From positions 1 to 59,253 of the IMG/VR virus record IMGVR_UViG_3300013119_000886: DNA of 59,253 nucleotides. The stretch is one strand, 5' to 3'. This DNA comes from a virus. A program made the position numbers and the translations under genes. Below are positions 1 to 59,253 of the stretch, piece by piece. The notes under the pieces are model-generated. The model made no database searches and was not told the DNA's origin. It saw nothing but the letters and a program-made list of their open reading frames with translations. The first letter of the stretch is position 1. The number at the start of each line of letters is the position of its first letter.

Positions 1-488
1 CAAAGCCTAATATTGGTATTGCTTTAAGAACAGCAGAATATTGGAAAGACTGGCCGCATACTTTAGAATTTATTGAGCAGATTAAGGAATGGGCAAATGT
101 ATTTGTAATTGATAAAAATAAATCTGTCAATATTGATGGTGTAAATAATGATTTAGTTGGCAAAGCTCTCAGATCGATTTTAAGCGCATTGATTTACCTC
201 GACATAGTAATTACACCTGACACTTCTATTCTTCATCTCTGTGACGCTCTGGGCGTTAAATGCTTAGGTTTATTTGGCAGTATGCCATCTAAATTGCACA
301 TAAATAAATATGATAGTTATATGAGTTTTATTCAGGGAAAATGCAAACTTGACCAAGATTCGTGCATGTATGATGTCTGTCAGGGGAAAGGAAAGTATCA
401 ACCTTGCATGGATAATATAAAAGTTGAAGATGTAATCAGCAAAACAAAAGAATTGCTTTATGGATATAAACAAAAAGGTAAAATGTAA
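1..488 (+). CDS. glycosyltransferase family 9-like protein (5' truncated)
   Basis: The frame is open from base 3 to the stop at 486-488, so the gene begins outside the window. The visible C-terminal part has the pattern D-x-VITPDTSILHL-x-DALGV-x5-LFG, typical of the nucleotide-sugar-binding half of GT-B heptosyltransferase-like enzymes (family 9). Such enzymes transfer a sugar to a surface glycan. A cysteine-rich tail follows (DSCMYDVC, then PC). It is the first gene of a + strand run of sugar- and SAM-dependent enzymes, which suggests host-surface or virion glycan modification; the acceptor is unknown. Confidence 0.75.
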   Translation, partial: KPNIGIALRTAEYWKDWPHTLEFIEQIKEWANVFVIDKNKSVNIDGVNNDLVGKALRSILSALIYLDIVITPDTSILHLCDALGVKCLGLFGSMPSKLHINKYDSYMSFIQGKCKLDQDSCMYDVCQGKGKYQPCMDNIKVEDVISKTKELLYGYKQKGKM

Positions 489-642
489 TTATATAGATGA
501 TAAATATAAATCTGACGGGTGCACTGCTCTAAATTGCCCTCATAGTATAGAACATAAAAAGATGGATAGTTGTTCATATAATTATTGTTATTCAGGTGGT
601 TATGTAAAGTGTATAACTGTCAATAAAAGGAAAAACAAATAA
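460..642 (+). CDS. small cysteine-rich protein
   Basis: 60 codons, overlapping the previous gene by 29 nt and ending in TAATG, which overlaps the next start. Six cysteines (C-x5-C-x4-C-x10-C-x4-C, then VKC) resemble the cysteine-rich tail of the upstream glycosyltransferase, so it may be a metal-binding add-on. No good ribosome binding site is seen, so translation may depend on coupling. Function unknown. Confidence 0.4.
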   Translation: MDINKKVKCNYIDDKYKSDGCTALNCPHSIEHKKMDSCSYNYCYSGGYVKCITVNKRKNK

Positions 643-1385
643 TGGATATACCAGATAAAATAGAAATTTATAGTGCAATGCCTTATGAAGGTAATAAGGA
701 AGAAGACGAAACTATAGATGATTGGTTTCATGTTAGTTACAATGATACTAGAGAGCATATAGAAGCTGTATGGGATATTGAAACTATGTTTCGTCCTGAT
801 GTAGATAGTGATATTCCATTAGGTGGTATTGAAGAGCACTTTGAAAAAATAAGATTACACTATGCTTTGAATAGAGTATCCCACAAGTATCACGAGAACT
901 TAATGTTATGGGTGATAAAAGCATTAAAACCGGGTGGAAAATTACAAATTATTTCTCCTGATTTAGATTATATTTTGATGAGATGGCTTGGTAACAGTTT
1001 AGTACCAATTGAAGATAGCACAGTTATTAATAATGATAGTGACAAATGGTTTGCCAAAATAACTCGTGTATTTAGGGGCAGTAATGTTGAGATTATATCA
1101 GAAACAAAATCCGAGATAGAAGATACACTTAAAGCATCAGATATTCCACTAGATAGTATACCACAAGAAGAAACTGATGATTTTGATTTATGGTTATTAG
1201 ACAAATTGTATTCTTCCGGTAGTGGAGAACCTCAAGATTGTTTTAAGGCTACATTTAATAAAAGGTATTTATCTCAATTGTTAAACAAAACTTTGCTCAT
1301 TGTTGATAGTATAGACAGTAATGCTGATAATCCTAGCCAGATGATAGCTTTTGCTCGTAAGCATGAATCGAGGTTATTTCTATGA
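642..1385 (+). CDS. SAM-dependent methyltransferase-like protein
   Basis: 247 aa. Residues about 80-110 read NLMLWVIKALKPGGKLQIIS followed by PDLDYIL, the post-motif strand of class I methyltransferases acting on small molecules or glycans. The N-terminal third is acidic and lacks a clean GxGxG motif, so the SAM site is probably divergent. It overlaps both neighbours by a few bases (TAATG before, ATGA after), showing translational coupling in one operon with the glycosyltransferase-like genes. Confidence 0.55.
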   Translation: MDIPDKIEIYSAMPYEGNKEEDETIDDWFHVSYNDTREHIEAVWDIETMFRPDVDSDIPLGGIEEHFEKIRLHYALNRVSHKYHENLMLWVIKALKPGGKLQIISPDLDYILMRWLGNSLVPIEDSTVINNDSDKWFAKITRVFRGSNVEIISETKSEIEDTLKASDIPLDSIPQEETDDFDLWLLDKLYSSGSGEPQDCFKATFNKRYLSQLLNKTLLIVDSIDSNADNPSQMIAFARKHESRLFL

Positions 1386-2344
1386 GTGTGATAATATCAG
1401 CAGGTTCTAATACCGTGCACCAATACGAAAATGATGGGTTTGTTTATGGTTGTTGTTTTGAATCATATGGTTATTTGTTTCAATATTTAGGACACAAGGT
1501 TATATATCTAGGTAGAGATATATTGTCTTGTGGGGCTGTAAGCTCGGATATTGTTTTTATCGAATGGCATCCAATTGAAGCACCTCAAGCAATAGAAGCA
1601 GTAAGAAGTAGTGCTAAGTATGTGTTTATAGTGCAACATGGCAGCGAGCCTGAGATTCAAGAAATGCTATATAAATGCCCTTTAGATTTGTGTGATGCAA
1701 TAATTCTGTATGATGATACTTACCAAAAGATAAATAAGACTATTGATACTCCTGTTATAGCTATTCCTCATCCTGTTTTGTTTAATCGCATTGGTTCAGG
1801 TGAGCAAAATTATACTGATGACTTAGTTTTACTATCACACAGGCTAACACCAGATGATAAAACAAGAGCATTGATGTTGACATTTTTAGCTGCTACACGA
1901 TTAGAAAAAAAGATATTTGTTATTAGTGGTGACGAATATAAAGACGAGACTACGGAAGCAATAAAAAACTTAGGGTTGCCTGATTCTGTTGACTATGAAG
2001 TATCTGGATATTTAAGTGATGAGGATTTTAACAAAGTTGTTGCTTCTGCCTGTTGCATTTTGTCGTATGTGCCTTATCCTTCATTTGGTAGAGATGTGCC
2101 TATAGCGATTAACCACAAAAAGCTACTTATAGGTTCACCATATGTGGTGCAGAGATATTTGTTTCCTGATTTAGTATGCAAATCATACCCTGAATTTGTT
2201 GATAAGATAGATAAATTCAAAAAGGGAAAATTTGTCACTGAATCAATACTGGAAAAAGCAGACAATTACAAGCATTTATTTTCAATTGAGCACTTGTCTG
2301 ATGTTTTAAGGAAAAAATTAACGGAGGTTGGTATAGATGTCTAA
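1382..2344 (+). CDS. GT-B glycosyltransferase-like protein
   Basis: 320 aa. The layout suggests two Rossmann halves: a first half ending around YVFIVQHGSEPEI and a second with LVLLSHRL, then VSGYLSDEDFNKVVASACCILSYV, a pattern seen in the donor half of GT-B enzymes. No catalytic residue can be named with certainty. It starts inside the ATGA overlap with the methyltransferase gene and ends 8 nt inside the next. A role in sugar addition to a surface structure is inferred from these neighbours. Confidence 0.5.
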   Translation: MSVIISAGSNTVHQYENDGFVYGCCFESYGYLFQYLGHKVIYLGRDILSCGAVSSDIVFIEWHPIEAPQAIEAVRSSAKYVFIVQHGSEPEIQEMLYKCPLDLCDAIILYDDTYQKINKTIDTPVIAIPHPVLFNRIGSGEQNYTDDLVLLSHRLTPDDKTRALMLTFLAATRLEKKIFVISGDEYKDETTEAIKNLGLPDSVDYEVSGYLSDEDFNKVVASACCILSYVPYPSFGRDVPIAINHKKLLIGSPYVVQRYLFPDLVCKSYPEFVDKIDKFKKGKFVTESILEKADNYKHLFSIEHLSDVLRKKLTEVGIDV

Positions 2345-3314
2345 ACCAATTGTATTGTTAGTAAGCTGTGTTGGAGAAGAAGGCATAATTAGGTCGCCCC
2401 AAAACACTAGGGAAAGTAGGTCTCCCCAAACTTCGATGTCTTACGCATACGCTGTCGCTCAATTTGCTGATGTTTATTGGATTCATGGGAGTAGAACTGC
2501 ATTAGACTTTTTAGACGTAATCAAGCCAGATGCAATTGGTATTTGCCCTGGTGTTCCAAAAGCACACGCATTTGCTTTGGCTGCCAACAGTCTTGGTTTC
2601 CCTGTTATTGTATTTGGGCAAGAACAAGGAATGACAAATGGTACAGCAGCATATTCTGAAATTCAATGCACAGAAGTACGGCAACTATTTGAAAACATAA
2701 CTGCGTGGGTTGGCGCAGTGTTGCCACAATTCATGATTGATGCTCAATTCTTTGACTTTGCTCTTCATAATTTATGGATGCCGATTATTCCGCCTAAAGA
2801 CATTCCTAAAGAGACACTATTTGATGCTGAAAAGTGCTGGTTGCCTAACTCTGGCGTAGACTATTTTTCCTATTTGCCTGTAAAAGCTATTCTTCTTGCT
2901 AAAGCTATGAAAAGCAAGGATGTAATTGTCCAGTTTCATCATGAGGTAAAATCTAATTTTGGCAACTTGCCTGTTAGAGCAGAAAAAGTTGTGCCGTACC
3001 CTGAGCATATGGCAATGATAGAGAAAGCGGATGCTGTCTATGCCCTAGACGAAGGTAGGATTTTGCTAGGTCGTGCTTTTGCAATGGCAGCTTATTATGG
3101 AACACCTGCTTTTGGTCTTCCACATAGAGTTGCTGGTGCTAATTACTTTTTCCCAGAATTAGCAAAGATTACAACTATTCATGAATGTGACGAAGCTATG
3201 ACAAACATTGATGCCATCTTAGACAACGCTAGAAATATTGTGGAAAATTGTCTGTGGGGTGACACTTATAATGCGAGGTTGAAAGAAATATGTTTCCAAC
3301 ACTGGAATCTTTAA
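2337..3314 (+). CDS. unknown protein of glycosyltransferase-like cassette
   Basis: 325 aa, preceded by GGAGGTTGGTATAG with good spacing. It has Rossmann-like segments (PIVLLVSCVG; VYWIHGSRTALDFLDVIKPDAIGI) and a C-terminal part with DAVYALDEGRILLGRAF and ATYYGTPAFG-like wording that resembles GT-B C-terminal domains. I cannot assign a family. It overlaps the next gene by 25 nt. Confidence 0.45.
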   Translation: MSKPIVLLVSCVGEEGIIRSPQNTRESRSPQTSMSYAYAVAQFADVYWIHGSRTALDFLDVIKPDAIGICPGVPKAHAFALAANSLGFPVIVFGQEQGMTNGTAAYSEIQCTEVRQLFENITAWVGAVLPQFMIDAQFFDFALHNLWMPIIPPKDIPKETLFDAEKCWLPNSGVDYFSYLPVKAILLAKAMKSKDVIVQFHHEVKSNFGNLPVRAEKVVPYPEHMAMIEKADAVYALDEGRILLGRAFAMAAYYGTPAFGLPHRVAGANYFFPELAKITTIHECDEAMTNIDAILDNARNIVENCLWGDTYNARLKEICFQHWNL

Positions 3315-3832
3315 CAGATGAAGAAGAAAAGAGCTTTGCTCATCCTAAAGGATATTACACTGAACAAAGAAGCCGTATCGGTTCGATTGCAAAAACAGTC
3401 AAGCCGAAGTTAATTTTAGAACTAGGTACTTGGCAAGGATATGGAGCGCTGCTTTTGGCCCAATCCTCCGGAGGGCATGTTGTAACAGTTGACTTTCTTT
3501 TAGAAAGTTATATTGCAGGAATGAGGCAAGCAATAGAGGGCAACTGTTTTATTCATCCTGTGTTTATGGATGGAAGGCAATATGTTACTGAAGTAGCAAC
3601 CTTGTTACCGTTTGATTTTTGCCATTTAGATATGGACCATAATTATAACAGTTCGGTTTTGATTTTGTCTATTCTTACCAAAATGGAATCAATGCAAAAT
3701 ATTGTTGTTCATGATTGCGATTCTATAAATCATGATGAATATCGAGCTTGTACTGATTTTTTAAGTAAGGATTCTACATGGGATGGAGATTGTAAATATG
3801 GCGTTTATTGGCTGCGCAAATTACACAGTTAA
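3290..3832 (+). CDS. class I SAM-dependent methyltransferase (Methyltransf_24-like)
   Basis: 180 aa. Motif I is LILELGTWQGYGALLLA (residues about 40-56), followed by VVTVDFL as the acidic strand 2 and FDFCHLDMDHNY as a motif IV-like segment. This matches O-methyltransferase-like proteins of the Methyltransf_24 type, commonly linked to glycan or lipid decoration. The 3' end overlaps the next gene. Confidence 0.7.
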   Translation: MFPTLESLTDEEEKSFAHPKGYYTEQRSRIGSIAKTVKPKLILELGTWQGYGALLLAQSSGGHVVTVDFLLESYIAGMRQAIEGNCFIHPVFMDGRQYVTEVATLLPFDFCHLDMDHNYNSSVLILSILTKMESMQNIVVHDCDSINHDEYRACTDFLSKDSTWDGDCKYGVYWLRKLHS

Positions 3833-4781
3833 TAAGTTATCCTATTTTTTTAACAGCCAGCGTTTAGTCCATGTTCAATGGAATATTACTAACAAATGTA
3901 ACCATAACTGTATACGCTGCATATCAAAAACAAAACCACTGTTTAATTCTTTAAATGAGATGTCATTTGAAGATGTTATCAATATTGCAAATCAGTTAAA
4001 GCAACATGGAGTAAAAGCTATTTCCCTCAATGGTGGAGGAAATCCAACTAGTCACAAAAGATTTGGTGATATAGTTAATGCTTTGTGCGATTTAGGTTTT
4101 GTGGTGGGCGCTCTTTCTAACGGTGACGGTATTCTTGGCAACTTATCTGCTTGCAAGAGGTTATCATGGTTAAGAATTTCTATTGAATCTTTTGACAAGA
4201 ACACTTATGAAAAATTACACAGAAGTAGCATGCCTGACTTTAAATCAATGATTAAAAAGCTCTTAGCGAATAATGTGAATGTTTCAGCTGGATGCTTGGT
4301 GCAACCTGAAAATGCTAAAGAAATGATAGATATTGCCAAGCAGGCTAAAGAGTTGCAAGTGAGTAGTCTGCGGTTCAATTTTTTATGGAATCCATTTAGG
4401 CATATTGCGATAGATGAAAGCGTGGTAGACAATAGCATATCTTATATTAGAGATAGTATAATGGACCATAGTTTTAAAGTGACCTTTTCAGATGAAAGGT
4501 TAAAGTACCATAAAAGCTATAGATTTTTCACGCAATGTTATTATTGTAATTTGTCGTGTGTCATTAGCCCAGAGGGATATGTTTATAGGTGTTGCACATT
4601 AAACAACACTATTGGTGGCAATATCGGCTTACTGCACAAAGATTGCTTTAGTGATATATGGAACAATCGTGATAAGGCAGTTAACACAAAGGCTTGTCCT
4701 GATTGTTTAATGGACGGCAAAAACAATTATATTCATGAGTTGTTAAGGTTAAAACAATCGGATGATTTGTATTTTCTATAA
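3798..4781 (+). CDS. radical SAM protein with SPASM-like C-terminus
   Basis: About 327 aa. The radical SAM cluster motif is CNHNCIRC (CX3CX2C), preceded by VQWNITNK. The glycine-rich SAM-binding segment is SLNGGGNPT. The C-terminus has CYYCNLSC, YVYRCC and ACPDC, consistent with auxiliary Fe-S ligands of a SPASM/twitch domain. Such enzymes perform radical chemistry on peptides, sugars or nucleosides. I chose ATG 3798 because GGAG lies 8 nt before it; ATG 3783 is in frame upstream but overlaps more. It is paralogous to the next gene. Confidence 0.85.
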   Translation: MAFIGCANYTVNKLSYFFNSQRLVHVQWNITNKCNHNCIRCISKTKPLFNSLNEMSFEDVINIANQLKQHGVKAISLNGGGNPTSHKRFGDIVNALCDLGFVVGALSNGDGILGNLSACKRLSWLRISIESFDKNTYEKLHRSSMPDFKSMIKKLLANNVNVSAGCLVQPENAKEMIDIAKQAKELQVSSLRFNFLWNPFRHIAIDESVVDNSISYIRDSIMDHSFKVTFSDERLKYHKSYRFFTQCYYCNLSCVISPEGYVYRCCTLNNTIGGNIGLLHKDCFSDIWNNRDKAVNTKACPDCLMDGKNNYIHELLRLKQSDDLYFL

Positions 4782-4790
4782 GGTAAACAA

Positions 4791-5756
4791 ATGGACACTA
4801 ATGAATATTCACCATTGAAAATAATACATCATATAGATAAACTAAAAAGAAAACAGCCAGTTATGTGCCAGCTAGACTTGACTAATATTTGCAACTATAA
4901 TTGTATATTTTGCACGAACAAAAATAAACCTAATTTAGAGCCTAATGCAGAGTTAAGTTTTGATATGGCTAAAAGTATTCTTGACCAGCTAAGCGTATTG
5001 GCCATTGTTGGTTTAGAATTTACTGGTGGAGGCGAGCCACTAGAATATCCTTATTTTAGGTTTATAGTAGAGTATGGTACTAATTTAGGCTTTCAGCTTG
5101 GTCTAATTACTAATGGCGGTAAACTAGGTCAGTTTGCAGATATATTGTCACATTTTTGCTGGATAAGAGTTTCTATTGATGCTAGTACTGAAGATACCTA
5201 CTACAATATAAAAAAAACCAAAATGCCTGACTTGTCAATTATTTCACAACTTAAAAGTGTTACTACTGGCGCTAGTTTTATAGTGGTTAAAGAAAACGTT
5301 CATGAAATGTATAGTTTTGCTTTGATGGCAAAACAGCTGGGTTTTGACAATTGCCGATTTAGTTATAACCATGATTTGGAAGATGGCAACAGTTATTATG
5401 AGCCAATTAAAAGTGAAATCATGTCTCAGTTAAATGAAGCTGAATCTATAGAAGGATTGAAGGTGTTTTCTTTAAAGGATAGATTAAACATATGGCAACC
5501 TAAAACATATGATTATTGTTACTATTCAGATTTAGCAATTATCATTACTGCCGATGCTAAGGTTTATAATTGTTGTGAGTGGAAAGATGACAGTAATGGT
5601 TGCTTAGGCGATTTACATAATAACAGTCTCAAGTCGTTATTGTTAAATAGACCACCAATAAATGTTAAAAAGTGTCCACCATGTTGGATGGATAGCAAGA
5701 ATATTCTTGCTAGTTATGCCATGTTAGATAATCCTAAACATATCAATTTCCCATAA
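4791..5756 (+). CDS. radical SAM protein with SPASM-like C-terminus
   Basis: 321 aa. The cluster motif CNYNCIFC follows LDLTNI, and EFTGGGEPLEYP is the GGE motif that binds the SAM amino group. C-terminal cysteines fall in YCYYSD, VYNCCEW and CPPCWMD, matching the pattern of the preceding protein, so the two are likely a duplicated pair. The substrate is unknown. The cassette context (glycosyltransferases, methyltransferases) points to radical modification of a carbohydrate or peptide. The gene begins 9 nt after the previous stop, with AAGG upstream. Confidence 0.85.
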   Translation: MDTNEYSPLKIIHHIDKLKRKQPVMCQLDLTNICNYNCIFCTNKNKPNLEPNAELSFDMAKSILDQLSVLAIVGLEFTGGGEPLEYPYFRFIVEYGTNLGFQLGLITNGGKLGQFADILSHFCWIRVSIDASTEDTYYNIKKTKMPDLSIISQLKSVTTGASFIVVKENVHEMYSFALMAKQLGFDNCRFSYNHDLEDGNSYYEPIKSEIMSQLNEAESIEGLKVFSLKDRLNIWQPKTYDYCYYSDLAIIITADAKVYNCCEWKDDSNGCLGDLHNNSLKSLLLNRPPINVKKCPPCWMDSKNILASYAMLDNPKHINFP

Positions 5757-5771
5757 ATAAAAGGTGTAAAA

Positions 5772-6092
5772 ATGAAACTGAAACTAATTGATATAGCTAA
5801 AGTAGTATCCGAGAAGCATGGTTTGTCACTAAATAAATCTAGAGCAATTGTTGGAACTATAGTTGAAGAGATTGCTAGTAGTTTATGCAAAGGTAGTGAA
5901 GTGTATTTTAGAAAAATAGGTTTATTTCATGTGACTGATAGGTATTGGAAGATAGTTGACAAGAAGAAGAAGTGGAATCCTTTTGATAACAAAACTAATG
6001 ACGGTGTATCTAGAGTAGCTAGTGTTAAGTTTTCTAAACAACTAAAGGATAGGTTAAAGGGAAAGCAGGATGAATCAAAAAAAGCTGTGTAA
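5772..6092 (+). CDS. HU/IHF-family DNA-binding protein
   Basis: 106 aa with the helix pair KLIDIAKVVSEKHGLSLNKS and a beta segment VYFRKIGLFHV matching the GxF(x)V core of HU-type proteins. The DNA-binding arm is lysine-rich (VDKKKKWNPF). The C-terminus is longer than in host HU. It probably bends DNA for packaging, replication or promoter architecture. AAAGGTGTAAAA precedes the ATG. Confidence 0.8.
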   Translation: MKLKLIDIAKVVSEKHGLSLNKSRAIVGTIVEEIASSLCKGSEVYFRKIGLFHVTDRYWKIVDKKKKWNPFDNKTNDGVSRVASVKFSKQLKDRLKGKQDESKKAV

Positions 6093-6240
6093 AGAATGTA
6101 AAGGTATGGGCAAGTTTATGAGGTTTGAAGTAAACCCAGTAACAGAAAAGTATGGTAACTGGATGGTGTTTAACAGAATATTATTTGATAATGTTAGGCG
6201 CAAAAAGCAAATAAAGAATTGTGAGTATTGCAAAAAATAG
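6070..6240 (+). CDS. small zinc-ribbon protein
   Basis: 56 aa, overlapping the HU gene's 3' end, with GGGAAAGCAGG just before the ATG. Two cysteine pairs, LCKECKGMGKF near the N-terminus and NCEYCKK at the C-terminus, form a likely zinc knuckle of DnaJ-like CxxCxGxG flavour. The role is unknown. Confidence 0.65.
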   Translation: MNQKKLCKECKGMGKFMRFEVNPVTEKYGNWMVFNRILFDNVRRKKQIKNCEYCKK

Positions 6241-6312
6241 GCTTAGCATTATTGAAGAATATTATGTGAATACAATACCGGTACAATTAAGTTTATTTTA
6301 ATGGAGGTTAGT

Positions 6313-6636
6313 ATGAATAAGATAATACGCGGGCTATCACCAGTGTTTATTATTATAGTGCCAATTATAATAATTATTACTATGATGATTGTGCCTTTAG
6401 AATCAGATATTCAAAAACAGGTGATGTTGAGAGATTTAGTAACGTCAATAGTAACTGGAGCTGTTACTGTATTATCTGTTACATGGCTTGTTATTATTGG
6501 TGTTAAGATATTTAATATCGTGACGCCGGAGGTGAGCTTTTTTGAAGAGCTTAAAAAGGGGAATACTGCTGTTGGTATTTTTATTGGTTTGGTTATTCTT
6601 GGGATGTTTGTTGGGTTCGCTATCGCATTCTCCTGA
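6313..6636 (+). CDS. small membrane protein upstream of lysin
   Basis: 107 aa with three hydrophobic segments: residues about 8-26, 46-66 and 84-106. GGAGG at 6303-6307 fixes the start at ATG 6313 rather than 6301. It overlaps the lytic transglycosylase gene by about 95 nt in another frame. Size, topology and position resemble a holin, but this is inference from context only. Confidence 0.6.
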   Translation: MNKIIRGLSPVFIIIVPIIIIITMMIVPLESDIQKQVMLRDLVTSIVTGAVTVLSVTWLVIIGVKIFNIVTPEVSFFEELKKGNTAVGIFIGLVILGMFVGFAIAFS

Positions 6637-7087
6637 GATTCCTTATTTTGATATAACAGTTGAAGAGTGCAGAAAATATAAATGGGCTAACCCTTATTTA
6701 ATTAGTGCTCAAATTATGTCTGAAAGCTCATTTAATCATGAAGCTGTTAGTCACGTAGGAGCTATTGGTTTACTTCAAATAATGCCAACAACGGCTACAT
6801 GGATGGGTGTTAAAGATATTGATAATTTATTTATACCTGAGATAAATATAATGTGGGGCATTTATTATGATGATTGGTGTTACCGTTGGTATGATAAACG
6901 AAATAACTATTTGCCAAATCATATAAAGTTATGGTTAATGTTCATCGCTTATCATGATGGAGTTGGCAATGTTGGTAAGTGGCTTAAACAAGATTCTTAT
7001 TTTCCAGGAGAAGTTGCACTAGCAACTAAATGGGGTAGATTATATTTAAAAAACATAATGAGATATTATTCTATATATTTAGATTAG
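6542..7087 (+). CDS. lytic transglycosylase (SLT domain) with N-terminal membrane anchor
   Basis: 181 aa starting at TTG 6542, seven bases after GGAGGTGA. Residues 6-27 are a hydrophobic anchor or signal. The SLT fold follows: ISAQIMSESSFN holds the catalytic Glu (ESSFN), then GAIGLLQIMPTTA, and a late AYHDGVGNVGKW in place of the usual AYNAGPG. The enzyme cleaves peptidoglycan between MurNAc and GlcNAc. With the membrane protein upstream it forms a probable lysis or DNA-entry pair. Confidence 0.88.
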   Translation: MKSLKRGILLLVFLLVWLFLGCLLGSLSHSPEIPYFDITVEECRKYKWANPYLISAQIMSESSFNHEAVSHVGAIGLLQIMPTTATWMGVKDIDNLFIPEINIMWGIYYDDWCYRWYDKRNNYLPNHIKLWLMFIAYHDGVGNVGKWLKQDSYFPGEVALATKWGRLYLKNIMRYYSIYLD

Positions 7088-7092
7088 AAAAG

Positions 7093-7134
7093 TGGGCAGA
7101 GGTTGATTTGAACCATCGAATCTTCCGTCTGCCC
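7093..7134 (-). ncRNA. minimal tRNA-like element (acceptor stem + T-arm), possible terminator
   Basis: On the - strand a 7-bp acceptor-like stem (7128-7134 with 7094-7100) encloses a 10-nt linker and a T-arm-like hairpin with the 7-nt loop TTCAAAT (7112-7106), directly followed by the acceptor 3' strand and one unpaired A. No D-arm or anticodon arm exists. The T-stem has two mismatches. The element lies between convergent genes and is followed on the - strand by ACTTTTCT, so it could act as a terminator or RNA-processing signal. The same architecture recurs at 28917-28958. Confidence 0.5.
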
Positions 7135-7235
7135 ATTTTGATTAAGTTAAATCTCAATTGTCCATCCAATCCTATCATTTCTATGGTTTGGGACATCTAC
7201 TGGGCAATGTAACAAGTATATCCATAATTCTTTTG

Positions 7236-8969
7236 TCACTTTACATTTTTGCCTAATGGTAGCGATGCCTCGTATAGCATCTCCTGAGTTATTTCAACAG
7301 GCTTACCGTCAAAAATGAAAGTTGTTTTTTTAAGCAAGTCCGGTTCTCTTCTGATAATATCTAATTCCATCATTGTCCATCCTTGCGCGGGTGCTCCATC
7401 AATTATTTTCTCAGCGCCCACTAACTTAGAAATATCAAGGGGATAACCATCTTTCCAATCAAGCAGAAATTCTATCTTTTCAACTCTATGAAAAGTATCC
7501 TTGAGCGCATGCCACACTTTGCCTCCCAACGCATCTGAGACCATTAACCAGTCTGACAATACTTTTGAACCAGTTGAAGCTGCATATGGACCGATATGTC
7601 TGTTCAACCCTAACATCAGCGTGTTGTGACGTGCAAGGGCTTCCACTATTTCACCGATATTTCTCTTTAACTTATTATATGGCCCCCCAATATTTGGAGT
7701 GATTACAGTTGAACAACCCCAAATAAAGGACACGCCTGCCAGCGTTCTGTCAAACGGTTCTTCTGAGCATAATACCACCTCTAAATCCATATACTCACCA
7801 TAAATAGGCACAAGCGATAGGCAAATATCTATACCAGTAGAAAGAGTAACTTGGCTTATTTTTGCAATAGCCTGATAACTTATAGAATCATCAAAAACAA
7901 CTTCTTGAGGTTCAGACATTGCTGTGAGTGTTATGGGCTCAAAAGTAAATTCCATCCCTTCGCAATCCGCCTCATATAACCGGTCTCCGTCAGAAAAGTA
8001 CCCATATATAGCAGGGTCAGTTTCTTCGGGCTCTGGTTCAGGTTCTTCATCCTCAGTTGTTGCACTAAATATGGTATAGGAAATAGGTATATCAAACTCT
8101 TCCCCATCATTCCATTCACCAGTAAAGTGCGCTGTCCTTGTTTCTATCTTCCCCTTATCGACATATGGGATTACCCACTCCAACAACAACTCCTGCTCCA
8201 ACACTTCGATGTAAGTTTCCATAGATGTTTCTTTTAAAACGACAGGGCGCACACCAGCAATACGGATAGTTGATTCCCTTATATCATATACCTTCCCATC
8301 TGGAACAGTGACAGTTATCTTCTCTCTACCAATATCAAAAGTATTTATCCGTTTATCCGTAACCTCAAGTAATATTTTACCATTTCCGTCAGGCTCACCT
8401 TTATCTACATCTTTAGGTTGTTCTTGTTCTGTTATTGTGCCTGCTAACAACAATGCCGGCGCACCTTTGCGTGGGCCTACATTATCAACTGAGCCATCGC
8501 CATTTAACCGCCAAAGGTTGCAAGTTACACTTGTTTTTATGTGCCAACCAATTAACCCACCCACAGGGCGCACAAAAATATATATTCTTCCACCACCATT
8601 GATACCCCTATTTAATTGAAAAACAACAGGATCTTCAACACTCCCATCACCATACACTACTGCATAATTATGGTAGCGTACATCTGTCCACATGCCCCTT
8701 GCTATCTTAACTTCAATTTTGCCTGTGCCTTTCGGGTTAATAGTTCCATCTGCATGTAACACAGACACCACTAATCGCAATGATGTTGCATAAAATCCAT
8801 CATCGCTGTTAATTGTATTTATTTCAATACACCAACCATCAGGGTTCACTTCAAGCCAAGCAAACGAATACTTATCCAATGTATCATAAACTCTATCACC
8901 GAATGCTGTTTGTGATAGCAACAGTATCATTACTACTACTATTGAAAGCCAACTCATTTTCTTAAACAT
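7236..8969 (-). CDS. secreted protein of unknown function
   Basis: About 577 aa. The start at 8969 is supported by GGAGACAAGTAAA just before it. The N-terminus is a signal peptide: MFKKM, a hydrophobic stretch, and a likely cleavage site around QTAFG-D. The mature part has beta-rich domains, a short acidic proline linker (EEPEPEPEE, about residue 310) and a C-terminal domain with many tryptophans. GC content and codon use look higher than in the neighbours, suggesting separate acquisition. It may be a surface or lysogenic-conversion factor; no family recognised. Confidence 0.7.
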   Translation of the reverse strand: MFKKMSWLSIVVVMILLLSQTAFGDRVYDTLDKYSFAWLEVNPDGWCIEINTINSDDGFYATSLRLVVSVLHADGTINPKGTGKIEVKIARGMWTDVRYHNYAVVYGDGSVEDPVVFQLNRGINGGGRIYIFVRPVGGLIGWHIKTSVTCNLWRLNGDGSVDNVGPRKGAPALLLAGTITEQEQPKDVDKGEPDGNGKILLEVTDKRINTFDIGREKITVTVPDGKVYDIRESTIRIAGVRPVVLKETSMETYIEVLEQELLLEWVIPYVDKGKIETRTAHFTGEWNDGEEFDIPISYTIFSATTEDEEPEPEPEETDPAIYGYFSDGDRLYEADCEGMEFTFEPITLTAMSEPQEVVFDDSISYQAIAKISQVTLSTGIDICLSLVPIYGEYMDLEVVLCSEEPFDRTLAGVSFIWGCSTVITPNIGGPYNKLKRNIGEIVEALARHNTLMLGLNRHIGPYAASTGSKVLSDWLMVSDALGGKVWHALKDTFHRVEKIEFLLDWKDGYPLDISKLVGAEKIIDGAPAQGWTMMELDIIRREPDLLKKTTFIFDGKPVEITQEMLYEASLPLGKNVK

Positions 8970-8988
8970 TTTACTTGTCTCCATAAGT

Positions 8989-9136
8989 TTATATATTAAG
9001 TTGCAACTGTTGTTGTACATTTTGCATTCTTTGTTTTGCTATATCAACAAAGCGTTGCTGTAGTTCTATTCCAACGTGCTTTCTGCAACCCTAAGCAGTT
9101 ACCACAATATATATTATTTGGCTGTAGTGTTTTCAT
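8989..9136 (-). pseudogene. internally deleted DNA methyltransferase remnant
   Basis: The 5' part encodes MKTLQPNNIYCGNCLGLQK, a typical N-terminus of phage DNA methyltransferases (compare NKLYCGDAVQVL in the intact gene at 57914). In a different frame the 3' part encodes HVGIELQQRFVDIAKQRM, the matching C-terminal segment (compare IGIDVSMKYTNIARAKL). The whole catalytic middle, including the SPPY and GxG motifs, is missing, so this is a decayed gene. It lies between the TROVE gene and the secreted-protein gene. Confidence 0.7.
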
Positions 9137-9139
9137 AGC

Positions 9140-10564
9140 TTATTGCTGCTGTATATTTTGTGGCAAACGTAATTTACTATAGATTATTTGGTTTTCGTAT
9201 TCCATTATATAATCTATAACTGCCTCTGACCACCCATCCACATGAACCCATTTGCCATACCCTATACCATTTTGATTACTAGCTATATTTATTAAGTAGT
9301 TATTTCTACCAAAAGCATTGGCTTTACTAGGCTCACCGCCAACTCTATTATCACAATCTTGCTCATCAGTAATAACTATAATTCTATCTGCTGTTTTTTC
9401 TTCTTCATACACATAATCCATTACTTGCTTAAGAAATATACCCCCACCACCTAATGGTGTGCATTGCGAATATATTGAATCTGACAAAGCAAACCCGCGT
9501 CTATTAGGTACTGTTGTTGTAGCGTGTATCCTTGTATTGTCATTACCTGCGGTAGCGTAAATAACTATATCTTCACAGATTTCCCTTGTAATTAAAGCCA
9601 TAGAACAAGCTACTTTAGCGCGGTCTGTCTCACTTTGCGCTGATATTGACCTGTTATACATACTGCCAGATACATCTACTATTAGAATGGTTTTGCCTAG
9701 TAACTTAGATTTATTTGATAACATTTTCAATAGTGCTTTTTCAATATACTCTTCTAGTTTCGGAGCAGCGGCAGCAGCATTCAAAAATCTAAATGGCAGT
9801 ATCATGTCACTATTCATATTTTCCAAAGCTGTAATAATTAGGTGTTTATTTACTCCCTCTTGAACCATATTTCTGAGATTTCTAATTAGTGCTAATCCAC
9901 CTAATTTATTCTCTTTTAATAATCTTTCCCATTTTATCACTTTAGGTATACCGTCATCTTTACTTAGAGCCACTTCCCAAGTATCAGGTGGTGACAGGTT
10001 GCCACTCATCAAATTAGCCCATATGTCAGATTGTTCCTTAGTTTTTGGTATAGGGTGGACTAGTCGCATTACATCCTTTAAAGTTACTTTAGCCTTACGA
10101 TTGTACTTGGCTAATTGATATTCACTAAACTTAGTAAATGCTTTAGCTAACCCCTTTTTTACTTGTGCTGATAGTGGTTGTGTATTATCATCCTTCCAGT
10201 AAATAGCTAAGAACTCACCCATCTCATCTGGTCTTTGTATAATTGCAGATAGAGTATCTTTAACTAGGCCTTTATAAGTATTTAATCTAGCCATTTCCCT
10301 CACTATAAGTAGTGGTACATGTCGTAGTTTCATTTTAGTGCGAGCTTCTATAGCTATAATAGATACTTTTAGCGGGTCAACTTCTGGTATTAGCCTAGCA
10401 ATTCTCTCTGCAATAGTTTCTCCGTCTTCATAAAATTCTTTTTCCCACAATAGACAACTCATCACCGATCGTCTTAATTGTAACTCTGGAGTTATATGAG
10501 CTGCTTTAGCGCCTTGATGTGTGTATACAGGCTCAAGGTTGCGAGGTTTATTTAATTTTGCCAT
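9140..10564 (-). CDS. TROVE-domain (Ro60-type) RNA-binding protein
   Basis: 474 aa from ATG 10564, which has AAAGGA 9 nt upstream; the frame extends upstream to 10618 without a ribosome site. Residues about 1-290 are the all-helical TROVE ring (RRSVMSCLLWEKEFYEDG; LRHVPLLIVREMAR). The C-terminal von Willebrand A domain has a MIDAS motif DVSGSMYN near residue 323 and TDEQD. Ro60-type proteins bind misfolded RNAs and Y RNAs, acting in RNA quality control; bacterial forms work with exoribonucleases. The structured region just upstream is a natural candidate for the partner RNA. Confidence 0.93.
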   Translation of the reverse strand: MAKLNKPRNLEPVYTHQGAKAAHITPELQLRRSVMSCLLWEKEFYEDGETIAERIARLIPEVDPLKVSIIAIEARTKMKLRHVPLLIVREMARLNTYKGLVKDTLSAIIQRPDEMGEFLAIYWKDDNTQPLSAQVKKGLAKAFTKFSEYQLAKYNRKAKVTLKDVMRLVHPIPKTKEQSDIWANLMSGNLSPPDTWEVALSKDDGIPKVIKWERLLKENKLGGLALIRNLRNMVQEGVNKHLIITALENMNSDMILPFRFLNAAAAAPKLEEYIEKALLKMLSNKSKLLGKTILIVDVSGSMYNRSISAQSETDRAKVACSMALITREICEDIVIYATAGNDNTRIHATTTVPNRRGFALSDSIYSQCTPLGGGGIFLKQVMDYVYEEEKTADRIIVITDEQDCDNRVGGEPSKANAFGRNNYLINIASNQNGIGYGKWVHVDGWSEAVIDYIMEYENQIIYSKLRLPQNIQQQ

Positions 10565-10604
10565 CGTTATTTTTCCTTTATTGATATTTACTATACTTTT
10601 AATT

Positions 10605-10697
10605 ATAAAAATAGCCACTGAAGAAAAAGGTAATTACAGAATGTTATTACATTGTAAGTGTAAGAAGTAACTGTAATCAATACTATCAGCGGCTATT
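10605..10697 (-). ncRNA. candidate Y RNA-like element upstream of the TROVE gene
   Basis: On the - strand the two ends pair in an 11-bp stem (10687-10697 with 10610-10620, one G-U pair), which is A-C mismatched if read on +. Inside are a 7-bp helix (10671-10677 with 10633-10639) and a hairpin (10649-10653 with 10640-10644), plus a pyrimidine-rich internal loop around 10621-10632. A T-run follows the stem. Paired ends, an internal pyrimidine loop and position next to a Ro60 gene resemble Y RNAs. No sequence-level Ro-binding motif could be confirmed. Confidence 0.45.
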
Positions 10698-10700
10698 AAA

Positions 10701-10794
10701 GATGGTATTACCTTATACTATCTGCAGGGAGAATAAGCGAATAAAGAACATTGCCGAGTTCCGGTCGAGGTAACTTTATTCTACACTACCCTGC
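10701..10794 (+). ncRNA. structured RNA element in TROVE upstream region
   Basis: Nested helices read best on the + strand: an 8-bp hairpin (10701-10708 with 10715-10722, one G-U); a 6-bp stem GCAGGG/CCCTGC (10724-10729 with 10789-10794); a 6-bp stem (10741-10746 with 10774-10779); and TTGCC/GGTAA (10751-10755 with 10769-10773, one G-U) capped by tandem G-A pairs and the 7-nt loop TTCCGGT. The G-U pairs become A-C mismatches on the other strand. Function unknown; with the preceding element it fills the whole gap between the TROVE gene and its neighbour. Confidence 0.45.
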
Positions 10795-10831
10795 TAATTT
10801 GGACATATAAACGATACTAAGAGTTTTAGGT

Positions 10832-11767
10832 TTACACTTCCTCAACATTTATTTTCTTTAATTCTGCTTGTTGATAATCTAACAGCACTGTTATTGTTGC
10901 ACTTAATTGTTCTACACTCATGTTACTTATCTTTGTATCGTTTGCTTTTTCACATGTTGTAATCAATTCTTCAGAAAAACTGCTCCTAATGGTATCCATT
11001 AGTTGTTGCTTTTTGCCTGTTTCGCTATACGTGGTTGTTAGCAACATTTCATAACTGTGTAAAGTTTTATTTGTCGAGTCAATATATGCCTGTTTTTCTT
11101 GTGCTAATACATACTTGAAGTTCTTTTTGTATCTTGATAAATAATGCTCAAATTGCACTTTAGCAAATTCAAATACTAATTTAGCTACATTTATATCGTT
11201 AATTTCTTTTATAGTAGGATAAGCATGACTGATGTGTTTCATTGCATTATTAAACTCAGCATAATCTGTATTATCAGCTTTATCACCTAACCTTAAATTT
11301 TTAGCACCATATAGTAACTGCAATGCCCAGTATTTAATTTGCTCAATGTCAGCGTAATAAATAGGTGTAAATATTTCTTGCTCTAATGCTTTTATTCTCT
11401 CTAATATAGATTCGATATTGCTTGAATCAACTTTACAGTTGCATTTAGTCGTGCTCATTGTATTTGTTTTGGCAAGAGATTTACTAGTTACTTGGCTATT
11501 AAGTATGGTGTAAGATAGCCGTTTATGTCCTAACTTTTCTATCAATCCTATAGCTTCTAGTAAAGTTAAGTCTTTAGATACTGTAGACTGGTCAACCCTA
11601 AACTTATCTTCACTATCAAACATTTCAGCTATTTCACTATTCAGCATGTTGGGAGCAAACACATCACATTCACTTTCTTTAACTCCCTTATCAATCCAGT
11701 CATAGATGTACTGTAATCTATGCTTTACCTGCAGAGGCTTATTAAGTGCCGCTATTTTTTCATTCAT
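10832..11767 (-). CDS. winged-helix DNA-binding protein
   Basis: 311 aa. Residues about 45-85 form a probable winged helix (MLNSEIAEMFDSEDKF-RVDQSTVSKDLTLLEAIGLIEKL). The rest is helical and possibly coiled-coil (SNIESILERIKALEQEIF), without enzyme motifs. AAAAAGGAAAAATGAG precedes the start. It is probably a phage transcription or replication regulator. Confidence 0.65.
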   Translation of the reverse strand: MNEKIAALNKPLQVKHRLQYIYDWIDKGVKESECDVFAPNMLNSEIAEMFDSEDKFRVDQSTVSKDLTLLEAIGLIEKLGHKRLSYTILNSQVTSKSLAKTNTMSTTKCNCKVDSSNIESILERIKALEQEIFTPIYYADIEQIKYWALQLLYGAKNLRLGDKADNTDYAEFNNAMKHISHAYPTIKEINDINVAKLVFEFAKVQFEHYLSRYKKNFKYVLAQEKQAYIDSTNKTLHSYEMLLTTTYSETGKKQQLMDTIRSSFSEELITTCEKANDTKISNMSVEQLSATITVLLDYQQAELKKINVEEV

Positions 11768-11817
11768 CTCATTTTTCCTTTTTGGTTTTATTATTGGTAT
11801 TATATACCAATGGTTGT

Positions 11818-12141
11818 TTATGAGTTTGCAATAACATTATCTCGTTCAGAAACAGATGCTTTGGTGTCAATTGCTTCTATAAGTACTTTGTTTTTACTAA
11901 TTGAAAAGGAGTAAGACCTGTGCGTTTTTTTGCCATCTTCATCAGGCAACTGGTTGATAATAAACTTGAGAAGAAATCTACTATCGTCTTCTGTGATTGC
12001 ACAAACACATTCCTCTGGTTTCCCGCTTTGCTTAAGAAAGGTACATGGGATTTTTTTAACATGAATCTTTTCATGTTCTAGGCAATCGTTAGGATTAGCA
12101 AATTCCTGCTCGCAAATGGAACATTTAAATATAGTAATCAT
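11818..12141 (-). CDS. C2H2 zinc-finger protein
   Basis: 107 aa. The N-terminus contains CSICEQEFANPNDCLEHEKIH, spacing C-x2-C-x12-H-x3-H, a single classical C2H2 finger, rare in bacteria but found in phage proteins. A further PEECVCAI follows. The remaining 65 residues are a mixed domain of unknown fold. Probably nucleic-acid binding. Confidence 0.7.
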   Translation of the reverse strand: MITIFKCSICEQEFANPNDCLEHEKIHVKKIPCTFLKQSGKPEECVCAITEDDSRFLLKFIINQLPDEDGKKTHRSYSFSISKNKVLIEAIDTKASVSERDNVIANS

Positions 12142-12159
12142 ACTAATTTTCCTTCATAT

Positions 12160-12579
12160 TTATATTATTGAGTTGGTAAGCAAATTTATTTCCATGTTTA
12201 TATCATCTTCTGGCTCTACTATAATTATTTCTATCCTGGGGTTTTCTTTGTCTATGTACCACATGTCTATAAATGGTGACCGAATATATTTTTGGCTATC
12301 ATCAATTATTATATTACTTTTCTTTAGTGCATCTAGGAAGAATTTTTTGCTAGCAGATGTAAAGTTATCTGGATCTGTTCGCCTGTCTTTCAAATAAAAC
12401 ACTAGCAATATGTTAACTGGATAATTCTTAACTGGTTTAATCTTGTGTTCTATGATTTTTGCATATACAGTTGCCTCAATATTTTGCTTGATGCTAGCGT
12501 ACTTGGAATAATGCTTTTTTGCTGCAGCTACTACTTTATTCAGCGATACTACTACATTAGGAATTGTTATTTTTATCAT
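12160..12579 (-). CDS. rusA: RusA-like Holliday junction resolvase
   Basis: 139 aa, the usual length of the family. The signature acidic cluster is RRTDPDNFTSASKKFFLDAL (D-x-D-N), with IIDDSQKYI downstream, matching the metal-binding aspartates of RusA dimers that cut four-way junctions. It sits among recombination and replication genes and overlaps the small upstream gene by 23 nt. Confidence 0.88.
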   Translation of the reverse strand: MIKITIPNVVVSLNKVVAAAKKHYSKYASIKQNIEATVYAKIIEHKIKPVKNYPVNILLVFYLKDRRTDPDNFTSASKKFFLDALKKSNIIIDDSQKYIRSPFIDMWYIDKENPRIEIIIVEPEDDINMEINLLTNSII

Positions 12580-12757
12580 TGGGTTTTTCGCATTTATTAT
12601 TTTGGCAAATGTTAGTTAAGCAATCAATAGCAAACTCTAACCCATCTAAATATGGAGGCCAATAGTTATCCCCGCTACCTAGTATACCTATCATTATTTT
12701 GGTGTATCGTTTTTCTTGTTTGATTTTTGTGATTGCTTTAGCTGTATTGTTATTCAT
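12557..12757 (-). CDS. small hypothetical protein
   Basis: 66 aa with no recognised motif. The basic N-terminus (KAITKIKQEKRYTK) is followed by a short segment containing NYWPPYLDGLEFAIDCL and an asparagine- and lysine-rich tail. It overlaps the start of the rusA-like gene, and an AAGAAG-type ribosome site lies upstream. Confidence 0.5.
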   Translation of the reverse strand: MNNNTAKAITKIKQEKRYTKIMIGILGSGDNYWPPYLDGLEFAIDCLTNICQNNKCEKPNDKNNNS

Positions 12758-12774
12758 AATTGATTGTTTACTTC

Positions 12775-13302
12775 TTACACAACGAAATCATTACCAGGAT
12801 AAATGTTGTATTTTCTATTTATTACTTGTACAATGGTATCAAACCACAAATTCCCAATATCACTGGTACAGCTTACTTTATTATCAGCATCAGGAGCGCC
12901 ACCCCAGAAGTATATAGTTTCACTGCAAAGATGTTCTTTAGTGCAATAAAAGTATACTGCTAGTTCATATTTGAATAAGTAAAACTGAATAAGAAATTTG
13001 CTACATGGTGATATAACATAGAATAAAGCAGACTTATACATATCATTAAAATCTATACCAGTAGGATTAATAAGATAAAGTATTCTGTAGAGTGACACCG
13101 GAGTGTTATTTATACTACTAGCACCGCATTGATAAAATTCGCAACAGTTATTTATGTCTTTTTGTTTATATAGATTCTTAACAATTGCTATTATATTCTC
13201 TTCTACTTCCCACTGTTCCTCATATAAATCAGCAAAGTTAAAATCAGGATGTAACATTTTATTCAGTTGTTCTATTTTTTCTAGCCAATCTCGTGTTGCC
13301 AT
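12775..13302 (-). CDS. hypothetical protein
   Basis: 175 aa, acidic N-terminus (FADLYEEQWEVEENI), cysteines in NNCCEFYQCG, and a C-terminal half rich in aromatic residues. No family recognised. It is followed after 17 nt by the next small gene, in one operon with the replication-initiator-like gene upstream. Confidence 0.6.
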   Translation of the reverse strand: MATRDWLEKIEQLNKMLHPDFNFADLYEEQWEVEENIIAIVKNLYKQKDINNCCEFYQCGASSINNTPVSLYRILYLINPTGIDFNDMYKSALFYVISPCSKFLIQFYLFKYELAVYFYCTKEHLCSETIYFWGGAPDADNKVSCTSDIGNLWFDTIVQVINRKYNIYPGNDFVV

Positions 13303-13338
13303 TATTTTTTAACCTCTTAAATACCACTGAACGCATTA

Positions 13339-14415
13339 CTACAAGCGTTGGTTTACAGCAAATAACTTATCTAATTTTTGCAATAATTCTTGCTTAGATA
13401 AATTTAGTTGCTGCATATCTTGTTTAATTAGAGAATTAAATCTATCTTTACCTAGTTCATCGTTATCAATAAATGGTTGGTATTTCCTTATGAGTTCTCT
13501 ATCAGTATCGCTAACTTGTGCGTTAGTATTTAATTCCTGTAGTTTAGAAAAGAAAACTTTAGTGAAATATTTAAAATTATCCTTACCTCTTTTAACAGTT
13601 TCATCATAAGCAAGTTTAACAGCTTCAGTAGATTGTTCTATTAACTCTACTAACAATTTACCAGTAATAGTTTTAATATTCAAGTCAGGCTTATATTGTT
13701 CATCTTTAGTTAATATAAATTTATTGCCTACTATAATATCGAATATTTCTAACTGCTCACCATTTAACCTTTTTCTAATACTAGAAAAATTAAGTTTGGT
13801 GTCGTCATTTTCTAAAATGACAAAAGAGTCTTGGTTAATATTATTAAGTATAGGTTTATCTATAGTATAGGTTAGGGATGCATTTTCACCATTTAACTCC
13901 TTATCACTGTTGGCTTCCAGCGTGTCTCCTTGTGTAAAACAAGTTTTACATTCATGTGCCAAAGCTTGTTTTACATTTAATTGTAAATCTTGTTTTACAA
14001 TTGTGCTATCATTGACTTCATTGGACATCCGGTTGATATCATTTGCATCTAAGTTCCATGCTTCTAAATTAAATCTATCGCCTGTGACTTCAGGTATATC
14101 AAGGTAATAGTAATTTTTGGGTGGAATACTATTTGTTAGCTCCCAATCTAAATATCCTTTTTCTTTTAATTCATTAAGATACTTGGATATAGTTGGTCGT
14201 GAACATCCTAATTTTTCAGCTAAAGTTTCTTGCTTAGGAAATACTTGCCCATGCCCATCATAATTACAATAGTCAGAAATAATACCCAATACTATTTTAG
14301 CTGATAGAGATAATGTTTTATCAGCTAAAGCAATAGCAGGTACTTGTATATATCTTTGCTTATAAATACTATGTCTAATTGTTAAGTTGTTTTCACTCAT
14401 AACTATTTGTCTCAT
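13339..14415 (-). CDS. replication initiator-like protein with N-terminal HTH
   Basis: 358 aa. Residues about 28-90 carry a helix-turn-helix of the HTH_36/DnaD-associated type (GQVFPKQETLAEKLGCSRPT then ISKYLNELKEKGYL). The middle and C-terminus are helical, ending in a segment with ELGKDRFNSLIKQDMQQLNL. This layout fits phage replication initiators or DnaD-like primosome loaders, in line with the DnaB-like helicase in the same block. The start could be 14415 or ATG 14397. A strong attenuator-like hairpin lies about 30 nt upstream. Confidence 0.6.
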   Translation of the reverse strand: MRQIVMSENNLTIRHSIYKQRYIQVPAIALADKTLSLSAKIVLGIISDYCNYDGHGQVFPKQETLAEKLGCSRPTISKYLNELKEKGYLDWELTNSIPPKNYYYLDIPEVTGDRFNLEAWNLDANDINRMSNEVNDSTIVKQDLQLNVKQALAHECKTCFTQGDTLEANSDKELNGENASLTYTIDKPILNNINQDSFVILENDDTKLNFSSIRKRLNGEQLEIFDIIVGNKFILTKDEQYKPDLNIKTITGKLLVELIEQSTEAVKLAYDETVKRGKDNFKYFTKVFFSKLQELNTNAQVSDTDRELIRKYQPFIDNDELGKDRFNSLIKQDMQQLNLSKQELLQKLDKLFAVNQRL

Positions 14416-14443
14416 AGAAGCACAAAGTAAAGATTTTTATTAA

Positions 14444-14492
14444 AACTCCACCTACGCATTTCGTTGACTAGGCAAAAAACGCAGGTGGAGTT
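14444..14492 (-). terminator. intrinsic terminator/attenuator before the initiator gene
   Basis: A 10-bp stem (14483-14492 with 14444-14453), continued by a further 6 bp including one G-U, forms on the - strand and is followed by TTTTAATAAAAATC. It lies between two genes read in the same direction, so it could attenuate transcription into the replication initiator. Two copies of TTATGTTAGATTTG (about 14492 and 14562) flank the region upstream. Confidence 0.65.
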
Positions 14493-14609
14493 ATGTTAGA
14501 TTTGCAGAAGCTAATTTAGAAGGTTAATCCCAAAACCTTATAAAAGAGCCTCCTTTTATTTTATGTTAGATTTGGTGTCGCAGAGGTACTCCCTCCTTGA
14601 TACCATAGT

Positions 14610-14897
14610 TTAATCTTTCAGAATTTCATACTTACAATGACCATGCCCGTCATATCCATCGCTAGACAAATCAGGATAAATTGTTCTGACTCCATCTTCA
14701 ACATATACTTTAAACTTAATCTTGCATATCATACAGTAAAATTTCCCCTCATCATTCCAATTTGCAGGCTTAGAACTAACCATATTGTCTGTTATGTCGA
14801 AGCTCATCAAATGTCTCAAATTATAGTTATGGCATGATGGGCATTCAACTAGTCCGAGGTCACCATCTCTATTCATAGCGTAAAATAACCTAACCAT
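14610..14897 (-). CDS. small zinc-ribbon protein
   Basis: 95 aa with two cysteine pairs, ECPSCHNY (about residue 19) and FYCMICKIKF (about residue 54), separated by 34 residues as in zinc ribbons. AGGAGGG precedes the start. Probably nucleic-acid or protein binding; no family assigned. Confidence 0.65.
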   Translation of the reverse strand: MVRLFYAMNRDGDLGLVECPSCHNYNLRHLMSFDITDNMVSSKPANWNDEGKFYCMICKIKFKVYVEDGVRTIYPDLSSDGYDGHGHCKYEILKD

Positions 14898-14926
14898 ATT
14901 ATTAACCCTCCTAATTAAATGTTTGG

Positions 14927-15688
14927 CTATATTATGATTGTTTCGTTCTGCTTAGCTAACTTAAATCCGTGTTCTTTTATTTCGTCAAGGTAAAAATGAT
15001 AATTATCAGTATAGTGCATAAGTGTTATCTTCTGCTTAATTTCTGTTGGTAGCGTTTTTAGTTGTTCAAATGTTGCATGAACTGTTGGGGTATCACTAAA
15101 TTCACAATCATGAAAAATCATGTTGTAGTTATTTCTATTATCGACTAGAGCCAACTCGAATTTAGTATTACTAGTATAAAGCATGCCTTTATTTTCTTCA
15201 GATATTTGGAGACAGTAACTTGGCATTGTCAAGAAGTTTACATGATGTGCTGGTATGAACTTTATTGATAGACTACCATAATTAAAATAATTAGGACTAC
15301 ATCGAGTAATGTCAAATGCGTCTGATAATAACAAGCAATCAGTAGTTGTATCAAGTGGAAACTTTACTGGCAAGCTGCCAGTAAGAGGAGCAGGAACAAA
15401 TAGCTTGACTTTATTATGTCTCAAATCATCTATGTTGCCTTTATGTATAACAAAAAGTAAATAGTATACAAATTCTTCTATACCTCCAATATGGTCAGCA
15501 TGTGCATGAGTTATAGCAATAGCACCTATTTCACTAATGTCAATGTTGCATTCCCATAAAGCTCTACCAGTAGTGTGTCCACAATCAATTAGTAATGGCT
15601 TGGTATTATCAGACAAATAAACCAATGCTGATGTGTTCCAATTCGTTCTACTAAAAGCAGAGCCTACTCCAATAAATTTGACTTTCAC
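14927..15688 (-). CDS. MBL-fold metallo-hydrolase (RNase Z-like)
   Basis: 253 aa starting at GTG 15688 after AAAGGGGG. The metal motif is THAHADHIGG (HxHxDH), with further histidines in FIPAHHV, FHDCEF and MHYTDNYHF. Overall shape (MKVKFIGVGSAFSR at the N-terminus) resembles the RNase Z/ElaC branch of the metallo-beta-lactamase superfamily, which contains tRNA 3' processing nucleases. The exact substrate cannot be told from sequence. Confidence 0.8.
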   Translation of the reverse strand: MKVKFIGVGSAFSRTNWNTSALVYLSDNTKPLLIDCGHTTGRALWECNIDISEIGAIAITHAHADHIGGIEEFVYYLLFVIHKGNIDDLRHNKVKLFVPAPLTGSLPVKFPLDTTTDCLLLSDAFDITRCSPNYFNYGSLSIKFIPAHHVNFLTMPSYCLQISEENKGMLYTSNTKFELALVDNRNNYNMIFHDCEFSDTPTVHATFEQLKTLPTEIKQKITLMHYTDNYHFYLDEIKEHGFKLAKQNETIII

Positions 15689-15727
15689 AATTTAGCCCCC
15701 TTTGTATATTCGACTATCTCAATTTGA

Positions 15728-16570
15728 CTATATTAGTATATGTTGAATATCATATTTCTTTTGTAGCTGTTCTATTGTTTCTTCTATTATTGATATAATA
15801 GGTTCTTCAACAGTTGACCAATACAAATCTTGTTTTTTGGTACAAGTAAATTTAGTTGCACAGTCAATCATTCTGTTCATATCCTTGTCGTAAATATGAA
15901 GTGAATCACAAATGTCAATGTAGCTTCCTACTTCTACGGGTTGGTTTATTTGATTACCAATCCGATTAGCTACTAGCTGTTGTAATTGCACTAGCGCAAA
16001 AGCATTCATAAACCATGCACCTGCTAAATCTCTACTGCGCCAATGTGAGTGCATATTTAATTGCAATGTGTCATTTGCTCCATTATTTACTAGGCGGAAG
16101 AACAATCTCTGTAAACACGGCGGCGAATCAGAATATAAGTCTTTATTAGGTATCCATGTAATAGCCTGAGCCCTTCGAGTAATAGTTGATTCAGATAATT
16201 TGTCAACTATTTCACTAATTTGATTCTGGCCAAAACCTAACGATAACTCTTCATCTAAGTATGGATAGTTGAATAACCTGTCGCTGTAGGTGTATTTCCA
16301 TGCAGTATCACTAGTACCAATAAGGTTATCTTTAATTCCCTCAACAACTTCGTAAATGTATTCAATTAAATCAGCAACACCTGCTGGCATACTATGTTTA
16401 TGCAACATAGGTTCTTTTAATGGGAACAATACTTCAGCTAGTGATATAACCTCTCTTGTGTTTTGGTTGTATTCACTAGGTACTGTATGCCCATAATTTA
16501 AAGTGGCAACAACTAAATCTTCCCATGTTTCTGGTAATGTTTGTTTAACTACTCTTATAGTGTTAATCAT
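15728..16570 (-). CDS. thymidylate synthase-like protein
   Basis: 280 aa from ATG 16570, preceded by GGGGAGGTGG. The catalytic-cysteine region reads DSPPCLQRLFFRL. The nucleotide-binding region is SRDLAGAWFMNAFALVQL and the late motif DSLHIY, matching the thymidylate synthase order C ... RD-x3-G-x2-x-N ... D-x-H-x-Y. It may make dTMP or a modified pyrimidine deoxynucleotide such as a hydroxymethylated one. It is weakly conserved outside these motifs. Confidence 0.78.
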   Translation of the reverse strand: MINTIRVVKQTLPETWEDLVVATLNYGHTVPSEYNQNTREVISLAEVLFPLKEPMLHKHSMPAGVADLIEYIYEVVEGIKDNLIGTSDTAWKYTYSDRLFNYPYLDEELSLGFGQNQISEIVDKLSESTITRRAQAITWIPNKDLYSDSPPCLQRLFFRLVNNGANDTLQLNMHSHWRSRDLAGAWFMNAFALVQLQQLVANRIGNQINQPVEVGSYIDICDSLHIYDKDMNRMIDCATKFTCTKKQDLYWSTVEEPIISIIEETIEQLQKKYDIQHILI

Positions 16571-16662
16571 TAGCAACCACCTCCCCACAATTGCTGTAAC
16601 CATATTACACATAGTGCTGCTATGATACCCCAAAATACTATTCTGAATATTCTATTACTCAT
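16570..16662 (-). CDS. small single-pass membrane protein
   Basis: 30 aa, ATG 16662 after GGAGGAATA. Almost the whole protein is one hydrophobic segment (IFRIVFWGIIAALCVIWL). The stop codon overlaps the thymidylate synthase-like start as TAATG, a clear sign of translational coupling. Function unknown. Confidence 0.6.
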   Translation of the reverse strand: MSNRIFRIVFWGIIAALCVIWLQQLWGGGC

Positions 16663-16664
16663 TA

Positions 16665-17192
16665 TTATTCCTCCATCATTTTATAACCCAGTAAAGCTAA
16701 CGACGCCATGTGATACCATGATTCAACTTTAATTTTAGTGTTTTCGTTTTTGTCAGAAAATGTATCTTTTAATATTCTAGATATACACTTTCCCAGACTA
16801 GAGTGTTGATATATTTGATGTTGTGCTATTGCCAACAAATCGCTGAAATCGTTTTTAATTCTACGTAGAACTTCAATTTGAGATTTTGCACCATATCGTT
16901 TACATTTTTCATCCAGCTCACTAAGCACACCATGCAATTCAGTAAACCACTTATCTGAATTACCATAAAGAATCATTATAGCTTGCACACTATAACCAGC
17001 AATATCTAACAAGGTGTCTTTTATTGATTCATTTACACTGCTGTCTTTTGTAAATAGATTTTCAATTCTGTTGATTTTATCATTCACTCTAATAATTATG
17101 CCTACTTCACCAAATATTAGCAGGTTGTCATTGCCATAATCATTATGTTTAGATATTAAGAGTGACTGCAATGTTGTAACGGCTTTATTCAT
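16665..17192 (-). CDS. DUF1599-like nucleotide-associated protein
   Basis: 175 aa. The segment KHNDYGNDNL ... RVNDKINRIENLF ... ESIKDTLLDIAGYSVQA is the signature of DUF1599 ('nucleotide modification associated domain'), an all-helical relative of MazG/dUTPase-type pyrophosphohydrolases with the conserved D-x2-GY. It lies next to a thymidylate synthase-like gene, supporting a role in nucleotide-pool adjustment. Confidence 0.75.
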   Translation of the reverse strand: MNKAVTTLQSLLISKHNDYGNDNLLIFGEVGIIIRVNDKINRIENLFTKDSSVNESIKDTLLDIAGYSVQAIMILYGNSDKWFTELHGVLSELDEKCKRYGAKSQIEVLRRIKNDFSDLLAIAQHQIYQHSSLGKCISRILKDTFSDKNENTKIKVESWYHMASLALLGYKMMEE

Positions 17193-17352
17193 GTTTTGCT
17201 TTCTCCTTTATTAACTTCTTAAATGGTGAGTGTAATCTGAAGTGCTCTATTGCCAATCTAACAATAGCACTTTTACTTAACTTTAGTTCTTCTTTAGTTT
17301 GTTGTAACCAATTATATTGTTCTAGTGTAATTGAAAAACTATCTGTTATCAC
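17185..17352 (-). CDS. ribbon-helix-helix-like small regulator
   Basis: 55 aa from GTG 17352, which has GGAGG 10 nt upstream; ATG 17376 is an in-frame alternative. The sequence DSFSITLEQYNWLQQTKEEL ... SKSAIVRLAIEHFRL fits a CopG/Arc-type ribbon-helix-helix. The 3' end overlaps the next gene. Probably a small DNA-binding repressor. Confidence 0.6.
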   Translation of the reverse strand: MITDSFSITLEQYNWLQQTKEELKLSKSAIVRLAIEHFRLHSPFKKLIKEKAKHE

Positions 17353-17410
17353 GCAAGCACCCCCTCCATGTATCACTTATGCCGTCAATATCAACAATTA
17401 TTGTCTTCAT
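17339..17410 (-). pseudogene. HAD-phosphatase N-terminal fragment
   Basis: A 23-codon frame with AAAGGGAAAC before ATG 17410 encodes MKTIIVDIDGISDTW, the start of a HAD-type phosphatase or polynucleotide kinase-phosphatase (DxDG motif), and stops after the first motif. It overlaps the ribbon-helix-helix gene. It is best explained as the stub left by a deletion of a phosphatase gene. Confidence 0.4.
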
Positions 17411-17549
17411 GTTTCCCTTTCTATTAAATATTAGTAGTATTAGAAACGTTCTAATGATTAAGGGGTTGACAATAAAATGATAGAATAATTGAAATTATAG
17501 ATGTCAATTATTATTTATACGTCTATTGTGAGCCTGTGGTGTCCAAAAT

Positions 17550-17634
17550 AAGACGTTTAAATACACATCAGATACGTTTATGTATCCCTGGATATTCAAA
17601 CGTCTTAAAATGGAAACCAGGCGTTTATGTATTT
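17550..17634 (+). repeat. cluster of four iteron-like motifs with inverted repeat
   Basis: Four copies of a 15-nt motif close to RCGTTTRNRTAYNC lie at 17552-17566, 17573-17587, 17590-17604 (- strand) and 17620-17634. AAGACGTTT (17550-17558) and AAACGTCTT (17598-17606) form a perfect inverted repeat. The block occupies a 210-bp intergenic region next to the DnaB-like helicase operon. It may be initiator or repressor binding sites. Confidence 0.55.
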
Positions 17635-17936
17635 AATCCGTGTGTGCCATTATTTTCCAAGTTATTAAGGATGAATCTAGTTGTTTTTGCTATGGTGCAA
17701 TTGCAACGGCAGCGTTGAAATAAATGCAACGCTACCATTTTTGCTAGTTCAGGCACAGGTAGGTTAGGTGTTTTGTCTGTATTCAGGTGTGGCAATTCCT
17801 TGATTACCATTTGTTTATATTCTGATACTGAAATGGTTGGTTCAAATGTATCTTTGTTTAACTCCGCTGTAAAAACAGGGTCTAGAAACTCATGCTCTTC
17901 TAACATGCTATATGTTCTTGCTTCTATTTTAGACAT
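17625..17936 (-). CDS. hypothetical protein
   Basis: 103 aa with AGGAGG 8 nt before ATG 17936. The acidic N-terminus contains ARTYSMLEEHEFLDPVF. The C-terminus has CRCNC. Located 12 nt after the helicase stop, so co-translated. No family recognised. Confidence 0.6.
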   Translation of the reverse strand: MSKIEARTYSMLEEHEFLDPVFTAELNKDTFEPTISVSEYKQMVIKELPHLNTDKTPNLPVPELAKMVALHLFQRCRCNCTIAKTTRFILNNLENNGTHGLNT

Positions 17937-17948
17937 TATGATTACCTC

Positions 17949-19319
17949 CTACATTTCACTAACTCTATTTATATGTGGCTCAAATTTTAGTATTGCTATA
18001 CCTTTATCTTGACCTAACCTGTTTTTGGCTATTTCTACCTCCATTTCACGCCAATCCTTATGGTTGTTTTGTGCTAATGCTGATGAGAATACTCCTTCGT
18101 CTTCTGACAATTCAGGCTGTTTGTGAATAAGTAAAACTTGCCCGCCGCCTTCTTCTAACGCACCGCTACTTCGCAAATCCGCTATAGATGCCCTCCTGTT
18201 ACCATATTCACTTCTTCTGTTTAATTGACTAACTAACAATACTGGAAGATTAAGATTTACAGCAACTTCATTCTTTAAACTTTTCATTGACCTAGTGGTA
18301 TTTTCATAATCTGATAAGTTGTTTCCAGCTTCCATTAGTTGTGCATAGTCTGTTACTACTAAACATTCATCAGTATTGTGAGTGTGCATGAATTTTTGTG
18401 TTTGTAAGGCCATTTGTTTTGCTGTCTTGCTTTTAGTGTTTATATACAATGGCTTATTTTTAAGTTGCTCTTTGCATTCTTTAAACTGCTCTACTTGCGC
18501 TGGTGTAACATCGCCTTTTACCATATCAAGAGAAGGGATTCCAGTAATTGAACTTACCATTCTTAACATGTATTGTGTTTCTGTCATTTCGAGAAGAAAT
18601 AGTATAGTAGGATATTCCTTTTCAATAGCTTGATACCTAACTATTGCTTGCGCTAATGTAGATTTACCAACTGTTGTCCTGCCAGCAATAATAGTTATTT
18701 CACCATACACTATACCATTAGCTGTTAAATCTAGAGATGGCAAGCCTGTATATCTTCTATCACCCGGTTCTTCTCCATTTATTGCTAACTGCATATTGGT
18801 TTCTATAGTTTCTAGTGTGTTAGGTAAACTAAATTCTTTGTTATTAAAATCAAATGATAAGTTTGTTAACTGGCTAATACTTTCACTTACTATGTCATCA
18901 GTCTCATGCTCAACATTATCAGCAAGCCGCTGGATTTCTTTTCCTATATTGCTTAATTTCATCCTCTTGCTATTGTTACTGACTATACTAGCGTAGTCAG
19001 CAGCAATATCAACAGAGGCATTAGGTGTTGTGTCATGTAGCCATAATACTTTTTCGTAAGCGTCTTTCATATGCGTTACGATAGTATTAGGATAAGTTGT
19101 GTTTATATGCACTGCTATAGTGTAAGCATCAATTACCTTATTCTCTTGGTATAACGCCATTATGCTTTCGTAGATGACTTTGTTCATAGATAATGAAAAA
19201 CAACTAGCGTCATCGCCTAATATAGGTATAACAGATGGTATAACCTCAGGATTAACTAAGATTACACCTAAACAGTGCTCTTCATTAATTCGTATTTGCT
19301 CATCGTCTACTTGTTTCAT
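17949..19319 (-). CDS. dnaB: replicative DNA helicase, DnaB family
   Basis: 456 aa, the usual length. The N-terminal helical domain starts EEHCLGVILVNPEVI. The RecA-like domain has Walker A AGRTTVGKSTLAQ (about residue 210), Walker B CLVVTDYAQLMEAG, LLVSQLNRRSEYGN and a late SGALEEGG, all in the family order. It unwinds DNA 5'-3' as a hexamer at the phage fork. A perfect 11-bp hairpin lies in its leader. Confidence 0.93.
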   Translation of the reverse strand: MKQVDDEQIRINEEHCLGVILVNPEVIPSVIPILGDDASCFSLSMNKVIYESIMALYQENKVIDAYTIAVHINTTYPNTIVTHMKDAYEKVLWLHDTTPNASVDIAADYASIVSNNSKRMKLSNIGKEIQRLADNVEHETDDIVSESISQLTNLSFDFNNKEFSLPNTLETIETNMQLAINGEEPGDRRYTGLPSLDLTANGIVYGEITIIAGRTTVGKSTLAQAIVRYQAIEKEYPTILFLLEMTETQYMLRMVSSITGIPSLDMVKGDVTPAQVEQFKECKEQLKNKPLYINTKSKTAKQMALQTQKFMHTHNTDECLVVTDYAQLMEAGNNLSDYENTTRSMKSLKNEVAVNLNLPVLLVSQLNRRSEYGNRRASIADLRSSGALEEGGGQVLLIHKQPELSEDEGVFSSALAQNNHKDWREMEVEIAKNRLGQDKGIAILKFEPHINRVSEM

Positions 19320-19337
19320 TGTTGCCCCCCGGTTTAG

Positions 19338-19370
19338 TTACAAGGCAGATAGCAATTACCTGCCTTGTAA
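19338..19370 (-). promoter_or_regulatory. 11-bp leader hairpin before dnaB
   Basis: A perfect 11-bp inverted repeat (19338-19348 with 19360-19370, 11-nt loop) fills most of the gap before the DnaB-like gene, 18 nt from its start. No T-run follows, so it is more likely an mRNA structure than a terminator. Confidence 0.6.
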
Positions 19371-19375
19371 AAGAC

Positions 19376-19564
19376 TTAATGTGTTTTATCACTTATTGTT
19401 ACTTTTGTATTGTAGTGTTTGGCAAATCTACTAGCTTTGATTTCTGCTTCTATATCTGTTGTTTGGCGTTGCGGAATAATACTAACTTCGTTTTTGGTAT
19501 TGGTGATTTTTATATCATAATCTTCATCACACTTCTTGATTAGTTCTACTTTATAACGTTTCAT
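19376..19564 (-). CDS. small hypothetical protein
   Basis: 62 aa from ATG 19564, which has AAAGGAGATATAAA upstream and overlaps the previous stop as ATGA. Lysine-rich beta-prone N-terminus (MKRYKVELIKKCDEDYDIKI). No motif recognised. Confidence 0.55.
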   Translation of the reverse strand: MKRYKVELIKKCDEDYDIKITNTKNEVSIIPQRQTTDIEAEIKASRFAKHYNTKVTISDKTH

Positions 19565-19737
19565 TTTATATCTCCTTTTTGCTTGATAAACGCAGCGCAC
19601 TGCTTACAAAAATTCCACCCTAGAGGATTATCAGCACCGCATTTATAACAGATATTTAGTTTAGGATTTGTTTGTTTGAGACGCATACCATACTTCCAGT
19701 TTGCTATTTGTACTTCTTTTGCCGTGCGATATTTCAT
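19561..19737 (-). CDS. small zinc-ribbon protein
   Basis: 58 aa; ICYKCGADNPLGWNFCKQCA gives C-x2-C-x10-C-x2-C, a clear zinc ribbon. A GGTGG ribosome site precedes ATG 19737 and the stop overlaps the next start as ATGA. Possibly nucleic-acid binding. Confidence 0.65.
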   Translation of the reverse strand: MKYRTAKEVQIANWKYGMRLKQTNPKLNICYKCGADNPLGWNFCKQCAAFIKQKGDIK

Positions 19738-19748
19738 TAGAACACCAC

Positions 19749-19889
19749 CTACGTTATTTTAATTGTAACTATCCATCCTAGAAATGCTAATGTTATTCTT
19801 CTTGCCATGCAAATACTATAACTAAATCGATTTTTCTGCTGCTTGTAACAACAGAAAGTAAGTTTGCCTATTTTCTTGTATACAAACAT
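19749..19889 (-). CDS. small basic protein with hydrophobic tail
   Basis: 46 aa; AAAGGAG precedes ATG 19889. Basic first half with two cysteines (TFCCYK), then MARRITLAFLGWIVTIKIT, a possible membrane segment. Function unknown. Confidence 0.45.
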   Translation of the reverse strand: MFVYKKIGKLTFCCYKQQKNRFSYSICMARRITLAFLGWIVTIKIT

Positions 19890-19904
19890 TGTTTAATTCT
19901 CCTT

Positions 19905-20291
19905 TCACACTGTAATGTAATTGGTTTCATAGCTACTGCCATTTAAAAAATATTCCACCTCGTAATGGTGTTCCTTGCAATTACTGCCCCAGAAATTCAG
20001 CACAAAGTCCATAGTGCCATTGCAAAACCCGTGTTCTGCATAATATTCTTCCACAAATTCTTCACATAAAAACATTACTGCATCAGGGATTGCTTCGAGT
20101 TTTGCACGTATGACAGTAGGATATTTGTCATGTGAATAATTGATTGAATTAAGATATATTTCTATTTCCGTTAGGGAGTTAAACGGGCCCATTACGTTTT
20201 GCTTTTTGGATAGTTGTGGAATATCATGGATAATCTCTAAACTTCCATTTGTCTTATTTAGTTTCAAATACATCTTGCTCTTGTATCCCAT
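19905..20291 (-). CDS. hypothetical protein
   Basis: 128 aa with GGAGGTTCAAA before ATG 20291. Mixed alpha/beta composition, with an acidic centre (FLCEEFVEEYYAEHGFCNG). No recognised family. Confidence 0.6.
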   Translation of the reverse strand: MGYKSKMYLKLNKTNGSLEIIHDIPQLSKKQNVMGPFNSLTEIEIYLNSINYSHDKYPTVIRAKLEAIPDAVMFLCEEFVEEYYAEHGFCNGTMDFVLNFWGSNCKEHHYEVEYFLNGSSYETNYITV

Positions 20292-20331
20292 TTTGAACCT
20301 CCATCAGGTGTGGTAATTGGCGCATAAAGCA

Positions 20332-20379
20332 GGGTGAAATAGATTTTAGGTATCATGGGTATCAAGTATTATTTCACCC
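20332..20379 (-). promoter_or_regulatory. intercistronic hairpin
   Basis: A perfect 10-bp inverted repeat (20332-20341 with 20370-20379) lies in the gap between two - strand genes, with a further AAG/CTT pairing outside after a 2-nt mismatch. The loop holds GGTATC twice. No convincing T-run. Probably an mRNA stability or processing structure. Confidence 0.5.
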
Positions 20380-20410
20380 GCCTTATTTTGGCAATAAGAG
20401 GGCTTGCGTT

Positions 20411-20653
20411 TTAAATAGAGAACAAGTTACCGTTAAAAGTATCTCTTATTGTTACTAGCCTTTTCAACAAATTGAATATTTGCTTATCATTCAGAATTTG
20501 CCATACAAAATCACTACCCATTATTTCATCATCTACTTTTGCTTTTTCAACAGATGCTTCTTCTTCTGTCATTAACTTAAACTCTATGTATTCATGTGAA
20601 AATTCGTCAATGAGTGCGTAAATGTTCTTTTCTGGTTTTGTTGGCTCGTTCAT
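20411..20653 (-). CDS. small hypothetical protein
   Basis: 80 aa, acidic, ATG 20653 after AAAGGAAAATAATA. It contains YALIDEFSHEYIEFKLMTEE and IFNLLKRLVTIRDTFNG. No recognised motif. The gap to the helicase gene (20654-20760) has no good gene. Confidence 0.55.
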   Translation of the reverse strand: MNEPTKPEKNIYALIDEFSHEYIEFKLMTEEEASVEKAKVDDEIMGSDFVWQILNDKQIFNLLKRLVTIRDTFNGNLFSI

Positions 20654-20760
20654 TATTATTTTCCTTTACTGAGTATTTAGTATTGCTTCTATTAAAATAT
20701 CCATTGTTTCTGGATAACCGAATAGTTCTACTAACAAGTTGCGGTAGACATTATAGACTC

Positions 20761-22527
20761 CTAGTAATCAATCTCATTGATGAGTGGTGACGGACTGTCA
20801 AACTGCATATGAAAAGCACTGCTAATATTAACTTTGTTTCTTGCTCTAGTAATAGCTACGTAAAGCAGCCTTCTCTCTTCTTCTTTGTTGCTAGTCCTAA
20901 AATGAGGTAGTAGGTTTTTAGTAACACCTGCTACAAATACTGTGTCAGCTTCCAATCCTTTGCTTCTATGAATAGTACCAATAGTTATCCCCTCATCTTG
21001 TACTGTGCCAGTTGTACAGTTATCTAAGAACTCAGGGATAGTATCATATTGCTTGGATAACCGTTCTAGTGAATCCAAGTTCTCATAAATATCAAGTTCG
21101 TTATCAGTGTCACCATTCAACTTTTCTTTTTGTAACCACTTATCATAACCTATGCCTTCTCTTACATAAGCAATAACAGATGCCGGAGCTGTCAAACACT
21201 GGATAACACTTAAGTGCTTGAGTAGCTGTGATTGATTTTTACTCCAGTATCCAAGTTCTCTGCCATTAGCAGTGACAAAGCGTGATGATAGCATTTCATT
21301 TACTGATGTGTTATCTAATTTGCTTTCGCATTCTGATAACCACTTATTACCAAAGTATCTATTAGGCTTATTAAATATTCTTAGAAAACTTTCTTTATCA
21401 TTTTGCCTATGAGCTAAACTGACATAAGAAAGTATATCTATTATTTCACTAAAGTCAAAGAAACTTTTTCCTCCTAATACTTGATATTGAATACTAGCAC
21501 GCCTTAATGCCATTTCAATATTCAACGCATACCAATTAGTGCGATAGAGGACAAAAGTATTATTATCAAGTATATTAGCTGCAATATGTTCAGCTTCATC
21601 ATCTAGGCTGTCAAAGTGGTTGCAGTATTTAACACCATTACCATTTAGAGACGATTTACCTGTACCTTTCATTTCCAAACTTTTCCACTTGCTATTTTTG
21701 ATTAGGGAATTAGCGCTAGCAATAATAGCATCAGTAGAACGATAATTAGTTTCTAAATCAATAATCTTAATATCTGGATAACGAAGATTAATATTAACTA
21801 TCAATTCTGGACTAGCACATCTAAACTCAAAAATACATTGCTCAACGCTGGAAATTAGAAATAAGTTTCCTTGTTCTAATAACTCTATTGTTCTATGTTG
21901 AGCGACACTAGTATCATGTGCCTCATCTACTAGTATCCACTTTTTACCATATTGTTTTTGTAAACTAGGATTCTCTTCTAATAATTTATTAACCATTGGA
22001 GCAAAGTCATCAAAATCAATTAACTTCTGTTTGCTCTTTTCACTTTCGTAAATGTCCCATACTTCATCTAAATCTTTATGACCTGTAGTATCTTTTTCTA
22101 ACCCTTTAGCTCTACCAATAGCAAGCGCAACTGTTCCTGTGTCAACATCGGAATCTGTTAATCCTGACTGTTCTATTGCTTGTTTCAATGCAATTTTTCT
22201 TTTAGTATTTGACATAACTGTGAATGGACTTAATTTCCGATTATATTTCCATAACTCTTTTTGCAATATTGCTAATTGGTAACTATGAATAGTTCTAAAA
22301 TCAACTTCATCAGCAGTATCACCAGCTCTTTTCTTCATTTCATTAGCAGCATCTTTGGTAAAGGTTAAACAAAGAATACTATTAGGGTCTTCACCATCTT
22401 GTACTAGCTGTTTAACTCTTTCAACTAGGGTCACCGTTTTTCCACTGCCAGCCCCGGCCCTAATTGAATACCTGCCCTCTTTTAGATTTACTATTGCTGT
22501 TTGTCTTTCATCAAGCTCTATATTCAT
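20761..22527 (-). CDS. UvrD/PcrA-like superfamily 1 helicase
   Basis: 588 aa. Helicase motifs in order: AGAGSGKTVTLVE (I, about residue 23), LCLTFTKDAANEM (Ia), ILVDEAHD (II), LETNYRST (IV region), TIHRSKGLEADTVFV (V) and LLYVAITRARNKV (VI). It is shorter than host UvrD (about 720 aa), having reduced 2B insertions. It is a 3'-5' helicase likely serving phage replication or recombination with the neighbouring Cas4-like nuclease. Confidence 0.93.
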   Translation of the reverse strand: MNIELDERQTAIVNLKEGRYSIRAGAGSGKTVTLVERVKQLVQDGEDPNSILCLTFTKDAANEMKKRAGDTADEVDFRTIHSYQLAILQKELWKYNRKLSPFTVMSNTKRKIALKQAIEQSGLTDSDVDTGTVALAIGRAKGLEKDTTGHKDLDEVWDIYESEKSKQKLIDFDDFAPMVNKLLEENPSLQKQYGKKWILVDEAHDTSVAQHRTIELLEQGNLFLISSVEQCIFEFRCASPELIVNINLRYPDIKIIDLETNYRSTDAIIASANSLIKNSKWKSLEMKGTGKSSLNGNGVKYCNHFDSLDDEAEHIAANILDNNTFVLYRTNWYALNIEMALRRASIQYQVLGGKSFFDFSEIIDILSYVSLAHRQNDKESFLRIFNKPNRYFGNKWLSECESKLDNTSVNEMLSSRFVTANGRELGYWSKNQSQLLKHLSVIQCLTAPASVIAYVREGIGYDKWLQKEKLNGDTDNELDIYENLDSLERLSKQYDTIPEFLDNCTTGTVQDEGITIGTIHRSKGLEADTVFVAGVTKNLLPHFRTSNKEEERRLLYVAITRARNKVNISSAFHMQFDSPSPLINEIDY

Positions 22528-22796
22528 TATTTGTCCTCCACTTGTTCAGCTTTATCATAATCATCAAGTGAGTAATACTCACCATCTAGTGGATTGTAAT
22601 GAAGGTTTTGGTCAGCATAATTATTGCAGTGTTCATTATAGGCACATTCATCAATTTGCTTTAAAACCCATGATACTGAATACTCTATACCCATAATGTT
22701 CACTGGCTCTTCAAATTCAAGTAACTTCTCAAACTCACCTTCTATATCTACTGGTGAAAACTCTTCTTCAAGTATTTGGTCTACTGTCCTATTCAT
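22527..22796 (-). CDS. small acidic hypothetical protein
   Basis: 89 aa from ATG 22796, with GGAG 7 nt upstream; ATG 22808 and 22862 are in-frame alternatives. Highly acidic (ILEEEFSPVDIEGEFEKLLEFEE). It overlaps the UvrD-like start by one base, suggesting coupling and perhaps partnership with the helicase. Confidence 0.6.
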   Translation of the reverse strand: MNRTVDQILEEEFSPVDIEGEFEKLLEFEEPVNIMGIEYSVSWVLKQIDECAYNEHCNNYADQNLHYNPLDGEYYSLDDYDKAEQVEDK

Positions 22797-22860
22797 TGTT
22801 TTCTCCATTGTTATTATTTGATACCTTCCCCCTTTTAACTCCTTTATAGGTAAAGTATCC

Positions 22861-22902
22861 AACCACTACACTATCAATATAAATATAAATAGTGTAATGG
22901 TT
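22861..22902 (-). promoter_or_regulatory. 13-bp leader hairpin
   Basis: On the - strand 22890-22902 pairs with 22861-22873 over 13 positions, the only irregularity being a G-U that would be an A-C mismatch on the + strand, so the structure is specific to the - strand transcript. It lies about 65 nt upstream of the start at 22796, followed by a second small hairpin and a G-rich stretch. A leader regulatory or processing structure is likely. Confidence 0.6.
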
Positions 22903-22971
22903 ACAAGGGTATTTGAGAGTAATAAAAACTCAATATTCTATAATAAAGATAATTGTCTACTACTATATTGC

Positions 22972-23076
22972 TTATATTGGCTTTATAGGTTCATGAGCAC
23001 CATATATAACTTTATCTCTGTACCACCAAGCACATTCATGTTGAAGGCAAGGCTTGTCATTTATTGGGCAAATCAC
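22972..23076 (-). CDS. small metal-binding-like protein
   Basis: 34 aa from GTG 23076 after AAAGGGAAG. The sequence MICPINDKPCLQHECAWWYR has the C-x6-C-x3-H-x-C pattern of short phage zinc proteins. Located just after the preceding stop at 23091. Confidence 0.55.
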   Translation of the reverse strand: MICPINDKPCLQHECAWWYRDKVIYGAHEPIKPI

Positions 23077-23090
23077 TTAATCACTTCCCT

Positions 23091-23528
23091 TTACTGTTCT
23101 TTTAATTTATTTATTATTGTTTCCATCTGTGATATAAAGTTATCACCAAATGATGAAGCGTCAAAAGTCTTGAGTTTGGATAGTAGCATCTGTTTGCTTA
23201 ATGGTCTATCATGATTCGTGAATCTTATATCTGCTATTGTAGTTATAACATCAAGCATATTCATTGAAGGGCGCAACTCATTACACCATTTGGACAAAAG
23301 TGATAAGGTAATACAGTTATTATTTTCATCGTCAACCCACTCGTCTTTTGACAATTCTACTGTTTGTATAATTCTGTCTAAGTTTATACTGTCTACTGGT
23401 ACTGTTACTCTTATGCTATCAAGTGATGTAATCTGGATTACTATTTCAGTGTATCCATCTACAGGTGTTGTAGTATAAACGTCGTTGATTACCTTGTTAC
23501 GTAAGTCTATGTTAATGTTGCCTTTCAT
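23091..23528 (-). CDS. hypothetical protein
   Basis: 145 aa from ATG 23528, which has AAAGGAGAAAAC upstream. Beta-rich N-terminal half (GYTEIVIQITSLDSIRVTVP) and helical C-terminus. No recognised family. It lies among recombination genes. Confidence 0.6.
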   Translation of the reverse strand: MKGNINIDLRNKVINDVYTTTPVDGYTEIVIQITSLDSIRVTVPVDSINLDRIIQTVELSKDEWVDDENNNCITLSLLSKWCNELRPSMNMLDVITTIADIRFTNHDRPLSKQMLLSKLKTFDASSFGDNFISQMETIINKLKEQ

Positions 23529-23601
23529 TGTTTTCTCCTTTACTTTTATGAAATCATCAGCTTCGCTTTTTCCCCATCTGCTAAAGTCCATTTATTCATA
23601 T

Positions 23602-24009
23602 CTAGTCCTCATTTTCTAACATAATAGTTATTACAGGGTCTAGATTGTCACCAGGGCCACAATTAACTTTCATGCGATGTACTCTGCTGTCGATTTCTAC
23701 TTCAAACATCATAGTGGATTCATCAATTTCTTTTACATGATAGTGAATAGACATCCAAAGTATATCCCAAAGTATACCTTTGTAATCACTAAGTGTTTGA
23801 GTGTTTTCATCTGCGGCAGTTATCAGGTTGTCTACTGTATTAGTAATAGCTACTGGATACTTATATCCAGCTTCCTCTCCCATTTCACCAACATCTACTA
23901 GTACACCATCATTGATTGCGTCTGCTCTAGAATAAGTATATATCACTTCAAAATCTTCATCTTCTTCGGTGGCATATATTATATCTAGTTCCATGTCATC
24001 ATCGTACAT
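23602..24009 (-). CDS. acidic hypothetical protein
   Basis: 135 aa, strongly acidic (MELDIIYATEEDEDFEVIY), with TAGGAGGTTATCAAA before ATG 24009. Possibly a DNA-mimic or protein-binding factor from charge alone; no family recognised. Confidence 0.6.
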   Translation of the reverse strand: MYDDDMELDIIYATEEDEDFEVIYTYSRADAINDGVLVDVGEMGEEAGYKYPVAITNTVDNLITAADENTQTLSDYKGILWDILWMSIHYHVKEIDESTMMFEVEIDSRVHRMKVNCGPGDNLDPVITIMLENED

Positions 24010-24033
24010 TTTGATAACCTCCTAAATATAAAA

Positions 24034-24075
24034 CAATCACTTGCACTAGTGATAATGTAAAAGTACAAGTGATTG
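24034..24075 (-). terminator. intrinsic terminator
   Basis: A perfect 10-bp stem (24066-24075 with 24034-24043) on the - strand is followed by TTTTATATTT, just after the SSB-like gene. It probably reduces read-through into the downstream gene. Confidence 0.65.
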
Positions 24076-24091
24076 CAGTTAGGTTGATAGT

Positions 24092-24643
24092 TTAGAATGG
24101 TGGTGGTTCTGTATCTATATCAGCTTCTACCATCGCTTCTTCCATTAAATCACTGACAGGCTGATAGTTGCCCACACGATTGCTTTCTTTACCTTGATAG
24201 ATGTTTATCCCAATAGAACCAGCAATAGTGATTAGTTCTAGTGCTGACAACTTTTCTGCCCAACTTTCTACTACTATAGATTGATCTTCATTGGGTTCTG
24301 GGTCGTATTCTTCACTTACTTCTTCTTTACTTGTCAATCCCGTTGCTGCCCACACCATCTGACCTAGTGGCTTAATAGTAAATTCCTCATTTAGGTCACC
24401 ATTGTTTTTATACGGGTTGTAGAACATCGCAATATCACTTCCACTTACAGCTTCAGCAACAACAGTACCATCAATGAGATTGATTTTAGCAATAGGTTTG
24501 AATCTTACGATAATATTATCAGTCTGCTTATTATCATTATGATAGTAACTTATTTTCTTGATTCTCATGACGTAATCGCCTTTAGGGTAAATTGTTCTTT
24601 CGTCTGGTGCTACTGTATCTTTGTTTAGGTTTGCAAAAAACAT
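24092..24643 (-). CDS. single-stranded DNA-binding protein-like (DUF669-like)
   Basis: 183 aa. The N-terminal part (PKGDYVMRIKKISYYHND) resembles phage DUF669/SSB-like OB proteins. The C-terminus is an acidic tail ending DIDTEPPPF, the hallmark tip by which SSBs contact partner proteins. It is two genes from an annealing-protein candidate and a nuclease, a common recombination module. A hairpin (8 bp, 24658-24677) sits next to its GGAGG site and could regulate translation. Confidence 0.65.
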   Translation of the reverse strand: MFFANLNKDTVAPDERTIYPKGDYVMRIKKISYYHNDNKQTDNIIVRFKPIAKINLIDGTVVAEAVSGSDIAMFYNPYKNNGDLNEEFTIKPLGQMVWAATGLTSKEEVSEEYDPEPNEDQSIVVESWAEKLSALELITIAGSIGINIYQGKESNRVGNYQPVSDLMEEAMVEADIDTEPPPF

Positions 24644-24752
24644 AATGAAACCTCCGAAGTAGATATTTATCTACTTAATTGTTTTGTGTGGTGGCAACTT
24701 CTCCCACTATGCCTGGTGGTTGCACTTATTTAAAGTGTAGGCAACCAGTACA

Positions 24753-24839
24753 CTAGGGAATTAAGAATCTTAGTTCTGGATAGACACTTCTAATGACTTC
24801 TCTATTGTCTGCGCTATCCAACACTACTCTGGCATCCAT
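24753..24839 (-). CDS. possible small protein
   Basis: 28 codons beginning inside the end of the preceding gene (ATG 24839) and encoding DNREVIRSVYPELRFLIP at its end. No ribosome site is apparent, so coupling would be needed. Part of it also forms a 7-bp inverted repeat (TGGATAG/CTATCCA). Confidence 0.25.
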   Translation of the reverse strand: MDARVVLDSADNREVIRSVYPELRFLIP

Positions 24840-25054
24840 TTAAACAATGATAACGCTTCTGAGCAGCTAGTTGCAATTACATGGTAACAGTAGCTACACT
24901 CATAATGAATTACGTCACTATCTCTTTCATACCTGGCATGCTCTTTAGTTGTTTTGTCATCATTTACACTGAAGTAATTCTCGCTTGTTTCTAATTTAAT
25001 TTCAATCATAGAAGAGCACCATTGCTGGCACTCTTCGCAAAAGTATTGTCTCAT
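24824..25054 (-). CDS. small zinc-ribbon protein
   Basis: 76 aa from ATG 25054, with AGGAG 8 nt upstream. Cysteine pairs YFCEECQQWC and YECSYCYHVI, separated by about 45 residues, indicate a zinc ribbon. No specific family. Confidence 0.65.
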   Translation of the reverse strand: MRQYFCEECQQWCSSMIEIKLETSENYFSVNDDKTTKEHARYERDSDVIHYECSYCYHVIATSCSEALSLFKWMPE

Positions 25055-25064
25055 AGTTTTTCTC

Positions 25065-25805
25065 CTAACCATCTAAATTGAGAGTTTTGTAGGCTTTAGG
25101 CCTGGAGACTAGTACCAAACCCATTCTTCTAGCTAAATCTACATCTTCTACTTCATCTAGAGTGACACCAAACTTTTCTTGGCAATAAGTATCAAATACT
25201 TCTGGGTCAATCTTATACTGTGCGAGCTTATGTTGTGCTGTTACTCTTACAGTTACCAATTCTTGCTTTTCTTGTTCAGCGATATAACTCAACAACAAGG
25301 TTCTAACAAGGCTATATGGCAGCACTTTTTTAAGTGCGTTTCTGCCTGCTTTAGTAACTGCTTTAGCTAAAGCGTAATTATCTTCTCCACCATTACCTAG
25401 TCGCTTTGGTTGTTGTGCAGCACCCTCAAATGTAATATCTCGCTTTTTATCTTCTGCACTAGCTACTACCTCATAATCAGGGGAATTTTCATTGCTTACT
25501 ATCTCACTAGTTACCTTAATCCCACCATACATTTGAGCTACTTCAAAGATTCCAGTTGCATTAAGGTCAACTACTTCATTTCCACCGTGATTAAATCTGT
25601 AAAAGTAGTGCCCAATTATTTCACCACTCATCGCTTTAATTATTTCACTGTCAGCGATTCTTTCAGCTATTTGAAACTCTTCATCAGTGGATGGTAGTTT
25701 GTATAACTTACCTTCTATTTCTGCTAGTTTTACGTTATCAGCAACTTTCTTCTGATACTCTTGTTCGCTGATAACTTCTTGGTTTTCAGACAAATTAACC
25801 TCCAT
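25065..25805 (-). CDS. candidate single-strand annealing/recombination protein
   Basis: 246 aa. The segment RLGNGGEDNYALAKAVTKAGRNALKKVLP resembles the helix of phage annealing proteins in which an aromatic-Ala-Lys-Ala pattern is conserved, and the protein lies between an SSB-like gene and a Cas4-like nuclease gene, a typical recombinase module. No catalytic motif is expected in such proteins. Its leader contains a canonical hammerhead ribozyme that cuts 24 nt before the start codon. Confidence 0.5.
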   Translation of the reverse strand: MEVNLSENQEVISEQEYQKKVADNVKLAEIEGKLYKLPSTDEEFQIAERIADSEIIKAMSGEIIGHYFYRFNHGGNEVVDLNATGIFEVAQMYGGIKVTSEIVSNENSPDYEVVASAEDKKRDITFEGAAQQPKRLGNGGEDNYALAKAVTKAGRNALKKVLPYSLVRTLLLSYIAEQEKQELVTVRVTAQHKLAQYKIDPEVFDTYCQEKFGVTLDEVEDVDLARRMGLVLVSRPKAYKTLNLDG

Positions 25806-25822
25806 CTAACTTTATTTGCGAT

Positions 25823-25903
25823 TACTCGCTATCACTAGTATAACTATTATAATTACACTAGTGATTTCGTCTTCTATCGCTGAGAAGACTCATCAGGCTA
25901 GTA
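25823..25903 (-). ncRNA. type I hammerhead ribozyme (canonical core)
   Basis: Reading down the - strand: stem I 5' side (25903-25897), core CTGATGA (25896-25890), stem II 6 bp (25889-25884 with 25874-25869, 9-nt loop), core GAAA (25868-25865), stem III 8 bp plus the A15.1-U16.1 pair (25864-25857 with 25839-25832), cleavage triplet AUA (25832-25830) and stem I 3' side (25829-25823, one A-G mismatch). All invariant core bases match. Cleavage falls between 25830 and 25829, leaving a 24-nt leader on the next mRNA. That leader can refold into a GCGA/TCGC hairpin with a GTAA tetraloop. Confidence 0.92.
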
Positions 25904-26056
25904 CTATTTCCATAATTTCGCCTACTAAATTTTCTAAAACTCTGACCCTTTCCTCTTGTAAAGTCCTCTAATTTCGATTTTAAGGCACTAAGTTTATAAT
26001 TTAGGTATATATCTATACTATATGCTCAACTTTTCATTGTGGTTGACGTGGGGTGT

Positions 26057-26986
26057 TCAGAATGGCGATGAGAAATCTGTCCTTAACTTATCTTTTGCTT
26101 TTGCTTTTGTGATAGATTTAAGAAAACCTGAGTTTAACTCTGGGTGTGGAGATTCTCTTATACTCAGTAACTTTTCATTATACTTTCCAGTACACACATC
26201 ACCAAATTCACACCAACGCCTGTACTCATTACAGGCGTCAGGAGCTCTGTGAAAATAGTTTCTATCACGACAATAATTGATATGACTGACTATTTCACCA
26301 ATATCAGCCATTATAGAAGCGACTTCCGCTTCACTTCTAGGTATTTCAAGGAAAGTAAAATACTCAGCTAAGTTATCAGATACATGGTTACTTGCTCTTT
26401 CCCAATATTCTTGCTTGGTCTCCGGTTGCCTCTTTAATCGCTGTTGTAATCCTACTGTTTTGATATAGTTAATTAGAATACCGCCAACATCATAACCATT
26501 CTCTCTAGCCATGTGGATATACATGTTACTCTGGATAGCTTTTTCATACTTTTCTGGTTGTTTCAAATGAAATGAACTGCTTTTATGCTCTACTATCCAC
26601 AGTTTACCATTATAATCAGCTATAGCATCACATTTGCCAGCATAAATAGTGCTACCTGCTGTAACAGATAGCTCTTTCTCTATCTCTATTACTTTATCTA
26701 AAGTAGGTAGTAATTGCTGCTGTTCAGCAAAATCTTTACCTTCTAACAAAACTATAGCATGCTGTATAATGTCTTCATTGTACTCTGATTGACGTAATAC
26801 TTTGCTATAGTCTTCACCATTTAACATTGCTGCTAATCCATCATGAATTGCTTGCCCTAATAGCAGGGCGTTACTGGGTTGAAAGAACAATGGCGCTTTT
26901 TCTTTATCTGCACATAGTTCATTCTCATAGTAATAATATGCAGGGCATCTACAGTATCTTCTTAAAGCGGTACTAGTGTATATCAT
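26057..26986 (-). CDS. Cas4-like PD-(D/E)XK nuclease
   Basis: 309 aa. The nuclease motif is YAGKCDAIADYNGKLWIVEHKSS (D ... EHK). Cysteines in RRYCRCPAYYYYE at the N-terminus and CNEYRRWCEFGDVC near the C-terminus give the four-cysteine 4Fe-4S arrangement of Cas4/AddB-type nucleases. No cas1/cas2 or CRISPR array is present, so a role in DNA end processing during phage recombination is more likely. The start overlaps the preceding stop. Confidence 0.88.
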   Translation of the reverse strand: MIYTSTALRRYCRCPAYYYYENELCADKEKAPLFFQPSNALLLGQAIHDGLAAMLNGEDYSKVLRQSEYNEDIIQHAIVLLEGKDFAEQQQLLPTLDKVIEIEKELSVTAGSTIYAGKCDAIADYNGKLWIVEHKSSSFHLKQPEKYEKAIQSNMYIHMARENGYDVGGILINYIKTVGLQQRLKRQPETKQEYWERASNHVSDNLAEYFTFLEIPRSEAEVASIMADIGEIVSHINYCRDRNYFHRAPDACNEYRRWCEFGDVCTGKYNEKLLSIRESPHPELNSGFLKSITKAKAKDKLRTDFSSPF

Positions 26987-27225
26987 AAGTCAATACCTTC
27001 ACTTTCTCTACCCTGGAGTTCGCTGTTTATTAGTTCTACAATACCTTCAAGGATAGGAATTATATCAGCTTCTTCACGCTGCATATTTTTTAATAAGTCA
27101 TCTCTAACTAATATTAACGTTTTTTTGGTGTATAATTCTATTAGCCCCAAGCTCCTATAAATATTATCTAGCATTACCCCAGCACCAAAATAGTCTCTAT
27201 TATTCTGTGCATTATTACTGGACAT
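26983..27225 (-). CDS. small hypothetical protein
   Basis: 80 aa from ATG 27225, preceded by CGGAGGTTAGT. Helical and acidic C-terminus (ILEGIVELINSELQGRESEG). It overlaps the nuclease start by 4 nt (ATGA), suggesting functional coupling. A variant hammerhead ribozyme would cut 28 nt before its start. Confidence 0.6.
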   Translation of the reverse strand: MSSNNAQNNRDYFGAGVMLDNIYRSLGLIELYTKKTLILVRDDLLKNMQREEADIIPILEGIVELINSELQGRESEGIDL

Positions 27226-27246
27226 ACTAACCTCCGTTATTTTATT

Positions 27247-27335
27247 ATACTGCAACTAGTTATCACTACTAATATTGCTACTAATAGCATGGATTAAGAT
27301 AACTAGTTTCTGCTTTTGGCTTTTTCAAGCAGTAT
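27247..27335 (-). ncRNA. type I hammerhead ribozyme, U3-A8 variant
   Basis: Stem I 7 bp (27335-27329 with 27253-27247), core TTGAAAA (27328-27322), a short stem II (A-A mismatch, then 2 bp, 27321-27311), GAAA (27310-27307), stem III 9 bp plus A15.1-U16.1 (27306-27298 with 27064-equivalent side 27264-27256), triplet GUU (27256-27254). Compared with the consensus CUGANGA, C3 is U and G8 is A; these positions pair in active hammerheads, so the change is compensated. The TGA stop of the upstream gene (27327-27325) is core U4-G5-A6. Predicted cut between 27254 and 27253. Confidence 0.68.
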
Positions 27336-27708
27336 TAACTATTATTTTTATTTTGTGAGAAACAATAGTTTTGATTTCTTTGTCTATGTTTGTAGTGTGA
27401 ATACAACTGTTAGCAATAATGTCCACTGTTGCCATTTTGCCAACTAATGCTTTATTTAGCTTTTTTGCTACTGCCTTAGCGTTTTTACCATCGAACCTGT
27501 TAGCAAATCTATCTTGGGTTATTTTCAATATTGAGCAACATGCTTTTTGTAACTGCTCAATCATCCAGTTATAATTGAGGTTGAAGGGTTGAAACAAATT
27601 ATCTGCAAAGTAAATATTAACCGTGCTTGCTGCACAACCAACGCCCTTGATTTCTAATTGTTGCTCGCCTAACTTGTAGGCAAGGAAGGTGATTTCCTTT
27701 GTTTGCAT
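27325..27708 (-). CDS. hypothetical protein
   Basis: 127 aa; TAGGAGTATTAA precedes ATG 27708. Alternating beta and helix, with NAKAVAKKLNKALVGKMATVD. No family recognised. Its stop codon lies inside the hammerhead core at 27327-27325. A perfect 10-bp hairpin occupies the gap upstream (about 27781-27807). Confidence 0.6.
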   Translation of the reverse strand: MQTKEITFLAYKLGEQQLEIKGVGCAASTVNIYFADNLFQPFNLNYNWMIEQLQKACCSILKITQDRFANRFDGKNAKAVAKKLNKALVGKMATVDIIANSCIHTTNIDKEIKTIVSHKIKIIVNTA

Positions 27709-27818
27709 TTAATACTCCTAGCGTTTCCTTTCATGCTTAAGTTCTAACTCTCTAATTAAACGCTTACTATTGCGCTATGTTTACTATAATATATTAGATT
27801 ATAGTAACTTCCATCTAT

Positions 27819-28262
27819 TTACTTCAGCCAAGATTTGGACGCTTTACCTTTAAGTAAGGCTAGATGGTTTTGAATCTGGCGTTCTGGAGTAGATGTATTC
27901 ATATACTGCCTCACTTTTTTTATTTCTTCTACGGTGTCATTTACCCACTCTTGCATACATGCTGTTGATGGCATTTCCCTCACTTGTGTTACTTCTTGAT
28001 AGCGGTAATAGCGCGGGCTTGTTTTATTAAGTTGATATTGGCTACGTTCATTATCATAAGGTACATAACCATTGACACTATAGGCACAACCTTCGTCATA
28101 AGTTTCAAACACTAAACTTTTGTCTATCTCTACAGTTTTTGTAAGTTGCTTTTGTTGATTTACCCTGCCAGATTCACAACGGATTTCAACTAAATAGTCG
28201 TCACCGTCCCAGTTATTGCCAGTAGTATCATTGCAGATTATTACTAGTGACAATAACTTCAC
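27819..28262 (-). CDS. hypothetical protein
   Basis: 147 aa starting at GTG 28262 with a weak AAAGAG-like site. It contains GDDYLVEIRCESGRVNQQKQ and a C-terminal helical part. No family recognised. Confidence 0.55.
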   Translation of the reverse strand: MKLLSLVIICNDTTGNNWDGDDYLVEIRCESGRVNQQKQLTKTVEIDKSLVFETYDEGCAYSVNGYVPYDNERSQYQLNKTSPRYYRYQEVTQVREMPSTACMQEWVNDTVEEIKKVRQYMNTSTPERQIQNHLALLKGKASKSWLK

Positions 28263-28290
28263 TCTTTATCTGGTTATTAGTGGAGTTGCA

Positions 28291-28494
28291 CTATTCTTCT
28301 TTTACTGATGGATGCCTAATTGTATCCCTACTTATCATATTGCGAGCCTGATATTTACGATGACGTTTCCAGCATTTGTCATCAATATTACTAGGGTAAA
28401 TATCATCCCACTCAGTAGGTACTTGAGTTCTTTTTATACTACTATCTATATAACTTAATTGTAAGGTTCTTCGTGTTTTGGGTTTGCGGTGCAT
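28291..28494 (-). CDS. small basic hypothetical protein
   Basis: 67 aa, rich in Arg/Lys (MHRKPKTRRTLQLSYIDSS; CWKRHRKYQAR). It starts immediately after the preceding stop (TAATCATG), so it is probably translated by reinitiation. May bind nucleic acid. Confidence 0.5.
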   Translation of the reverse strand: MHRKPKTRRTLQLSYIDSSIKRTQVPTEWDDIYPSNIDDKCWKRHRKYQARNMISRDTIRHPSVKEE

Positions 28495-28496
28495 GA

Positions 28497-28877
28497 TTAC
28501 ATGTACAATTCTATTACAAAAGGGTTCTTACTTATGTAGTTATCCCATCCGCCTACTGTTGTATCAGATGACCGCCACCTTACTGGGAATATCCTATCCT
28601 GAGTTACTGTACGGCTAGTTTTGATTACTGTAATAGCCGAACCATACTTTGAATATACTTCACCTTCTTTGATACTGCAAGGTGCTGCTCTGAACGTAAA
28701 GCTACTGTTAGTATGGTTATAGCTAACAGGACTGCCATTAAAACCAAATGATTGTTGTTTGGCTTCACACCAACTTACAAATCTGCCAGTTTGACAGTCC
28801 CTAACTCTTGGAGTGTAACCAAGGTTTATACCATTGGCTACTACTCGACTATTCGTTGTACTCATTACTCTATCCAT
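28497..28877 (-). CDS. hypothetical protein
   Basis: 126 aa, AGGAGTTAAAA before ATG 28877. Serine/threonine-rich with VRDCQTGRFVSWCEAK. A similar stretch (VVRDKRTGKFINHSLA) occurs in the 64-aa product at 30869-31063, so the two share a small module. Function unknown. Confidence 0.55.
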   Translation of the reverse strand: MDRVMSTTNSRVVANGINLGYTPRVRDCQTGRFVSWCEAKQQSFGFNGSPVSYNHTNSSFTFRAAPCSIKEGEVYSKYGSAITVIKTSRTVTQDRIFPVRWRSSDTTVGGWDNYISKNPFVIELYM

Positions 28878-28916
28878 TTTTAACTCCTGTTTATAGTCCG
28901 TAGACTTTAAATTAAA

Positions 28917-28958
28917 AGCCTTATGTGAGATTTGAACTCACTCAACCTGCTATAAGGC
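28917..28958 (-). ncRNA. minimal tRNA-like element (acceptor stem + T-arm)
   Basis: A perfect 7-bp acceptor-like stem (28958-28952 with 28924-28918) is followed by a 10-nt linker and a perfect 5-bp T-arm (28941-28937 with 28929-28925) with loop TTCAAAT, stacked directly on the acceptor 3' strand as in tRNA. D- and anticodon arms are absent. A surrounding 7-bp helix (29000-28994 with 28909-28903) encloses it, and TTTTAATTT follows. Architecture and linker length match the element at 7093-7134. A processing signal or terminator is possible. Confidence 0.6.
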
Positions 28959-29009
28959 TATTGGGCTATTAAGTATAACCGTCCATTTAAGACTAAAGTC
29001 ATCATTTTA

Positions 29010-29210
29010 CTAAATACCCCAATATTGTTGTCTGCTTTTTATTATTCTTATAATGTCTTCATTGGGGTAACAGTCCCTTAGCAATTGTAAAATCACTTCT
29101 ATGTCTTTAGCTAAGATATTTTGACACTGACTTTCACTAACTAATTGTTCATAACGACTGTTAGTGTAATCACTCGATTTTGGTGGTAATTTACTTTGAT
29201 TTATACTCAT
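29010..29210 (-). CDS. small hypothetical protein
   Basis: 66 aa; GGGAGTTAAGA precedes ATG 29210. Contains LAKDIEVILQLLRDCYPNED, a possible UBA-like helical segment. The leader left by hammerhead cleavage is 28 nt. Confidence 0.55.
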   Translation of the reverse strand: MSINQSKLPPKSSDYTNSRYEQLVSESQCQNILAKDIEVILQLLRDCYPNEDIIRIIKSRQQYWGI

Positions 29211-29232
29211 TCTTAACTCCCATATTAGATTT

Positions 29233-29322
29233 TGTTGCGACTATTTGCCACTAATTATATTACTATAATTAGCATGGATAATAAAGGCAAATAGTTTCTG
29301 GTTTAACCTTTGTCAAGCAACA
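29233..29322 (-). ncRNA. type I hammerhead ribozyme, U3-A8 variant
   Basis: Stem I 6 bp (29322-29317 with 29238-29233), core TTGACAA (29316-29310), stem II (A-A mismatch then 3 bp, 29309-29299), GAAA (29298-29295), stem III 9 bp plus A15.1-U16.1 (29294-29286 with 29249-29241), with an inner hairpin CTAATTATA/TATAATTAG, and triplet GUC (29241-29239). It shares the C3-to-U and G8-to-A change with the element at 27247 and begins directly after the stop codon of the upstream gene. Predicted cut between 29239 and 29238. Confidence 0.72.
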
Positions 29323-29556
29323 TTAAAACGGTATGGTATGCCAATCTAAATCTAATTGCTCAAACTCTAACTTCTCTAGTAAATTGGAGTGGTAAACAAT
29401 CTGCTCGTCTTCTAGTTCCTCTTTTAATGCTTTTAATTTTTTGCATGCTACACTATATTGCCCATGTAGTAACTCATACTCCACCGCTCGGATTTCAGGC
29501 AATATCTCAAAACTGTAAACCTTATTCTGTACTTCTTCGTCGAATATAACTGACAT
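29323..29556 (-). CDS. small hypothetical protein
   Basis: 77 aa, helical, acidic (FDEEVQNKVYSFEILPEIRA; KALKEELEDEQI). AAAGGAGATTAAAGGAA precedes ATG 29556. No motif. An 11-bp hairpin (29579-29589 with 29605-29615) lies in its leader. Confidence 0.55.
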   Translation of the reverse strand: MSVIFDEEVQNKVYSFEILPEIRAVEYELLHGQYSVACKKLKALKEELEDEQIVYHSNLLEKLEFEQLDLDWHTIPF

Positions 29557-29578
29557 TTCCTTTAATCTCCTTTTGGTT

Positions 29579-29615
29579 ACCCTGCACTACATATTTAAGT
29601 GGAATAGTGCAGGGT
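29579..29615 (-). promoter_or_regulatory. 11-bp intercistronic hairpin
   Basis: A perfect 11-bp inverted repeat, with GGT/ACC closing pairs just outside on the - strand separated by a 7-nt purine loop. On the + strand it is followed by five T residues, but no + strand gene precedes it. It lies 23 nt before the start at 29556, the same distance as the hammerheads from their genes. Confidence 0.5.
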
Positions 29616-29620
29616 TTTTC

Positions 29621-29812
29621 TTACCTGTACCTTAGTACACTAAACAACACTTGCCTCTGCTGTTCTGTTATTTTGTTCAGTAACATATACTGTTCAGCAG
29701 GTGGTAATGCTCGGAACTTTCTATTATACTTCTTTGCAATATCCCTTTCACTCTTGCCCATCACTTTTACTAATCTTGTAGGTGTGGAGTGCCTAGCTAT
29801 TCCTTTTGTCAT
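29621..29812 (-). CDS. small basic hypothetical protein
   Basis: 63 aa; AGGAGATTCTCA precedes ATG 29812. Basic and helical (VKVMGKSERDIAKKYNRKFR). It overlaps the upstream gene's 3' end by 20 nt. Possibly nucleic-acid binding. Confidence 0.5.
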   Translation of the reverse strand: MTKGIARHSTPTRLVKVMGKSERDIAKKYNRKFRALPPAEQYMLLNKITEQQRQVLFSVLRYR

Positions 29813-30230
29813 TGAGAATCTCCTTTACTGCTTTGTTTACTAGATCTAACTTGCTAATAGACTCGTCATATTCTGTTAATTCAAGTTTCATTTGCTCTAT
29901 TATAGTCGCAAGCGCTTCGCTAAATCCTGCCATAATGCTCCTAATAAGAGGAGCATTATTTTTAACGTTACCCCAATATGCAGCGTAGGTAGCAGGGGCA
30001 TAGTCGCAATGGGGTTCTGCATCATTTAACAACCACCACTCGCCGCAGTCGCAAATCAAATTTACAGATTGCGCGTGTTCTTCATGCTCACAAACATAAG
30101 CAGTGAATATCCCTTGATGCAAATGAGTTACTTCATCGAGTAACTCAAATAACTCTATAAAACTGTTGCTAATATGACTTTGCTTTTCTGCTAATTGTTT
30201 GGATACCATCATTATATCTAACATGTTCAT
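29793..30230 (-). CDS. hypothetical protein
   Basis: 145 aa; AAGGAAGGAAA precedes ATG 30230. A cysteine/histidine cluster (YVCEHEEHAQSVNLICDCGE ... PHCDYAP) suggests metal binding. The canonical hammerhead upstream leaves a 25-nt leader. Confidence 0.55.
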   Translation of the reverse strand: MNMLDIMMVSKQLAEKQSHISNSFIELFELLDEVTHLHQGIFTAYVCEHEEHAQSVNLICDCGEWWLLNDAEPHCDYAPATYAAYWGNVKNNAPLIRSIMAGFSEALATIIEQMKLELTEYDESISKLDLVNKAVKEILNDKRNS

Positions 30231-30250
30231 TTTCCTTCCTTAGTTATTTT

Positions 30251-30320
30251 GTTGCGACTGCTCTAGTATAATAATCACTAGAGCAGTTTCGTCTTAATTT
30301 GCAAAGACTCTTCAGGCAAC
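30251..30320 (-). ncRNA. type I hammerhead ribozyme (canonical core)
   Basis: Stem I 5 bp (30320-30316 with 30255-30251), core CTGAAGA (30315-30309), stem II 5 bp (30308-30304 with 30295-30291), GAAA (30290-30287), stem III 10 bp plus A15.1-U16.1 (30286-30277 with 30267-30258), cleavage triplet GUC (30258-30256). Every invariant base of the hammerhead core is present. Predicted cut between 30256 and 30255, 25 nt before the start codon at 30230. Confidence 0.93.
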
Positions 30321-30358
30321 TTAGGTGAAGTATCTAGTCATCTTTTACTACTAATTTC

Positions 30359-30508
30359 TTAATCATTATTTTTTAATCTCCTATGTATTGATTCTAGCCA
30401 AAATATAACACTGGCTATAGCGCAAAATAAACCTTCTTCTTTGTTGCCACTTGACATCAGCACAATGCCTGACAGAAGTGGCAGAATGTTCACTAATTGT
30501 GCTTTCAT
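30359..30508 (-). CDS. small membrane protein
   Basis: 49 aa from ATG 30508, with AAAGGAGTTAGTA upstream. Two hydrophobic segments (VNILPLLSGIVLMSS and GLFCAIASVIFWL). A 10-codon frame with its own AGGAG follows (30366-30334). The other frame here, 30381-30581, is less credible. Confidence 0.55.
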   Translation of the reverse strand: MKAQLVNILPLLSGIVLMSSGNKEEGLFCAIASVIFWLESIHRRLKNND

Positions 30509-30536
30509 TACTAACTCCTTTCTTGTTATAGTGAAC

Positions 30537-30567
30537 GCTAGTACTAGCTATGGTAACTAGTACTAGC
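30537..30567 (-). promoter_or_regulatory. 11-bp intercistronic hairpin
   Basis: Perfect inverted repeat GCTAGTACTAG/CTAGTACTAGC with a 9-nt loop, and possible GTGAA/TTCAC closing pairs. It sits about 29 nt before the start at 30508 in a 76-nt gap. It does not match a hammerhead core. Confidence 0.5.
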
Positions 30568-30584
30568 CGCACGGTTTTCACGCC

Positions 30585-30872
30585 CTAATCACTATCTTCT
30601 TCTTGCTCTAATTGCTCTACTCTCTCATTTAAATCAGCAATGTAATCATCAATAGGTATATCACTAGTCCCTACCATTGTTTCTAACTGTGCTATCCTGT
30701 ACTCTAAGGTTCTTAAGCATTCTTCGGTATCAGACATAGGATTATTAGCACAACTAGCTAATAAGATTACTATTGCAGAAACCCAGATTATTATGAGATT
30801 AGGTTTCCTAACTACACGCCAGGCATTCTGATTATAGTCAAATGTTACTTCTTCTACTCTGCTTCTTCTCAT
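30585..30872 (-). CDS. membrane-anchored or lipoprotein-like coiled-coil protein
   Basis: 95 aa with a hydrophobic segment IIIWVSAIVILLASCAN (residues about 28-44), in which LLASC looks like a lipobox, then an acidic coiled-coil region (RTLEYRIAQLETMVG ... LNERVEQLEQEEDSD). The preceding 25 residues are cytoplasm-like, so a type II anchor is as likely as a lipoprotein. Spanin-like function is possible but unproven. Confidence 0.6.
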   Translation of the reverse strand: MRRSRVEEVTFDYNQNAWRVVRKPNLIIIWVSAIVILLASCANNPMSDTEECLRTLEYRIAQLETMVGTSDIPIDDYIADLNERVEQLEQEEDSD

Positions 30873-31063
30873 TTATACACCTCTATTGTTAAATCAGGAC
30901 TCATTGGATTAACTCTAGTTAGATAACAGGTTGCTAAAGAATGGTTGATAAATTTGCCAGTTCGCTTATCTCTCACTACTATTCTTGAACCGGCTAAAGT
31001 TCTACCGTTAAACTTTATGCTATTGCTATTTGCTTCTTGGACTTTCTTCCATGTCTTATACAT
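30869..31063 (-). CDS. small hypothetical protein
   Basis: 64 aa, basic (YKTWKKVQEANSNSIKFNG). Shares a VVRDKRTGKFINHSLA-type segment with the 28497-28877 product. It overlaps the next gene as ATGA. The 100-nt gap upstream contains a stem GCTAGG/CCTAGC and a GCC-GTAA-GGC tetraloop hairpin of unknown role. Confidence 0.55.
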   Translation of the reverse strand: MYKTWKKVQEANSNSIKFNGRTLAGSRIVVRDKRTGKFINHSLATCYLTRVNPMSPDLTIEVYK

Positions 31064-31164
31064 TGATAATACCTCTGTAGTTTATTTTACTCACCTGCCT
31101 TACGGCTTACCCTAGCGCCTCCAGCGAGTAATTATTGCTAGGATTGAGGGAAACTAGTTCCCCC

Positions 31165-31359
31165 TTATAATGGTATATCCAAAAACTCTTTGATTGCTTT
31201 GTCACACTCTTCTTTTATGAACGCTTTAAACATTTCTTCCCCTTGCCATGAATAATCTTTCACTGCGACCATTTTCTCTGCAAACATAAGAGCAAATACT
31301 AAATGGTCACATTCTTTATTGCGATCTAATGCTTTTTCCATGCGTTGTTCTAATGTCAT
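31165..31359 (-). CDS. small hypothetical protein
   Basis: 64 aa; AAAAGGAGATAGCA precedes ATG 31359. Helical with alternating charge (LEQRMEKALDRNKECDHLVF). No motif recognised. Confidence 0.5.
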   Translation of the reverse strand: MTLEQRMEKALDRNKECDHLVFALMFAEKMVAVKDYSWQGEEMFKAFIKEECDKAIKEFLDIPL

Positions 31360-31468
31360 TGCTATCTCCTTTTGCTAACCCTGCCAAGAGTAATAACTAC
31401 TCTCTGCTTTTACTAGCACAACATTAAAGGTCAGGTAGCAGTTTTGAGACTTGCCTAGGTCTACTTTA

Positions 31469-31591
31469 CTAATAGATTTTACTAATCAAGAATGTTGTTA
31501 TCAAAGTAGCTATTACAGATAAAGCAAAGGTGAACTCGCCACCTAACGCTATAGTTATTATTATGTCATTGAGTAAATCTATTGTTCTCAT
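31469..31591 (-). CDS. small membrane protein
   Basis: 40 aa from ATG 31591, AGAAGGAGAGTATCA upstream. Two hydrophobic stretches (NDIIITIALGG and FALSVIATLITTFLI). It overlaps the preceding stop as ATGA. Confidence 0.55.
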   Translation of the reverse strand: MRTIDLLNDIIITIALGGEFTFALSVIATLITTFLISKIY

Positions 31592-31803
31592 TGATACTCT
31601 CCTTCTAGTATTCTTGCTATACCTTCTTTTGTAGTTTCAGACAGTGATAGGTAGTAAGCGTTATTGCTATCACAAATTAGGTATGCTACTGAATCTTCAA
31701 TTAGATCTGCTTTCACCTTACAATTACTACAATCAATTCTGCCTTTAAATGGAAACAACTTGCTGCTTTGGGTTATTTTGCCATAACCTATTTTACAATA
31801 CAT
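31588..31803 (-). CDS. small hypothetical protein
   Basis: 71 aa; TAGGAGGTTAGCA precedes ATG 31803. Contains a CSNC pair (IDCSNCKVKADLIED) and LICDS. No family assigned. Confidence 0.5.
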   Translation of the reverse strand: MYCKIGYGKITQSSKLFPFKGRIDCSNCKVKADLIEDSVAYLICDSNNAYYLSLSETTKEGIARILEGEYQ

Positions 31804-31888
31804 TGCTAACCTCCTATTGATTTATCCACTCACTAATTTATAAGGGCTTGTGACCTTCTATTACTCTGGTAATAGGCTAGTTTAGAAA

Positions 31889-31908
31889 GGTGAATATTGC
31901 TATTCACC
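31889..31908 (-). terminator. hairpin with short T-run
   Basis: An 8-bp stem GGTGAATA/TATTCACC with the tetraloop GCAA on the - strand, followed by TTTCT, about 17 nt after the stop of the preceding gene. Its 3' strand can alternatively pair in a second stem (ACCTT/AAGGT) that encloses a CTATTAC/GTAATAG hairpin. Confidence 0.5.
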
Positions 31909-31924
31909 CTTTTACTTTGTTTTA

Positions 31925-32080
31925 TTACTCTTTATCTTCTTCCATACTCTCTACTATTGTTTCTATTTTTGCTATAGCAGATTTAACTTCTTTTAGATAA
32001 TACTCTATGTCTACCTTGCGTTCATGATGCGATAAGGCAAAAAACGTTTCGTCTAATATAGTTTGTAATTGCTTGTTCAT
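31925..32080 (-). CDS. small acidic helical protein
   Basis: 51 aa from ATG 32080, with AAGGAGAATAGTA upstream. Helical throughout (IEYYLKEVKSAIAKIETIVE), ending in MEEDKE. Function unknown. Confidence 0.5.
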   Translation of the reverse strand: MNKQLQTILDETFFALSHHERKVDIEYYLKEVKSAIAKIETIVESMEEDKE

Positions 32081-32163
32081 TACTATTCTCCTTACTCTTT
32101 ATTTTACTACTCTGGTACATAGTTTTCTTTAGACCCTATCACTATGGTAAAAAGGGTATAGGT

Positions 32164-32196
32164 AAACACCGTGTTTACCCAAACACCGTGTTTACC
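32164..32196 (+). repeat. tandem 16-bp palindromic repeat
   Basis: AAACACCGTGTTTACC occurs at 32164-32179 and again at 32181-32196. Each copy contains the palindrome AAACAC-C-GTGTTT, and the first is extended to GGTAAACAC-C-GTGTTTACC. Located just downstream of the J-domain gene. Looks like a double operator for a dimeric repressor. Confidence 0.55.
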
Positions 32197-32204
32197 TGTG
32201 TTAA

Positions 32205-32990
32205 TTACGGGTTACGGGTTATTGTGATTCTAGCATTCAATAAGATGGATAATTGTCTAGCAGTTTCCTCATAATCTTCGCGCCAATTATCGACCTTTAC
32301 ATGACCACTGTCTTTGAGATGTCTCATGGAATGCTGGAAGTTTACACCTAGTCCTTCAGGAGGAGTTCTGCCAGCGGCATAATAACAATCTACACTAATT
32401 TCTGTAAATGTCTTTTTGATTCCATCTTTGTGGATTGTCCATTTGAATCTCTTTCCACTAGATTTTCGTTTGCTACTATCACCTTTGCTAGTTATTACAT
32501 CTTCATAATTAAATCTTTCAAATTTGAAAAATTCTGTCCTGAATTTTTCTTCTACATTTGACAGTTCTTCACGTTGTTTCATCTTGAACTCTTCCATTTG
32601 TTCTGTTTGACGTTCCCTGGTACTGGCAATTTCTAATTCGAGTTCGTCATTGTAACGTTTGAAAATTTCTGCTCTTTCTGATTCCTCACGTTTCTTCTTC
32701 TGTTCTAATATGCTAGCAGAAAATCCAGATATAACCGTGTCAACATTCATGTCGAATTTGTCTACCATTTCCTCTAATCTAGAAATATCGTCATCTGAAA
32801 TGATACCGCGCAAATCTTTAAAGATATCCGATTGAAAGATTCTTTTTTTGGCATCTTCAAACGATAGATTGATAGATGTCATTGTTTCTTCACATCCGTT
32901 TTTGTCAGGATGGTTTTCCATTGCTAATTTTCTATATTCTGTCTTTAAATCTTGCATGTTATCAATCTTTTCAAAAAATTTAATCTCCAT
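32205..32990 (-). CDS. J-domain protein with coiled coil
   Basis: 261 aa from ATG 32990 after AAAGGGGAAAA. The N-terminal 40 residues form a short J domain with EYRKLAMENHPDKNG, holding the HPD motif that stimulates DnaK ATPase. Residues about 95-165 are a charged coiled coil (EQKKKREESERAEIFKRYND). The C-terminal part is beta/alpha and unassigned. It is the first gene of the - strand block next to the large noncoding region, so it may be expressed early and redirect host Hsp70. Confidence 0.75.
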   Translation of the reverse strand: MEIKFFEKIDNMQDLKTEYRKLAMENHPDKNGCEETMTSINLSFEDAKKRIFQSDIFKDLRGIISDDDISRLEEMVDKFDMNVDTVISGFSASILEQKKKREESERAEIFKRYNDELELEIASTRERQTEQMEEFKMKQREELSNVEEKFRTEFFKFERFNYEDVITSKGDSSKRKSSGKRFKWTIHKDGIKKTFTEISVDCYYAAGRTPPEGLGVNFQHSMRHLKDSGHVKVDNWREDYEETARQLSILLNARITITRNP

Positions 32991-33031
32991 TTTTCCCCTT
33001 TGCATTTTAACGACTGCCGTCTTATTTCAAA

Positions 33032-33111
33032 AGGACTAGAAGGAATTGAACCTTGATAATTAAATGTAACATCAACTTAATTATAATCACCAAATAATGA
33101 TTGCTAGCCCC
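33032..33111 (-). tRNA. tRNA-like element with unusual anticodon arm
   Basis: On the - strand: a 7-bp acceptor (33111-33105 with 33038-33032, two G-U), a 5-bp D-arm with loop TTATTTGG, an 8-bp AT-only arm with a 13-nt loop in the anticodon position, and a 4-bp T-arm with loop TTCAATT. The T-arm and acceptor abut as in a tRNA. The oversized anticodon loop gives no clear anticodon and there is no CCA, so this may be a degenerate tRNA or a tRNA mimic. It lies at the edge of the long noncoding region. Confidence 0.5.
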
Positions 33112-33164
33112 TATAAGAAAAATTAAACAAATGCAATTATTGAGTTGTCTAATTTCCCCTATTA

Positions 33165-34480
33165 TGAAGGATTACCCCAATTTCGGGAAAATCCTAGTTG
33201 GAATTTCAAATCCCTAATTTTGTTGTCATGGCAACAATCCGATAGTCTAAATTGTATTTTCTTGATTTTGATTTTAATGTTTTCAATCTTGTCAATAGAA
33301 AGATACAATCTCAAATATCTGATTTTAAATTCTGCTCAAACAAAATAACAACATATTGTTGCAATTTGAACTGCTGCTATGCAAACGTTTTAGATTTCTA
33401 TTTGATAAGAATAGATCTCAAGGTTTCACGTTTCAATCTGCATAACAGGGAAACCTGATTTTAAAGATAATTATCTATTACCTTCAGCAGGAACAAAATC
33501 GAAACAATGTGAACGTAAGAGAATCACATAACGTCATAAAATATTTTGTCAATGCGATGACTGACATTTCCGAATCCCACCCGTTGGCGCGGATGGTACT
33601 GGCCGCTATGTGTGTACGTGCATTGTAAATCTAAGAATAATCTGTGATGATAGAATAGAAACATCTATTTCATTGTTTCCCAATCCTTAAATTTTAAATC
33701 GAATTTGTGTATTTTGCATTTCTGTACAAAAGATTAACGATGTAGATATAATCTCAGAAATGCAGGAAACTCAATGGGCGCTACCCCATCACACCAATAT
33801 TTTATTGTCAAATATCATTTAATCAACAGAATCTACAATTTTCATTTCTATGCGATTTTGAGAATTTGATTGAGCGCTTGACATTGTTTTCTGTTTGTGA
33901 AATTTTTCTTTGTGTTGTGTCGTTTGAAAATCTCTTCTTGCGAATGATCTCTTATAATGCAGCGACAATGCCAGAATTGACATTTTTTGTCAAAAAATTA
34001 AAATTAAATTGTTCTGTCATGACGCCCCGTCAATACTGGCGCGATGCCGTGAAAACAAAAAAATAAATCTGTTTTTTTGTTGGAATGAATTGTAACATTT
34101 GCGAATGTTCACAAATGTTAAAAAATCCGTAGCTATTATTATACATGGTTTTTAGAAATAATTTTGTGAAATGAGATGACAATAAACCAATATTGGATTG
34201 ATGGATGTTATGATAAATCATACGTCTTTTTTTGATATTTATCCTTTTGTATACATCATGAATGTTTATTTCACAAACGTGAAATGAAAGACGATAGAAC
34301 TCAATGGTAGCAAGGATTACAGAGATTATGATACAATGTACGAATTGAAATTGAGCGTTGTAATAATGATACAAATATTCTTGGGAATCAATGACAATAT
34401 CCTGTAATCCTATATCACGTAAGGGATTGCAGCAGTGTGTCAATTAACGGCATAGGATTGTATCAATTTTGCAACAACCC
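33165..34480 (+). ncRNA. candidate large structured noncoding RNA
   Basis: No frame in 33.1-35.35 kb has a ribosome site or recognisable product, but many helices exist: 33168-33177/33185-33195; 33392-33402/33410-33418; 33421-33427/33450-33456; a nested set in which 33749-33770 pairs continuously with 33731-33736, 33715-33724 and 33675-33680; 33806-33811/33878-33883 enclosing 33821-33826/33866-33871 and 33838-33843/33860-33865 (with a U-G specific to the + strand); 33970-33981/34029-34040; 34093-34101/34112-34120; and a three-way junction closed by 34313-34322/34402-34411. This resembles large ornate phage RNAs (ROOL/GOLLD type), often near tRNAs. No family match is claimed. Confidence 0.55.
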
Positions 34481-35354
34481 CCTTTATCCCAATGATGATA
34501 CAGGATTGAAGGACGTTATTTTTTAATGATACGATTTTTGACATATTAACAAAGATATGGATATTGGATTTGTGAAACAAATGACGCTTAGACGCCCCCA
34601 CGTCCACGTAGACGAACGTTTGGGTACATCCTATACATATGGTACTAAGGATTCTAAAATGCGTTTAAACACGTCTAATTGCCAAAATAAGAGGTTTTTG
34701 ATTTTTGGGATTAAAAATATACAGATTTTCGATATTTGCGAAATCAACTCTAAAACCAGATACAAATAATAATATTTGTTAATATCAAGTTAATTGGATA
34801 CGTGTGTATTAAAACATTTGTTCTCCCATAATCCACAATATCTATGATAACAGTAGGGAATATTATTTACAGATAATATCAAGACATATTATTCTTGCAT
34901 ATTATTTGAAAATAACATCGCTGAATAAATACGTAATTTACGTAAATAATATATTTAATGTATTTAATGTTTTTAATATAAATAATATTTATTATGCAAC
35001 AAGTGTAAAAAGAGAAATATATTAAACATATTAAAGAAAGTAAATACGTAATAAATAGAAATAAATGCAAATAATCAAAATGCTATAAACGCATTATTTA
35101 CGGATGAAACATATTTTACTGAAATCACTATTGCTGCAATTGTGGAAATATCGGCATAGACCCCCACCATCACTGGGCTGAAGCTATTTATTGCATGTAT
35201 GCTATACCCCTAAACAAATTTCCCCACAACTTTTACAATCATCCGTACATTTCTGTAAACCTTCATATCTTTATAATCGTTAACATATGTAAATTAAGGA
35301 TATGGCTGTGCAATATTGTCGTTCTTATTTTCAGGAATAACTGGAGGAATAATT
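34481..35354. other. AT-rich intergenic region with palindromes
   Basis: No gene is supported here. The stretch 34820-35120 is extremely AT-rich and contains the perfect palindrome TACGTAATTTACGTA (34930-34944) and another AAATACGTAATAAA. A TTGACA with a TATTGG 18 bp downstream (34536-34565) could be a promoter. Divergent gene blocks, palindromes and low melting stability fit a replication origin or divergent control region. Confidence 0.4.
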
Positions 35355-35531
35355 ATGAAAAAGGTAAAAGTAGGAATAACAGAATTCAGGAAGAATTTAT
35401 CATCACACATATCAAGTTTATCTATTAAGAGGGCTATAAAGTTATATAATGGCAAGTTATTAGTTGGCATATTATTACATCCTAGTAAATATAAGGAGTT
35501 AAGTGATGCCAAAGAACGAGCAGGGAATTGA
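35355..35531 (+). CDS. Phd/YefM-like antitoxin-type protein
   Basis: 58 aa, ATG 35355 after GGAGGAATAATT. Sequence VGITEFRKNLSSHISSL ... LYNGKLLVGILLHPSKYKEL follows the Phd/YefM layout (N-terminal DNA-binding strand-helix, then a hairpin). No toxin gene is adjacent; the next gene is an XRE-type HTH protein. It may be a stand-alone repressor. Confidence 0.6.
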   Translation: MKKVKVGITEFRKNLSSHISSLSIKRAIKLYNGKLLVGILLHPSKYKELSDAKERAGN

Positions 35532-35802
35532 AGAGTTAGCCATATTATCATTAGAAAGGTTTGTTAGTGCTTACGACAATTATATTAGTATAAGGTCATC
35601 ATATTTAGAGAGTCGTCACAAGTTAAATACAGCGTTAGCTCCTGCGTTAGCATTATGGCGTAAAGCAAACAAATTAACTCAAGTTGACGCTGCGGAGATA
35701 TTAGGTTGTGACACAGCTCAGGTATGCAGAGCTGAGCGAATTGTGATAAGCAACACCAAGTTAGCGATTAATTTTTACAAACAAATAACAAGGCAGAAAT
35801 AG
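35506..35802 (+). CDS. XRE-family HTH protein
   Basis: 98 aa, start ATG 35506 (GTG 35503 is in frame) with AAGGAG upstream, overlapping the antitoxin-like gene. The C-terminal half carries a helix-turn-helix WRKANKLTQVDAAEILGCDT then AQVCRAERI. Together with the preceding gene it forms a likely regulatory pair at the head of the + strand block. Confidence 0.75.
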   Translation: MPKNEQGIEELAILSLERFVSAYDNYISIRSSYLESRHKLNTALAPALALWRKANKLTQVDAAEILGCDTAQVCRAERIVISNTKLAINFYKQITRQK

Positions 35803-35804
35803 TT

Positions 35805-36416
35805 ATGGACAAGAAGATATTGTATATAGACGTAGAGACCACAGGTTTAGATTGTCTCAAGCATGAGATAATTCAGTTAGCTGGTATAATAGTAGTAAAT
35901 GGTAGAGCAGAAGAAGAGTTCAATTATCACATAAAGCCATTGCATTTAGATTTAAGTGATATATCATTAGCAGTGGCATTAGAGAAGAGCGGTACAACTA
36001 TGGGTGATTTATCTACTTACACGTTACCTAGTGATATATATGAGGAATTAGTAGGTGTATTGGGCAAGCATGTAAACAAATATAACAGGAATGACAAATA
36101 TTACTTAGCGGGTTATAATATAGGTTTTGATTTAGGTTTTATAAAAGAGTTTTTCAAGAACAACGATGACAAGTATTTGGGCAGTTGGTTAAACTGGAAG
36201 AAGATAGACGTATTAGGTTTATTACATTATTTAGATTATTGCGGGAAGTTATCATTATCAAATTACAGGTTAGAGACAGCGTGTAAATATTTTGGTATAG
36301 GTATAGTTGCTCATGATGCTATGAGTGATATACGTGCTACTATGGAGTTATTATCAATATTACAGCGTGAGTATTTTACATCTTGCCCAGGTAATAGTTA
36401 TGTTGAGTTATGGTAA
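35805..36416 (+). CDS. DEDDh 3'-5' exonuclease (DnaQ-like)
   Basis: 203 aa. Exo I is YIDVETTGLD, Exo II AGYNIGFDLGF and Exo III HDAMSDIRAT with the catalytic H-x4-D. Length and layout match stand-alone proofreading-type or RNase T-like exonucleases acting on DNA or RNA 3' ends. Starts 3 nt after the HTH gene's stop. Confidence 0.9.
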   Translation: MDKKILYIDVETTGLDCLKHEIIQLAGIIVVNGRAEEEFNYHIKPLHLDLSDISLAVALEKSGTTMGDLSTYTLPSDIYEELVGVLGKHVNKYNRNDKYYLAGYNIGFDLGFIKEFFKNNDDKYLGSWLNWKKIDVLGLLHYLDYCGKLSLSNYRLETACKYFGIGIVAHDAMSDIRATMELLSILQREYFTSCPGNSYVELW

Positions 36417-36486
36417 CATAGGAGACGGGGTAATTATGATAATAAGATTGCGTCAGCGGAAAAAGATAGATAAGGAGATATAACTG

Positions 36487-36687
36487 ATGTGTGTTAAGTT
36501 AGAGGAAAAAGATAGATTTAGAGTATATATAGGCAGCGGCAATTTTATAGATAGTGACAATTTACGTTTAAGTATAATTAATAACAACCGTCATGTAGCC
36601 AGTTTTTCTGTTACTAGAAGAGAATTAGAGATAGTAAGAGACAGCATTAACAATTATTTTGATACCAGCGTACAAATTAGAGCTTAG
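36487..36687 (+). CDS. small hypothetical protein
   Basis: 66 aa; AAGGAGATATAACTG precedes ATG 36487. Beta-rich (RFRVYIGSGNFIDSDNLRLS). A 15-codon frame (36436-36483) precedes it. No family recognised. Confidence 0.5.
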   Translation: MCVKLEEKDRFRVYIGSGNFIDSDNLRLSIINNNRHVASFSVTRRELEIVRDSINNYFDTSVQIRA

Positions 36688-36718
36688 TAAATAACTACAA
36701 TGTAGCAAGGAGAAAGCC

Positions 36719-37390
36719 ATGAAATTAAACAAGCAAAGGGGTAACATGTATCATCACGTAACTCATACAGGCAATGCAATTCGCGGTGAGTGTATATTTT
36801 CCTGCCAGTATTGTTTTATGAAGCGTTGGGTGCAGAATCCTGTAAGATTGGTAGAGAGTGAATTAAGTGGTGATTTAGGTAGTGGCAAGGTTATATTTAT
36901 AGGGAGTAGTACTGACATGTTTGCGTCTAATATTCCTGATGATTGGATAATAAGAACATTAGATTACTGCAGTAATTATCCAGACAACGAGTATTTATTT
37001 CAGAGCAAGAATCCTTATAGGTTTTTAGCATTTACAGATTATTTTCCTATTAACACTACACTAACAACTACTATAGAGACAAACAGAGAATATAATATCT
37101 CATCTGCCCCCAGCATCCGTAATCGTATAAGTGGTATGCGGTGTATAAGCAGGAGTATGTTTAGAACTCAGGTAACTATAGAGCCAATAATGGATTTTGA
37201 CTTAGAGATATTAGTATCAATGATGTCAGAGATAAATCCTGATGTAATAGTGATAGGCGCTGACAGTCAAGACCATAGGTTACCAGAGCCATCATCGAAT
37301 AAGGTAGCTATGTTAGTGGAGAAGTTAGGTGGGGTAGTCAGTGAAGTAATATTAAAAACAAATTTAAAGAGGTTATTGAATAATGCGTGA
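36719..37390 (+). CDS. radical SAM-like protein (DUF5131/phage Gp37-type)
   Basis: 223 aa; AAGGAGAAAGCC precedes ATG 36719. ECIFSCQYCFMKRW gives CX3CX2C with the aromatic before the last cysteine. VIFIGSSTDMF, LTTTIET and QVTIEPIMDFD match beta strands of the SplB/DUF5131 barrel found in many phages. Substrate unknown. It is the third radical SAM-type protein in the window and is not closely similar to the other three. Confidence 0.82.
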   Translation: MKLNKQRGNMYHHVTHTGNAIRGECIFSCQYCFMKRWVQNPVRLVESELSGDLGSGKVIFIGSSTDMFASNIPDDWIIRTLDYCSNYPDNEYLFQSKNPYRFLAFTDYFPINTTLTTTIETNREYNISSAPSIRNRISGMRCISRSMFRTQVTIEPIMDFDLEILVSMMSEINPDVIVIGADSQDHRLPEPSSNKVAMLVEKLGGVVSEVILKTNLKRLLNNA

Positions 37391-37595
37391 TACAACCAAA
37401 AATTCATATCGCCTAATTTATAGTATAGCATGGTTAACCTTGAATATAATACTATTATGGTCTAACGTAATAGGCTATAATAAGTTTTACACATTAGTAT
37501 TTTACATTTTATGTTGTTGTTGGGCATATACTGTCTATTATTATATTCGCAAAGGAAGTAATTATGCAAAAAAGAAAAGAAGTAATATTAGGTAG
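37383..37595 (+). CDS. small membrane protein
   Basis: 70 aa with two hydrophobic segments (YSIAWLTLNIILLWSNVIGY and LVFYILCCCWAYTVYYYI) and a basic C-terminus (KKKRSNIR). It overlaps the previous gene by 8 nt. Function unknown. Confidence 0.6.
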   Translation: MRDTTKNSYRLIYSIAWLTLNIILLWSNVIGYNKFYTLVFYILCCCWAYTVYYYIRKGSNYAKKKRSNIR

Positions 37596-37677
37596 TATAT
37601 TTAATTCAGGGGGATAGTGTAAAGAAAGAATAGCTTGCTCCTATTGTTGCATCTGGGTCAGTTTCTAATTGCAAGCA

Positions 37678-37791
37678 ATGTGGCAAGAAGTTAAGAAATT
37701 ATTAGACTTACAAAAACGCAATCTTGTAAGTAGTGGCATAGTATCAGGTGTTTCAAAGTTAAAAAAGCGCAAGAGGAGGAGTGTAAGTTAA
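37678..37791 (+). CDS. possible small basic protein
   Basis: 37 codons ending KLKKRKRRSVS, directly before the next gene. The ribosome site is weak. The preceding bases in another frame encode NCKQCGKKLRNY, a zinc-ribbon-like tail without a start codon, hinting at decay of a small gene here. Confidence 0.3.
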   Translation: MWQEVKKLLDLQKRNLVSSGIVSGVSKLKKRKRRSVS

Positions 37792-37793
37792 TT

Positions 37794-38489
37794 ATGACAA
37801 GCAAAAACAGAGAATTATTAGCTAGTTTGGTTAGTAAAGAGTTATGGTTTCCTAGTTATTTAACTACTGAAATTAACACTAATATAAGCAATGCAGTGAC
37901 CTTAGATATACGCATTGCAGCGCTACATGAAAACGATTCTATAGATGCTGTTCTACCCCGTATAGCTATGGAAATAAGCAATAATTTGAATCGTGCTATC
38001 ACTGATATAGTCATAAATGGCGGGTGTAATGATGTAAATAGTCCGTCTTATCTATCATTATGTTCTGGTATTCGTCATCAAGCATTATTTTCATTTGCAT
38101 GTGATAGGGTTATAAACATTAAATTTATAGACTGGTTATTAAATAAATGTGGCGATAGCAGTGTAATCATATCAGGTTTAGATATATTGACTACTCAGGG
38201 ACATTTATACACAGAAGGCAATAAAAGCAAGTGGCAATTTAGCAGTAAGGTTCGTACAGACTTAGACACATATGGTAAACTTGCTGTAGAGGGTGGTAAT
38301 CATACTATAATAATCGTTGTCAATCCTGCTAATTTGGTATTAAAATACAGTAATATAATAGACATTAACGGCAACGCGCCCTTAATTAGGGTTTCATTTC
38401 ATTTTGATTTCACTATAACCGATAATACCAATTGCAACATAATATCCAATATACCTGTTATAAATTCTAAACCATATTATTACGGTTAG
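37794..38489 (+). CDS. hypothetical protein
   Basis: 231 aa; AAGAGGAGGAGTG lies upstream. The segment RIAMEISNNLNRAITDIVING resembles the region of HK97-fold capsid proteins where subunits carry an alpha helix and NG turn, but length and position far from the head genes make this doubtful. Otherwise beta-rich and unassigned. Confidence 0.5.
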   Translation: MTSKNRELLASLVSKELWFPSYLTTEINTNISNAVTLDIRIAALHENDSIDAVLPRIAMEISNNLNRAITDIVINGGCNDVNSPSYLSLCSGIRHQALFSFACDRVINIKFIDWLLNKCGDSSVIISGLDILTTQGHLYTEGNKSKWQFSSKVRTDLDTYGKLAVEGGNHTIIIVVNPANLVLKYSNIIDINGNAPLIRVSFHFDFTITDNTNCNIISNIPVINSKPYYYG

Positions 38490-38508
38490 TTAAACAGGAG
38501 TTATAAAT

Positions 38509-38901
38509 ATGAAAGTATACATTTTAACTACGGGTGATTATAGTGCATATACAGTAGCGTATGCAGCTAGTAGTTTAGAGAAAGCAAAAGAAATCATGTC
38601 ATTATATCCTCAGAACAAGTACGACGATTGGAATGCGCCATTAGAAATGGAGTTAGATGCTTTACTCCCTTCCAAAAACGGTACAGAGTATGAAGTTATA
38701 TTTACTTTAGATTCATTAGAGTTGCACTCTATAAAGAAAACGGAGAATATTGGTCTACCTAATCCTTGTGAAGTATATCGACAAACCTATTATCCCGATT
38801 ACAATTCTGAGTATTTATCTACTTATGTAGTAGCTATTGACAAACAATCAGCAATTAAGATTGCTTCAGAACGTTTTCGTGAGTACAAATCGAGAATATA
38901 G
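38509..38901 (+). CDS. hypothetical protein
   Basis: 130 aa; AACAGGAGTTATAAAT precedes the start. It shows two repeats of a small alpha/beta unit (VAYAASSLEKAKEIMSLYP and VVAIDKQSAIKIASERF), suggesting an internally duplicated fold. No family recognised. Confidence 0.6.
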   Translation: MKVYILTTGDYSAYTVAYAASSLEKAKEIMSLYPQNKYDDWNAPLEMELDALLPSKNGTEYEVIFTLDSLELHSIKKTENIGLPNPCEVYRQTYYPDYNSEYLSTYVVAIDKQSAIKIASERFREYKSRI

Positions 38902-38944
38902 TTAATTATTAGTTGTACTAGATACTAACATTAGGCTAGTGAAC

Positions 38945-38992
38945 GGCACTTGTGTAAAATTTCATTACATTCAATTTTCACTTAAAAGTGCC
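38945..38992 (+). terminator. long hairpin downstream of the 38509 gene
   Basis: GGCACTT/AAGTGCC (38945-38951 with 38986-38992) encloses GTG-AAAAT/ATTTT-CAC, giving about 15 bp in total with a 13-nt loop. No strong T-run follows. It probably marks the end of the + strand transcript. Confidence 0.5.
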
Positions 38993-39016
38993 TAAAGTAC
39001 CCATAAGGAGGTTAAT

Positions 39017-39079
39017 ATAGATAAGAAGGACATTGCTCAAGCCAGTATTTATGGGGGTTTATTTTGTCGAGCGCGTTAA
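39017..39079 (+). other. orphan ribosome site and ATA-initiated frame
   Basis: AAGGAGG (39004-39010) is spaced correctly for a start, but the codon there is ATA. The frame continues as (I)DKKDIAQASIYGGLFCRAR and stops at 39079, just inside the first copy of the 20-bp repeat. Either a rare ATA start or a gene inactivated by loss of ATG. Confidence 0.3.
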
Positions 39080-39227
39080 ATTTTTTAACAACTGCTCCCG
39101 GGGGCCCAGTGTTTATAGGGGTCGAAAAATCAGTTGTTAATTTTTTTAACAACTGCCTTCAGGTCAATAGTAGCATAGGTTAGAAGGCCGTTTTTGCCAA
39201 AATCGACGTTAATTTTTTTAACAACTG
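39075..39227 (+). repeat. three copies of a 20-bp palindromic repeat
   Basis: GTTAATTTTTTTAACAACTG occurs at 39136-39155 and 39208-39227, and with one change at 39075-39094. Each contains GTTAA-N5-TTAAC, and the middle copy is extended to CAGTTGTTAA/TTAACAACTG. Spacing is 61 and 72 bp. The region 38902-39271 otherwise holds only the hairpin and the ATA frame above. Likely operator sites or bidirectional terminators. Confidence 0.65.
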
Positions 39228-39271
39228 ATTCTGCAAGCCCTTATTGCCACTGGGTTCATCCGGGAAAACTG

Positions 39272-39592
39272 CTATTTAAACCAGCATTTTTTATGTAGAA
39301 ATTCATACTGTTTAACATTCTTTTCTTTCGTATTTTTGGCAATAATAATTTTAGATTCAATCAAGTTTTTTCTACATTTAGCCACTGTTTGTCTTGTTAA
39401 GTTATATTTTTTAGCTATATCAATATTACTAATATCACTAAACATAGCTTTATGGTTATAAAAGGCATCTCTTACCATTGCGCCATATACTTTGACTTCA
39501 TTACCAGGTAGTCTTTGGAGTAATTCATCTGGCAATTTGGCAAAATTATTGCTTGGTTCATCCATAATACTAATTCTTGGTAGTTTTGCCAT
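39272..39592 (-). CDS. winged-helix/HTH protein
   Basis: 106 aa. Residues about 55-90 form an HTH (NIDIAKKYNLTRQTVAKCRK then NLIESKIIIA), like replication- or immunity-type regulators. AGGAGAGTAATA precedes ATG 39592. It reads against the surrounding + strand genes and borders the triple repeat, which may be its operator. Confidence 0.7.
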   Translation of the reverse strand: MAKLPRISIMDEPSNNFAKLPDELLQRLPGNEVKVYGAMVRDAFYNHKAMFSDISNIDIAKKYNLTRQTVAKCRKNLIESKIIIAKNTKEKNVKQYEFLHKKCWFK

Positions 39593-39618
39593 TATTACTC
39601 TCCTGCATTAAAGGATGA

Positions 39619-39792
39619 TTAGCTATTTTTTTTTGCCAAGTGTATCCATTTTTTAATTTCATCTAAATCAAATCGCCATTGTCCACCTACTCGATATGCT
39701 GGAAAATCAGGATACTTATTCATCCAGCGATATAAAGTTGTTCTATGTATTTTTAATTCTTCGCATACTTCTTTTGCTTTAATGAACATCAT
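39619..39792 (-). CDS. excisionase/MerR-like HTH protein
   Basis: 57 codons plus a possible doubled ATG start (39792 or 39789) after AGGAG. FIKAKEVCEELKIHRTTLYRW is a helix-turn-helix of the HTH_17/excisionase type, followed by the wing YRVGGQWRFDLDEIKKWI. Such proteins bend DNA or direct excision; no integrase is seen in the window. Confidence 0.75.
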   Translation of the reverse strand: MMFIKAKEVCEELKIHRTTLYRWMNKYPDFPAYRVGGQWRFDLDEIKKWIHLAKKNS

Positions 39793-39835
39793 TTACTCCT
39801 CGCAGCTTGTTTCAAAATGCACTATAATGCACCAT

Positions 39836-39864
39836 ATTGTAGCATAACCGGTAAAATAAGTCAA
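39836..39864 (-). promoter_or_regulatory. sigma70-type promoter for the excisionase-like gene
   Basis: On the - strand TTGACT (39864-39859) and TACAAT (39841-39836) are separated by exactly 17 bp, upstream of the start at 39792. A direct repeat TGCACTATAA/TGCACCATAT overlaps the start region and may be an operator. Confidence 0.7.
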
Positions 39865-40046
39865 GATTCCATTTCCTTTAATTGTGCAATTTGTTCTTTA
39901 ATATTCCTTTTTGTTAGATATTCATCAAGTGCCTCGTTGAATATTTCAGTGAAGTTTTTATCAAGGATAGCAGAAGCTATACCCAGTAATTGTCTTTTAT
40001 TCACATCAATATAGACTGTTGTTCTTTTTTTCTTATTTTCATTCAT
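39861..40046 (-). CDS. ribbon-helix-helix protein
   Basis: 61 aa: KKRTTVYIDVNKRQLLGIAS (strand then helix A) and FTEIFNEALDEYLTKRNI (helix B), typical of CopG/ParD-like regulators. The - strand promoter of the next gene overlaps its 3' end. Probably a small repressor. Confidence 0.7.
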   Translation of the reverse strand: MNENKKKRTTVYIDVNKRQLLGIASAILDKNFTEIFNEALDEYLTKRNIKEQIAQLKEMES

Positions 40047-40123
40047 TATTATGTCAACCTTTCAAATAGATAATCGTTTATTGCAACATATAAACTACAA
40101 AGTGTCAATTATGGTTTACAATA

Positions 40124-40765
40124 ATGTCATATAAAGATTATTTACAGTCATGTCATTGGCAAGAGATATTAGAACGTGATAGTAACACCTGTGTTGAGTG
40201 TGGGTGTACTAGCGATTTGCATGTTCATCATATTAGTTATGACAATAGAGGAAATGAAACTGGCAATGATTTAGAAACATTATGCAAAAATTGCCATAGA
40301 GATAGGCATTGTGAAGAGTTAATATTAACATCTAGGAATAAATTTTTCACAAAGTTATTTAGGTTACCTGAGTTTAGTATTAATACTTATACGGGATATT
40401 TTTGTTCATTATTACCATTCTTAGAAAAAAACACCAATAGATTAGTCGGAAGGAAAAAGAGCGATAATGGAATGGTTAATATTCCTCTAAGCAATAAGCA
40501 TCTGACAGGAATATTAGGCATTTCAAGAACTTCATTTTACCGTTTTATGAAAGAGTGTAAGTATAATAGCTATATTGTCATCAAGAATGGAAATTATTAT
40601 ATTTCACCTATTTATGCCATGAATGGTCAGGGCGTATCTGTAGAGCTGTATTTATGTTTTAAAGGCGTGGAGGAGCTAGAGGATGCTTTAACTGATTCTG
40701 AGAGGGAAAAGATAAGGGCTTATTTATTAGACAATCCAGAGGATGATATAGGTGGAAACAATTAA
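40124..40765 (+). CDS. HNH homing-type endonuclease
   Basis: 213 aa. CVECGCTSDLHVHHISYDN and LETLCKNCHRDRH make the zinc-bound HNH core near the N-terminus. The C-terminal part contains an HTH-like stretch (NKHLTGILGISRTSFYRFM), suited for site recognition. It is a stand-alone nuclease, probably selfish or packaging-related. No good ribosome site. Confidence 0.85.
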   Translation: MSYKDYLQSCHWQEILERDSNTCVECGCTSDLHVHHISYDNRGNETGNDLETLCKNCHRDRHCEELILTSRNKFFTKLFRLPEFSINTYTGYFCSLLPFLEKNTNRLVGRKKSDNGMVNIPLSNKHLTGILGISRTSFYRFMKECKYNSYIVIKNGNYYISPIYAMNGQGVSVELYLCFKGVEELEDALTDSEREKIRAYLLDNPEDDIGGNN

Positions 40766-40856
40766 CGTAAAAGACAATCCATTAGGTGAATTCGTAGAAG
40801 TTAATACCAAGTTATTATCATTACTTACAAGTTATGAGGTGCATGTGTGCTTTTGA
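40752..40856 (+). CDS. possible small protein
   Basis: 34 aa from GTG 40752, overlapping the HNH gene; AGAGG lies 11 nt upstream. Sequence ETINVKDNPLGEFVEVNTKL looks protein-like but no family is known. Confidence 0.3.
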   Translation: METINVKDNPLGEFVEVNTKLLSLLTSYEVHVCF

Positions 40857-40899
40857 TGTCAATATACCACTTAATAATAGAAACAAATGAGGATAAATA

Positions 40900-41241
40900 A
40901 TGGATACATCAGAAAAGTATTGCAAAATGTGCAGGCAGGCTAAAGAGTTTCAGGAGAGAAATATGGTGTTTGCTACCAATGATAACCAAATATTAACAGG
41001 AGATGAAATTACTTGGTTGCCTAGACAAAGTGAATACCAGGCAATTATAATAGATCAACACAAAGGCAACTACAATATACATAATTGTCTATGTGACTTT
41101 GCTAGTTGGCACAATAAAATTAGATATGAGCAGGAGAAGGATTTATCTACTGCCGAACAATTATGGTTAGCATTTGTTATGGAAAAGAAATACAATAAAC
41201 GATGGGATGGTAATGATTGGATTAAAATAGGAGATAAGTAA
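40900..41241 (+). CDS. hypothetical protein with cysteine pair
   Basis: 113 aa; GAGGATAAATA precedes ATG 40900. CKMCRQAKEFQERN at the N-terminus and NCLCDF in the middle may bind a metal. The C-terminal WDGNDWIKIGDK is tryptophan-rich. Function unknown. Confidence 0.55.
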   Translation: MDTSEKYCKMCRQAKEFQERNMVFATNDNQILTGDEITWLPRQSEYQAIIIDQHKGNYNIHNCLCDFASWHNKIRYEQEKDLSTAEQLWLAFVMEKKYNKRWDGNDWIKIGDK

Positions 41242-41242
41242 C

Positions 41243-41365
41243 ATGAAGGAAAATTCAGAGAGAGAGATTTTGGAAACTCCAAGCATGCTTGAGAGTGGTC
41301 CACACTGGGATAAGTCAGAGTTTAATGTTAAAAATATGACAGAGGAACTTAAAGTGACATATTAA
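41243..41365 (+). CDS. small hypothetical protein
   Basis: 40 aa; TAGGAGATAAGTAAC precedes ATG 41243. Acidic, with REILETPSMLESGPHWD. No family recognised. Confidence 0.45.
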   Translation: MKENSEREILETPSMLESGPHWDKSEFNVKNMTEELKVTY

Positions 41366-41400
41366 ATACTAATAATGAATAGAGCGAGGAAACAAGAAAA

Positions 41401-41649
41401 ATGAAAATATACAAATGTGACATATGCTCAGTATTGCTTGATGATAGTCCTTACTATAGTATAAGCGATATAGAATTTCATTCGGGAAAAGAGGATAATT
41501 ACACCTTAATTACAAATAGCACTGATACTAGTACAACTAATGACACAATACAAAGTTGGGTTAGTTATGCTGATATGCACTTTTGCGAGTGTTGCTGGAA
41601 TAAATTAGAGGTTGCAAAGATAATTGAAGAAAGATTAAGGAGCAAATGA
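41401..41649 (+). CDS. small zinc-binding protein
   Basis: 82 aa; CGAGGAAACAAGAAA precedes ATG 41401. YKCDICSVLLDD and FCECCWNKLE form two cysteine pairs of a zinc ribbon, with a Ser/Thr-rich middle. It overlaps the next gene by 4 nt. Confidence 0.6.
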   Translation: MKIYKCDICSVLLDDSPYYSISDIEFHSGKEDNYTLITNSTDTSTTNDTIQSWVSYADMHFCECCWNKLEVAKIIEERLRSK

Positions 41650-42239
41650 AAATGTACGTTAAAGCGGTTTTATCTGTCCGCAGATACAAAGCAGGATATG
41701 AAGTTAGGGAAGAGCTTGTCGCTGGCAACCAATTTGATATGGATGATATTAAAGTGAAGACAGCATATACACCAGATGGTCACTATATTGGTGATTCTAA
41801 AACAGCGTATCGACTGTGTAAAAAGCGGGGTATAAAGCCAGAACCGATTGATTCAGAACACAACGTATGTTCAATCGGGTTCTGCGAAAAAGAACAGAAA
41901 TGGTATGGTTGGTCTCACCGAGCTATTTATGGTTTTGGGATTGGCTCAACTTGCAAAAAGGGTGATTGCCATTACGTTCCAACATCTTTTGAGGAAATAC
42001 AAGTAGATTGTTACGCAAAAGAAGAAGATGATTGTGTAGCAAATTGCACCGTTGCTTTAGAACCTGTTAATCCCGATGAGCCAGAAAGGGTACAAAGAGC
42101 TATCCCTGATTCTGAAGAAGGGCGTTGCGTTTGTGCTCAAGAAAACTGTGTCTTTGAAGTTGGGCGTGGTGAATGGGTCGCCAAAACTTTAGATGACGCC
42201 AAACAAATGGCAGTTGATTTTGCTAAAAGTGTTGCATAG
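41646..42239 (+). CDS. conserved phage-type hypothetical protein
   Basis: 197 aa. It contains HYIGDSKTAYRLCKKRGI, CEKEQKWYGWSHRAIYGFG, several cysteines (CKKGDCHY, CVANC, CVCAQENC) and a C-terminal helix. The GC content is higher than in flanking genes and codon use differs, suggesting separate origin. I do not know its function. Confidence 0.65.
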   Translation: MKMYVKAVLSVRRYKAGYEVREELVAGNQFDMDDIKVKTAYTPDGHYIGDSKTAYRLCKKRGIKPEPIDSEHNVCSIGFCEKEQKWYGWSHRAIYGFGIGSTCKKGDCHYVPTSFEEIQVDCYAKEEDDCVANCTVALEPVNPDEPERVQRAIPDSEEGRCVCAQENCVFEVGRGEWVAKTLDDAKQMAVDFAKSVA

Positions 42240-42300
42240 GTTTTAATTATCAGAAGAATGTTACCACCATGGGCATAACAGGTAAGGAGGTGAAAACATT

Positions 42301-42765
42301 ATGAGGCTAATACGGTTGGCTATATTATCACTTACTGCTACAGTTTTATTTATGTTATTTATAGTATTTGCCTTATTGTTGTGGCTTAGTGGATGTTCTG
42401 TTGTGGAAGATATAGAAGACAGCATTTCAATTGAGGGTAAGTGGGTTGGTACTGTAATGATAGCAACACTTAGTGAAAAGAACCCGTACCATAATTATGA
42501 TTTATCTGTGGAGTTCACGTTATCTCATGGTAATAATATAGGGTTATTGAGTGGCGTAGTAACTCATCCATTGTGGGGTGAGGGTGACATAACAAGTGGT
42601 ACATTTGATGGTAAGAATATTGAGTTTACAGTATCTTATGATACTACTATCCTGCTACCTGAGATATTGACCGATGAGGTAACAGGTGTTTACAGTAATG
42701 GTGAGATAGTAGGCACTTGGGATAAGCGATTTGATGAACCATTCATGTTATATAAAGTTGAGTAA
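42301..42765 (+). CDS. lipoprotein with beta-barrel-like domain
   Basis: 154 aa; AAGGAGGTGAAAAC precedes ATG 42301. Residues 8-30 are a long hydrophobic signal ending in LLWLSGC, a lipobox. The mature part is all-beta (SIEGKWVGTVMI ... SGTFDGKNIEFTVSY), lipocalin-like. A surface lipoprotein expressed from a phage often serves superinfection exclusion, which is inference only. Confidence 0.65.
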   Translation: MRLIRLAILSLTATVLFMLFIVFALLLWLSGCSVVEDIEDSISIEGKWVGTVMIATLSEKNPYHNYDLSVEFTLSHGNNIGLLSGVVTHPLWGEGDITSGTFDGKNIEFTVSYDTTILLPEILTDEVTGVYSNGEIVGTWDKRFDEPFMLYKVE

Positions 42766-42785
42766 TTATTATGTTGGGGTGATAA

Positions 42786-43127
42786 ATGACTGATATATCT
42801 TGGGATAATGTAATCATTTGCGATTGTACAACAGACTATACAATAATAGATTGGGATGCGTTGGCAAGTAATATTAGTAGTTACGACTGGCTTATCAATG
42901 ATACTTTAATAGTAACTGAAGTTAAGCCTGAAGCAACTTACATTAACGGGTCTAGGTTAAAAGAGGGTGAAGTAAGGCCTGACCCGTTTTGGTTGGGATT
43001 TACTGATATATGTTTGCCTATATTAAATTATGTAATGTACATCCGAGTTTTCAGAATTATGTTATTTGGTGCTTACTCTAGAAAGTATGATAGGGTCAGA
43101 AAGTTTAGAAAGAGGAGGTTATTTTAG
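42786..43127 (+). CDS. hypothetical protein
   Basis: 113 aa; GGGGTGATAA precedes ATG 42786. Acidic, beta-prone N-terminus and a basic tail (RKYDRVRKFRKRRLF). No family recognised. Confidence 0.55.
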   Translation: MTDISWDNVIICDCTTDYTIIDWDALASNISSYDWLINDTLIVTEVKPEATYINGSRLKEGEVRPDPFWLGFTDICLPILNYVMYIRVFRIMLFGAYSRKYDRVRKFRKRRLF

Positions 43128-43128
43128 A

Positions 43129-43320
43129 TTGAAAGATGAATTAACAAAGTTGTTATTGGAAGAGATTGGGTATAGTGAAGAGAGATGTGAATCGTGCTGC
43201 CATTATTTTGTAGATGAGGGCACTATTGATAGGGATTTTGTAGATAGTTGTGGGCAGTTTAGGCAATTAGTATTTAGAGTAGATAAAAAGGGGATATGCA
43301 AGAATCATAGTAGAAAGTAA
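43129..43320 (+). CDS. small cysteine-rich protein
   Basis: 63 aa from TTG 43129, with GGAGG 10 nt upstream and 2 nt after the preceding stop. RCESCCHYFVDEG, DSCGQFR and GICKNH provide cysteines and a histidine for one metal site. Confidence 0.55.
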   Translation: MKDELTKLLLEEIGYSEERCESCCHYFVDEGTIDRDFVDSCGQFRQLVFRVDKKGICKNHSRK

Positions 43321-43336
43321 AGATGTATAGCGTTTT

Positions 43337-43408
43337 TCTGGCGTAGCTCAATGGTAGAGCGTGTGGTTGTTAACCACGAGGTTGCTGGTTCGAGCCCAGC
43401 CGCCAGAG
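43337..43408 (+). tRNA. tRNA-Asn (GTT)
   Basis: A complete cloverleaf: acceptor 7 bp (43337-43343 with 43401-43407), D-arm GCTC/GAGC, anticodon arm with loop TTGTTAA (anticodon 43369-43371), 5-nt variable loop, T-arm 5 bp with loop TTCGAGC, and discriminator G at 43408. No encoded CCA. Useful for AAC codons, given an A/T-rich codon bias. Confidence 0.97.
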
Positions 43409-43428
43409 TTTAATTAACAGGATACAAG

Positions 43429-43530
43429 ATGTGGTCACATAATATTATAGACAAGTATTCACATATACCAGAACCAACCAAATCAGCATTAAAGAAATAT
43501 TTATTTGCATATTCGCTATGGATTTTATAG
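43429..43530 (+). CDS. possible small protein
   Basis: 33 codons starting 20 nt after the tRNA, with ACAGGATACAAG upstream. Sequence NIIDKYSHIPEPTKSALKKY. It overlaps the next small membrane gene. Weak support. Confidence 0.3.
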   Translation: MWSHNIIDKYSHIPEPTKSALKKYLFAYSLWIL

Positions 43531-43643
43531 TTCGATTACCTATCATAATTACTTGGCACTTGATAATTTGTGTTATATTTGCTATAGTAGGAGTAATCTC
43601 ATTGATAATGTTTACTCGGTGTTTGTTTAGTAAGGAGAAGTAA
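43518..43643 (+). CDS. small membrane protein
   Basis: 41 aa, almost entirely hydrophobic from LPIIITWHLIICVIFAIVGV to LIMFTRC, ending in a basic tail. No clear ribosome site; probably coupled to the overlapping frame upstream. Confidence 0.45.
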   Translation: MDFIVRLPIIITWHLIICVIFAIVGVISLIMFTRCLFSKEK

Positions 43644-43698
43644 AGTGACAATTGTTTATTGCATCAAAACCTGATATTGTTAAAGCAAAGGAGTTATT

Positions 43699-44757
43699 AT
43701 GAGCGATAGAGCTTTAGCTACAATAAGAAGAATATCTGATGTTCAACCAATCGAGGGTGCAGACAGGATAGAAGTGGCAACTGTGGATGGGTGGCAAGTA
43801 GTAGTTAAGAAGGGTGAATTTAGTGTTGGTGATTTAGGTGTATACTTTGAGATTGATTCTTTCCTGCCTGTTGATGAGCGTTATGAGTTTTTAAGAAAGA
43901 GTTCTTACAAAAAGTTTAGTGATGGCAGAGAAGGATTTAGAATTAAAACTATAAAGTTAAAGAAGCAAGTTAGTCAAGGATTGTTGTTGCCCTTAGCGGA
44001 ATTTCCTGAGATTAATCCTTTACTTAGTGACAATGTAGATATAACAAAAGTATTAGGAGTTAAGTTATATGAACCACCTATGCCTGTTCATATGGGCGGC
44101 GATCCTAAATCAACAAGGCCGTGGTTTATACCTAAGACTGACCAAGAGAGAATACAAAATAATCTAAAGTATTGGGAAGAATATAAAGATACTAATTTCG
44201 AGATTTCAGAAAAAGTCGATGGAACGAGTTGCACGTGGTTCTATAAAGATGGTGAATTTGGTATTTGTTCTAGGAATTTATTATATGGAGAAGAGAGTGA
44301 TAGTATCTATGCAGTAGTAGCCAGGGATGTTGAGATTAGTGAGGTGCTAGAGCAATTATGTAAGGATAATGGTGAAAACTTGGCATTGCAAGGTGAAATA
44401 ATTGGGCCTAGTATACAGGGTAATCCTTACAAGTTAGATAAGCCTCAGTTTTTCTTATTTGATATTTATGATATAGACAATCAGAAATATTTAATTGCTG
44501 GTGAAAGGCTTAAAATTGTGGAAAGTTTAAATAACTTACTTTGCTTGCATCACGTTCCTGTAATTGATATTCAGTCACAAATATTTAGTACAATTAGTAA
44601 CATTGATGGTTTATTAGTTTTTGCTGAGGGCAAATCCTTATTGAATAGTGATGTAGAACGTGAGGGTATAGTATTTAAGGCTTTAGAAGCTGATGATTAT
44701 GGTGAGATTCTGTCATTTAAAGTTATTAGTAACCAGTACTTATTAAAAAGCAAGTGA
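43699..44757 (+). CDS. ATP-dependent RNA ligase (DRB0094/Rnl5-like)
   Basis: 352 aa; AAAGGAGTTATT precedes ATG 43699. The N-terminal OB-like domain (IRRISDVQPIEGADRIEVAT ... DGWQVVVKKGEF) is typical of the DRB0094 family. The nucleotidyltransferase motif I is SEKVDGTSC with the adenylated lysine, followed by FGICSRNLLY (motif Ia/III region) and LQGEIIGP (motif IIIa). REGIVFKAL and ILSFKVISNQYLL are motifs IV and V. It seals RNA ends and may repair tRNA or process phage RNAs. Confidence 0.9.
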   Translation: MSDRALATIRRISDVQPIEGADRIEVATVDGWQVVVKKGEFSVGDLGVYFEIDSFLPVDERYEFLRKSSYKKFSDGREGFRIKTIKLKKQVSQGLLLPLAEFPEINPLLSDNVDITKVLGVKLYEPPMPVHMGGDPKSTRPWFIPKTDQERIQNNLKYWEEYKDTNFEISEKVDGTSCTWFYKDGEFGICSRNLLYGEESDSIYAVVARDVEISEVLEQLCKDNGENLALQGEIIGPSIQGNPYKLDKPQFFLFDIYDIDNQKYLIAGERLKIVESLNNLLCLHHVPVIDIQSQIFSTISNIDGLLVFAEGKSLLNSDVEREGIVFKALEADDYGEILSFKVISNQYLLKSK

Positions 44758-44890
44758 GAGGCGACACAAGCCGTTTATAACAATGGCTCATAGGTATATA
44801 GTCAATAATGTAAAACAAGTGGCTTAAAACTGAAATAAGAGGGTCTCAAATAAGAACTTTGAAAACCACAAATACAATGGAGGTGATTGT

Positions 44891-45154
44891 ATGTATTCTG
44901 CTATAATAGCCGTTTCAACTGATAAAAGTAAAATTGGTGTGATATTATTTGGTAATAGAGTAATAACTGATGAAGATGTATTGTTTCAATATCCTGGTAT
45001 TAACAATATAAACAGAGATGGCAACAAAATGGTTGTTTTAGATGTTGAGCCATCTGCTGTAGAGAATATTGCTAATGATATTAAATCTAAGATAAAGCAA
45101 ATATATCAAGTAGAGGATAACAGTATTGTAGTAATTACAGTTAGTGAGGATTAG
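44891..45154 (+). CDS. hypothetical protein
   Basis: 87 aa; AATGGAGGTGATTGT precedes ATG 44891. Alpha/beta (YSAIIAVSTDKSKIGVILFG). The 130-nt gap upstream contains a GCC/GGC hairpin but no gene. No family recognised. Confidence 0.55.
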   Translation: MYSAIIAVSTDKSKIGVILFGNRVITDEDVLFQYPGINNINRDGNKMVVLDVEPSAVENIANDIKSKIKQIYQVEDNSIVVITVSED

Positions 45155-45159
45155 ACAAT

Positions 45160-45354
45160 ATGTCAAAATGGACAGAAGAAGAAGATAATATTATGCGTAG
45201 TGAGTATTCTGTTATAGGTGCTGTTGAAACTAGTAAACTGTTGCCAAATAGAACTCATCAAGCAGTTATGAAAAGAGCCAGTAAATTAGGTATAAAAGTT
45301 CACAAACAAAAGAGAATGGCTAAGATAGTAAGTAGAGGGATGTTGGTAAAATAA
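45160..45354 (+). CDS. SANT/Myb-like HTH protein
   Basis: 64 aa: KWTEEEDNIMRSEYSVIGAV and LLPNRTHQAVMKRASKLGI form the tryptophan-containing three-helix Myb/SANT pattern seen in phage HTH modules of homing endonucleases and terminase-like proteins. Basic tail. Probably DNA binding. Confidence 0.75.
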   Translation: MSKWTEEEDNIMRSEYSVIGAVETSKLLPNRTHQAVMKRASKLGIKVHKQKRMAKIVSRGMLVK

Positions 45355-45387
45355 AGTATAAGTTAATAAAAAAGGAGAAATCAAAAA

Positions 45388-45945
45388 ATGAAAACCGGTC
45401 AATTTTGGTCATACACTGATTATGGTGTAGTGACTGATTCTTTAGTGGTTAAAAATAGCGAAAATTACTTTGCTGTTAAATCTGATATTACTGGTGAAGA
45501 GTTTATAATTGCACATGGGCTGAAGCATTTATGTAGCTATCATGATGTAGTCACTGATAGTAAAAAAGTTGGTAAAACAGTACTTGCGGAGCTATTTTTA
45601 CGTAATACTCGTACAATCATGACTGTAAATTTTAACAAACAATTGGATATTGATAGTGCTAAAAAGGCAATAAAAGAGTTGTATGCAAATAAAGGTGGCA
45701 ATTTGTTGAGTCAGTCTGATTATGAGCAAGAAGTAGACAAAATAGTACCACAGGTATTATCGGGTGAAGAGAGGACAATGATAGGTAGGCATTATGCTAA
45801 TGTTAACGATTTAGGTTATGTCCAGTTTATAGATATGGAAATACCCAAAGATTCTGACAAGGATTACGATAATCGCATTAGATTAGTAGATTCTAAACGG
45901 ATAAACTGGTTAATTGTTAATGACACTAAATATATAAGGAAGTAA
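45388..45945 (+). CDS. hypothetical protein
   Basis: 185 aa; AAAGGAGAAATC precedes ATG 45388. Starts with a small beta domain (KTGQFWSYTDYGVVTDSLVV), with a helical central part. No family recognised. Confidence 0.6.
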   Translation: MKTGQFWSYTDYGVVTDSLVVKNSENYFAVKSDITGEEFIIAHGLKHLCSYHDVVTDSKKVGKTVLAELFLRNTRTIMTVNFNKQLDIDSAKKAIKELYANKGGNLLSQSDYEQEVDKIVPQVLSGEERTMIGRHYANVNDLGYVQFIDMEIPKDSDKDYDNRIRLVDSKRINWLIVNDTKYIRK

Positions 45946-45946
45946 T

Positions 45947-46252
45947 ATGGACACATCTATTTGGCAAACAATCCCAATTGTGTTATCTAAAGATGAACGT
46001 TCTGCATATATAAATATAGAGGACTATAGTAAAATAACCGCTTATGCTAGAAACCGCGTTATTGCTGAGGGTGTTGTAGAAGTTTATGGTGATGGTGAAT
46101 TTGATGAATACGATAATTTCCAATCTGAGTTTGTCAAAACTCTTTATTTATCTAAATTAAGTCAATCTGGCGGGACGTTGTGTATAGGCAAGTATATTCG
46201 AGTTATAGCTTGTAATTGTGATATTGACATATTGTTGTATTTAAAGGCTTAG
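45947..46252 (+). CDS. hypothetical protein
   Basis: 101 aa, one base after the preceding stop, with AAGGAAGTAAT upstream. Beta-rich with an acidic loop (YGDGEFDEYDNF). No family recognised. Confidence 0.55.
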   Translation: MDTSIWQTIPIVLSKDERSAYINIEDYSKITAYARNRVIAEGVVEVYGDGEFDEYDNFQSEFVKTLYLSKLSQSGGTLCIGKYIRVIACNCDIDILLYLKA

Positions 46253-46257
46253 ATTAT

Positions 46258-46482
46258 ATGGCACTAAAATTTCATTATTTAATACCTGCTCATTTATTTT
46301 CTTGCAACCAAGCGAACTGTAATCAGCCCTACATTGCTGTAAATGGACAAGATGATAGGAGCAGAATAACAGAAGACAACTTTGTAATTGAAAATACTTG
46401 CGAACATGATGTACCATATGATATAATTGATGATGTTCGCAAGTATTTTATAAGAGTACTAAGAAAGGATTGTGGTAAATGA
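46258..46482 (+). CDS. small hypothetical protein
   Basis: 74 aa with CNQANCNQPY and a later ENTCEHDVPYD, possibly metal binding. It overlaps the next gene as ATGA. Confidence 0.5.
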   Translation: MALKFHYLIPAHLFSCNQANCNQPYIAVNGQDDRSRITEDNFVIENTCEHDVPYDIIDDVRKYFIRVLRKDCGK

Positions 46483-46682
46483 CAGTTTGTCGTGCGTGTA
46501 AGACTGCAGTTAATGATAAAAACTTATATGTAGGTTATACTTGCGATTATTATTTGTGCGACAATCATGCTGCTAATTACAATTTTTGTTATTTATGCAA
46601 AAAACAATCCGATTATCTTCATAATAATGGAGTATGTAACAGTTGCAATTTATTTTTGGATAGTAAAGACGATTTTATTTAG
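46479..46682 (+). CDS. small zinc-finger protein
   Basis: 67 aa with four cysteine pairs or partners: VCRACKTA, YTCDYYLCDNH, FCYLCKK and VCNSCN. This is enough for two treble-clef or ribbon zinc sites in a very small protein. Function unknown. Confidence 0.6.
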   Translation: MTVCRACKTAVNDKNLYVGYTCDYYLCDNHAANYNFCYLCKKQSDYLHNNGVCNSCNLFLDSKDDFI

Positions 46683-46690
46683 GAGTAGAT

Positions 46691-47179
46691 ATGGAGGAAG
46701 CTCAAGTTAAGCGAAGTGGTGTAACTGTTTCAGTTAAAACACATTTTGGAACAGCTCACATTACTATGAATGATGTGAATAGTGTGCCGTATGAGGTGTT
46801 CATAACTATCGGTAAAGTTGGTAGCTCTATATCAGGTTTATCAGAAGCAATAGGTAGGTTGATTTCACTAAATCTGAAGTTATCAGATGGGGACGTTGAT
46901 ACAATAGTAGAGCAGTTAAGTGGTATAGGTGATAATTTGTCAATGGGTTTTGGCAAGCAAAAAGTATTATCATTATCTAATGCAATTGCTTCAACAATGA
47001 AAGAGCATTACATAGACAGCGGAAAAGAACCAGCACTATCTGGACAAAATGATACAAAAGAACCAATTAAAATACCAGTTTATAAAGGAGATTTATGTCC
47101 TGAGTGTGGCAATGCGTCCTTATTTAAATTAGAAGGATGTGATACTTGTAACTCTTGCGGATATTCTAAGTGTGGGTGA
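46691..47179 (+). CDS. stand-alone C-terminal domain of class II ribonucleotide reductase (TSCPD)
   Basis: 162 aa; TAGGAGTAGAT precedes ATG 46691. VKTHFGTAHITMND ... YEVFITIGKVGSSISGLSEA ... IGRLISLNLKL is the TSCPD domain, with IVEQLSGIGDNLSMGFG, and the tail LCPECGNASLFKLEGCDTCN then SCGYSKCG is the zinc ribbon with C-terminal redox cysteines of adenosylcobalamin-dependent NrdJ. The catalytic barrel is absent. As a separate polypeptide it may re-reduce or regulate a ribonucleotide reductase of the host or encoded elsewhere in the phage. Confidence 0.88.
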   Translation: MEEAQVKRSGVTVSVKTHFGTAHITMNDVNSVPYEVFITIGKVGSSISGLSEAIGRLISLNLKLSDGDVDTIVEQLSGIGDNLSMGFGKQKVLSLSNAIASTMKEHYIDSGKEPALSGQNDTKEPIKIPVYKGDLCPECGNASLFKLEGCDTCNSCGYSKCG

Positions 47180-47183
47180 TAAT

Positions 47184-47417
47184 ATGGATTTAACAATAAC
47201 ATTAAATGAAAATTCACAAGCAATGAGAGAGATGCTGTTAGAATTACAAGATAGCAGTGATGTATCAGTTGAAGAATTTGACAATATGGTGTATATGGTT
47301 GGTATAATAAAGCTATACGATGAGATGGTAGTTTCAATAGTAGATATTATTGAAGCTGATTCAACTAGTACAGGTCAAGTAGCATTAACTAATGACGGTA
47401 TCCAAATAGTCAAATAA
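47184..47417 (+). CDS. small acidic protein
   Basis: 77 aa from ATG 47184, 5 nt after the TSCPD gene's stop. Acidic and helical (MREMLLELQDSSDVSVEEFD). Its 3' end overlaps the - strand zinc protein by 33 nt. Function unknown. Confidence 0.5.
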   Translation: MDLTITLNENSQAMREMLLELQDSSDVSVEEFDNMVYMVGIIKLYDEMVVSIVDIIEADSTSTGQVALTNDGIQIVK

Positions 47418-47825
47418 GCCTTCAAGCTGTTTTTTTAGTAGTCTATTTTTGAGCTCCATATGCACTTTTGCGACAACATGATTTTTTCTGTTTTCAAACT
47501 GATTTGCGCAAGTGTTATTACAAAATAGTTGGTCTGGTTTGTGTGCGTTACATTTTGTATCACTAATTGTTTTATGACAATTTATGCACAAGGTATATGG
47601 CACGGTAGTTTGTCTATAGTATTGTTCTTGGCAATCATCAGAGCAAGTTAATTTACGTGCGTTAGTATTGCGTTTAAAAACTTTACCACATACTACGCAT
47701 GTTGCTTTTACAGTATATCTTTTAGGGTTAGTGTTTTTTTTCAGAGCTCTTACTTTGCATTTATCTGAACAATATTTAAACTTTTCTATTATACTATTGC
47801 ATCCAGTAGCAGCGCATAATTTCAT
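47385..47825 (-). CDS. multi-zinc-finger protein
   Basis: 146 aa from ATG 47825 after AAGAGGTGACTAAT. Three to four MYM/FCS-like zinc units: CAATGCNSIIEKFKYCSDKC, CVVCGKVF ... LTCSDDC and CINCHK ... FCNNTCANQF. It is the only - strand gene within the late region and is divergent from the small terminase gene. Probably a nucleic-acid binding regulator or selfish-element partner. Confidence 0.75.
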   Translation of the reverse strand: MKLCAATGCNSIIEKFKYCSDKCKVRALKKNTNPKRYTVKATCVVCGKVFKRNTNARKLTCSDDCQEQYYRQTTVPYTLCINCHKTISDTKCNAHKPDQLFCNNTCANQFENRKNHVVAKVHMELKNRLLKKQLEGLFDYLDTVIS

Positions 47826-47852
47826 ATTAGTCACCTCTTATTAAATATTACT

Positions 47853-48380
47853 ATGAAAACTGACAAGATACAAGAAGAAAACTTAGAGACTAGAGAGATA
47901 ACTAGGGAGAAAGCGTTTATTCACTATATTTTGTCTAACAACATTAGAGATATTGCTAGCAAAGCGGGTGTGGCAGTATCAACTATAACAAGATGGGTAG
48001 AAGATGGTAATTGGGCTGAACAGAAGCAGGGTCATTATGATTTAGTGCATAAGTATATGCTAGAGAGTTTAGAGAATAATTTAATCCCTAAACAGTTAGA
48101 GTTAATAGAAAGGGCTATTGAGAGACTATATGAACAATTAGAAACTTTAGATGAAGCTGAGACTGGTACTCGTTTAGATGTATGGCGTGGGTTTAATTAT
48201 GGTATTGAGGGTATAGAAAAGCTATTAGGTATTATTAGAGAGGCTAAAGATATTACTACTGACAAAGAAGAATCAAGCCCAATGATAGAATTAAGTGGTC
48301 AAGGGCAGACTGTTTATTTGCAGGCGTTACAGAAAGTGCAGGAAGATGACAGTTATGTGGAGGCTAAGGTAAAAAAATGA
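47853..48380 (+). CDS. terS: terminase small subunit-like protein
   Basis: 175 aa. The N-terminus has an HTH (RDIASKAGVAVSTITRWVED then GNWAEQKQ) of the phage small-terminase type (pattern A-x-x-x-G-V-x2-STI-x-RW), followed by helices suitable for oligomerisation. It lies two genes before the large terminase. It recognises the packaging site and loads the motor. Confidence 0.75.
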   Translation: MKTDKIQEENLETREITREKAFIHYILSNNIRDIASKAGVAVSTITRWVEDGNWAEQKQGHYDLVHKYMLESLENNLIPKQLELIERAIERLYEQLETLDEAETGTRLDVWRGFNYGIEGIEKLLGIIREAKDITTDKEESSPMIELSGQGQTVYLQALQKVQEDDSYVEAKVKK

Positions 48381-48393
48381 AGGGTAAATTATA

Positions 48394-48789
48394 ATGGATA
48401 ATATCAAGATTAAATTAGACAGAAATATGGTTACCAATCATGTTGATATTTATGTAGTAGCACAAGATTTGAGTGGTCATATATCCTATTTAGTATGTGC
48501 GGATAATAAATTACTTGAATATATGGAAATGGCTGAAGGTTGTAGTTACCAAGATATAGAGCCTTTGATGTGTATTAGTGAAGAATCGTTTCAGCCTTTT
48601 ATGCTGGCATTGATAAGAGAATATAAATTGCAGTTTGAGGGTGCTGATAATGAGAAAGCAGCTTTGCAAGCTGTGTGTGATAGCTTAGAAGATGAAGTGG
48701 ATTTTTATAGAAGTATGTTTAAGGATTTTGCTGGTAATTTAAGTAAAGGAAATTTGCACGTAACTGTTACTGGTGCTGATGATAAATGA
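48394..48789 (+). CDS. hypothetical protein between terminase subunits
   Basis: 131 aa, acidic, with a possible coiled coil near the end (ALQAVCDSLEDEVDFYRSMF). AAGGGTAAATTATA precedes the start. It overlaps the terminase gene as ATGA. Function unknown. Confidence 0.55.
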   Translation: MDNIKIKLDRNMVTNHVDIYVVAQDLSGHISYLVCADNKLLEYMEMAEGCSYQDIEPLMCISEESFQPFMLALIREYKLQFEGADNEKAALQAVCDSLEDEVDFYRSMFKDFAGNLSKGNLHVTVTGADDK

Positions 48790-51700
48790 GAAAAATACTG
48801 CAAGTATATAATGAAGTAAGAAATAGCAATGTACCGGAAGCGGAAAAATCACTGATAATAAAAACTATTAAACAGGAATATAGGCAATCTATAAAGGAAT
48901 TAGCTACTACTAAATTCTGGGCTTTTTGTGAATATTGTCTTAAAGATGAGCAAACTGGTGAGCATGTAGAATTGCAAGACTTTCATGTAGAATGGTGTAA
49001 TCTGGTTCAAGCCACAAAGAAACTTGTGTTATTCAGTAGTATTGAGTCAGGGAAATGCGTAGATGGTAATTCTTTAGTAGCTTTATCTGATGGCACTAGA
49101 AAATTAGCTAGTGAAATAGTTATTGGTGATGAAGTATTATCAATGGATAGTAGATGGAAGATACAACCAACTAAAGTTGTTGCCACTGAGTGCAATGGTC
49201 ATAAAGACTTATTAAACATTACTACCCAATCTGGAAGAAATATCAAGGTAACTGCAAACCATAAGTTTTATATATTGGGTGAGAAGTGGATAGCAACTAG
49301 TAGATTAAAAATAGGGGATAGGATTGCGACACCAAGATTGTTGCCAGTAAAGAATGGCAAAGCTAATATTGATAATCGTATTGAACTGTTAGGTTATTTA
49401 ATAGCTGAGGGTCACTTGAATAGTTCCACTCCATCAATAACAACTGCTGATGATGATATTCTAAATCGTGTTAGGTTTTTAGTAGAGAGTCTCGATTTAA
49501 AATTATCTAATAGTGATGGCAGGTATACTTACAGGATATGCAAAAAAGGTAAAAAGAACCCTACTTATAAAAGCTCTATTGCCGACTGGTTAGAGGAAAT
49601 AGGCTTATTAGGGAAAAAGTCACATACGAAACTGATTCCTGAATGTGTTTTTAGTGCAAGTAATGATGAAAAGGCTTTATTTTTATCTGCATTATTTTCT
49701 GGTGATGGTCATGTTAGAAATGGTAAGCCTCGTTTAGTATCTTATACTTCTGTTAGTAAACGGTTAATAAATGATGTTCAATCATTATTACTTCATTTTG
49801 GCATATTATCTCAGATACACTCAAGATATACCAAGTATGACAATAGCGGCAAAGAGTTTTTGTCTTATAGATTAATGATCGGGAATAAAGAAAGTTTATT
49901 GAACTTTAAAAATACTGTTAAGTATTTATATCCTATTCACAAAACAGAAAGAATGGAGGCTTGGAGTTGGGATAGAATTTCTTGCGGTAACTTGGATGGT
50001 ATACCTGTTGCATGGAAAAAATATCAATATTGGAATGATTTTAGGCACGAAATATTATATGGGAAGAACCCTGCGATTATGAAGTATGAGGTTACTTCTA
50101 GAGAGAGAGTATATCAGATAGCTAATAACGAGATAAATGATTCTCAGATAGTAATGGATTTTGTTAATCCTAAAGTGTTAATGGATTTAGCTACGTCAGA
50201 TATTTTCTGGGATAAAATTGTATCTATAGAAAATGCTGGCGATGATTTAACTTATGATATTCAAGTAGAAGACAACCATAATTTTATAGTAAATAATTTT
50301 ATTACTCACAATTCTTCCATTCTATCAATAGGTTATCCCTTGTTTGTTTTAGGTAATAATGCGTCATTACGTGCTGCTATAGTGTCAAATGTAGCTACAG
50401 CAGCAAGTAAGTTTCTAGGTGCAATCAAGGAATATATATTGCGAGATAAAGATGTGCAAGCTGTATTTCCTGATTTAAAGCCAATGAAAGACAGGGTCAA
50501 TCCTAATAGAAACGAGAAATGGACTGATAGCGCTATAATTGTTGAGCGTCCCTTTATTTCTAAAGATTTCAGTCTTCAAACTTTAGGTGTTAAAGGTCCT
50601 TTATTAAGTTCTAGGTTGAACTTGCTTATACTAGACGATGTGTTGGACAAAAAAAATACTGACAGTGAAACAGAAAACACAAAAATAATTGAGTGGCATG
50701 ATGCTATTGCTAAGGGGCGGCTAGTAACTGATGCACAAGAAATAGTTGTTGGTACAGCGTGGGGCCCGTCGGACATGATGCACTATTTATCAGACAAAGA
50801 AGAATATACTACTGTTAAGTATTCAGTAGAGCAAGAAGACGTGGATGCTGGTACTCACAAGTTAGTTTATTGGCCGGACAGGCATCCTAGAGAAAAATTA
50901 GATGCTGAAAGAAGATATAATCCTGATGAGTATAATAGGCAAAGAAGAAGTAGAGTATCATCTAGAGATACCCAAGAATTTCACGATTATGTAGAGAATT
51001 ATATAGACAAATCAGTAGAAGTTGGTGAAGACTGGATTAAGTTTACAGGTATAGATTTATCATCGTCTAAGCGACCTGGTGACGTTATTTGTGACGTGGC
51101 AGTTTCTCCTGATTTGCAAAAAAGAGTAGTTGTTGATATTGAGTACGGTCAATGGAAAGCAAATATAAGAGCAGAGCATATAGGTGCTCATTATGATGTA
51201 CACAACCCAAGAATAGTTAGTGTAGAAGATAATGCTTTACAAAGTGATAACTTGGAATGGATGGAAGTGGTGGGTTATAAGCATTTACCATTACAAGGGT
51301 TTACAACTACTGGTGCTAATAAAGATGGTTTAGTGATGAACAACGCTATTGAATTACGCAATGGTTTATGGCGTTTTAAAGTTTTGCATGATTTTGATGA
51401 GATATGTAAATGTCATTGGTGTAGATTTATTAAAGAAGTGAAGAATTATCCTGATTACAAAACCTCAGATGGATTTATGGCGTGGTTATTAGCAAGTGAA
51501 GCAGCTAGGAGTATAGCAAGCAGAGAACCTAGATTTAGAATATTAGATTTAAACCAAGATATTGCAACAGCAGCGTTGCTGGCTAATAAGCCAGTATTTA
51601 CATTAGCTGATTATAGCATAAATAATCGCTTAACTTCACCAGATTTTATACCACCACCTGATTATGCTGATATAGTAAAAGAGATTATTCGTAATGATGG

Positions 51701-51797
51701 CAATGTTGTGGAATTTGATATATATGATAGTGAAGATGTTTTATACGTACATGCTGAAATGAATAGGGTTATAGGGATACTAAATGGAGAATCTTAG
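48786..51797 (+). CDS. terL: terminase large subunit, interrupted by an intein
   Basis: 1003 aa precursor; removing the intein (residues 91-509) leaves a 584-aa terminase, the usual size. The N-extein ends at FSSIESGK and the C-extein starts with SSILSIGY, so the intein splits the Walker A P-loop. Walker B is LNLLILDDVLD. The C-terminal RNase H-like nuclease starts FTGIDLSSS and continues DVAVSPD and VVVDIEYGQW. It powers DNA packaging and cuts concatemers; splicing is needed for activity. Confidence 0.95.
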   Translation: MRKILQVYNEVRNSNVPEAEKSLIIKTIKQEYRQSIKELATTKFWAFCEYCLKDEQTGEHVELQDFHVEWCNLVQATKKLVLFSSIESGKCVDGNSLVALSDGTRKLASEIVIGDEVLSMDSRWKIQPTKVVATECNGHKDLLNITTQSGRNIKVTANHKFYILGEKWIATSRLKIGDRIATPRLLPVKNGKANIDNRIELLGYLIAEGHLNSSTPSITTADDDILNRVRFLVESLDLKLSNSDGRYTYRICKKGKKNPTYKSSIADWLEEIGLLGKKSHTKLIPECVFSASNDEKALFLSALFSGDGHVRNGKPRLVSYTSVSKRLINDVQSLLLHFGILSQIHSRYTKYDNSGKEFLSYRLMIGNKESLLNFKNTVKYLYPIHKTERMEAWSWDRISCGNLDGIPVAWKKYQYWNDFRHEILYGKNPAIMKYEVTSRERVYQIANNEINDSQIVMDFVNPKVLMDLATSDIFWDKIVSIENAGDDLTYDIQVEDNHNFIVNNFITHNSSILSIGYPLFVLGNNASLRAAIVSNVATAASKFLGAIKEYILRDKDVQAVFPDLKPMKDRVNPNRNEKWTDSAIIVERPFISKDFSLQTLGVKGPLLSSRLNLLILDDVLDKKNTDSETENTKIIEWHDAIAKGRLVTDAQEIVVGTAWGPSDMMHYLSDKEEYTTVKYSVEQEDVDAGTHKLVYWPDRHPREKLDAERRYNPDEYNRQRRSRVSSRDTQEFHDYVENYIDKSVEVGEDWIKFTGIDLSSSKRPGDVICDVAVSPDLQKRVVVDIEYGQWKANIRAEHIGAHYDVHNPRIVSVEDNALQSDNLEWMEVVGYKHLPLQGFTTTGANKDGLVMNNAIELRNGLWRFKVLHDFDEICKCHWCRFIKEVKNYPDYKTSDGFMAWLLASEAARSIASREPRFRILDLNQDIATAALLANKPVFTLADYSINNRLTSPDFIPPPDYADIVKEIIRNDGNVVEFDIYDSEDVLYVHAEMNRVIGILNGES
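49056..50312 (+). mobile_element. LAGLIDADG intein in TerL
   Basis: 419 aa from Cys (codon 49056) to Asn (codon ending 50312). Block A starts CVDGNSLVALSDGTRK. The C-terminal splicing block reads NHNFIVNNFITHN and is followed by Ser. Between them are two LAGLIDADG motifs (LLGYLIAEGH and LFLSALFSGDGH), indicating an intact homing endonuclease. It sits between Lys and Ser of the ATPase P-loop. Confidence 0.95.
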
Positions 51798-51824
51798 TGT
51801 ATAATTTGGAGCCTGAATTAAAAC

Positions 51825-51853
51825 TTGCTATTTAATTGCAGTTGTGGTAGAAT
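51825..51853 (+). promoter_or_regulatory. possible sigma70-type promoter before portal
   Basis: TTGCTA (51825-51830) and TAGAAT (51848-51853) are separated by 17 bp in the 78-bp gap between terminase and portal genes. The -35 is weak. Confidence 0.4.
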
Positions 51854-51893
51854 GTAGTAAAAGCTAATTATTCTTGTGGTAATGGTGATAACT

Positions 51894-53432
51894 ATGATTG
51901 ATAGAATAGTAGATAAGTTGGTAAAGATACCTTCAGTTCGTAGGGCTGTAACCCAAATAAGTAAATCGGTTAGCACATCTATTGCAGAACAACCTGCAAG
52001 TGTAGCCCAAGAAACTCGCAGCAGTGGTACAAGATCGGTAGTGTACAATGACGAGCAGTATTATGCTGTTGATGCAGATACAGATACTCAAACAGCTAGG
52101 AGTGACCTAAGTACTTACCTTAACTTATACAGGTCGTTATTATGGGTATTTAGAGGTGTGCATACTATTGCTAGTAACGTTGCTATGGTCCCCCTTAAGG
52201 TTTGGGAGCCTGTATCTCCAGTTGAAAGAAATGAATATAAAATCCATCCTATATATAAGTTATGGAGAAACCCTAATAATCTAAACACCAGATTTGATTT
52301 GTTATTTAAAACATCGTCATTCATGGAGTTAGCTGGTGAAGGTTATTGGTTTTTGGAAAAAGCGGCTACTGGTTTACCTCATAAACTACATCTGCCTAGG
52401 CCTGATAGGGTAGAATCAAAAATAGATGGCAATACGGATAAGTTGGTTTATACAAGGCAAAAGCAAAAATCTATTCCTGAACTTTGGGCAATGGAAGATG
52501 TAGTTCATTTCAAACATTTTAATCCTATAAGTGATTATCAAGGCTTTCCTACCGTCGCAGCTTTTGAAGACAACTCCATCATTGAGTTATATTTGTTGTT
52601 ATATGGTAAAACATGGTTTAAAAATGCGATTTATCCCTCCCAGATGTTTCAATCATCTGCTAGATTAAGTGATGCAACTTTTGAGCGATTTCACGCAGAG
52701 ATGAAAAGATTACATGCAGGTGTTCAGAATTGGGGTAGAGTAATGTTGCTAGACGAAAACATTGCTCCAATAGACGATCAAAGAAAAACACCTTCAGATA
52801 GTGAGTTTTTAGCCAATAGAGAAAATACTAGGGAAGAAATACTTATGGGTTTAGGCTGTTACCATACTGTTGCTTTGTTACAAGGCAGAAGTGGTTCAGA
52901 TTTAAGAGAAGCTAAAAGAATATTTTGGGAAGATACAATGTTGCCTAGGTTAACTAATATTGAAGAAACTATATCCAAAGAGTTGCTGTGGTCTAGTTAT
53001 CCTGAATCTGAAGATTTAGTAGTGCAATTTGATTTGCGTAAAATTAAAGGTTTAAGGGATGATACTTTGCAAGAATCTTTAGCTAATTACCGATATTGGC
53101 AGATGGGAGTTTCAACCCCTAATGAAATTAGGCAAGAATTAGGTATAGATGGTAAAACTGAATGGGGAGATGAACGTCCTCCCACAATGCCAACAGCTAG
53201 AAGCAAAACTCTACCTAATGAAGAAAGGGCATTTTTAGAAGCATCTTTACCTCATCCTGAGAGATATGATGAAAGCACCGAAAAGGTATATAATAGATTA
53301 GATGACGCTGCTAGTGAAATTGCTTTTGAGTTAAATAGTGAGTTAAGTGACAAATCTAATGGAGATAATCGAATCACTGAAGCTATGATTAAAGATTGCT
53401 TGCTAAAAGAGTGGCACAATAATTGGGTTTAA
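51894..53432 (+). CDS. phage portal protein (HK97 type)
   Basis: 512 aa from ATG 51894 (GGTGATAAC upstream; 51876 is in frame). LLWVFRGVHTIASNVAMVPL is the typical early helix of HK97 gp3-like portals, then WRNPNNLNTRFDLLF, YWFLEKA, LGCYHTVALLQGRSGSDLRE and NYRYWQMGVSTPNEIRQELG in family order. It forms the dodecameric DNA entry channel at the head vertex. Confidence 0.92.
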   Translation: MIDRIVDKLVKIPSVRRAVTQISKSVSTSIAEQPASVAQETRSSGTRSVVYNDEQYYAVDADTDTQTARSDLSTYLNLYRSLLWVFRGVHTIASNVAMVPLKVWEPVSPVERNEYKIHPIYKLWRNPNNLNTRFDLLFKTSSFMELAGEGYWFLEKAATGLPHKLHLPRPDRVESKIDGNTDKLVYTRQKQKSIPELWAMEDVVHFKHFNPISDYQGFPTVAAFEDNSIIELYLLLYGKTWFKNAIYPSQMFQSSARLSDATFERFHAEMKRLHAGVQNWGRVMLLDENIAPIDDQRKTPSDSEFLANRENTREEILMGLGCYHTVALLQGRSGSDLREAKRIFWEDTMLPRLTNIEETISKELLWSSYPESEDLVVQFDLRKIKGLRDDTLQESLANYRYWQMGVSTPNEIRQELGIDGKTEWGDERPPTMPTARSKTLPNEERAFLEASLPHPERYDESTEKVYNRLDDAASEIAFELNSELSDKSNGDNRITEAMIKDCLLKEWHNNWV

Positions 53433-53435
53433 ATA

Positions 53436-55313
53436 ATGCAAAAAATAATACAACTACATCCAACTAGCGATTGCAATCGTATTGGCAGTAAAGAATGTTC
53501 GTTTTGTTCTTACAGAGATAATGACGATAAACATTATCTTGATAAAAATAGGATGATAAATGCTTTGATAGATGGGGTATGTTATGATTATAATATAGCT
53601 AAATTTAGTGGCGGTGGAGAACCTTTACTTCATCCTGATATAGAAAATATAATGTCAATAGCGCAACTATTTGGCTACACAAACTATCTACAAACTAATG
53701 GTGACTATTTGCAAAATGTGCATAGAGATTTAGTGCATGATATTCGTGTTAGCTTTGGTGATGGTATTAAGTTTTCTGTACCAAAAATCAAAGTAGATGG
53801 ATATTCTTATGTGGTGACAAGTCAGCCAGATTATAATAATCTTAACAATTTGATTGATTATGCAATTTGCACTAAGAGTTATGTGAAAGTGACTCAAGAC
53901 GATACTGGTAGTAACGTTCCTTCTATTAGGGAAATAATATCTAACACAATTGAATCACCATTAGTTACCTACTGGGATGTAAATGTTTACCACCAAGGGT
54001 TTATAACTTGCCCTTCTGCTATAAAGTCTCCAGTGCTGGGATATGATGGTTATTTTTACCCATGCTGTTTAGATGAGAATGAGCCTGTTGTTATTATCAG
54101 AAATAACGAGTTGCATAATATTCCTATTAAGCACACAAAAATAGGAGATTATTGTTTTGATAATGGGTATATTGAGAGTAAGTTTGTTCGTAGTGGCGAA
54201 GAAATATTAGAGTTCATACTTAGTTTAGGTAAAAGTATAAGAGTATCTAAAGACCATACCATGCTAGTAGGAAGCGATATTGTATTTAAAAATGAGTATT
54301 GGGCTAAGCGTTCTAAGGAGATTGATAGCTACCAGTTAATAGAAAAAAAGGCATCAGAAATAGGTATTGGTGATATGCTGCCTGTTATTACAAATGTTGA
54401 AGTGCCTATTGCTGTTACAAATATACCTTTGGAAATGTATAGTATTTTAGGTTATTATGTTGCTGAAGGTTGGTTTAGTGAGGAAAAGAAGCAGGTAGGT
54501 TTTATGTTTGGCCATAAGGAAAACGCATGGAAAATATTTGAACAGTTAATGTTTGCTTTGGGCATTACATATAGGGTTTATATACGAGAGACTGGTAGAC
54601 AATATAGTATATATGATGCTAGCTTAATGCAGTATGTTAGATTATGTGGTAGTAAAAGCTATTTGAAATGTATACCTAGTATGGTTTTTAATTCTTCTAT
54701 TGAGGCAAAAAAAGCATTTTTAAAAGCGTACATTGACGGTGATGGTTATGTACAATTTCCTAGCAAGCATTGTAATGGTTTCAAATTATCTTCTTGTACT
54801 GTAAGCAGGCAGCTAGCTAGTGACTTGATTTTGCTTTATTGGCAGTTAGGTATAACCGCCGGTGTTTTTAATGATGGTGTAGAGCAAATAGAAGGAAGGC
54901 AGGTAAATATTCGTGATAGGTATAGAGTTAGAGTTAGTGGTTATTATAACTTAAAGCATATTAAGGATATTTTATGTGTTGATATTTATAAAGGTGCTAA
55001 GAGTCAGAAAAAAGCACTTGGTTTTCCTAAAACTAACAATTTAATGTTTTTGCCTGTAAAGAAGATTGGCACTTTTAATAGTCAGAAACTATATGATATT
55101 TCTGTTAGTGGAACAAACTCTTTTTTCGCTGGTGTTGGCGGAGTATTAGTTCATAATTGCAGAACCCAATATGCCAAAGAGCCAATGTGGGGTTACAATA
55201 AATCTATGCGGATGGCAGGGAATTTTCCTTTTAGTTTTGATGGCAGAGGTTGCACTAGATGTTATTATGATATAAATACTAATCGAAACCCTAATTGTGT
55301 TGAGAATATCTGA
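53436..55313 (+). CDS. radical SAM/SPASM-like protein, interrupted by an intein
   Basis: 625 aa precursor; the spliced product is 261 aa. The N-extein has CNRIGSKECSFC, a CX7CX2C spacing instead of CX3CX2C, then FSGGGEPLLHPD (the SAM-binding GGE motif). The intein splits GYFYPC and CRTQYAK at adjacent cysteines of the presumed SPASM cluster. The C-extein ends GCTRCYYD. Its position between portal and head-maturation genes is odd for a metabolic enzyme and suggests a virion-related or cotranscribed modification. Confidence 0.85.
   Translation: MQKIIQLHPTSDCNRIGSKECSFCSYRDNDDKHYLDKNRMINALIDGVCYDYNIAKFSGGGEPLLHPDIENIMSIAQLFGYTNYLQTNGDYLQNVHRDLVHDIRVSFGDGIKFSVPKIKVDGYSYVVTSQPDYNNLNNLIDYAICTKSYVKVTQDDTGSNVPSIREIISNTIESPLVTYWDVNVYHQGFITCPSAIKSPVLGYDGYFYPCCLDENEPVVIIRNNELHNIPIKHTKIGDYCFDNGYIESKFVRSGEEILEFILSLGKSIRVSKDHTMLVGSDIVFKNEYWAKRSKEIDSYQLIEKKASEIGIGDMLPVITNVEVPIAVTNIPLEMYSILGYYVAEGWFSEEKKQVGFMFGHKENAWKIFEQLMFALGITYRVYIRETGRQYSIYDASLMQYVRLCGSKSYLKCIPSMVFNSSIEAKKAFLKAYIDGDGYVQFPSKHCNGFKLSSCTVSRQLASDLILLYWQLGITAGVFNDGVEQIEGRQVNIRDRYRVRVSGYYNLKHIKDILCVDIYKGAKSQKKALGFPKTNNLMFLPVKKIGTFNSQKLYDISVSGTNSFFAGVGGVLVHNCRTQYAKEPMWGYNKSMRMAGNFPFSFDGRGCTRCYYDINTNRNPNCVENI
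54066..55157 (+). mobile_element. LAGLIDADG intein in radical SAM protein
   Basis: 364 aa from Cys (codon 54066) to Asn (codon 55155-55157), followed by Cys. It begins CLDENEPVVIIRNNELH, carries ILGYYVAEGWF and AFLKAYIDGDGYV as two LAGLIDADG motifs, and ends GVGGVLVHN. The nucleophile Cys and terminal Asn are intact. Not closely similar to the TerL intein. Confidence 0.93.
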
Positions 55314-55321
55314 AGGTAGGT

Positions 55322-57382
55322 ATGATTATGAATATGTTATTAAAAAGTGAAATAGACCAATTGACTGATGAGGAATTATTGAATTATCATGGCCGTCTTC
55401 ATTCTTACTTAAATAGATTAAAGAATGACGGTGATAATTTTAACATAGATGATATATCTTCTCAGCACTATTTAGTTTATGATGCAATTAAGAATAGAGA
55501 TTTGAGGCATAAAAATTGTGATGAGATGGATGATGATATAAGTTTATTTAGTAAAGTAGAAACAAGTCTACATTTATATAATGATGAAGAAATTGAGCGA
55601 GAGCTAGAAACAATTATACTTGCGTCTATGACCGCCCCAGGTGTCCAGCAAGCTGTTGCAAAAGAAGCCCTTACTGATGATACCATAAACTTCCGTATAA
55701 TAGGCAGAATGAAGCGTTCAGAGCGTTTTGATACTTTGGGCAAAGAAGAGCCTACTGAAATAATAGATGGTGCAGCTGCTTATGAATTGTACAAAGATAT
55801 GAGTAAGAATAGTGACATATGGGTTCTTAGATGTGCTGTGATAGATGGCGATGAATTAGTGCCTATAAATGCTGGTGTTAGTAGTTTTCTTACTAGTGTA
55901 CACATGTCTATCAAATGGAATACAGAATTAAGGCATCCTCAGTGGCAAGGTTTAGATGATAGTAGATTATGGGAAATGGATGAAGGTATTCCTCATCGAG
56001 AAGTAGGAGAATATGCTTACTGGAAAACTATCGCTAGACAATTTGATAAAGAGCCCAAGTTAGGTGATACTGTTTCTATTAGGCCAGCTAGATTGCAACA
56101 ATATATGGGGTTAGGTGCTGTTGAAAGATATTGCTGGTTACAGCCAACTATAATGAGTGCTGTAACGGATGCTAGTGTGGATAGTATTAAAGAAATTGAA
56201 GAGCGTGGGTTAATAGATATAAAAGGTGTAGTTGGTAAAAGTATGGATAGTGGTAGTTCAGAATGGAGTGAATCAGAGTTTATAGATGAAGATGAAATTT
56301 CCAAGTCAGTAATTCCTTATAAAGATTTGGGCAAAGCTGACGAAAATGAAGAGTGGGATGCTAGTGAAGAAGTTAAAGCTGCTGATGTTGATACTTTAAA
56401 AATAATATGTGCTTGGTACGATAGCGATAATGCTGATGTAAAGTCATCCTATAAATTACCTCATCATAAATCAAGTGGTAAAAATGTCGCAGTGTGGAAT
56501 GGTGTTAAAGCTGCTATGGGGGCTTTGTTAGGAGCTAGGGGTGGAGTTGATATGCCAAGCAAGGATAAAAAGCAAGTTTTTTTGCACTTAAAATCTCATT
56601 ACAAAGAATTTGAAAAGGAAGTACCAGAGTTTGTCTTAAAAGAGTATATAGAGCCAGTTGTTAAAAGTGAGCATGAGATAGCTTGTTGGGTAGCTAGTTA
56701 TCCTATTGATAAAGAACCATTGATGCACTTGCAAAGACATTATGGATTAACTACTAATGACCAGTCTGGGCAAAGTGGGTTGCATTTAACGTTAGCATGT
56801 TTTGATTCGTTAGTAGATATAGAGAAAACTAGGAAAATATTGTCAGAAAGTGATGTCACTAAGTTTTTGTTTACACCTCGGGTAATGGATATTTTTGGTG
56901 ACAACCAGGAAGTATTAGTAGTACGTGGTGATTGCGATGATGATGTCAATGAGCTAGTTGGCAAGTTAAGGGATTGTGATAGTGCTAATAAGAAGTTTGA
57001 TTTTAACCCTCATATCACGTTAGGTGCTGTGGAAGACGGTAATATTGATGAAGTTCAGATACCTAAGGATATTAGGTTTGGCGAGCCAGTATTTATGATT
57101 TCTCGGGTTCAAGATGTAGACAAATATCGTCACAGTAAAAACCAATGTATGCACAAAGGTTGTCAAGATAAACCTAAATATCAGGTATTGTGGGCTGAAG
57201 GGCGAGCTAATTGTTGGTTTTGTGAAAAGCATTTACCTGTATGGCTTAATTCTGATTATGGCATATTTACTGATGTAAACGCAATTAAAGAAGTAACTAC
57301 TGATGAAGTGCCTAAATGGGGTGACAACAATAATCCTAATATATGGGAAGCGTTACGGGAACAACTAATAAAGAAAGGATAG
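55322..57382 (+). CDS. head-maturation (XkdF-like) protein fused to a 2H phosphoesterase domain
   Basis: 686 aa; AAGGTAGGT precedes ATG 55322. Residues about 120-290 resemble XkdF-type phage head proteins/proteases. Residues 380-440 (YKLPHHKSSGKNVAVWNGV ... GARGGVDMP ... HYKEFEKEVPEF) are the helical segment often found after phage proteases. Residues about 450-585 contain HLTLACFD and HITLG, the paired HxTx motifs of 2H (LigT-like) phosphoesterases, which act on 2',3'-cyclic or 2'-5' linkages in RNA. A zinc-like CMHKGC ... FCEKH follows. Confidence 0.75.
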   Translation: MIMNMLLKSEIDQLTDEELLNYHGRLHSYLNRLKNDGDNFNIDDISSQHYLVYDAIKNRDLRHKNCDEMDDDISLFSKVETSLHLYNDEEIERELETIILASMTAPGVQQAVAKEALTDDTINFRIIGRMKRSERFDTLGKEEPTEIIDGAAAYELYKDMSKNSDIWVLRCAVIDGDELVPINAGVSSFLTSVHMSIKWNTELRHPQWQGLDDSRLWEMDEGIPHREVGEYAYWKTIARQFDKEPKLGDTVSIRPARLQQYMGLGAVERYCWLQPTIMSAVTDASVDSIKEIEERGLIDIKGVVGKSMDSGSSEWSESEFIDEDEISKSVIPYKDLGKADENEEWDASEEVKAADVDTLKIICAWYDSDNADVKSSYKLPHHKSSGKNVAVWNGVKAAMGALLGARGGVDMPSKDKKQVFLHLKSHYKEFEKEVPEFVLKEYIEPVVKSEHEIACWVASYPIDKEPLMHLQRHYGLTTNDQSGQSGLHLTLACFDSLVDIEKTRKILSESDVTKFLFTPRVMDIFGDNQEVLVVRGDCDDDVNELVGKLRDCDSANKKFDFNPHITLGAVEDGNIDEVQIPKDIRFGEPVFMISRVQDVDKYRHSKNQCMHKGCQDKPKYQVLWAEGRANCWFCEKHLPVWLNSDYGIFTDVNAIKEVTTDEVPKWGDNNNPNIWEALREQLIKKG

Positions 57383-57388
57383 CTGCAT

Positions 57389-57610
57389 ATGAGTAATAGG
57401 TCATTGGTGTTACCGTTAGTTGAAGAAGCTATAGAAAAGGCTCACCGTGATAGTTATACTAATAGTCATTCTTATCAAGACGAGTTTTGTTTACTGCCCC
57501 AAAGTAAAGAGTTTAAAAAGATAACAGCAGATGCTCAGGCAGCTGTATTAGAAAGAGTAAGATTATGGCTTATGGGCATAGGCGTAAAGAAGGTTGATTA
57601 TGAAGGATAA
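57389..57610 (+). CDS. small hypothetical protein
   Basis: 73 aa; GAAAGGATAGCTGCAT precedes ATG 57389. Helical (KITADAQAAVLERVRLWLMG). It overlaps the next gene. Confidence 0.55.
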   Translation: MSNRSLVLPLVEEAIEKAHRDSYTNSHSYQDEFCLLPQSKEFKKITADAQAAVLERVRLWLMGIGVKKVDYEG

Positions 57611-57914
57611 GCAGTATTATTATAGGTGTGACTGCCATGAGGATTTATTGTGTGTTAATGCTGATGATACTTTGCGGATGAACTATTCTACAGAGGATTT
57701 GAGTAATGACAAAAGCTATTTTTTGTTAGAGCTGTCAATGTGGGCAAAAGGTTGTAGCAAGAAGAAAGTGCCTATTAGAGATAGGCTGCGTTATTGTTTT
57801 AATATATTATTTACTGGTACAATTTATACTGACCAGATTATTTTAGGGTGGAATAGTACTAAGCAGTTACGGAATGATTTAACTGACATTTTGAAGAATT
57901 ACGAAGGGGGTTAA
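57600..57914 (+). CDS. small hypothetical protein
   Basis: 104 aa from ATG 57600 after AAGAAGGTTGATT. Contains RCDCHEDLLCV and a central aromatic helix. The GGGGG before its stop serves as ribosome site for the methyltransferase, with which it overlaps by one base. Confidence 0.55.
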   Translation: MKDKQYYYRCDCHEDLLCVNADDTLRMNYSTEDLSNDKSYFLLELSMWAKGCSKKKVPIRDRLRYCFNILFTGTIYTDQIILGWNSTKQLRNDLTDILKNYEGG

Positions 57915-58696
57915 TGCAGAAATTAAATAAACTATATTGTGGTGATGCTGTACAAGTGTTATCTGGTTTTGATAGTGATAGTATAGATTTAACAGTAACT
58001 TCACCGCCTTATAATGTTGGCAAAAATTATGATAGTAGTAATGATAACTTGACAGCAGAAAATTACTTTGCTATTATTTCAAATGTATTAGAAGAAGTTT
58101 ATCGAGTTACGAAAACAGGAGGCAGGCTGTGTTTAAATGTACCATTTATTGGTAATAGTTATTTCTTAGGTAAATCAGAATGTATGCAATTTTACCCTTC
58201 TCCTTATGTAGAGTTATGCCAAGATTTAAACTGGATATTTAGAGATTTTGTAGTGTGGGTTAAAAGTAGCGAGTCTGAGAATCCTAATAATTTTAGTGGT
58301 AATTCTACTCAATGGAGGAGTTGGCAATCAGCGAGTTGTCCATTTTTGCGTTGTTACGCGGAGGTTATTTTAATATTTCACAAGCAAAGCAAAACACTTC
58401 AGCATAATGGAGTAAGTGATATAACTAAAGAAGAGTTTCTTGAATACACAAAGAATGTTTGGTATTTTCCTGCGTCATATACTAAATGTCATCCTGCTAT
58501 ATTCCCAATAGAATTACCTAGAAGATGTATTAAGTTATATAGTTATGTTGATGATATAGTGCTTGACCCCTTTTCTGGTATAGGCAGTACATGCGTAGCT
58601 GCTAATAATTTACAGCGCAGGTGGATTGGTATTGATGTTTCTATGAAATATACTAATATTGCCAGGGCGAAATTGGCGCAGTTACGGTTATTTTGA
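57914..58696 (+). CDS. site-specific DNA methyltransferase (beta class, N4-C or N6-A)
   Basis: 260 aa. Motif IV TVTSPPYNV comes first (residues about 28-36) and motif I VLDPFSGIGSTCVAA near the C-terminus, the beta-class order; SPPY favours N4-cytosine but N6-adenine is possible. The end IGIDVSMKYTNIARAKL is homologous to the remnant at 8989-9136. No restriction enzyme is adjacent, so it probably protects or marks phage DNA. Confidence 0.9.
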   Translation: MQKLNKLYCGDAVQVLSGFDSDSIDLTVTSPPYNVGKNYDSSNDNLTAENYFAIISNVLEEVYRVTKTGGRLCLNVPFIGNSYFLGKSECMQFYPSPYVELCQDLNWIFRDFVVWVKSSESENPNNFSGNSTQWRSWQSASCPFLRCYAEVILIFHKQSKTLQHNGVSDITKEEFLEYTKNVWYFPASYTKCHPAIFPIELPRRCIKLYSYVDDIVLDPFSGIGSTCVAANNLQRRWIGIDVSMKYTNIARAKLAQLRLF

Positions 58697-58747
58697 CTGA
58701 TAGTTGGTATTTTATTTATTGGTGACTGGCATTTAATGAAATATACC

Positions 58748-58777
58748 TTGACAAATCATATCTGCATTTGTTACAAT
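58748..58777 (+). promoter_or_regulatory. sigma70-type promoter
   Basis: TTGACA (58748-58753) and TACAAT (58772-58777) with an 18-bp spacer, about 30 bp before the start at 58807. A good consensus match in the intergenic gap after the methyltransferase gene. Confidence 0.7.
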
Positions 58778-58806
58778 GTTGTAAACTACTAAAAGGTAAT
58801 CACAAT

Positions 58807-59079
58807 ATGAAATGTATATTATGTGGTGTAGCATTGATTAATAAACTCCGGGAGGTTTGCACTATTTGTGCAGATAAGATTGCCAAAGCTGTGGCATTAC
58901 TACCGAATATAGAGGCGGATATACTGGAGTTTGTTATCAAGAATCAATCATGGATTAAGCCATTATCTGATAAATGTAAAGGCAAATGGTATGGCAAGCT
59001 AACATTGAGTGTAACAGATAGTGAGTTTACACATGCAGGGTGGTATGAAACTAAATTATTACAACAACAGTTTCACTAA
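58807..59079 (+). CDS. small zinc-ribbon-like protein
   Basis: 90 aa from ATG 58807 after AAAAGGTAATCACAAT. CILCGVAL and VCTICADKI give a cysteine quartet at the N-terminus. The rest is helical then basic. It begins a new transcription unit behind its own promoter. Confidence 0.6.
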   Translation: MKCILCGVALINKLREVCTICADKIAKAVALLPNIEADILEFVIKNQSWIKPLSDKCKGKWYGKLTLSVTDSEFTHAGWYETKLLQQQFH

Positions 59080-59253
59080 TGTTAGACAAAGAAGCTGTTA
59101 AAATAATACTGTCGCAATAATCTTACCTTAAACTGAGAAATTCTCAAAGGTTTGGTCTAATAAAGAGGGTAACAGAAAGAAAAAGTTGACATTTGGATAT
59201 GCCTTTTGATGGACATACTCATCCCTCAGAAATAAGGATTTAACAACTGTTAA
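59080..59253 (+). other. intergenic end region
   Basis: No gene is visible to the window end. A hairpin with ACCTT/AAGGT enclosing TGAGAA-A-TTCTCA lies at about 59126-59152, a TTGACA box without a convincing -10 at about 59185, and the last bases contain TTTAACAACTG, shared with the 20-bp repeat at 39075-39227. Confidence 0.35.

Follow-up and report, generated by a model that had tools for sequence, protein, structure and literature searches.

The 59,253-nt stretch of DNA analysed here (the window) comes from a tailed phage with replication and recombination genes, and an operon on its minus strand carries between its genes four type I hammerhead ribozymes that are predicted to cut themselves (HH1 to HH4). 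All four lie on the minus strand between same-strand genes, directly 5' of a ribosome site, and are clustered within 5 kb with phage genes nearby. Each fits the type I layout, in which stem I is open and stems II and III are closed. HH4 (30251-30320; predicted cut 30256/30255) is a canonical type I element with core CUGAAGA, stems I and II of 5 bp each and a stem III of about 11 bp besides A15.1-U16.1. HH3 (29233-29322; predicted cut 29239/29238) is a variant with core UUGACAA, in which positions 3 and 8 are U3-A8 and positions 10.1/11.1 are A·A; its stem I has 6 bp, and its 9-bp stem III is followed by a long apical arm. HH2 (27247-27335; predicted cut 27254/27253) is a variant of the same kind, with core UUGAAAA, U3-A8, A·A at 10.1/11.1, a 7-bp stem I and a 9-bp stem III. 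HH1 (25824-25902; predicted cut 25830/25829) has the canonical core CUGAUGA, a stem I of 2 bp, an A·G mismatch and further pairs, a 7-bp stem II and a stem III of about 15 bp. The initial annotation had placed four minus-strand elements of hammerhead layout at essentially these positions, and the first nucleotides it gave after the cuts (25829, 27253, 29238 and 30255) are identical to those predicted here. HH2 and HH3 have an apical arm in common, with UCCAUGCUA, which may simply reflect common descent.

In HH1 and HH4, the core matches the consensus C3 U4 G5 A6 N7 G8 A9 ... G12 A13 A14, and stem II begins with the G10.1-C11.1 pair. CUGANGA-like cores, originally ascribed to all four elements, hold for these two, whereas HH2 and HH3 depart at positions 3, 8, 10.1 and 11.1. 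Additionally, A15.1-U16.1 is A-U in 4/4 elements, the H17 nucleotide before the cut is A, U, C and C from HH1 to HH4, and none of the four has the insertions beside C3 or stem I found in the HHphage/HHmeta salt variants.

Specifically, the leader after the HH4 cut (30231-30255, 25 nt, GCAACAAAATAACTAAGGAAGGAAA) carries a ribosome site and leads into an ORF of 145 aa with no Pfam family (29793-30230). The leader after HH3 (29211-29238, 28 nt, GCAACAAAATCTAATATGGGAGTTAAGA), whose first 10 nt are identical to those of the HH4 leader, precedes an ORF of 66 aa (29010-29210). After HH2, a 28-nt leader (27226-27253) with GGAGG 5 nt before the ATG precedes the ORF at 26983-27225, which is followed by a PD-(D/E)XK nuclease ORF (26986-26057). 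The first gene after HH1 (25065-25793) probably starts at TTG 25793 rather than at ATG 25805, because that ATG overlaps GGAGG and because the TTG restores the layout of GGAGG, 5 nt and start seen at HH2, with GGAGGTTAATTTG paralleling GGAGGTTAGTATG. The HH1 leader (25794-25829) would then be 36 nt long, so of the leader lengths first proposed (24, 28, 28 and 25 nt) the last three stand and the 24 nt reached with ATG 25805 is doubtful. All these ORFs are on the minus strand, as is an ORF of 127 aa upstream of HH2 (27325-27708), whose UGA stop is U4-G5-A6 of the HH2 core. HH3 starts directly after the stop of the preceding ORF, and HH1 and HH4 are clear of upstream genes. Plain hairpins also occur between genes of the operon, at about 29615-29579 and 30567-30537, and a tRNA-like minihelix at 28958-28918 is a candidate second processing signal, with a chance expectation for its descriptor of 0.18 per window. 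A promoter scan gave sites no more frequent than in shuffled sequence.

Searches of both strands of the window with a hammerhead descriptor leaving positions 3 and 8 free found only HH2, HH3 and HH4; in 150 dinucleotide shuffles this descriptor matched 22 times (0.15 per window), and the strict canonical one never. A descriptor with at least 6 pairs in stem I and at least 8 in stem III, for which HH2 and HH3 qualify through stems that are long and fully paired, matched once in 1,200 shuffles, and never in 1,200 once a Watson-Crick 3-8 pair was added. HH1 was found only after stem I was relaxed in the descriptor, owing to its A·G mismatch. In line with these counts, the folding z-scores of the four elements range from -4.4 to -4.7, with 0/200 shuffles equally stable. 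Folded as lone strands, HH1, HH2 and HH4 adopt the three-way layout, and the minimum-energy fold of HH3 pairs stem II and the core differently. Comparison of the four elements, by hand-indexed positions because a MAFFT alignment misplaced the cores, shows two-sided changes in 13 of 19 pairs, and core positions 3 and 8 always pair, as C-G or as U-A.

A covariance model of our own, trained on 36 hammerheads from viral contigs other than this one and including no window sequences, ranks HH4 (40.2 bits, E=3.9e-11) and HH1 (26.9 bits, E=1.5e-6) as the two best places in the whole window. The same model gives HH3 just 7.2 bits and does not list HH2. The Rfam models reported none of the four elements at gathering scores, and below threshold (E up to 10) only HH4 was recovered, as RAGATH-1-hammerhead (24.2 bits) and Hammerhead_3 (16.8 bits).

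The same placement recurs in many other phages. We surveyed 116 distinct type I hammerheads in IMG/VR, all collected with a single stem-II pattern. Of 111 such phage elements, 74 (67%) are followed by an ATG ORF, 50 aa or longer, that begins 15-60 nt after the predicted cut, versus 18.5% at random same-strand positions and 4/111 on the opposite strand. A stricter first test, which required both an SD motif and 60-aa ORFs, yielded 32/106 versus 5.6% at random, the fewer matches arising because many such phages have AT-rich leaders without an SD. Hammerheads never occupy both strands of a locus, and 23 of the 82 loci contain two to four. Within a phage, the distances from cut to start differ by 4.1 nt on average, versus 13.4 nt when shuffled (0/10,000), a uniformity that could come from copying of a cassette of ribozyme plus leader. 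In one phage (L179), an ORF starts 20-22 nt after each of five hammerheads, and the leaders open with UUAACCAU. Two foreign viral contigs (L134 and L163) carry exactly the HH4 stem-loop II, GAGUCUUUGCAAAUUAAGACGAAA. Comparisons by DNA and with three ORFs revealed no near relative of the window phage, tblastn giving only distant matches.

Taken together, these findings are probably best explained by co-transcriptional division of a polycistronic mRNA by the four hammerheads; cleavage, a single common transcript and the effects on decay and translation are what we infer from the sequence. During synthesis of the polycistronic RNA, each hammerhead would fold and cut itself right after stem III, before the 3' strand of stem I begins. 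This would yield a block of about 1.0 kb with three ORFs between HH4 and HH3, one of 2.0 kb with five ORFs between HH3 and HH2, one of 1.4 kb with two ORFs between HH2 and HH1, and then the remaining transcript. The downstream piece would begin with 5'-OH-GC... and hold a leader of 25-36 nt with the ribosome site and the start codon; the upstream piece would end in the ribozyme body, so that its 3' end, a 2',3'-cyclic phosphate, is flanked by the hairpins of stems II and III. A 5'-OH end would resist decay pathways that require a 5' phosphate, and a hairpin 3' end would resist 3' exonucleases; the likely gain is a separate translation and decay rate for every block. Division by self-cleavage with the ribosome site kept downstream, as first suggested, is thus the best-supported reading, although the HH2 and HH3 cores may be slow or inactive, and although fast type I cleavage needs a tertiary contact of stems I and II, between loops or as a pseudoknot. 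It gains general support from other phages, in which starts are overrepresented directly downstream of the cuts and leaders are uniform within a phage. Tentatively, and with less than even confidence, we propose that hammerheads are a general maker of 5' ends in many phages, with a separate ribozyme for every gene or block, set at a fixed distance from the start codon and turning one long transcript into near-monocistronic mRNAs with short 5'-OH leaders, with HH2 and HH3 as active members of an undescribed core type (U3-A8 with A10.1·A11.1).

Rather unlikely is a reading in which only HH1 and HH4 cut, giving two division sites only; HH2 and HH3 would then be degenerate or very slow copies that persist as hairpins, or else slow, conditional cutters. 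HH2 and HH3 may be slow because they lack G8, having A at position 8, and the G10.1-C11.1 pair, and because A·A is absent from the variants reported in the available part of PMC3088659; there, U·U is the best-tolerated mispair at 10.1/11.1, and natural U·U exceptions are reported. The canonical model scores given above point the same way, as do the pattern scans of viral contigs: neither the A·A variant pattern GCUUGANAAA..AGAAAC nor the one with a GC/GC stem II gave a credible hammerhead among the matches listed, and the complete scan with a GG/CC stem II gave none. Decay, however, would neither convert C3-G8 into U3-A8 on both sides together nor preserve the six two-sided changes that separate HH2 from HH3. 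Additionally, U3-A8 is a natural hammerhead variant that is active in vitro, according to the same part of PMC3088659, and of the 28 places in viral contigs that match U3-A8 with a GUCU/AGAC stem II, one is a true hammerhead (L264), in another phage and at the same position.

It is unlikely that the ribozymes act as regulators instead of cutting constitutively, with cleavage decided by upstream translation or by a protein or ligand bound to the long arm of stem III. The HH2 core includes the stop of the upstream ORF and HH3 begins right after one, so the 5' strand of stem I would be hidden under a ribosome completing the upstream gene. The apical arm common to HH2 and HH3 would also suit regulation, and slower phage variants have been proposed as possibly regulated (PMC3088659, in the part available). 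On the other hand, HH1 and HH4 lie away from upstream genes, no binding site for a ligand or protein is assigned, and the common arm may reflect descent alone, as noted above.

Very unlikely is the idea that blocks freed by paired hammerheads are afterwards ligated into circular or spliced RNAs. Successive type I hammerheads do flank gene blocks, and the phage has genes for an RNA ligase (43699-44757, PF09414) and a Ro60/TROVE protein (9140-10618). The ends left by hammerheads, a cyclic phosphate and a 5'-OH, are suited to RtcB, and ligases of the PF09414 kind join a 3'-OH to a 5'-phosphate. RtcB did not appear in a Pfam scan that covered 30 ORFs, and Perreault et al. sought such products and found none, as described in the part of PMC3088659 available, which makes the circular-RNA idea weak. 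Finally, that chance or ordinary intergenic hairpins were misread as hammerheads is highly improbable, and for HH1 and HH4 already contradicted: plain hairpins also lie between operon genes and Rfam gathering cut-offs report nothing, yet the shuffles, the independent model, the covariation and the like placement in other phages all stand against it.

A set of hammerheads serving one operon had been described as not standard, which does not hold, as clustered phage hammerheads already appear in Perreault et al. 2011 (PMC3088659). In the part of that paper available, clustered prophage hammerheads, such as the A. tumefaciens ardA triple and those of C. scindens and A. caulinodans, flank genes or short gene blocks; they cleave in vitro, the A. 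tumefaciens set also in E. coli, and processing of long phage transcripts is proposed. The present cluster likewise has several same-strand hammerheads around single genes or short blocks, with cleavage seen there and predicted from sequence here. It differs in coming from another phage, for which no near relative was found, and in having two of four elements that combine U3-A8 with A10.1·A11.1. In haloviruses HF1/HF2, according to the same source, HHphage precedes a helicase start by 13 nt, with a mapped 5' end at most 3 nt from the cut; as here, a hammerhead sits just before a gene start in a polycistronic phage transcript, there before a replication gene. Unlike the present elements, HHphage and HHmeta have insertions beside C3 (2a, 2b), and HHphage is single and from an archaeal virus. 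In the part of PMC3088659 available, the distance to the start codon is given for HHphage only, without within-phage regularity of the kind measured here. HH4 has exactly the stem-loop II of the IMG/VR phage hammerheads with GUCUUUGMAAAUUAAGAC (L134, L163 and L171, for example) and a like placement before genes, but its stem III is longer than most of theirs, and HH1-HH3 have other loops. HH4 also resembles RAGATH-1-hammerhead (RF03152) in core and stem order, yet its 24.2 bits fall far short of the gathering score of 56.3, and the extra 5' stem of that model matches poorly.

The arrangement has thus been known in prophages since 2011, and the present operon is a new clear case in which two of four elements have an unusual core. 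The role of many hammerheads near phage genes was still called unknown in 2023 (PMC10085705), and this operon, together with phages in which three to five copies precede genes at a set distance, makes the question directly testable. Were mRNA 5' ends made by the ribozymes, knocking one out should fuse two messages and alter the output of one block, and HH2 and HH3 would show the extent to which the natural hammerhead core can drift.

Among the phage genes of the 59,253-base virus record are terminase, portal, DnaB-type helicase and UvrD-like helicase, and its main ORFs from ~33.0 to 7.2 kb are on the minus strand. Four type I hammerhead elements, HH1 (25902-25824), HH2 (27335-27247), HH3 (29322-29233) and HH4 (30320-30251), lie between ORFs on the minus strand inside this operon. 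In each, a stem I 5' strand is followed by the seven-base core, the stem II hairpin, GAAA, stem III, H17 and the stem I 3' strand, with stem III forming a long hairpin closed by the A15.1-U16.1 pair. The predicted cuts, at 30256/30255 (HH4), 29239/29238 (HH3), 27254/27253 (HH2) and 25830/25829 (HH1), are identical to those of the initial annotation and delimit successive blocks of ~1.0, 2.0 and 1.4 kb. The RNA leaders between cut and start codon measure 25 nt for HH4 and 28 nt for both HH3 and HH2, as initially annotated. The 24 nt originally given for HH1 applies if ATG 25805 is the start; we favour 36 nt from TTG 25793, which has GGAGG 5 nt upstream, the same arrangement as at HH2. Additionally, the UGA stop of the 127-aa ORF upstream of HH2, at 27327-27325 (-), constitutes U4-G5-A6 of the HH2 core, which puts termination in competition with folding of the ribozyme for these bases.

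Shuffling, folding and covariation, together with the layout, confirm the four minus-strand elements with small corrections. Specifically, a descriptor leaving positions 3 and 8 free matched only HH2, HH3 and HH4 on both strands of the window and produced 22 matches in total in 150 dinucleotide shuffles, and the strict canonical descriptor produced none in 150. HH1, which has one A.G mismatch in stem I, is matched when the demands on that stem are relaxed. With at least six pairs in stem I and at least eight in stem III, as in HH2 and HH3, a single match arose in 1,200 shuffles, and none did when positions 3 and 8 also had to form a Watson-Crick pair. Folding z ranges from -4.4 to -4.7 across the elements. 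Folded as lone strands, HH1, HH2 and HH4 are predicted to take up the hammerhead layout; in HH3 the core bases are paired otherwise around stem II. Among the four, 13 of 19 pairs show two-sided changes, and HH2 and HH3 alone differ on both sides of six pairs. These two share an apical arm and are therefore probably paralogues.

The covariance-model check proposed for the minus strand separates the elements. None of the four reached the gathering score of the Rfam hammerhead families, with only HH4 appearing below threshold. Our own model, trained on 36 hammerheads taken from other viral contigs with no window sequence among them, placed HH4 first (40.2 bits, E=3.9e-11) and HH1 second (26.9 bits, E=1.5e-6), the next-best place in the window having E=0.18; by that test both are therefore ordinary hammerheads. 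In contrast, HH3 scored 7.2 bits and HH2 was unlisted, so both go unrecognised by a canonical-core model. Their cores, UUGAAAA in HH2 and UUGACAA in HH3, carry U3-A8 in place of C3-G8, and both have an A.A mismatch at the normal G10.1-C11.1 position. According to Perreault et al. (2011; PMC3088659), C3 pairs with G8 in the active structure, U3-A8 covariation occurs in nature, activity of this exchange in vitro was known before that report, and a natural U10.1.U11.1 mismatch also occurs. A pattern scan of IMG/VR for U3-A8 with stem II GUCU/AGAC, whose matches were listed in full, returned one true hammerhead with natural U3-A8, at 1760-1823 (+) of locus L264 on a 137-kb viral contig. It starts 8 nt past the final base of the preceding ORF, and its predicted cut falls 35 nt upstream of the ATG of the next ORF, which has GGAGGA. 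The A.A form at 10.1/11.1 was not encountered outside the window in the IMG/VR pattern scans; for two of these scans, this holds among the matches listed.

Placement before genes recurs in other phages. A survey with a single stem-II pattern and simple ORF calls covered at least 120 IMG/VR loci, some on related contigs, and yielded 116 distinct type I hammerheads among the matches listed. Among these matches, an ORF of 50 aa or more opens with ATG 15-60 nt past the cut in 74 of the 111 hammerheads with enough sequence, the same holding for 18.5% of random same-strand positions and for 4/111 when these places are read on the opposite strand; none of the parsed loci has hammerheads on both strands. 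Within the 17 loci with two or more such leaders among the matches listed, leader lengths differ by 4.1 nt on average vs 13.4 nt when shuffled (0/10,000 as small). L179, for example, has five hammerheads within 1.7 kb of a viral contig (1258-2955, +), all of them 20-22 nt upstream of an ORF start (leaders of 22, 20, 21, 20 and 22 nt, starting with UUAACCAU). L205, L220 (21, 21, 21 nt), L233 (19, 21, 20 nt) and L130 resemble it. In several multi-leader loci, stem I (GGUUAA/UUAACC) and the opening UUAACCA of the leader stay constant and loops II and III differ. Across the 12 whole records tried, 11 contain 2-5 covariance-model matches and the remaining one contains a single match.

Between two ORFs of the hammerhead operon, a strong plain hairpin of 12 bp, not a hammerhead, lies at 29615-29579 (-) (z = -3.95 for 29625-29557). 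A tRNA-like minihelix between two ORFs, at 28958-28918 (-) within a larger outer stem, has a 7-bp acceptor (GCCUUAU/AUAAGGC) and a 5-bp T stem with the 7-nt loop UUCAAAU, without D or anticodon arm; its descriptor has a chance expectation of 0.18 per window, and its candidate identities are an RNase P site and a Y-RNA-like piece. The record also encodes a Ro60-like protein (9140-10618, -; TROVE domain PF05731, E=4.7e-21), an RNA ligase (43699-44757, +; PF09414) carrying the PHA02142 OB-fold domain, a terminase ORF containing an intein and a LAGLIDADG endonuclease (48786-51797, +), and an ORF with an intein-like insert and weak radical-SAM and anaerobic ribonucleotide-reductase matches (53436-55313, +). 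Candidate counter-defence genes encode a Tad6-like Thoeris inhibitor (41646-42239, +; PF25188, E=2.3e-56) and an Apyc1-like anti-Pycsar protein (14927-15688, -; PF23023).

The initial annotation regarded a hammerhead set dividing one phage transcript as not standard. The idea is sound but not new, because Perreault et al. (PMC3088659) already describe multiple prophage hammerheads often flanking single genes or short gene blocks, propose that long phage transcripts are processed to operon- or gene-length mRNAs, and report that three tandem sets cleaved in vitro, one of them in E. coli as well. There, HHphage in HF1/HF2 lies 13 nt upstream of a helicase start, with a mapped 5' end at most 3 nt from the cut. 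No statement on a fixed start-codon distance or on uniformity within a phage was found in the accessible literature, and we claim no priority. Taken together, HH1-HH4, whose sequence, pairing, covariation and placement are established, form a fresh example of a described arrangement in which two of four cores are unusual. Division of the operon transcript by predicted cleavage is plausible and in line with this precedent: the blocks would lie on one common transcript and each element would cleave itself, HH2 and HH3 least surely. In the type I orientation, stems II and III would stay on the upstream piece and the downstream piece would retain nothing of the ribozyme but the short 3' strand of stem I, an outcome well matched to a short leader free of structure ahead of the ribosome site, and the new RNA ends may alter decay and translation.
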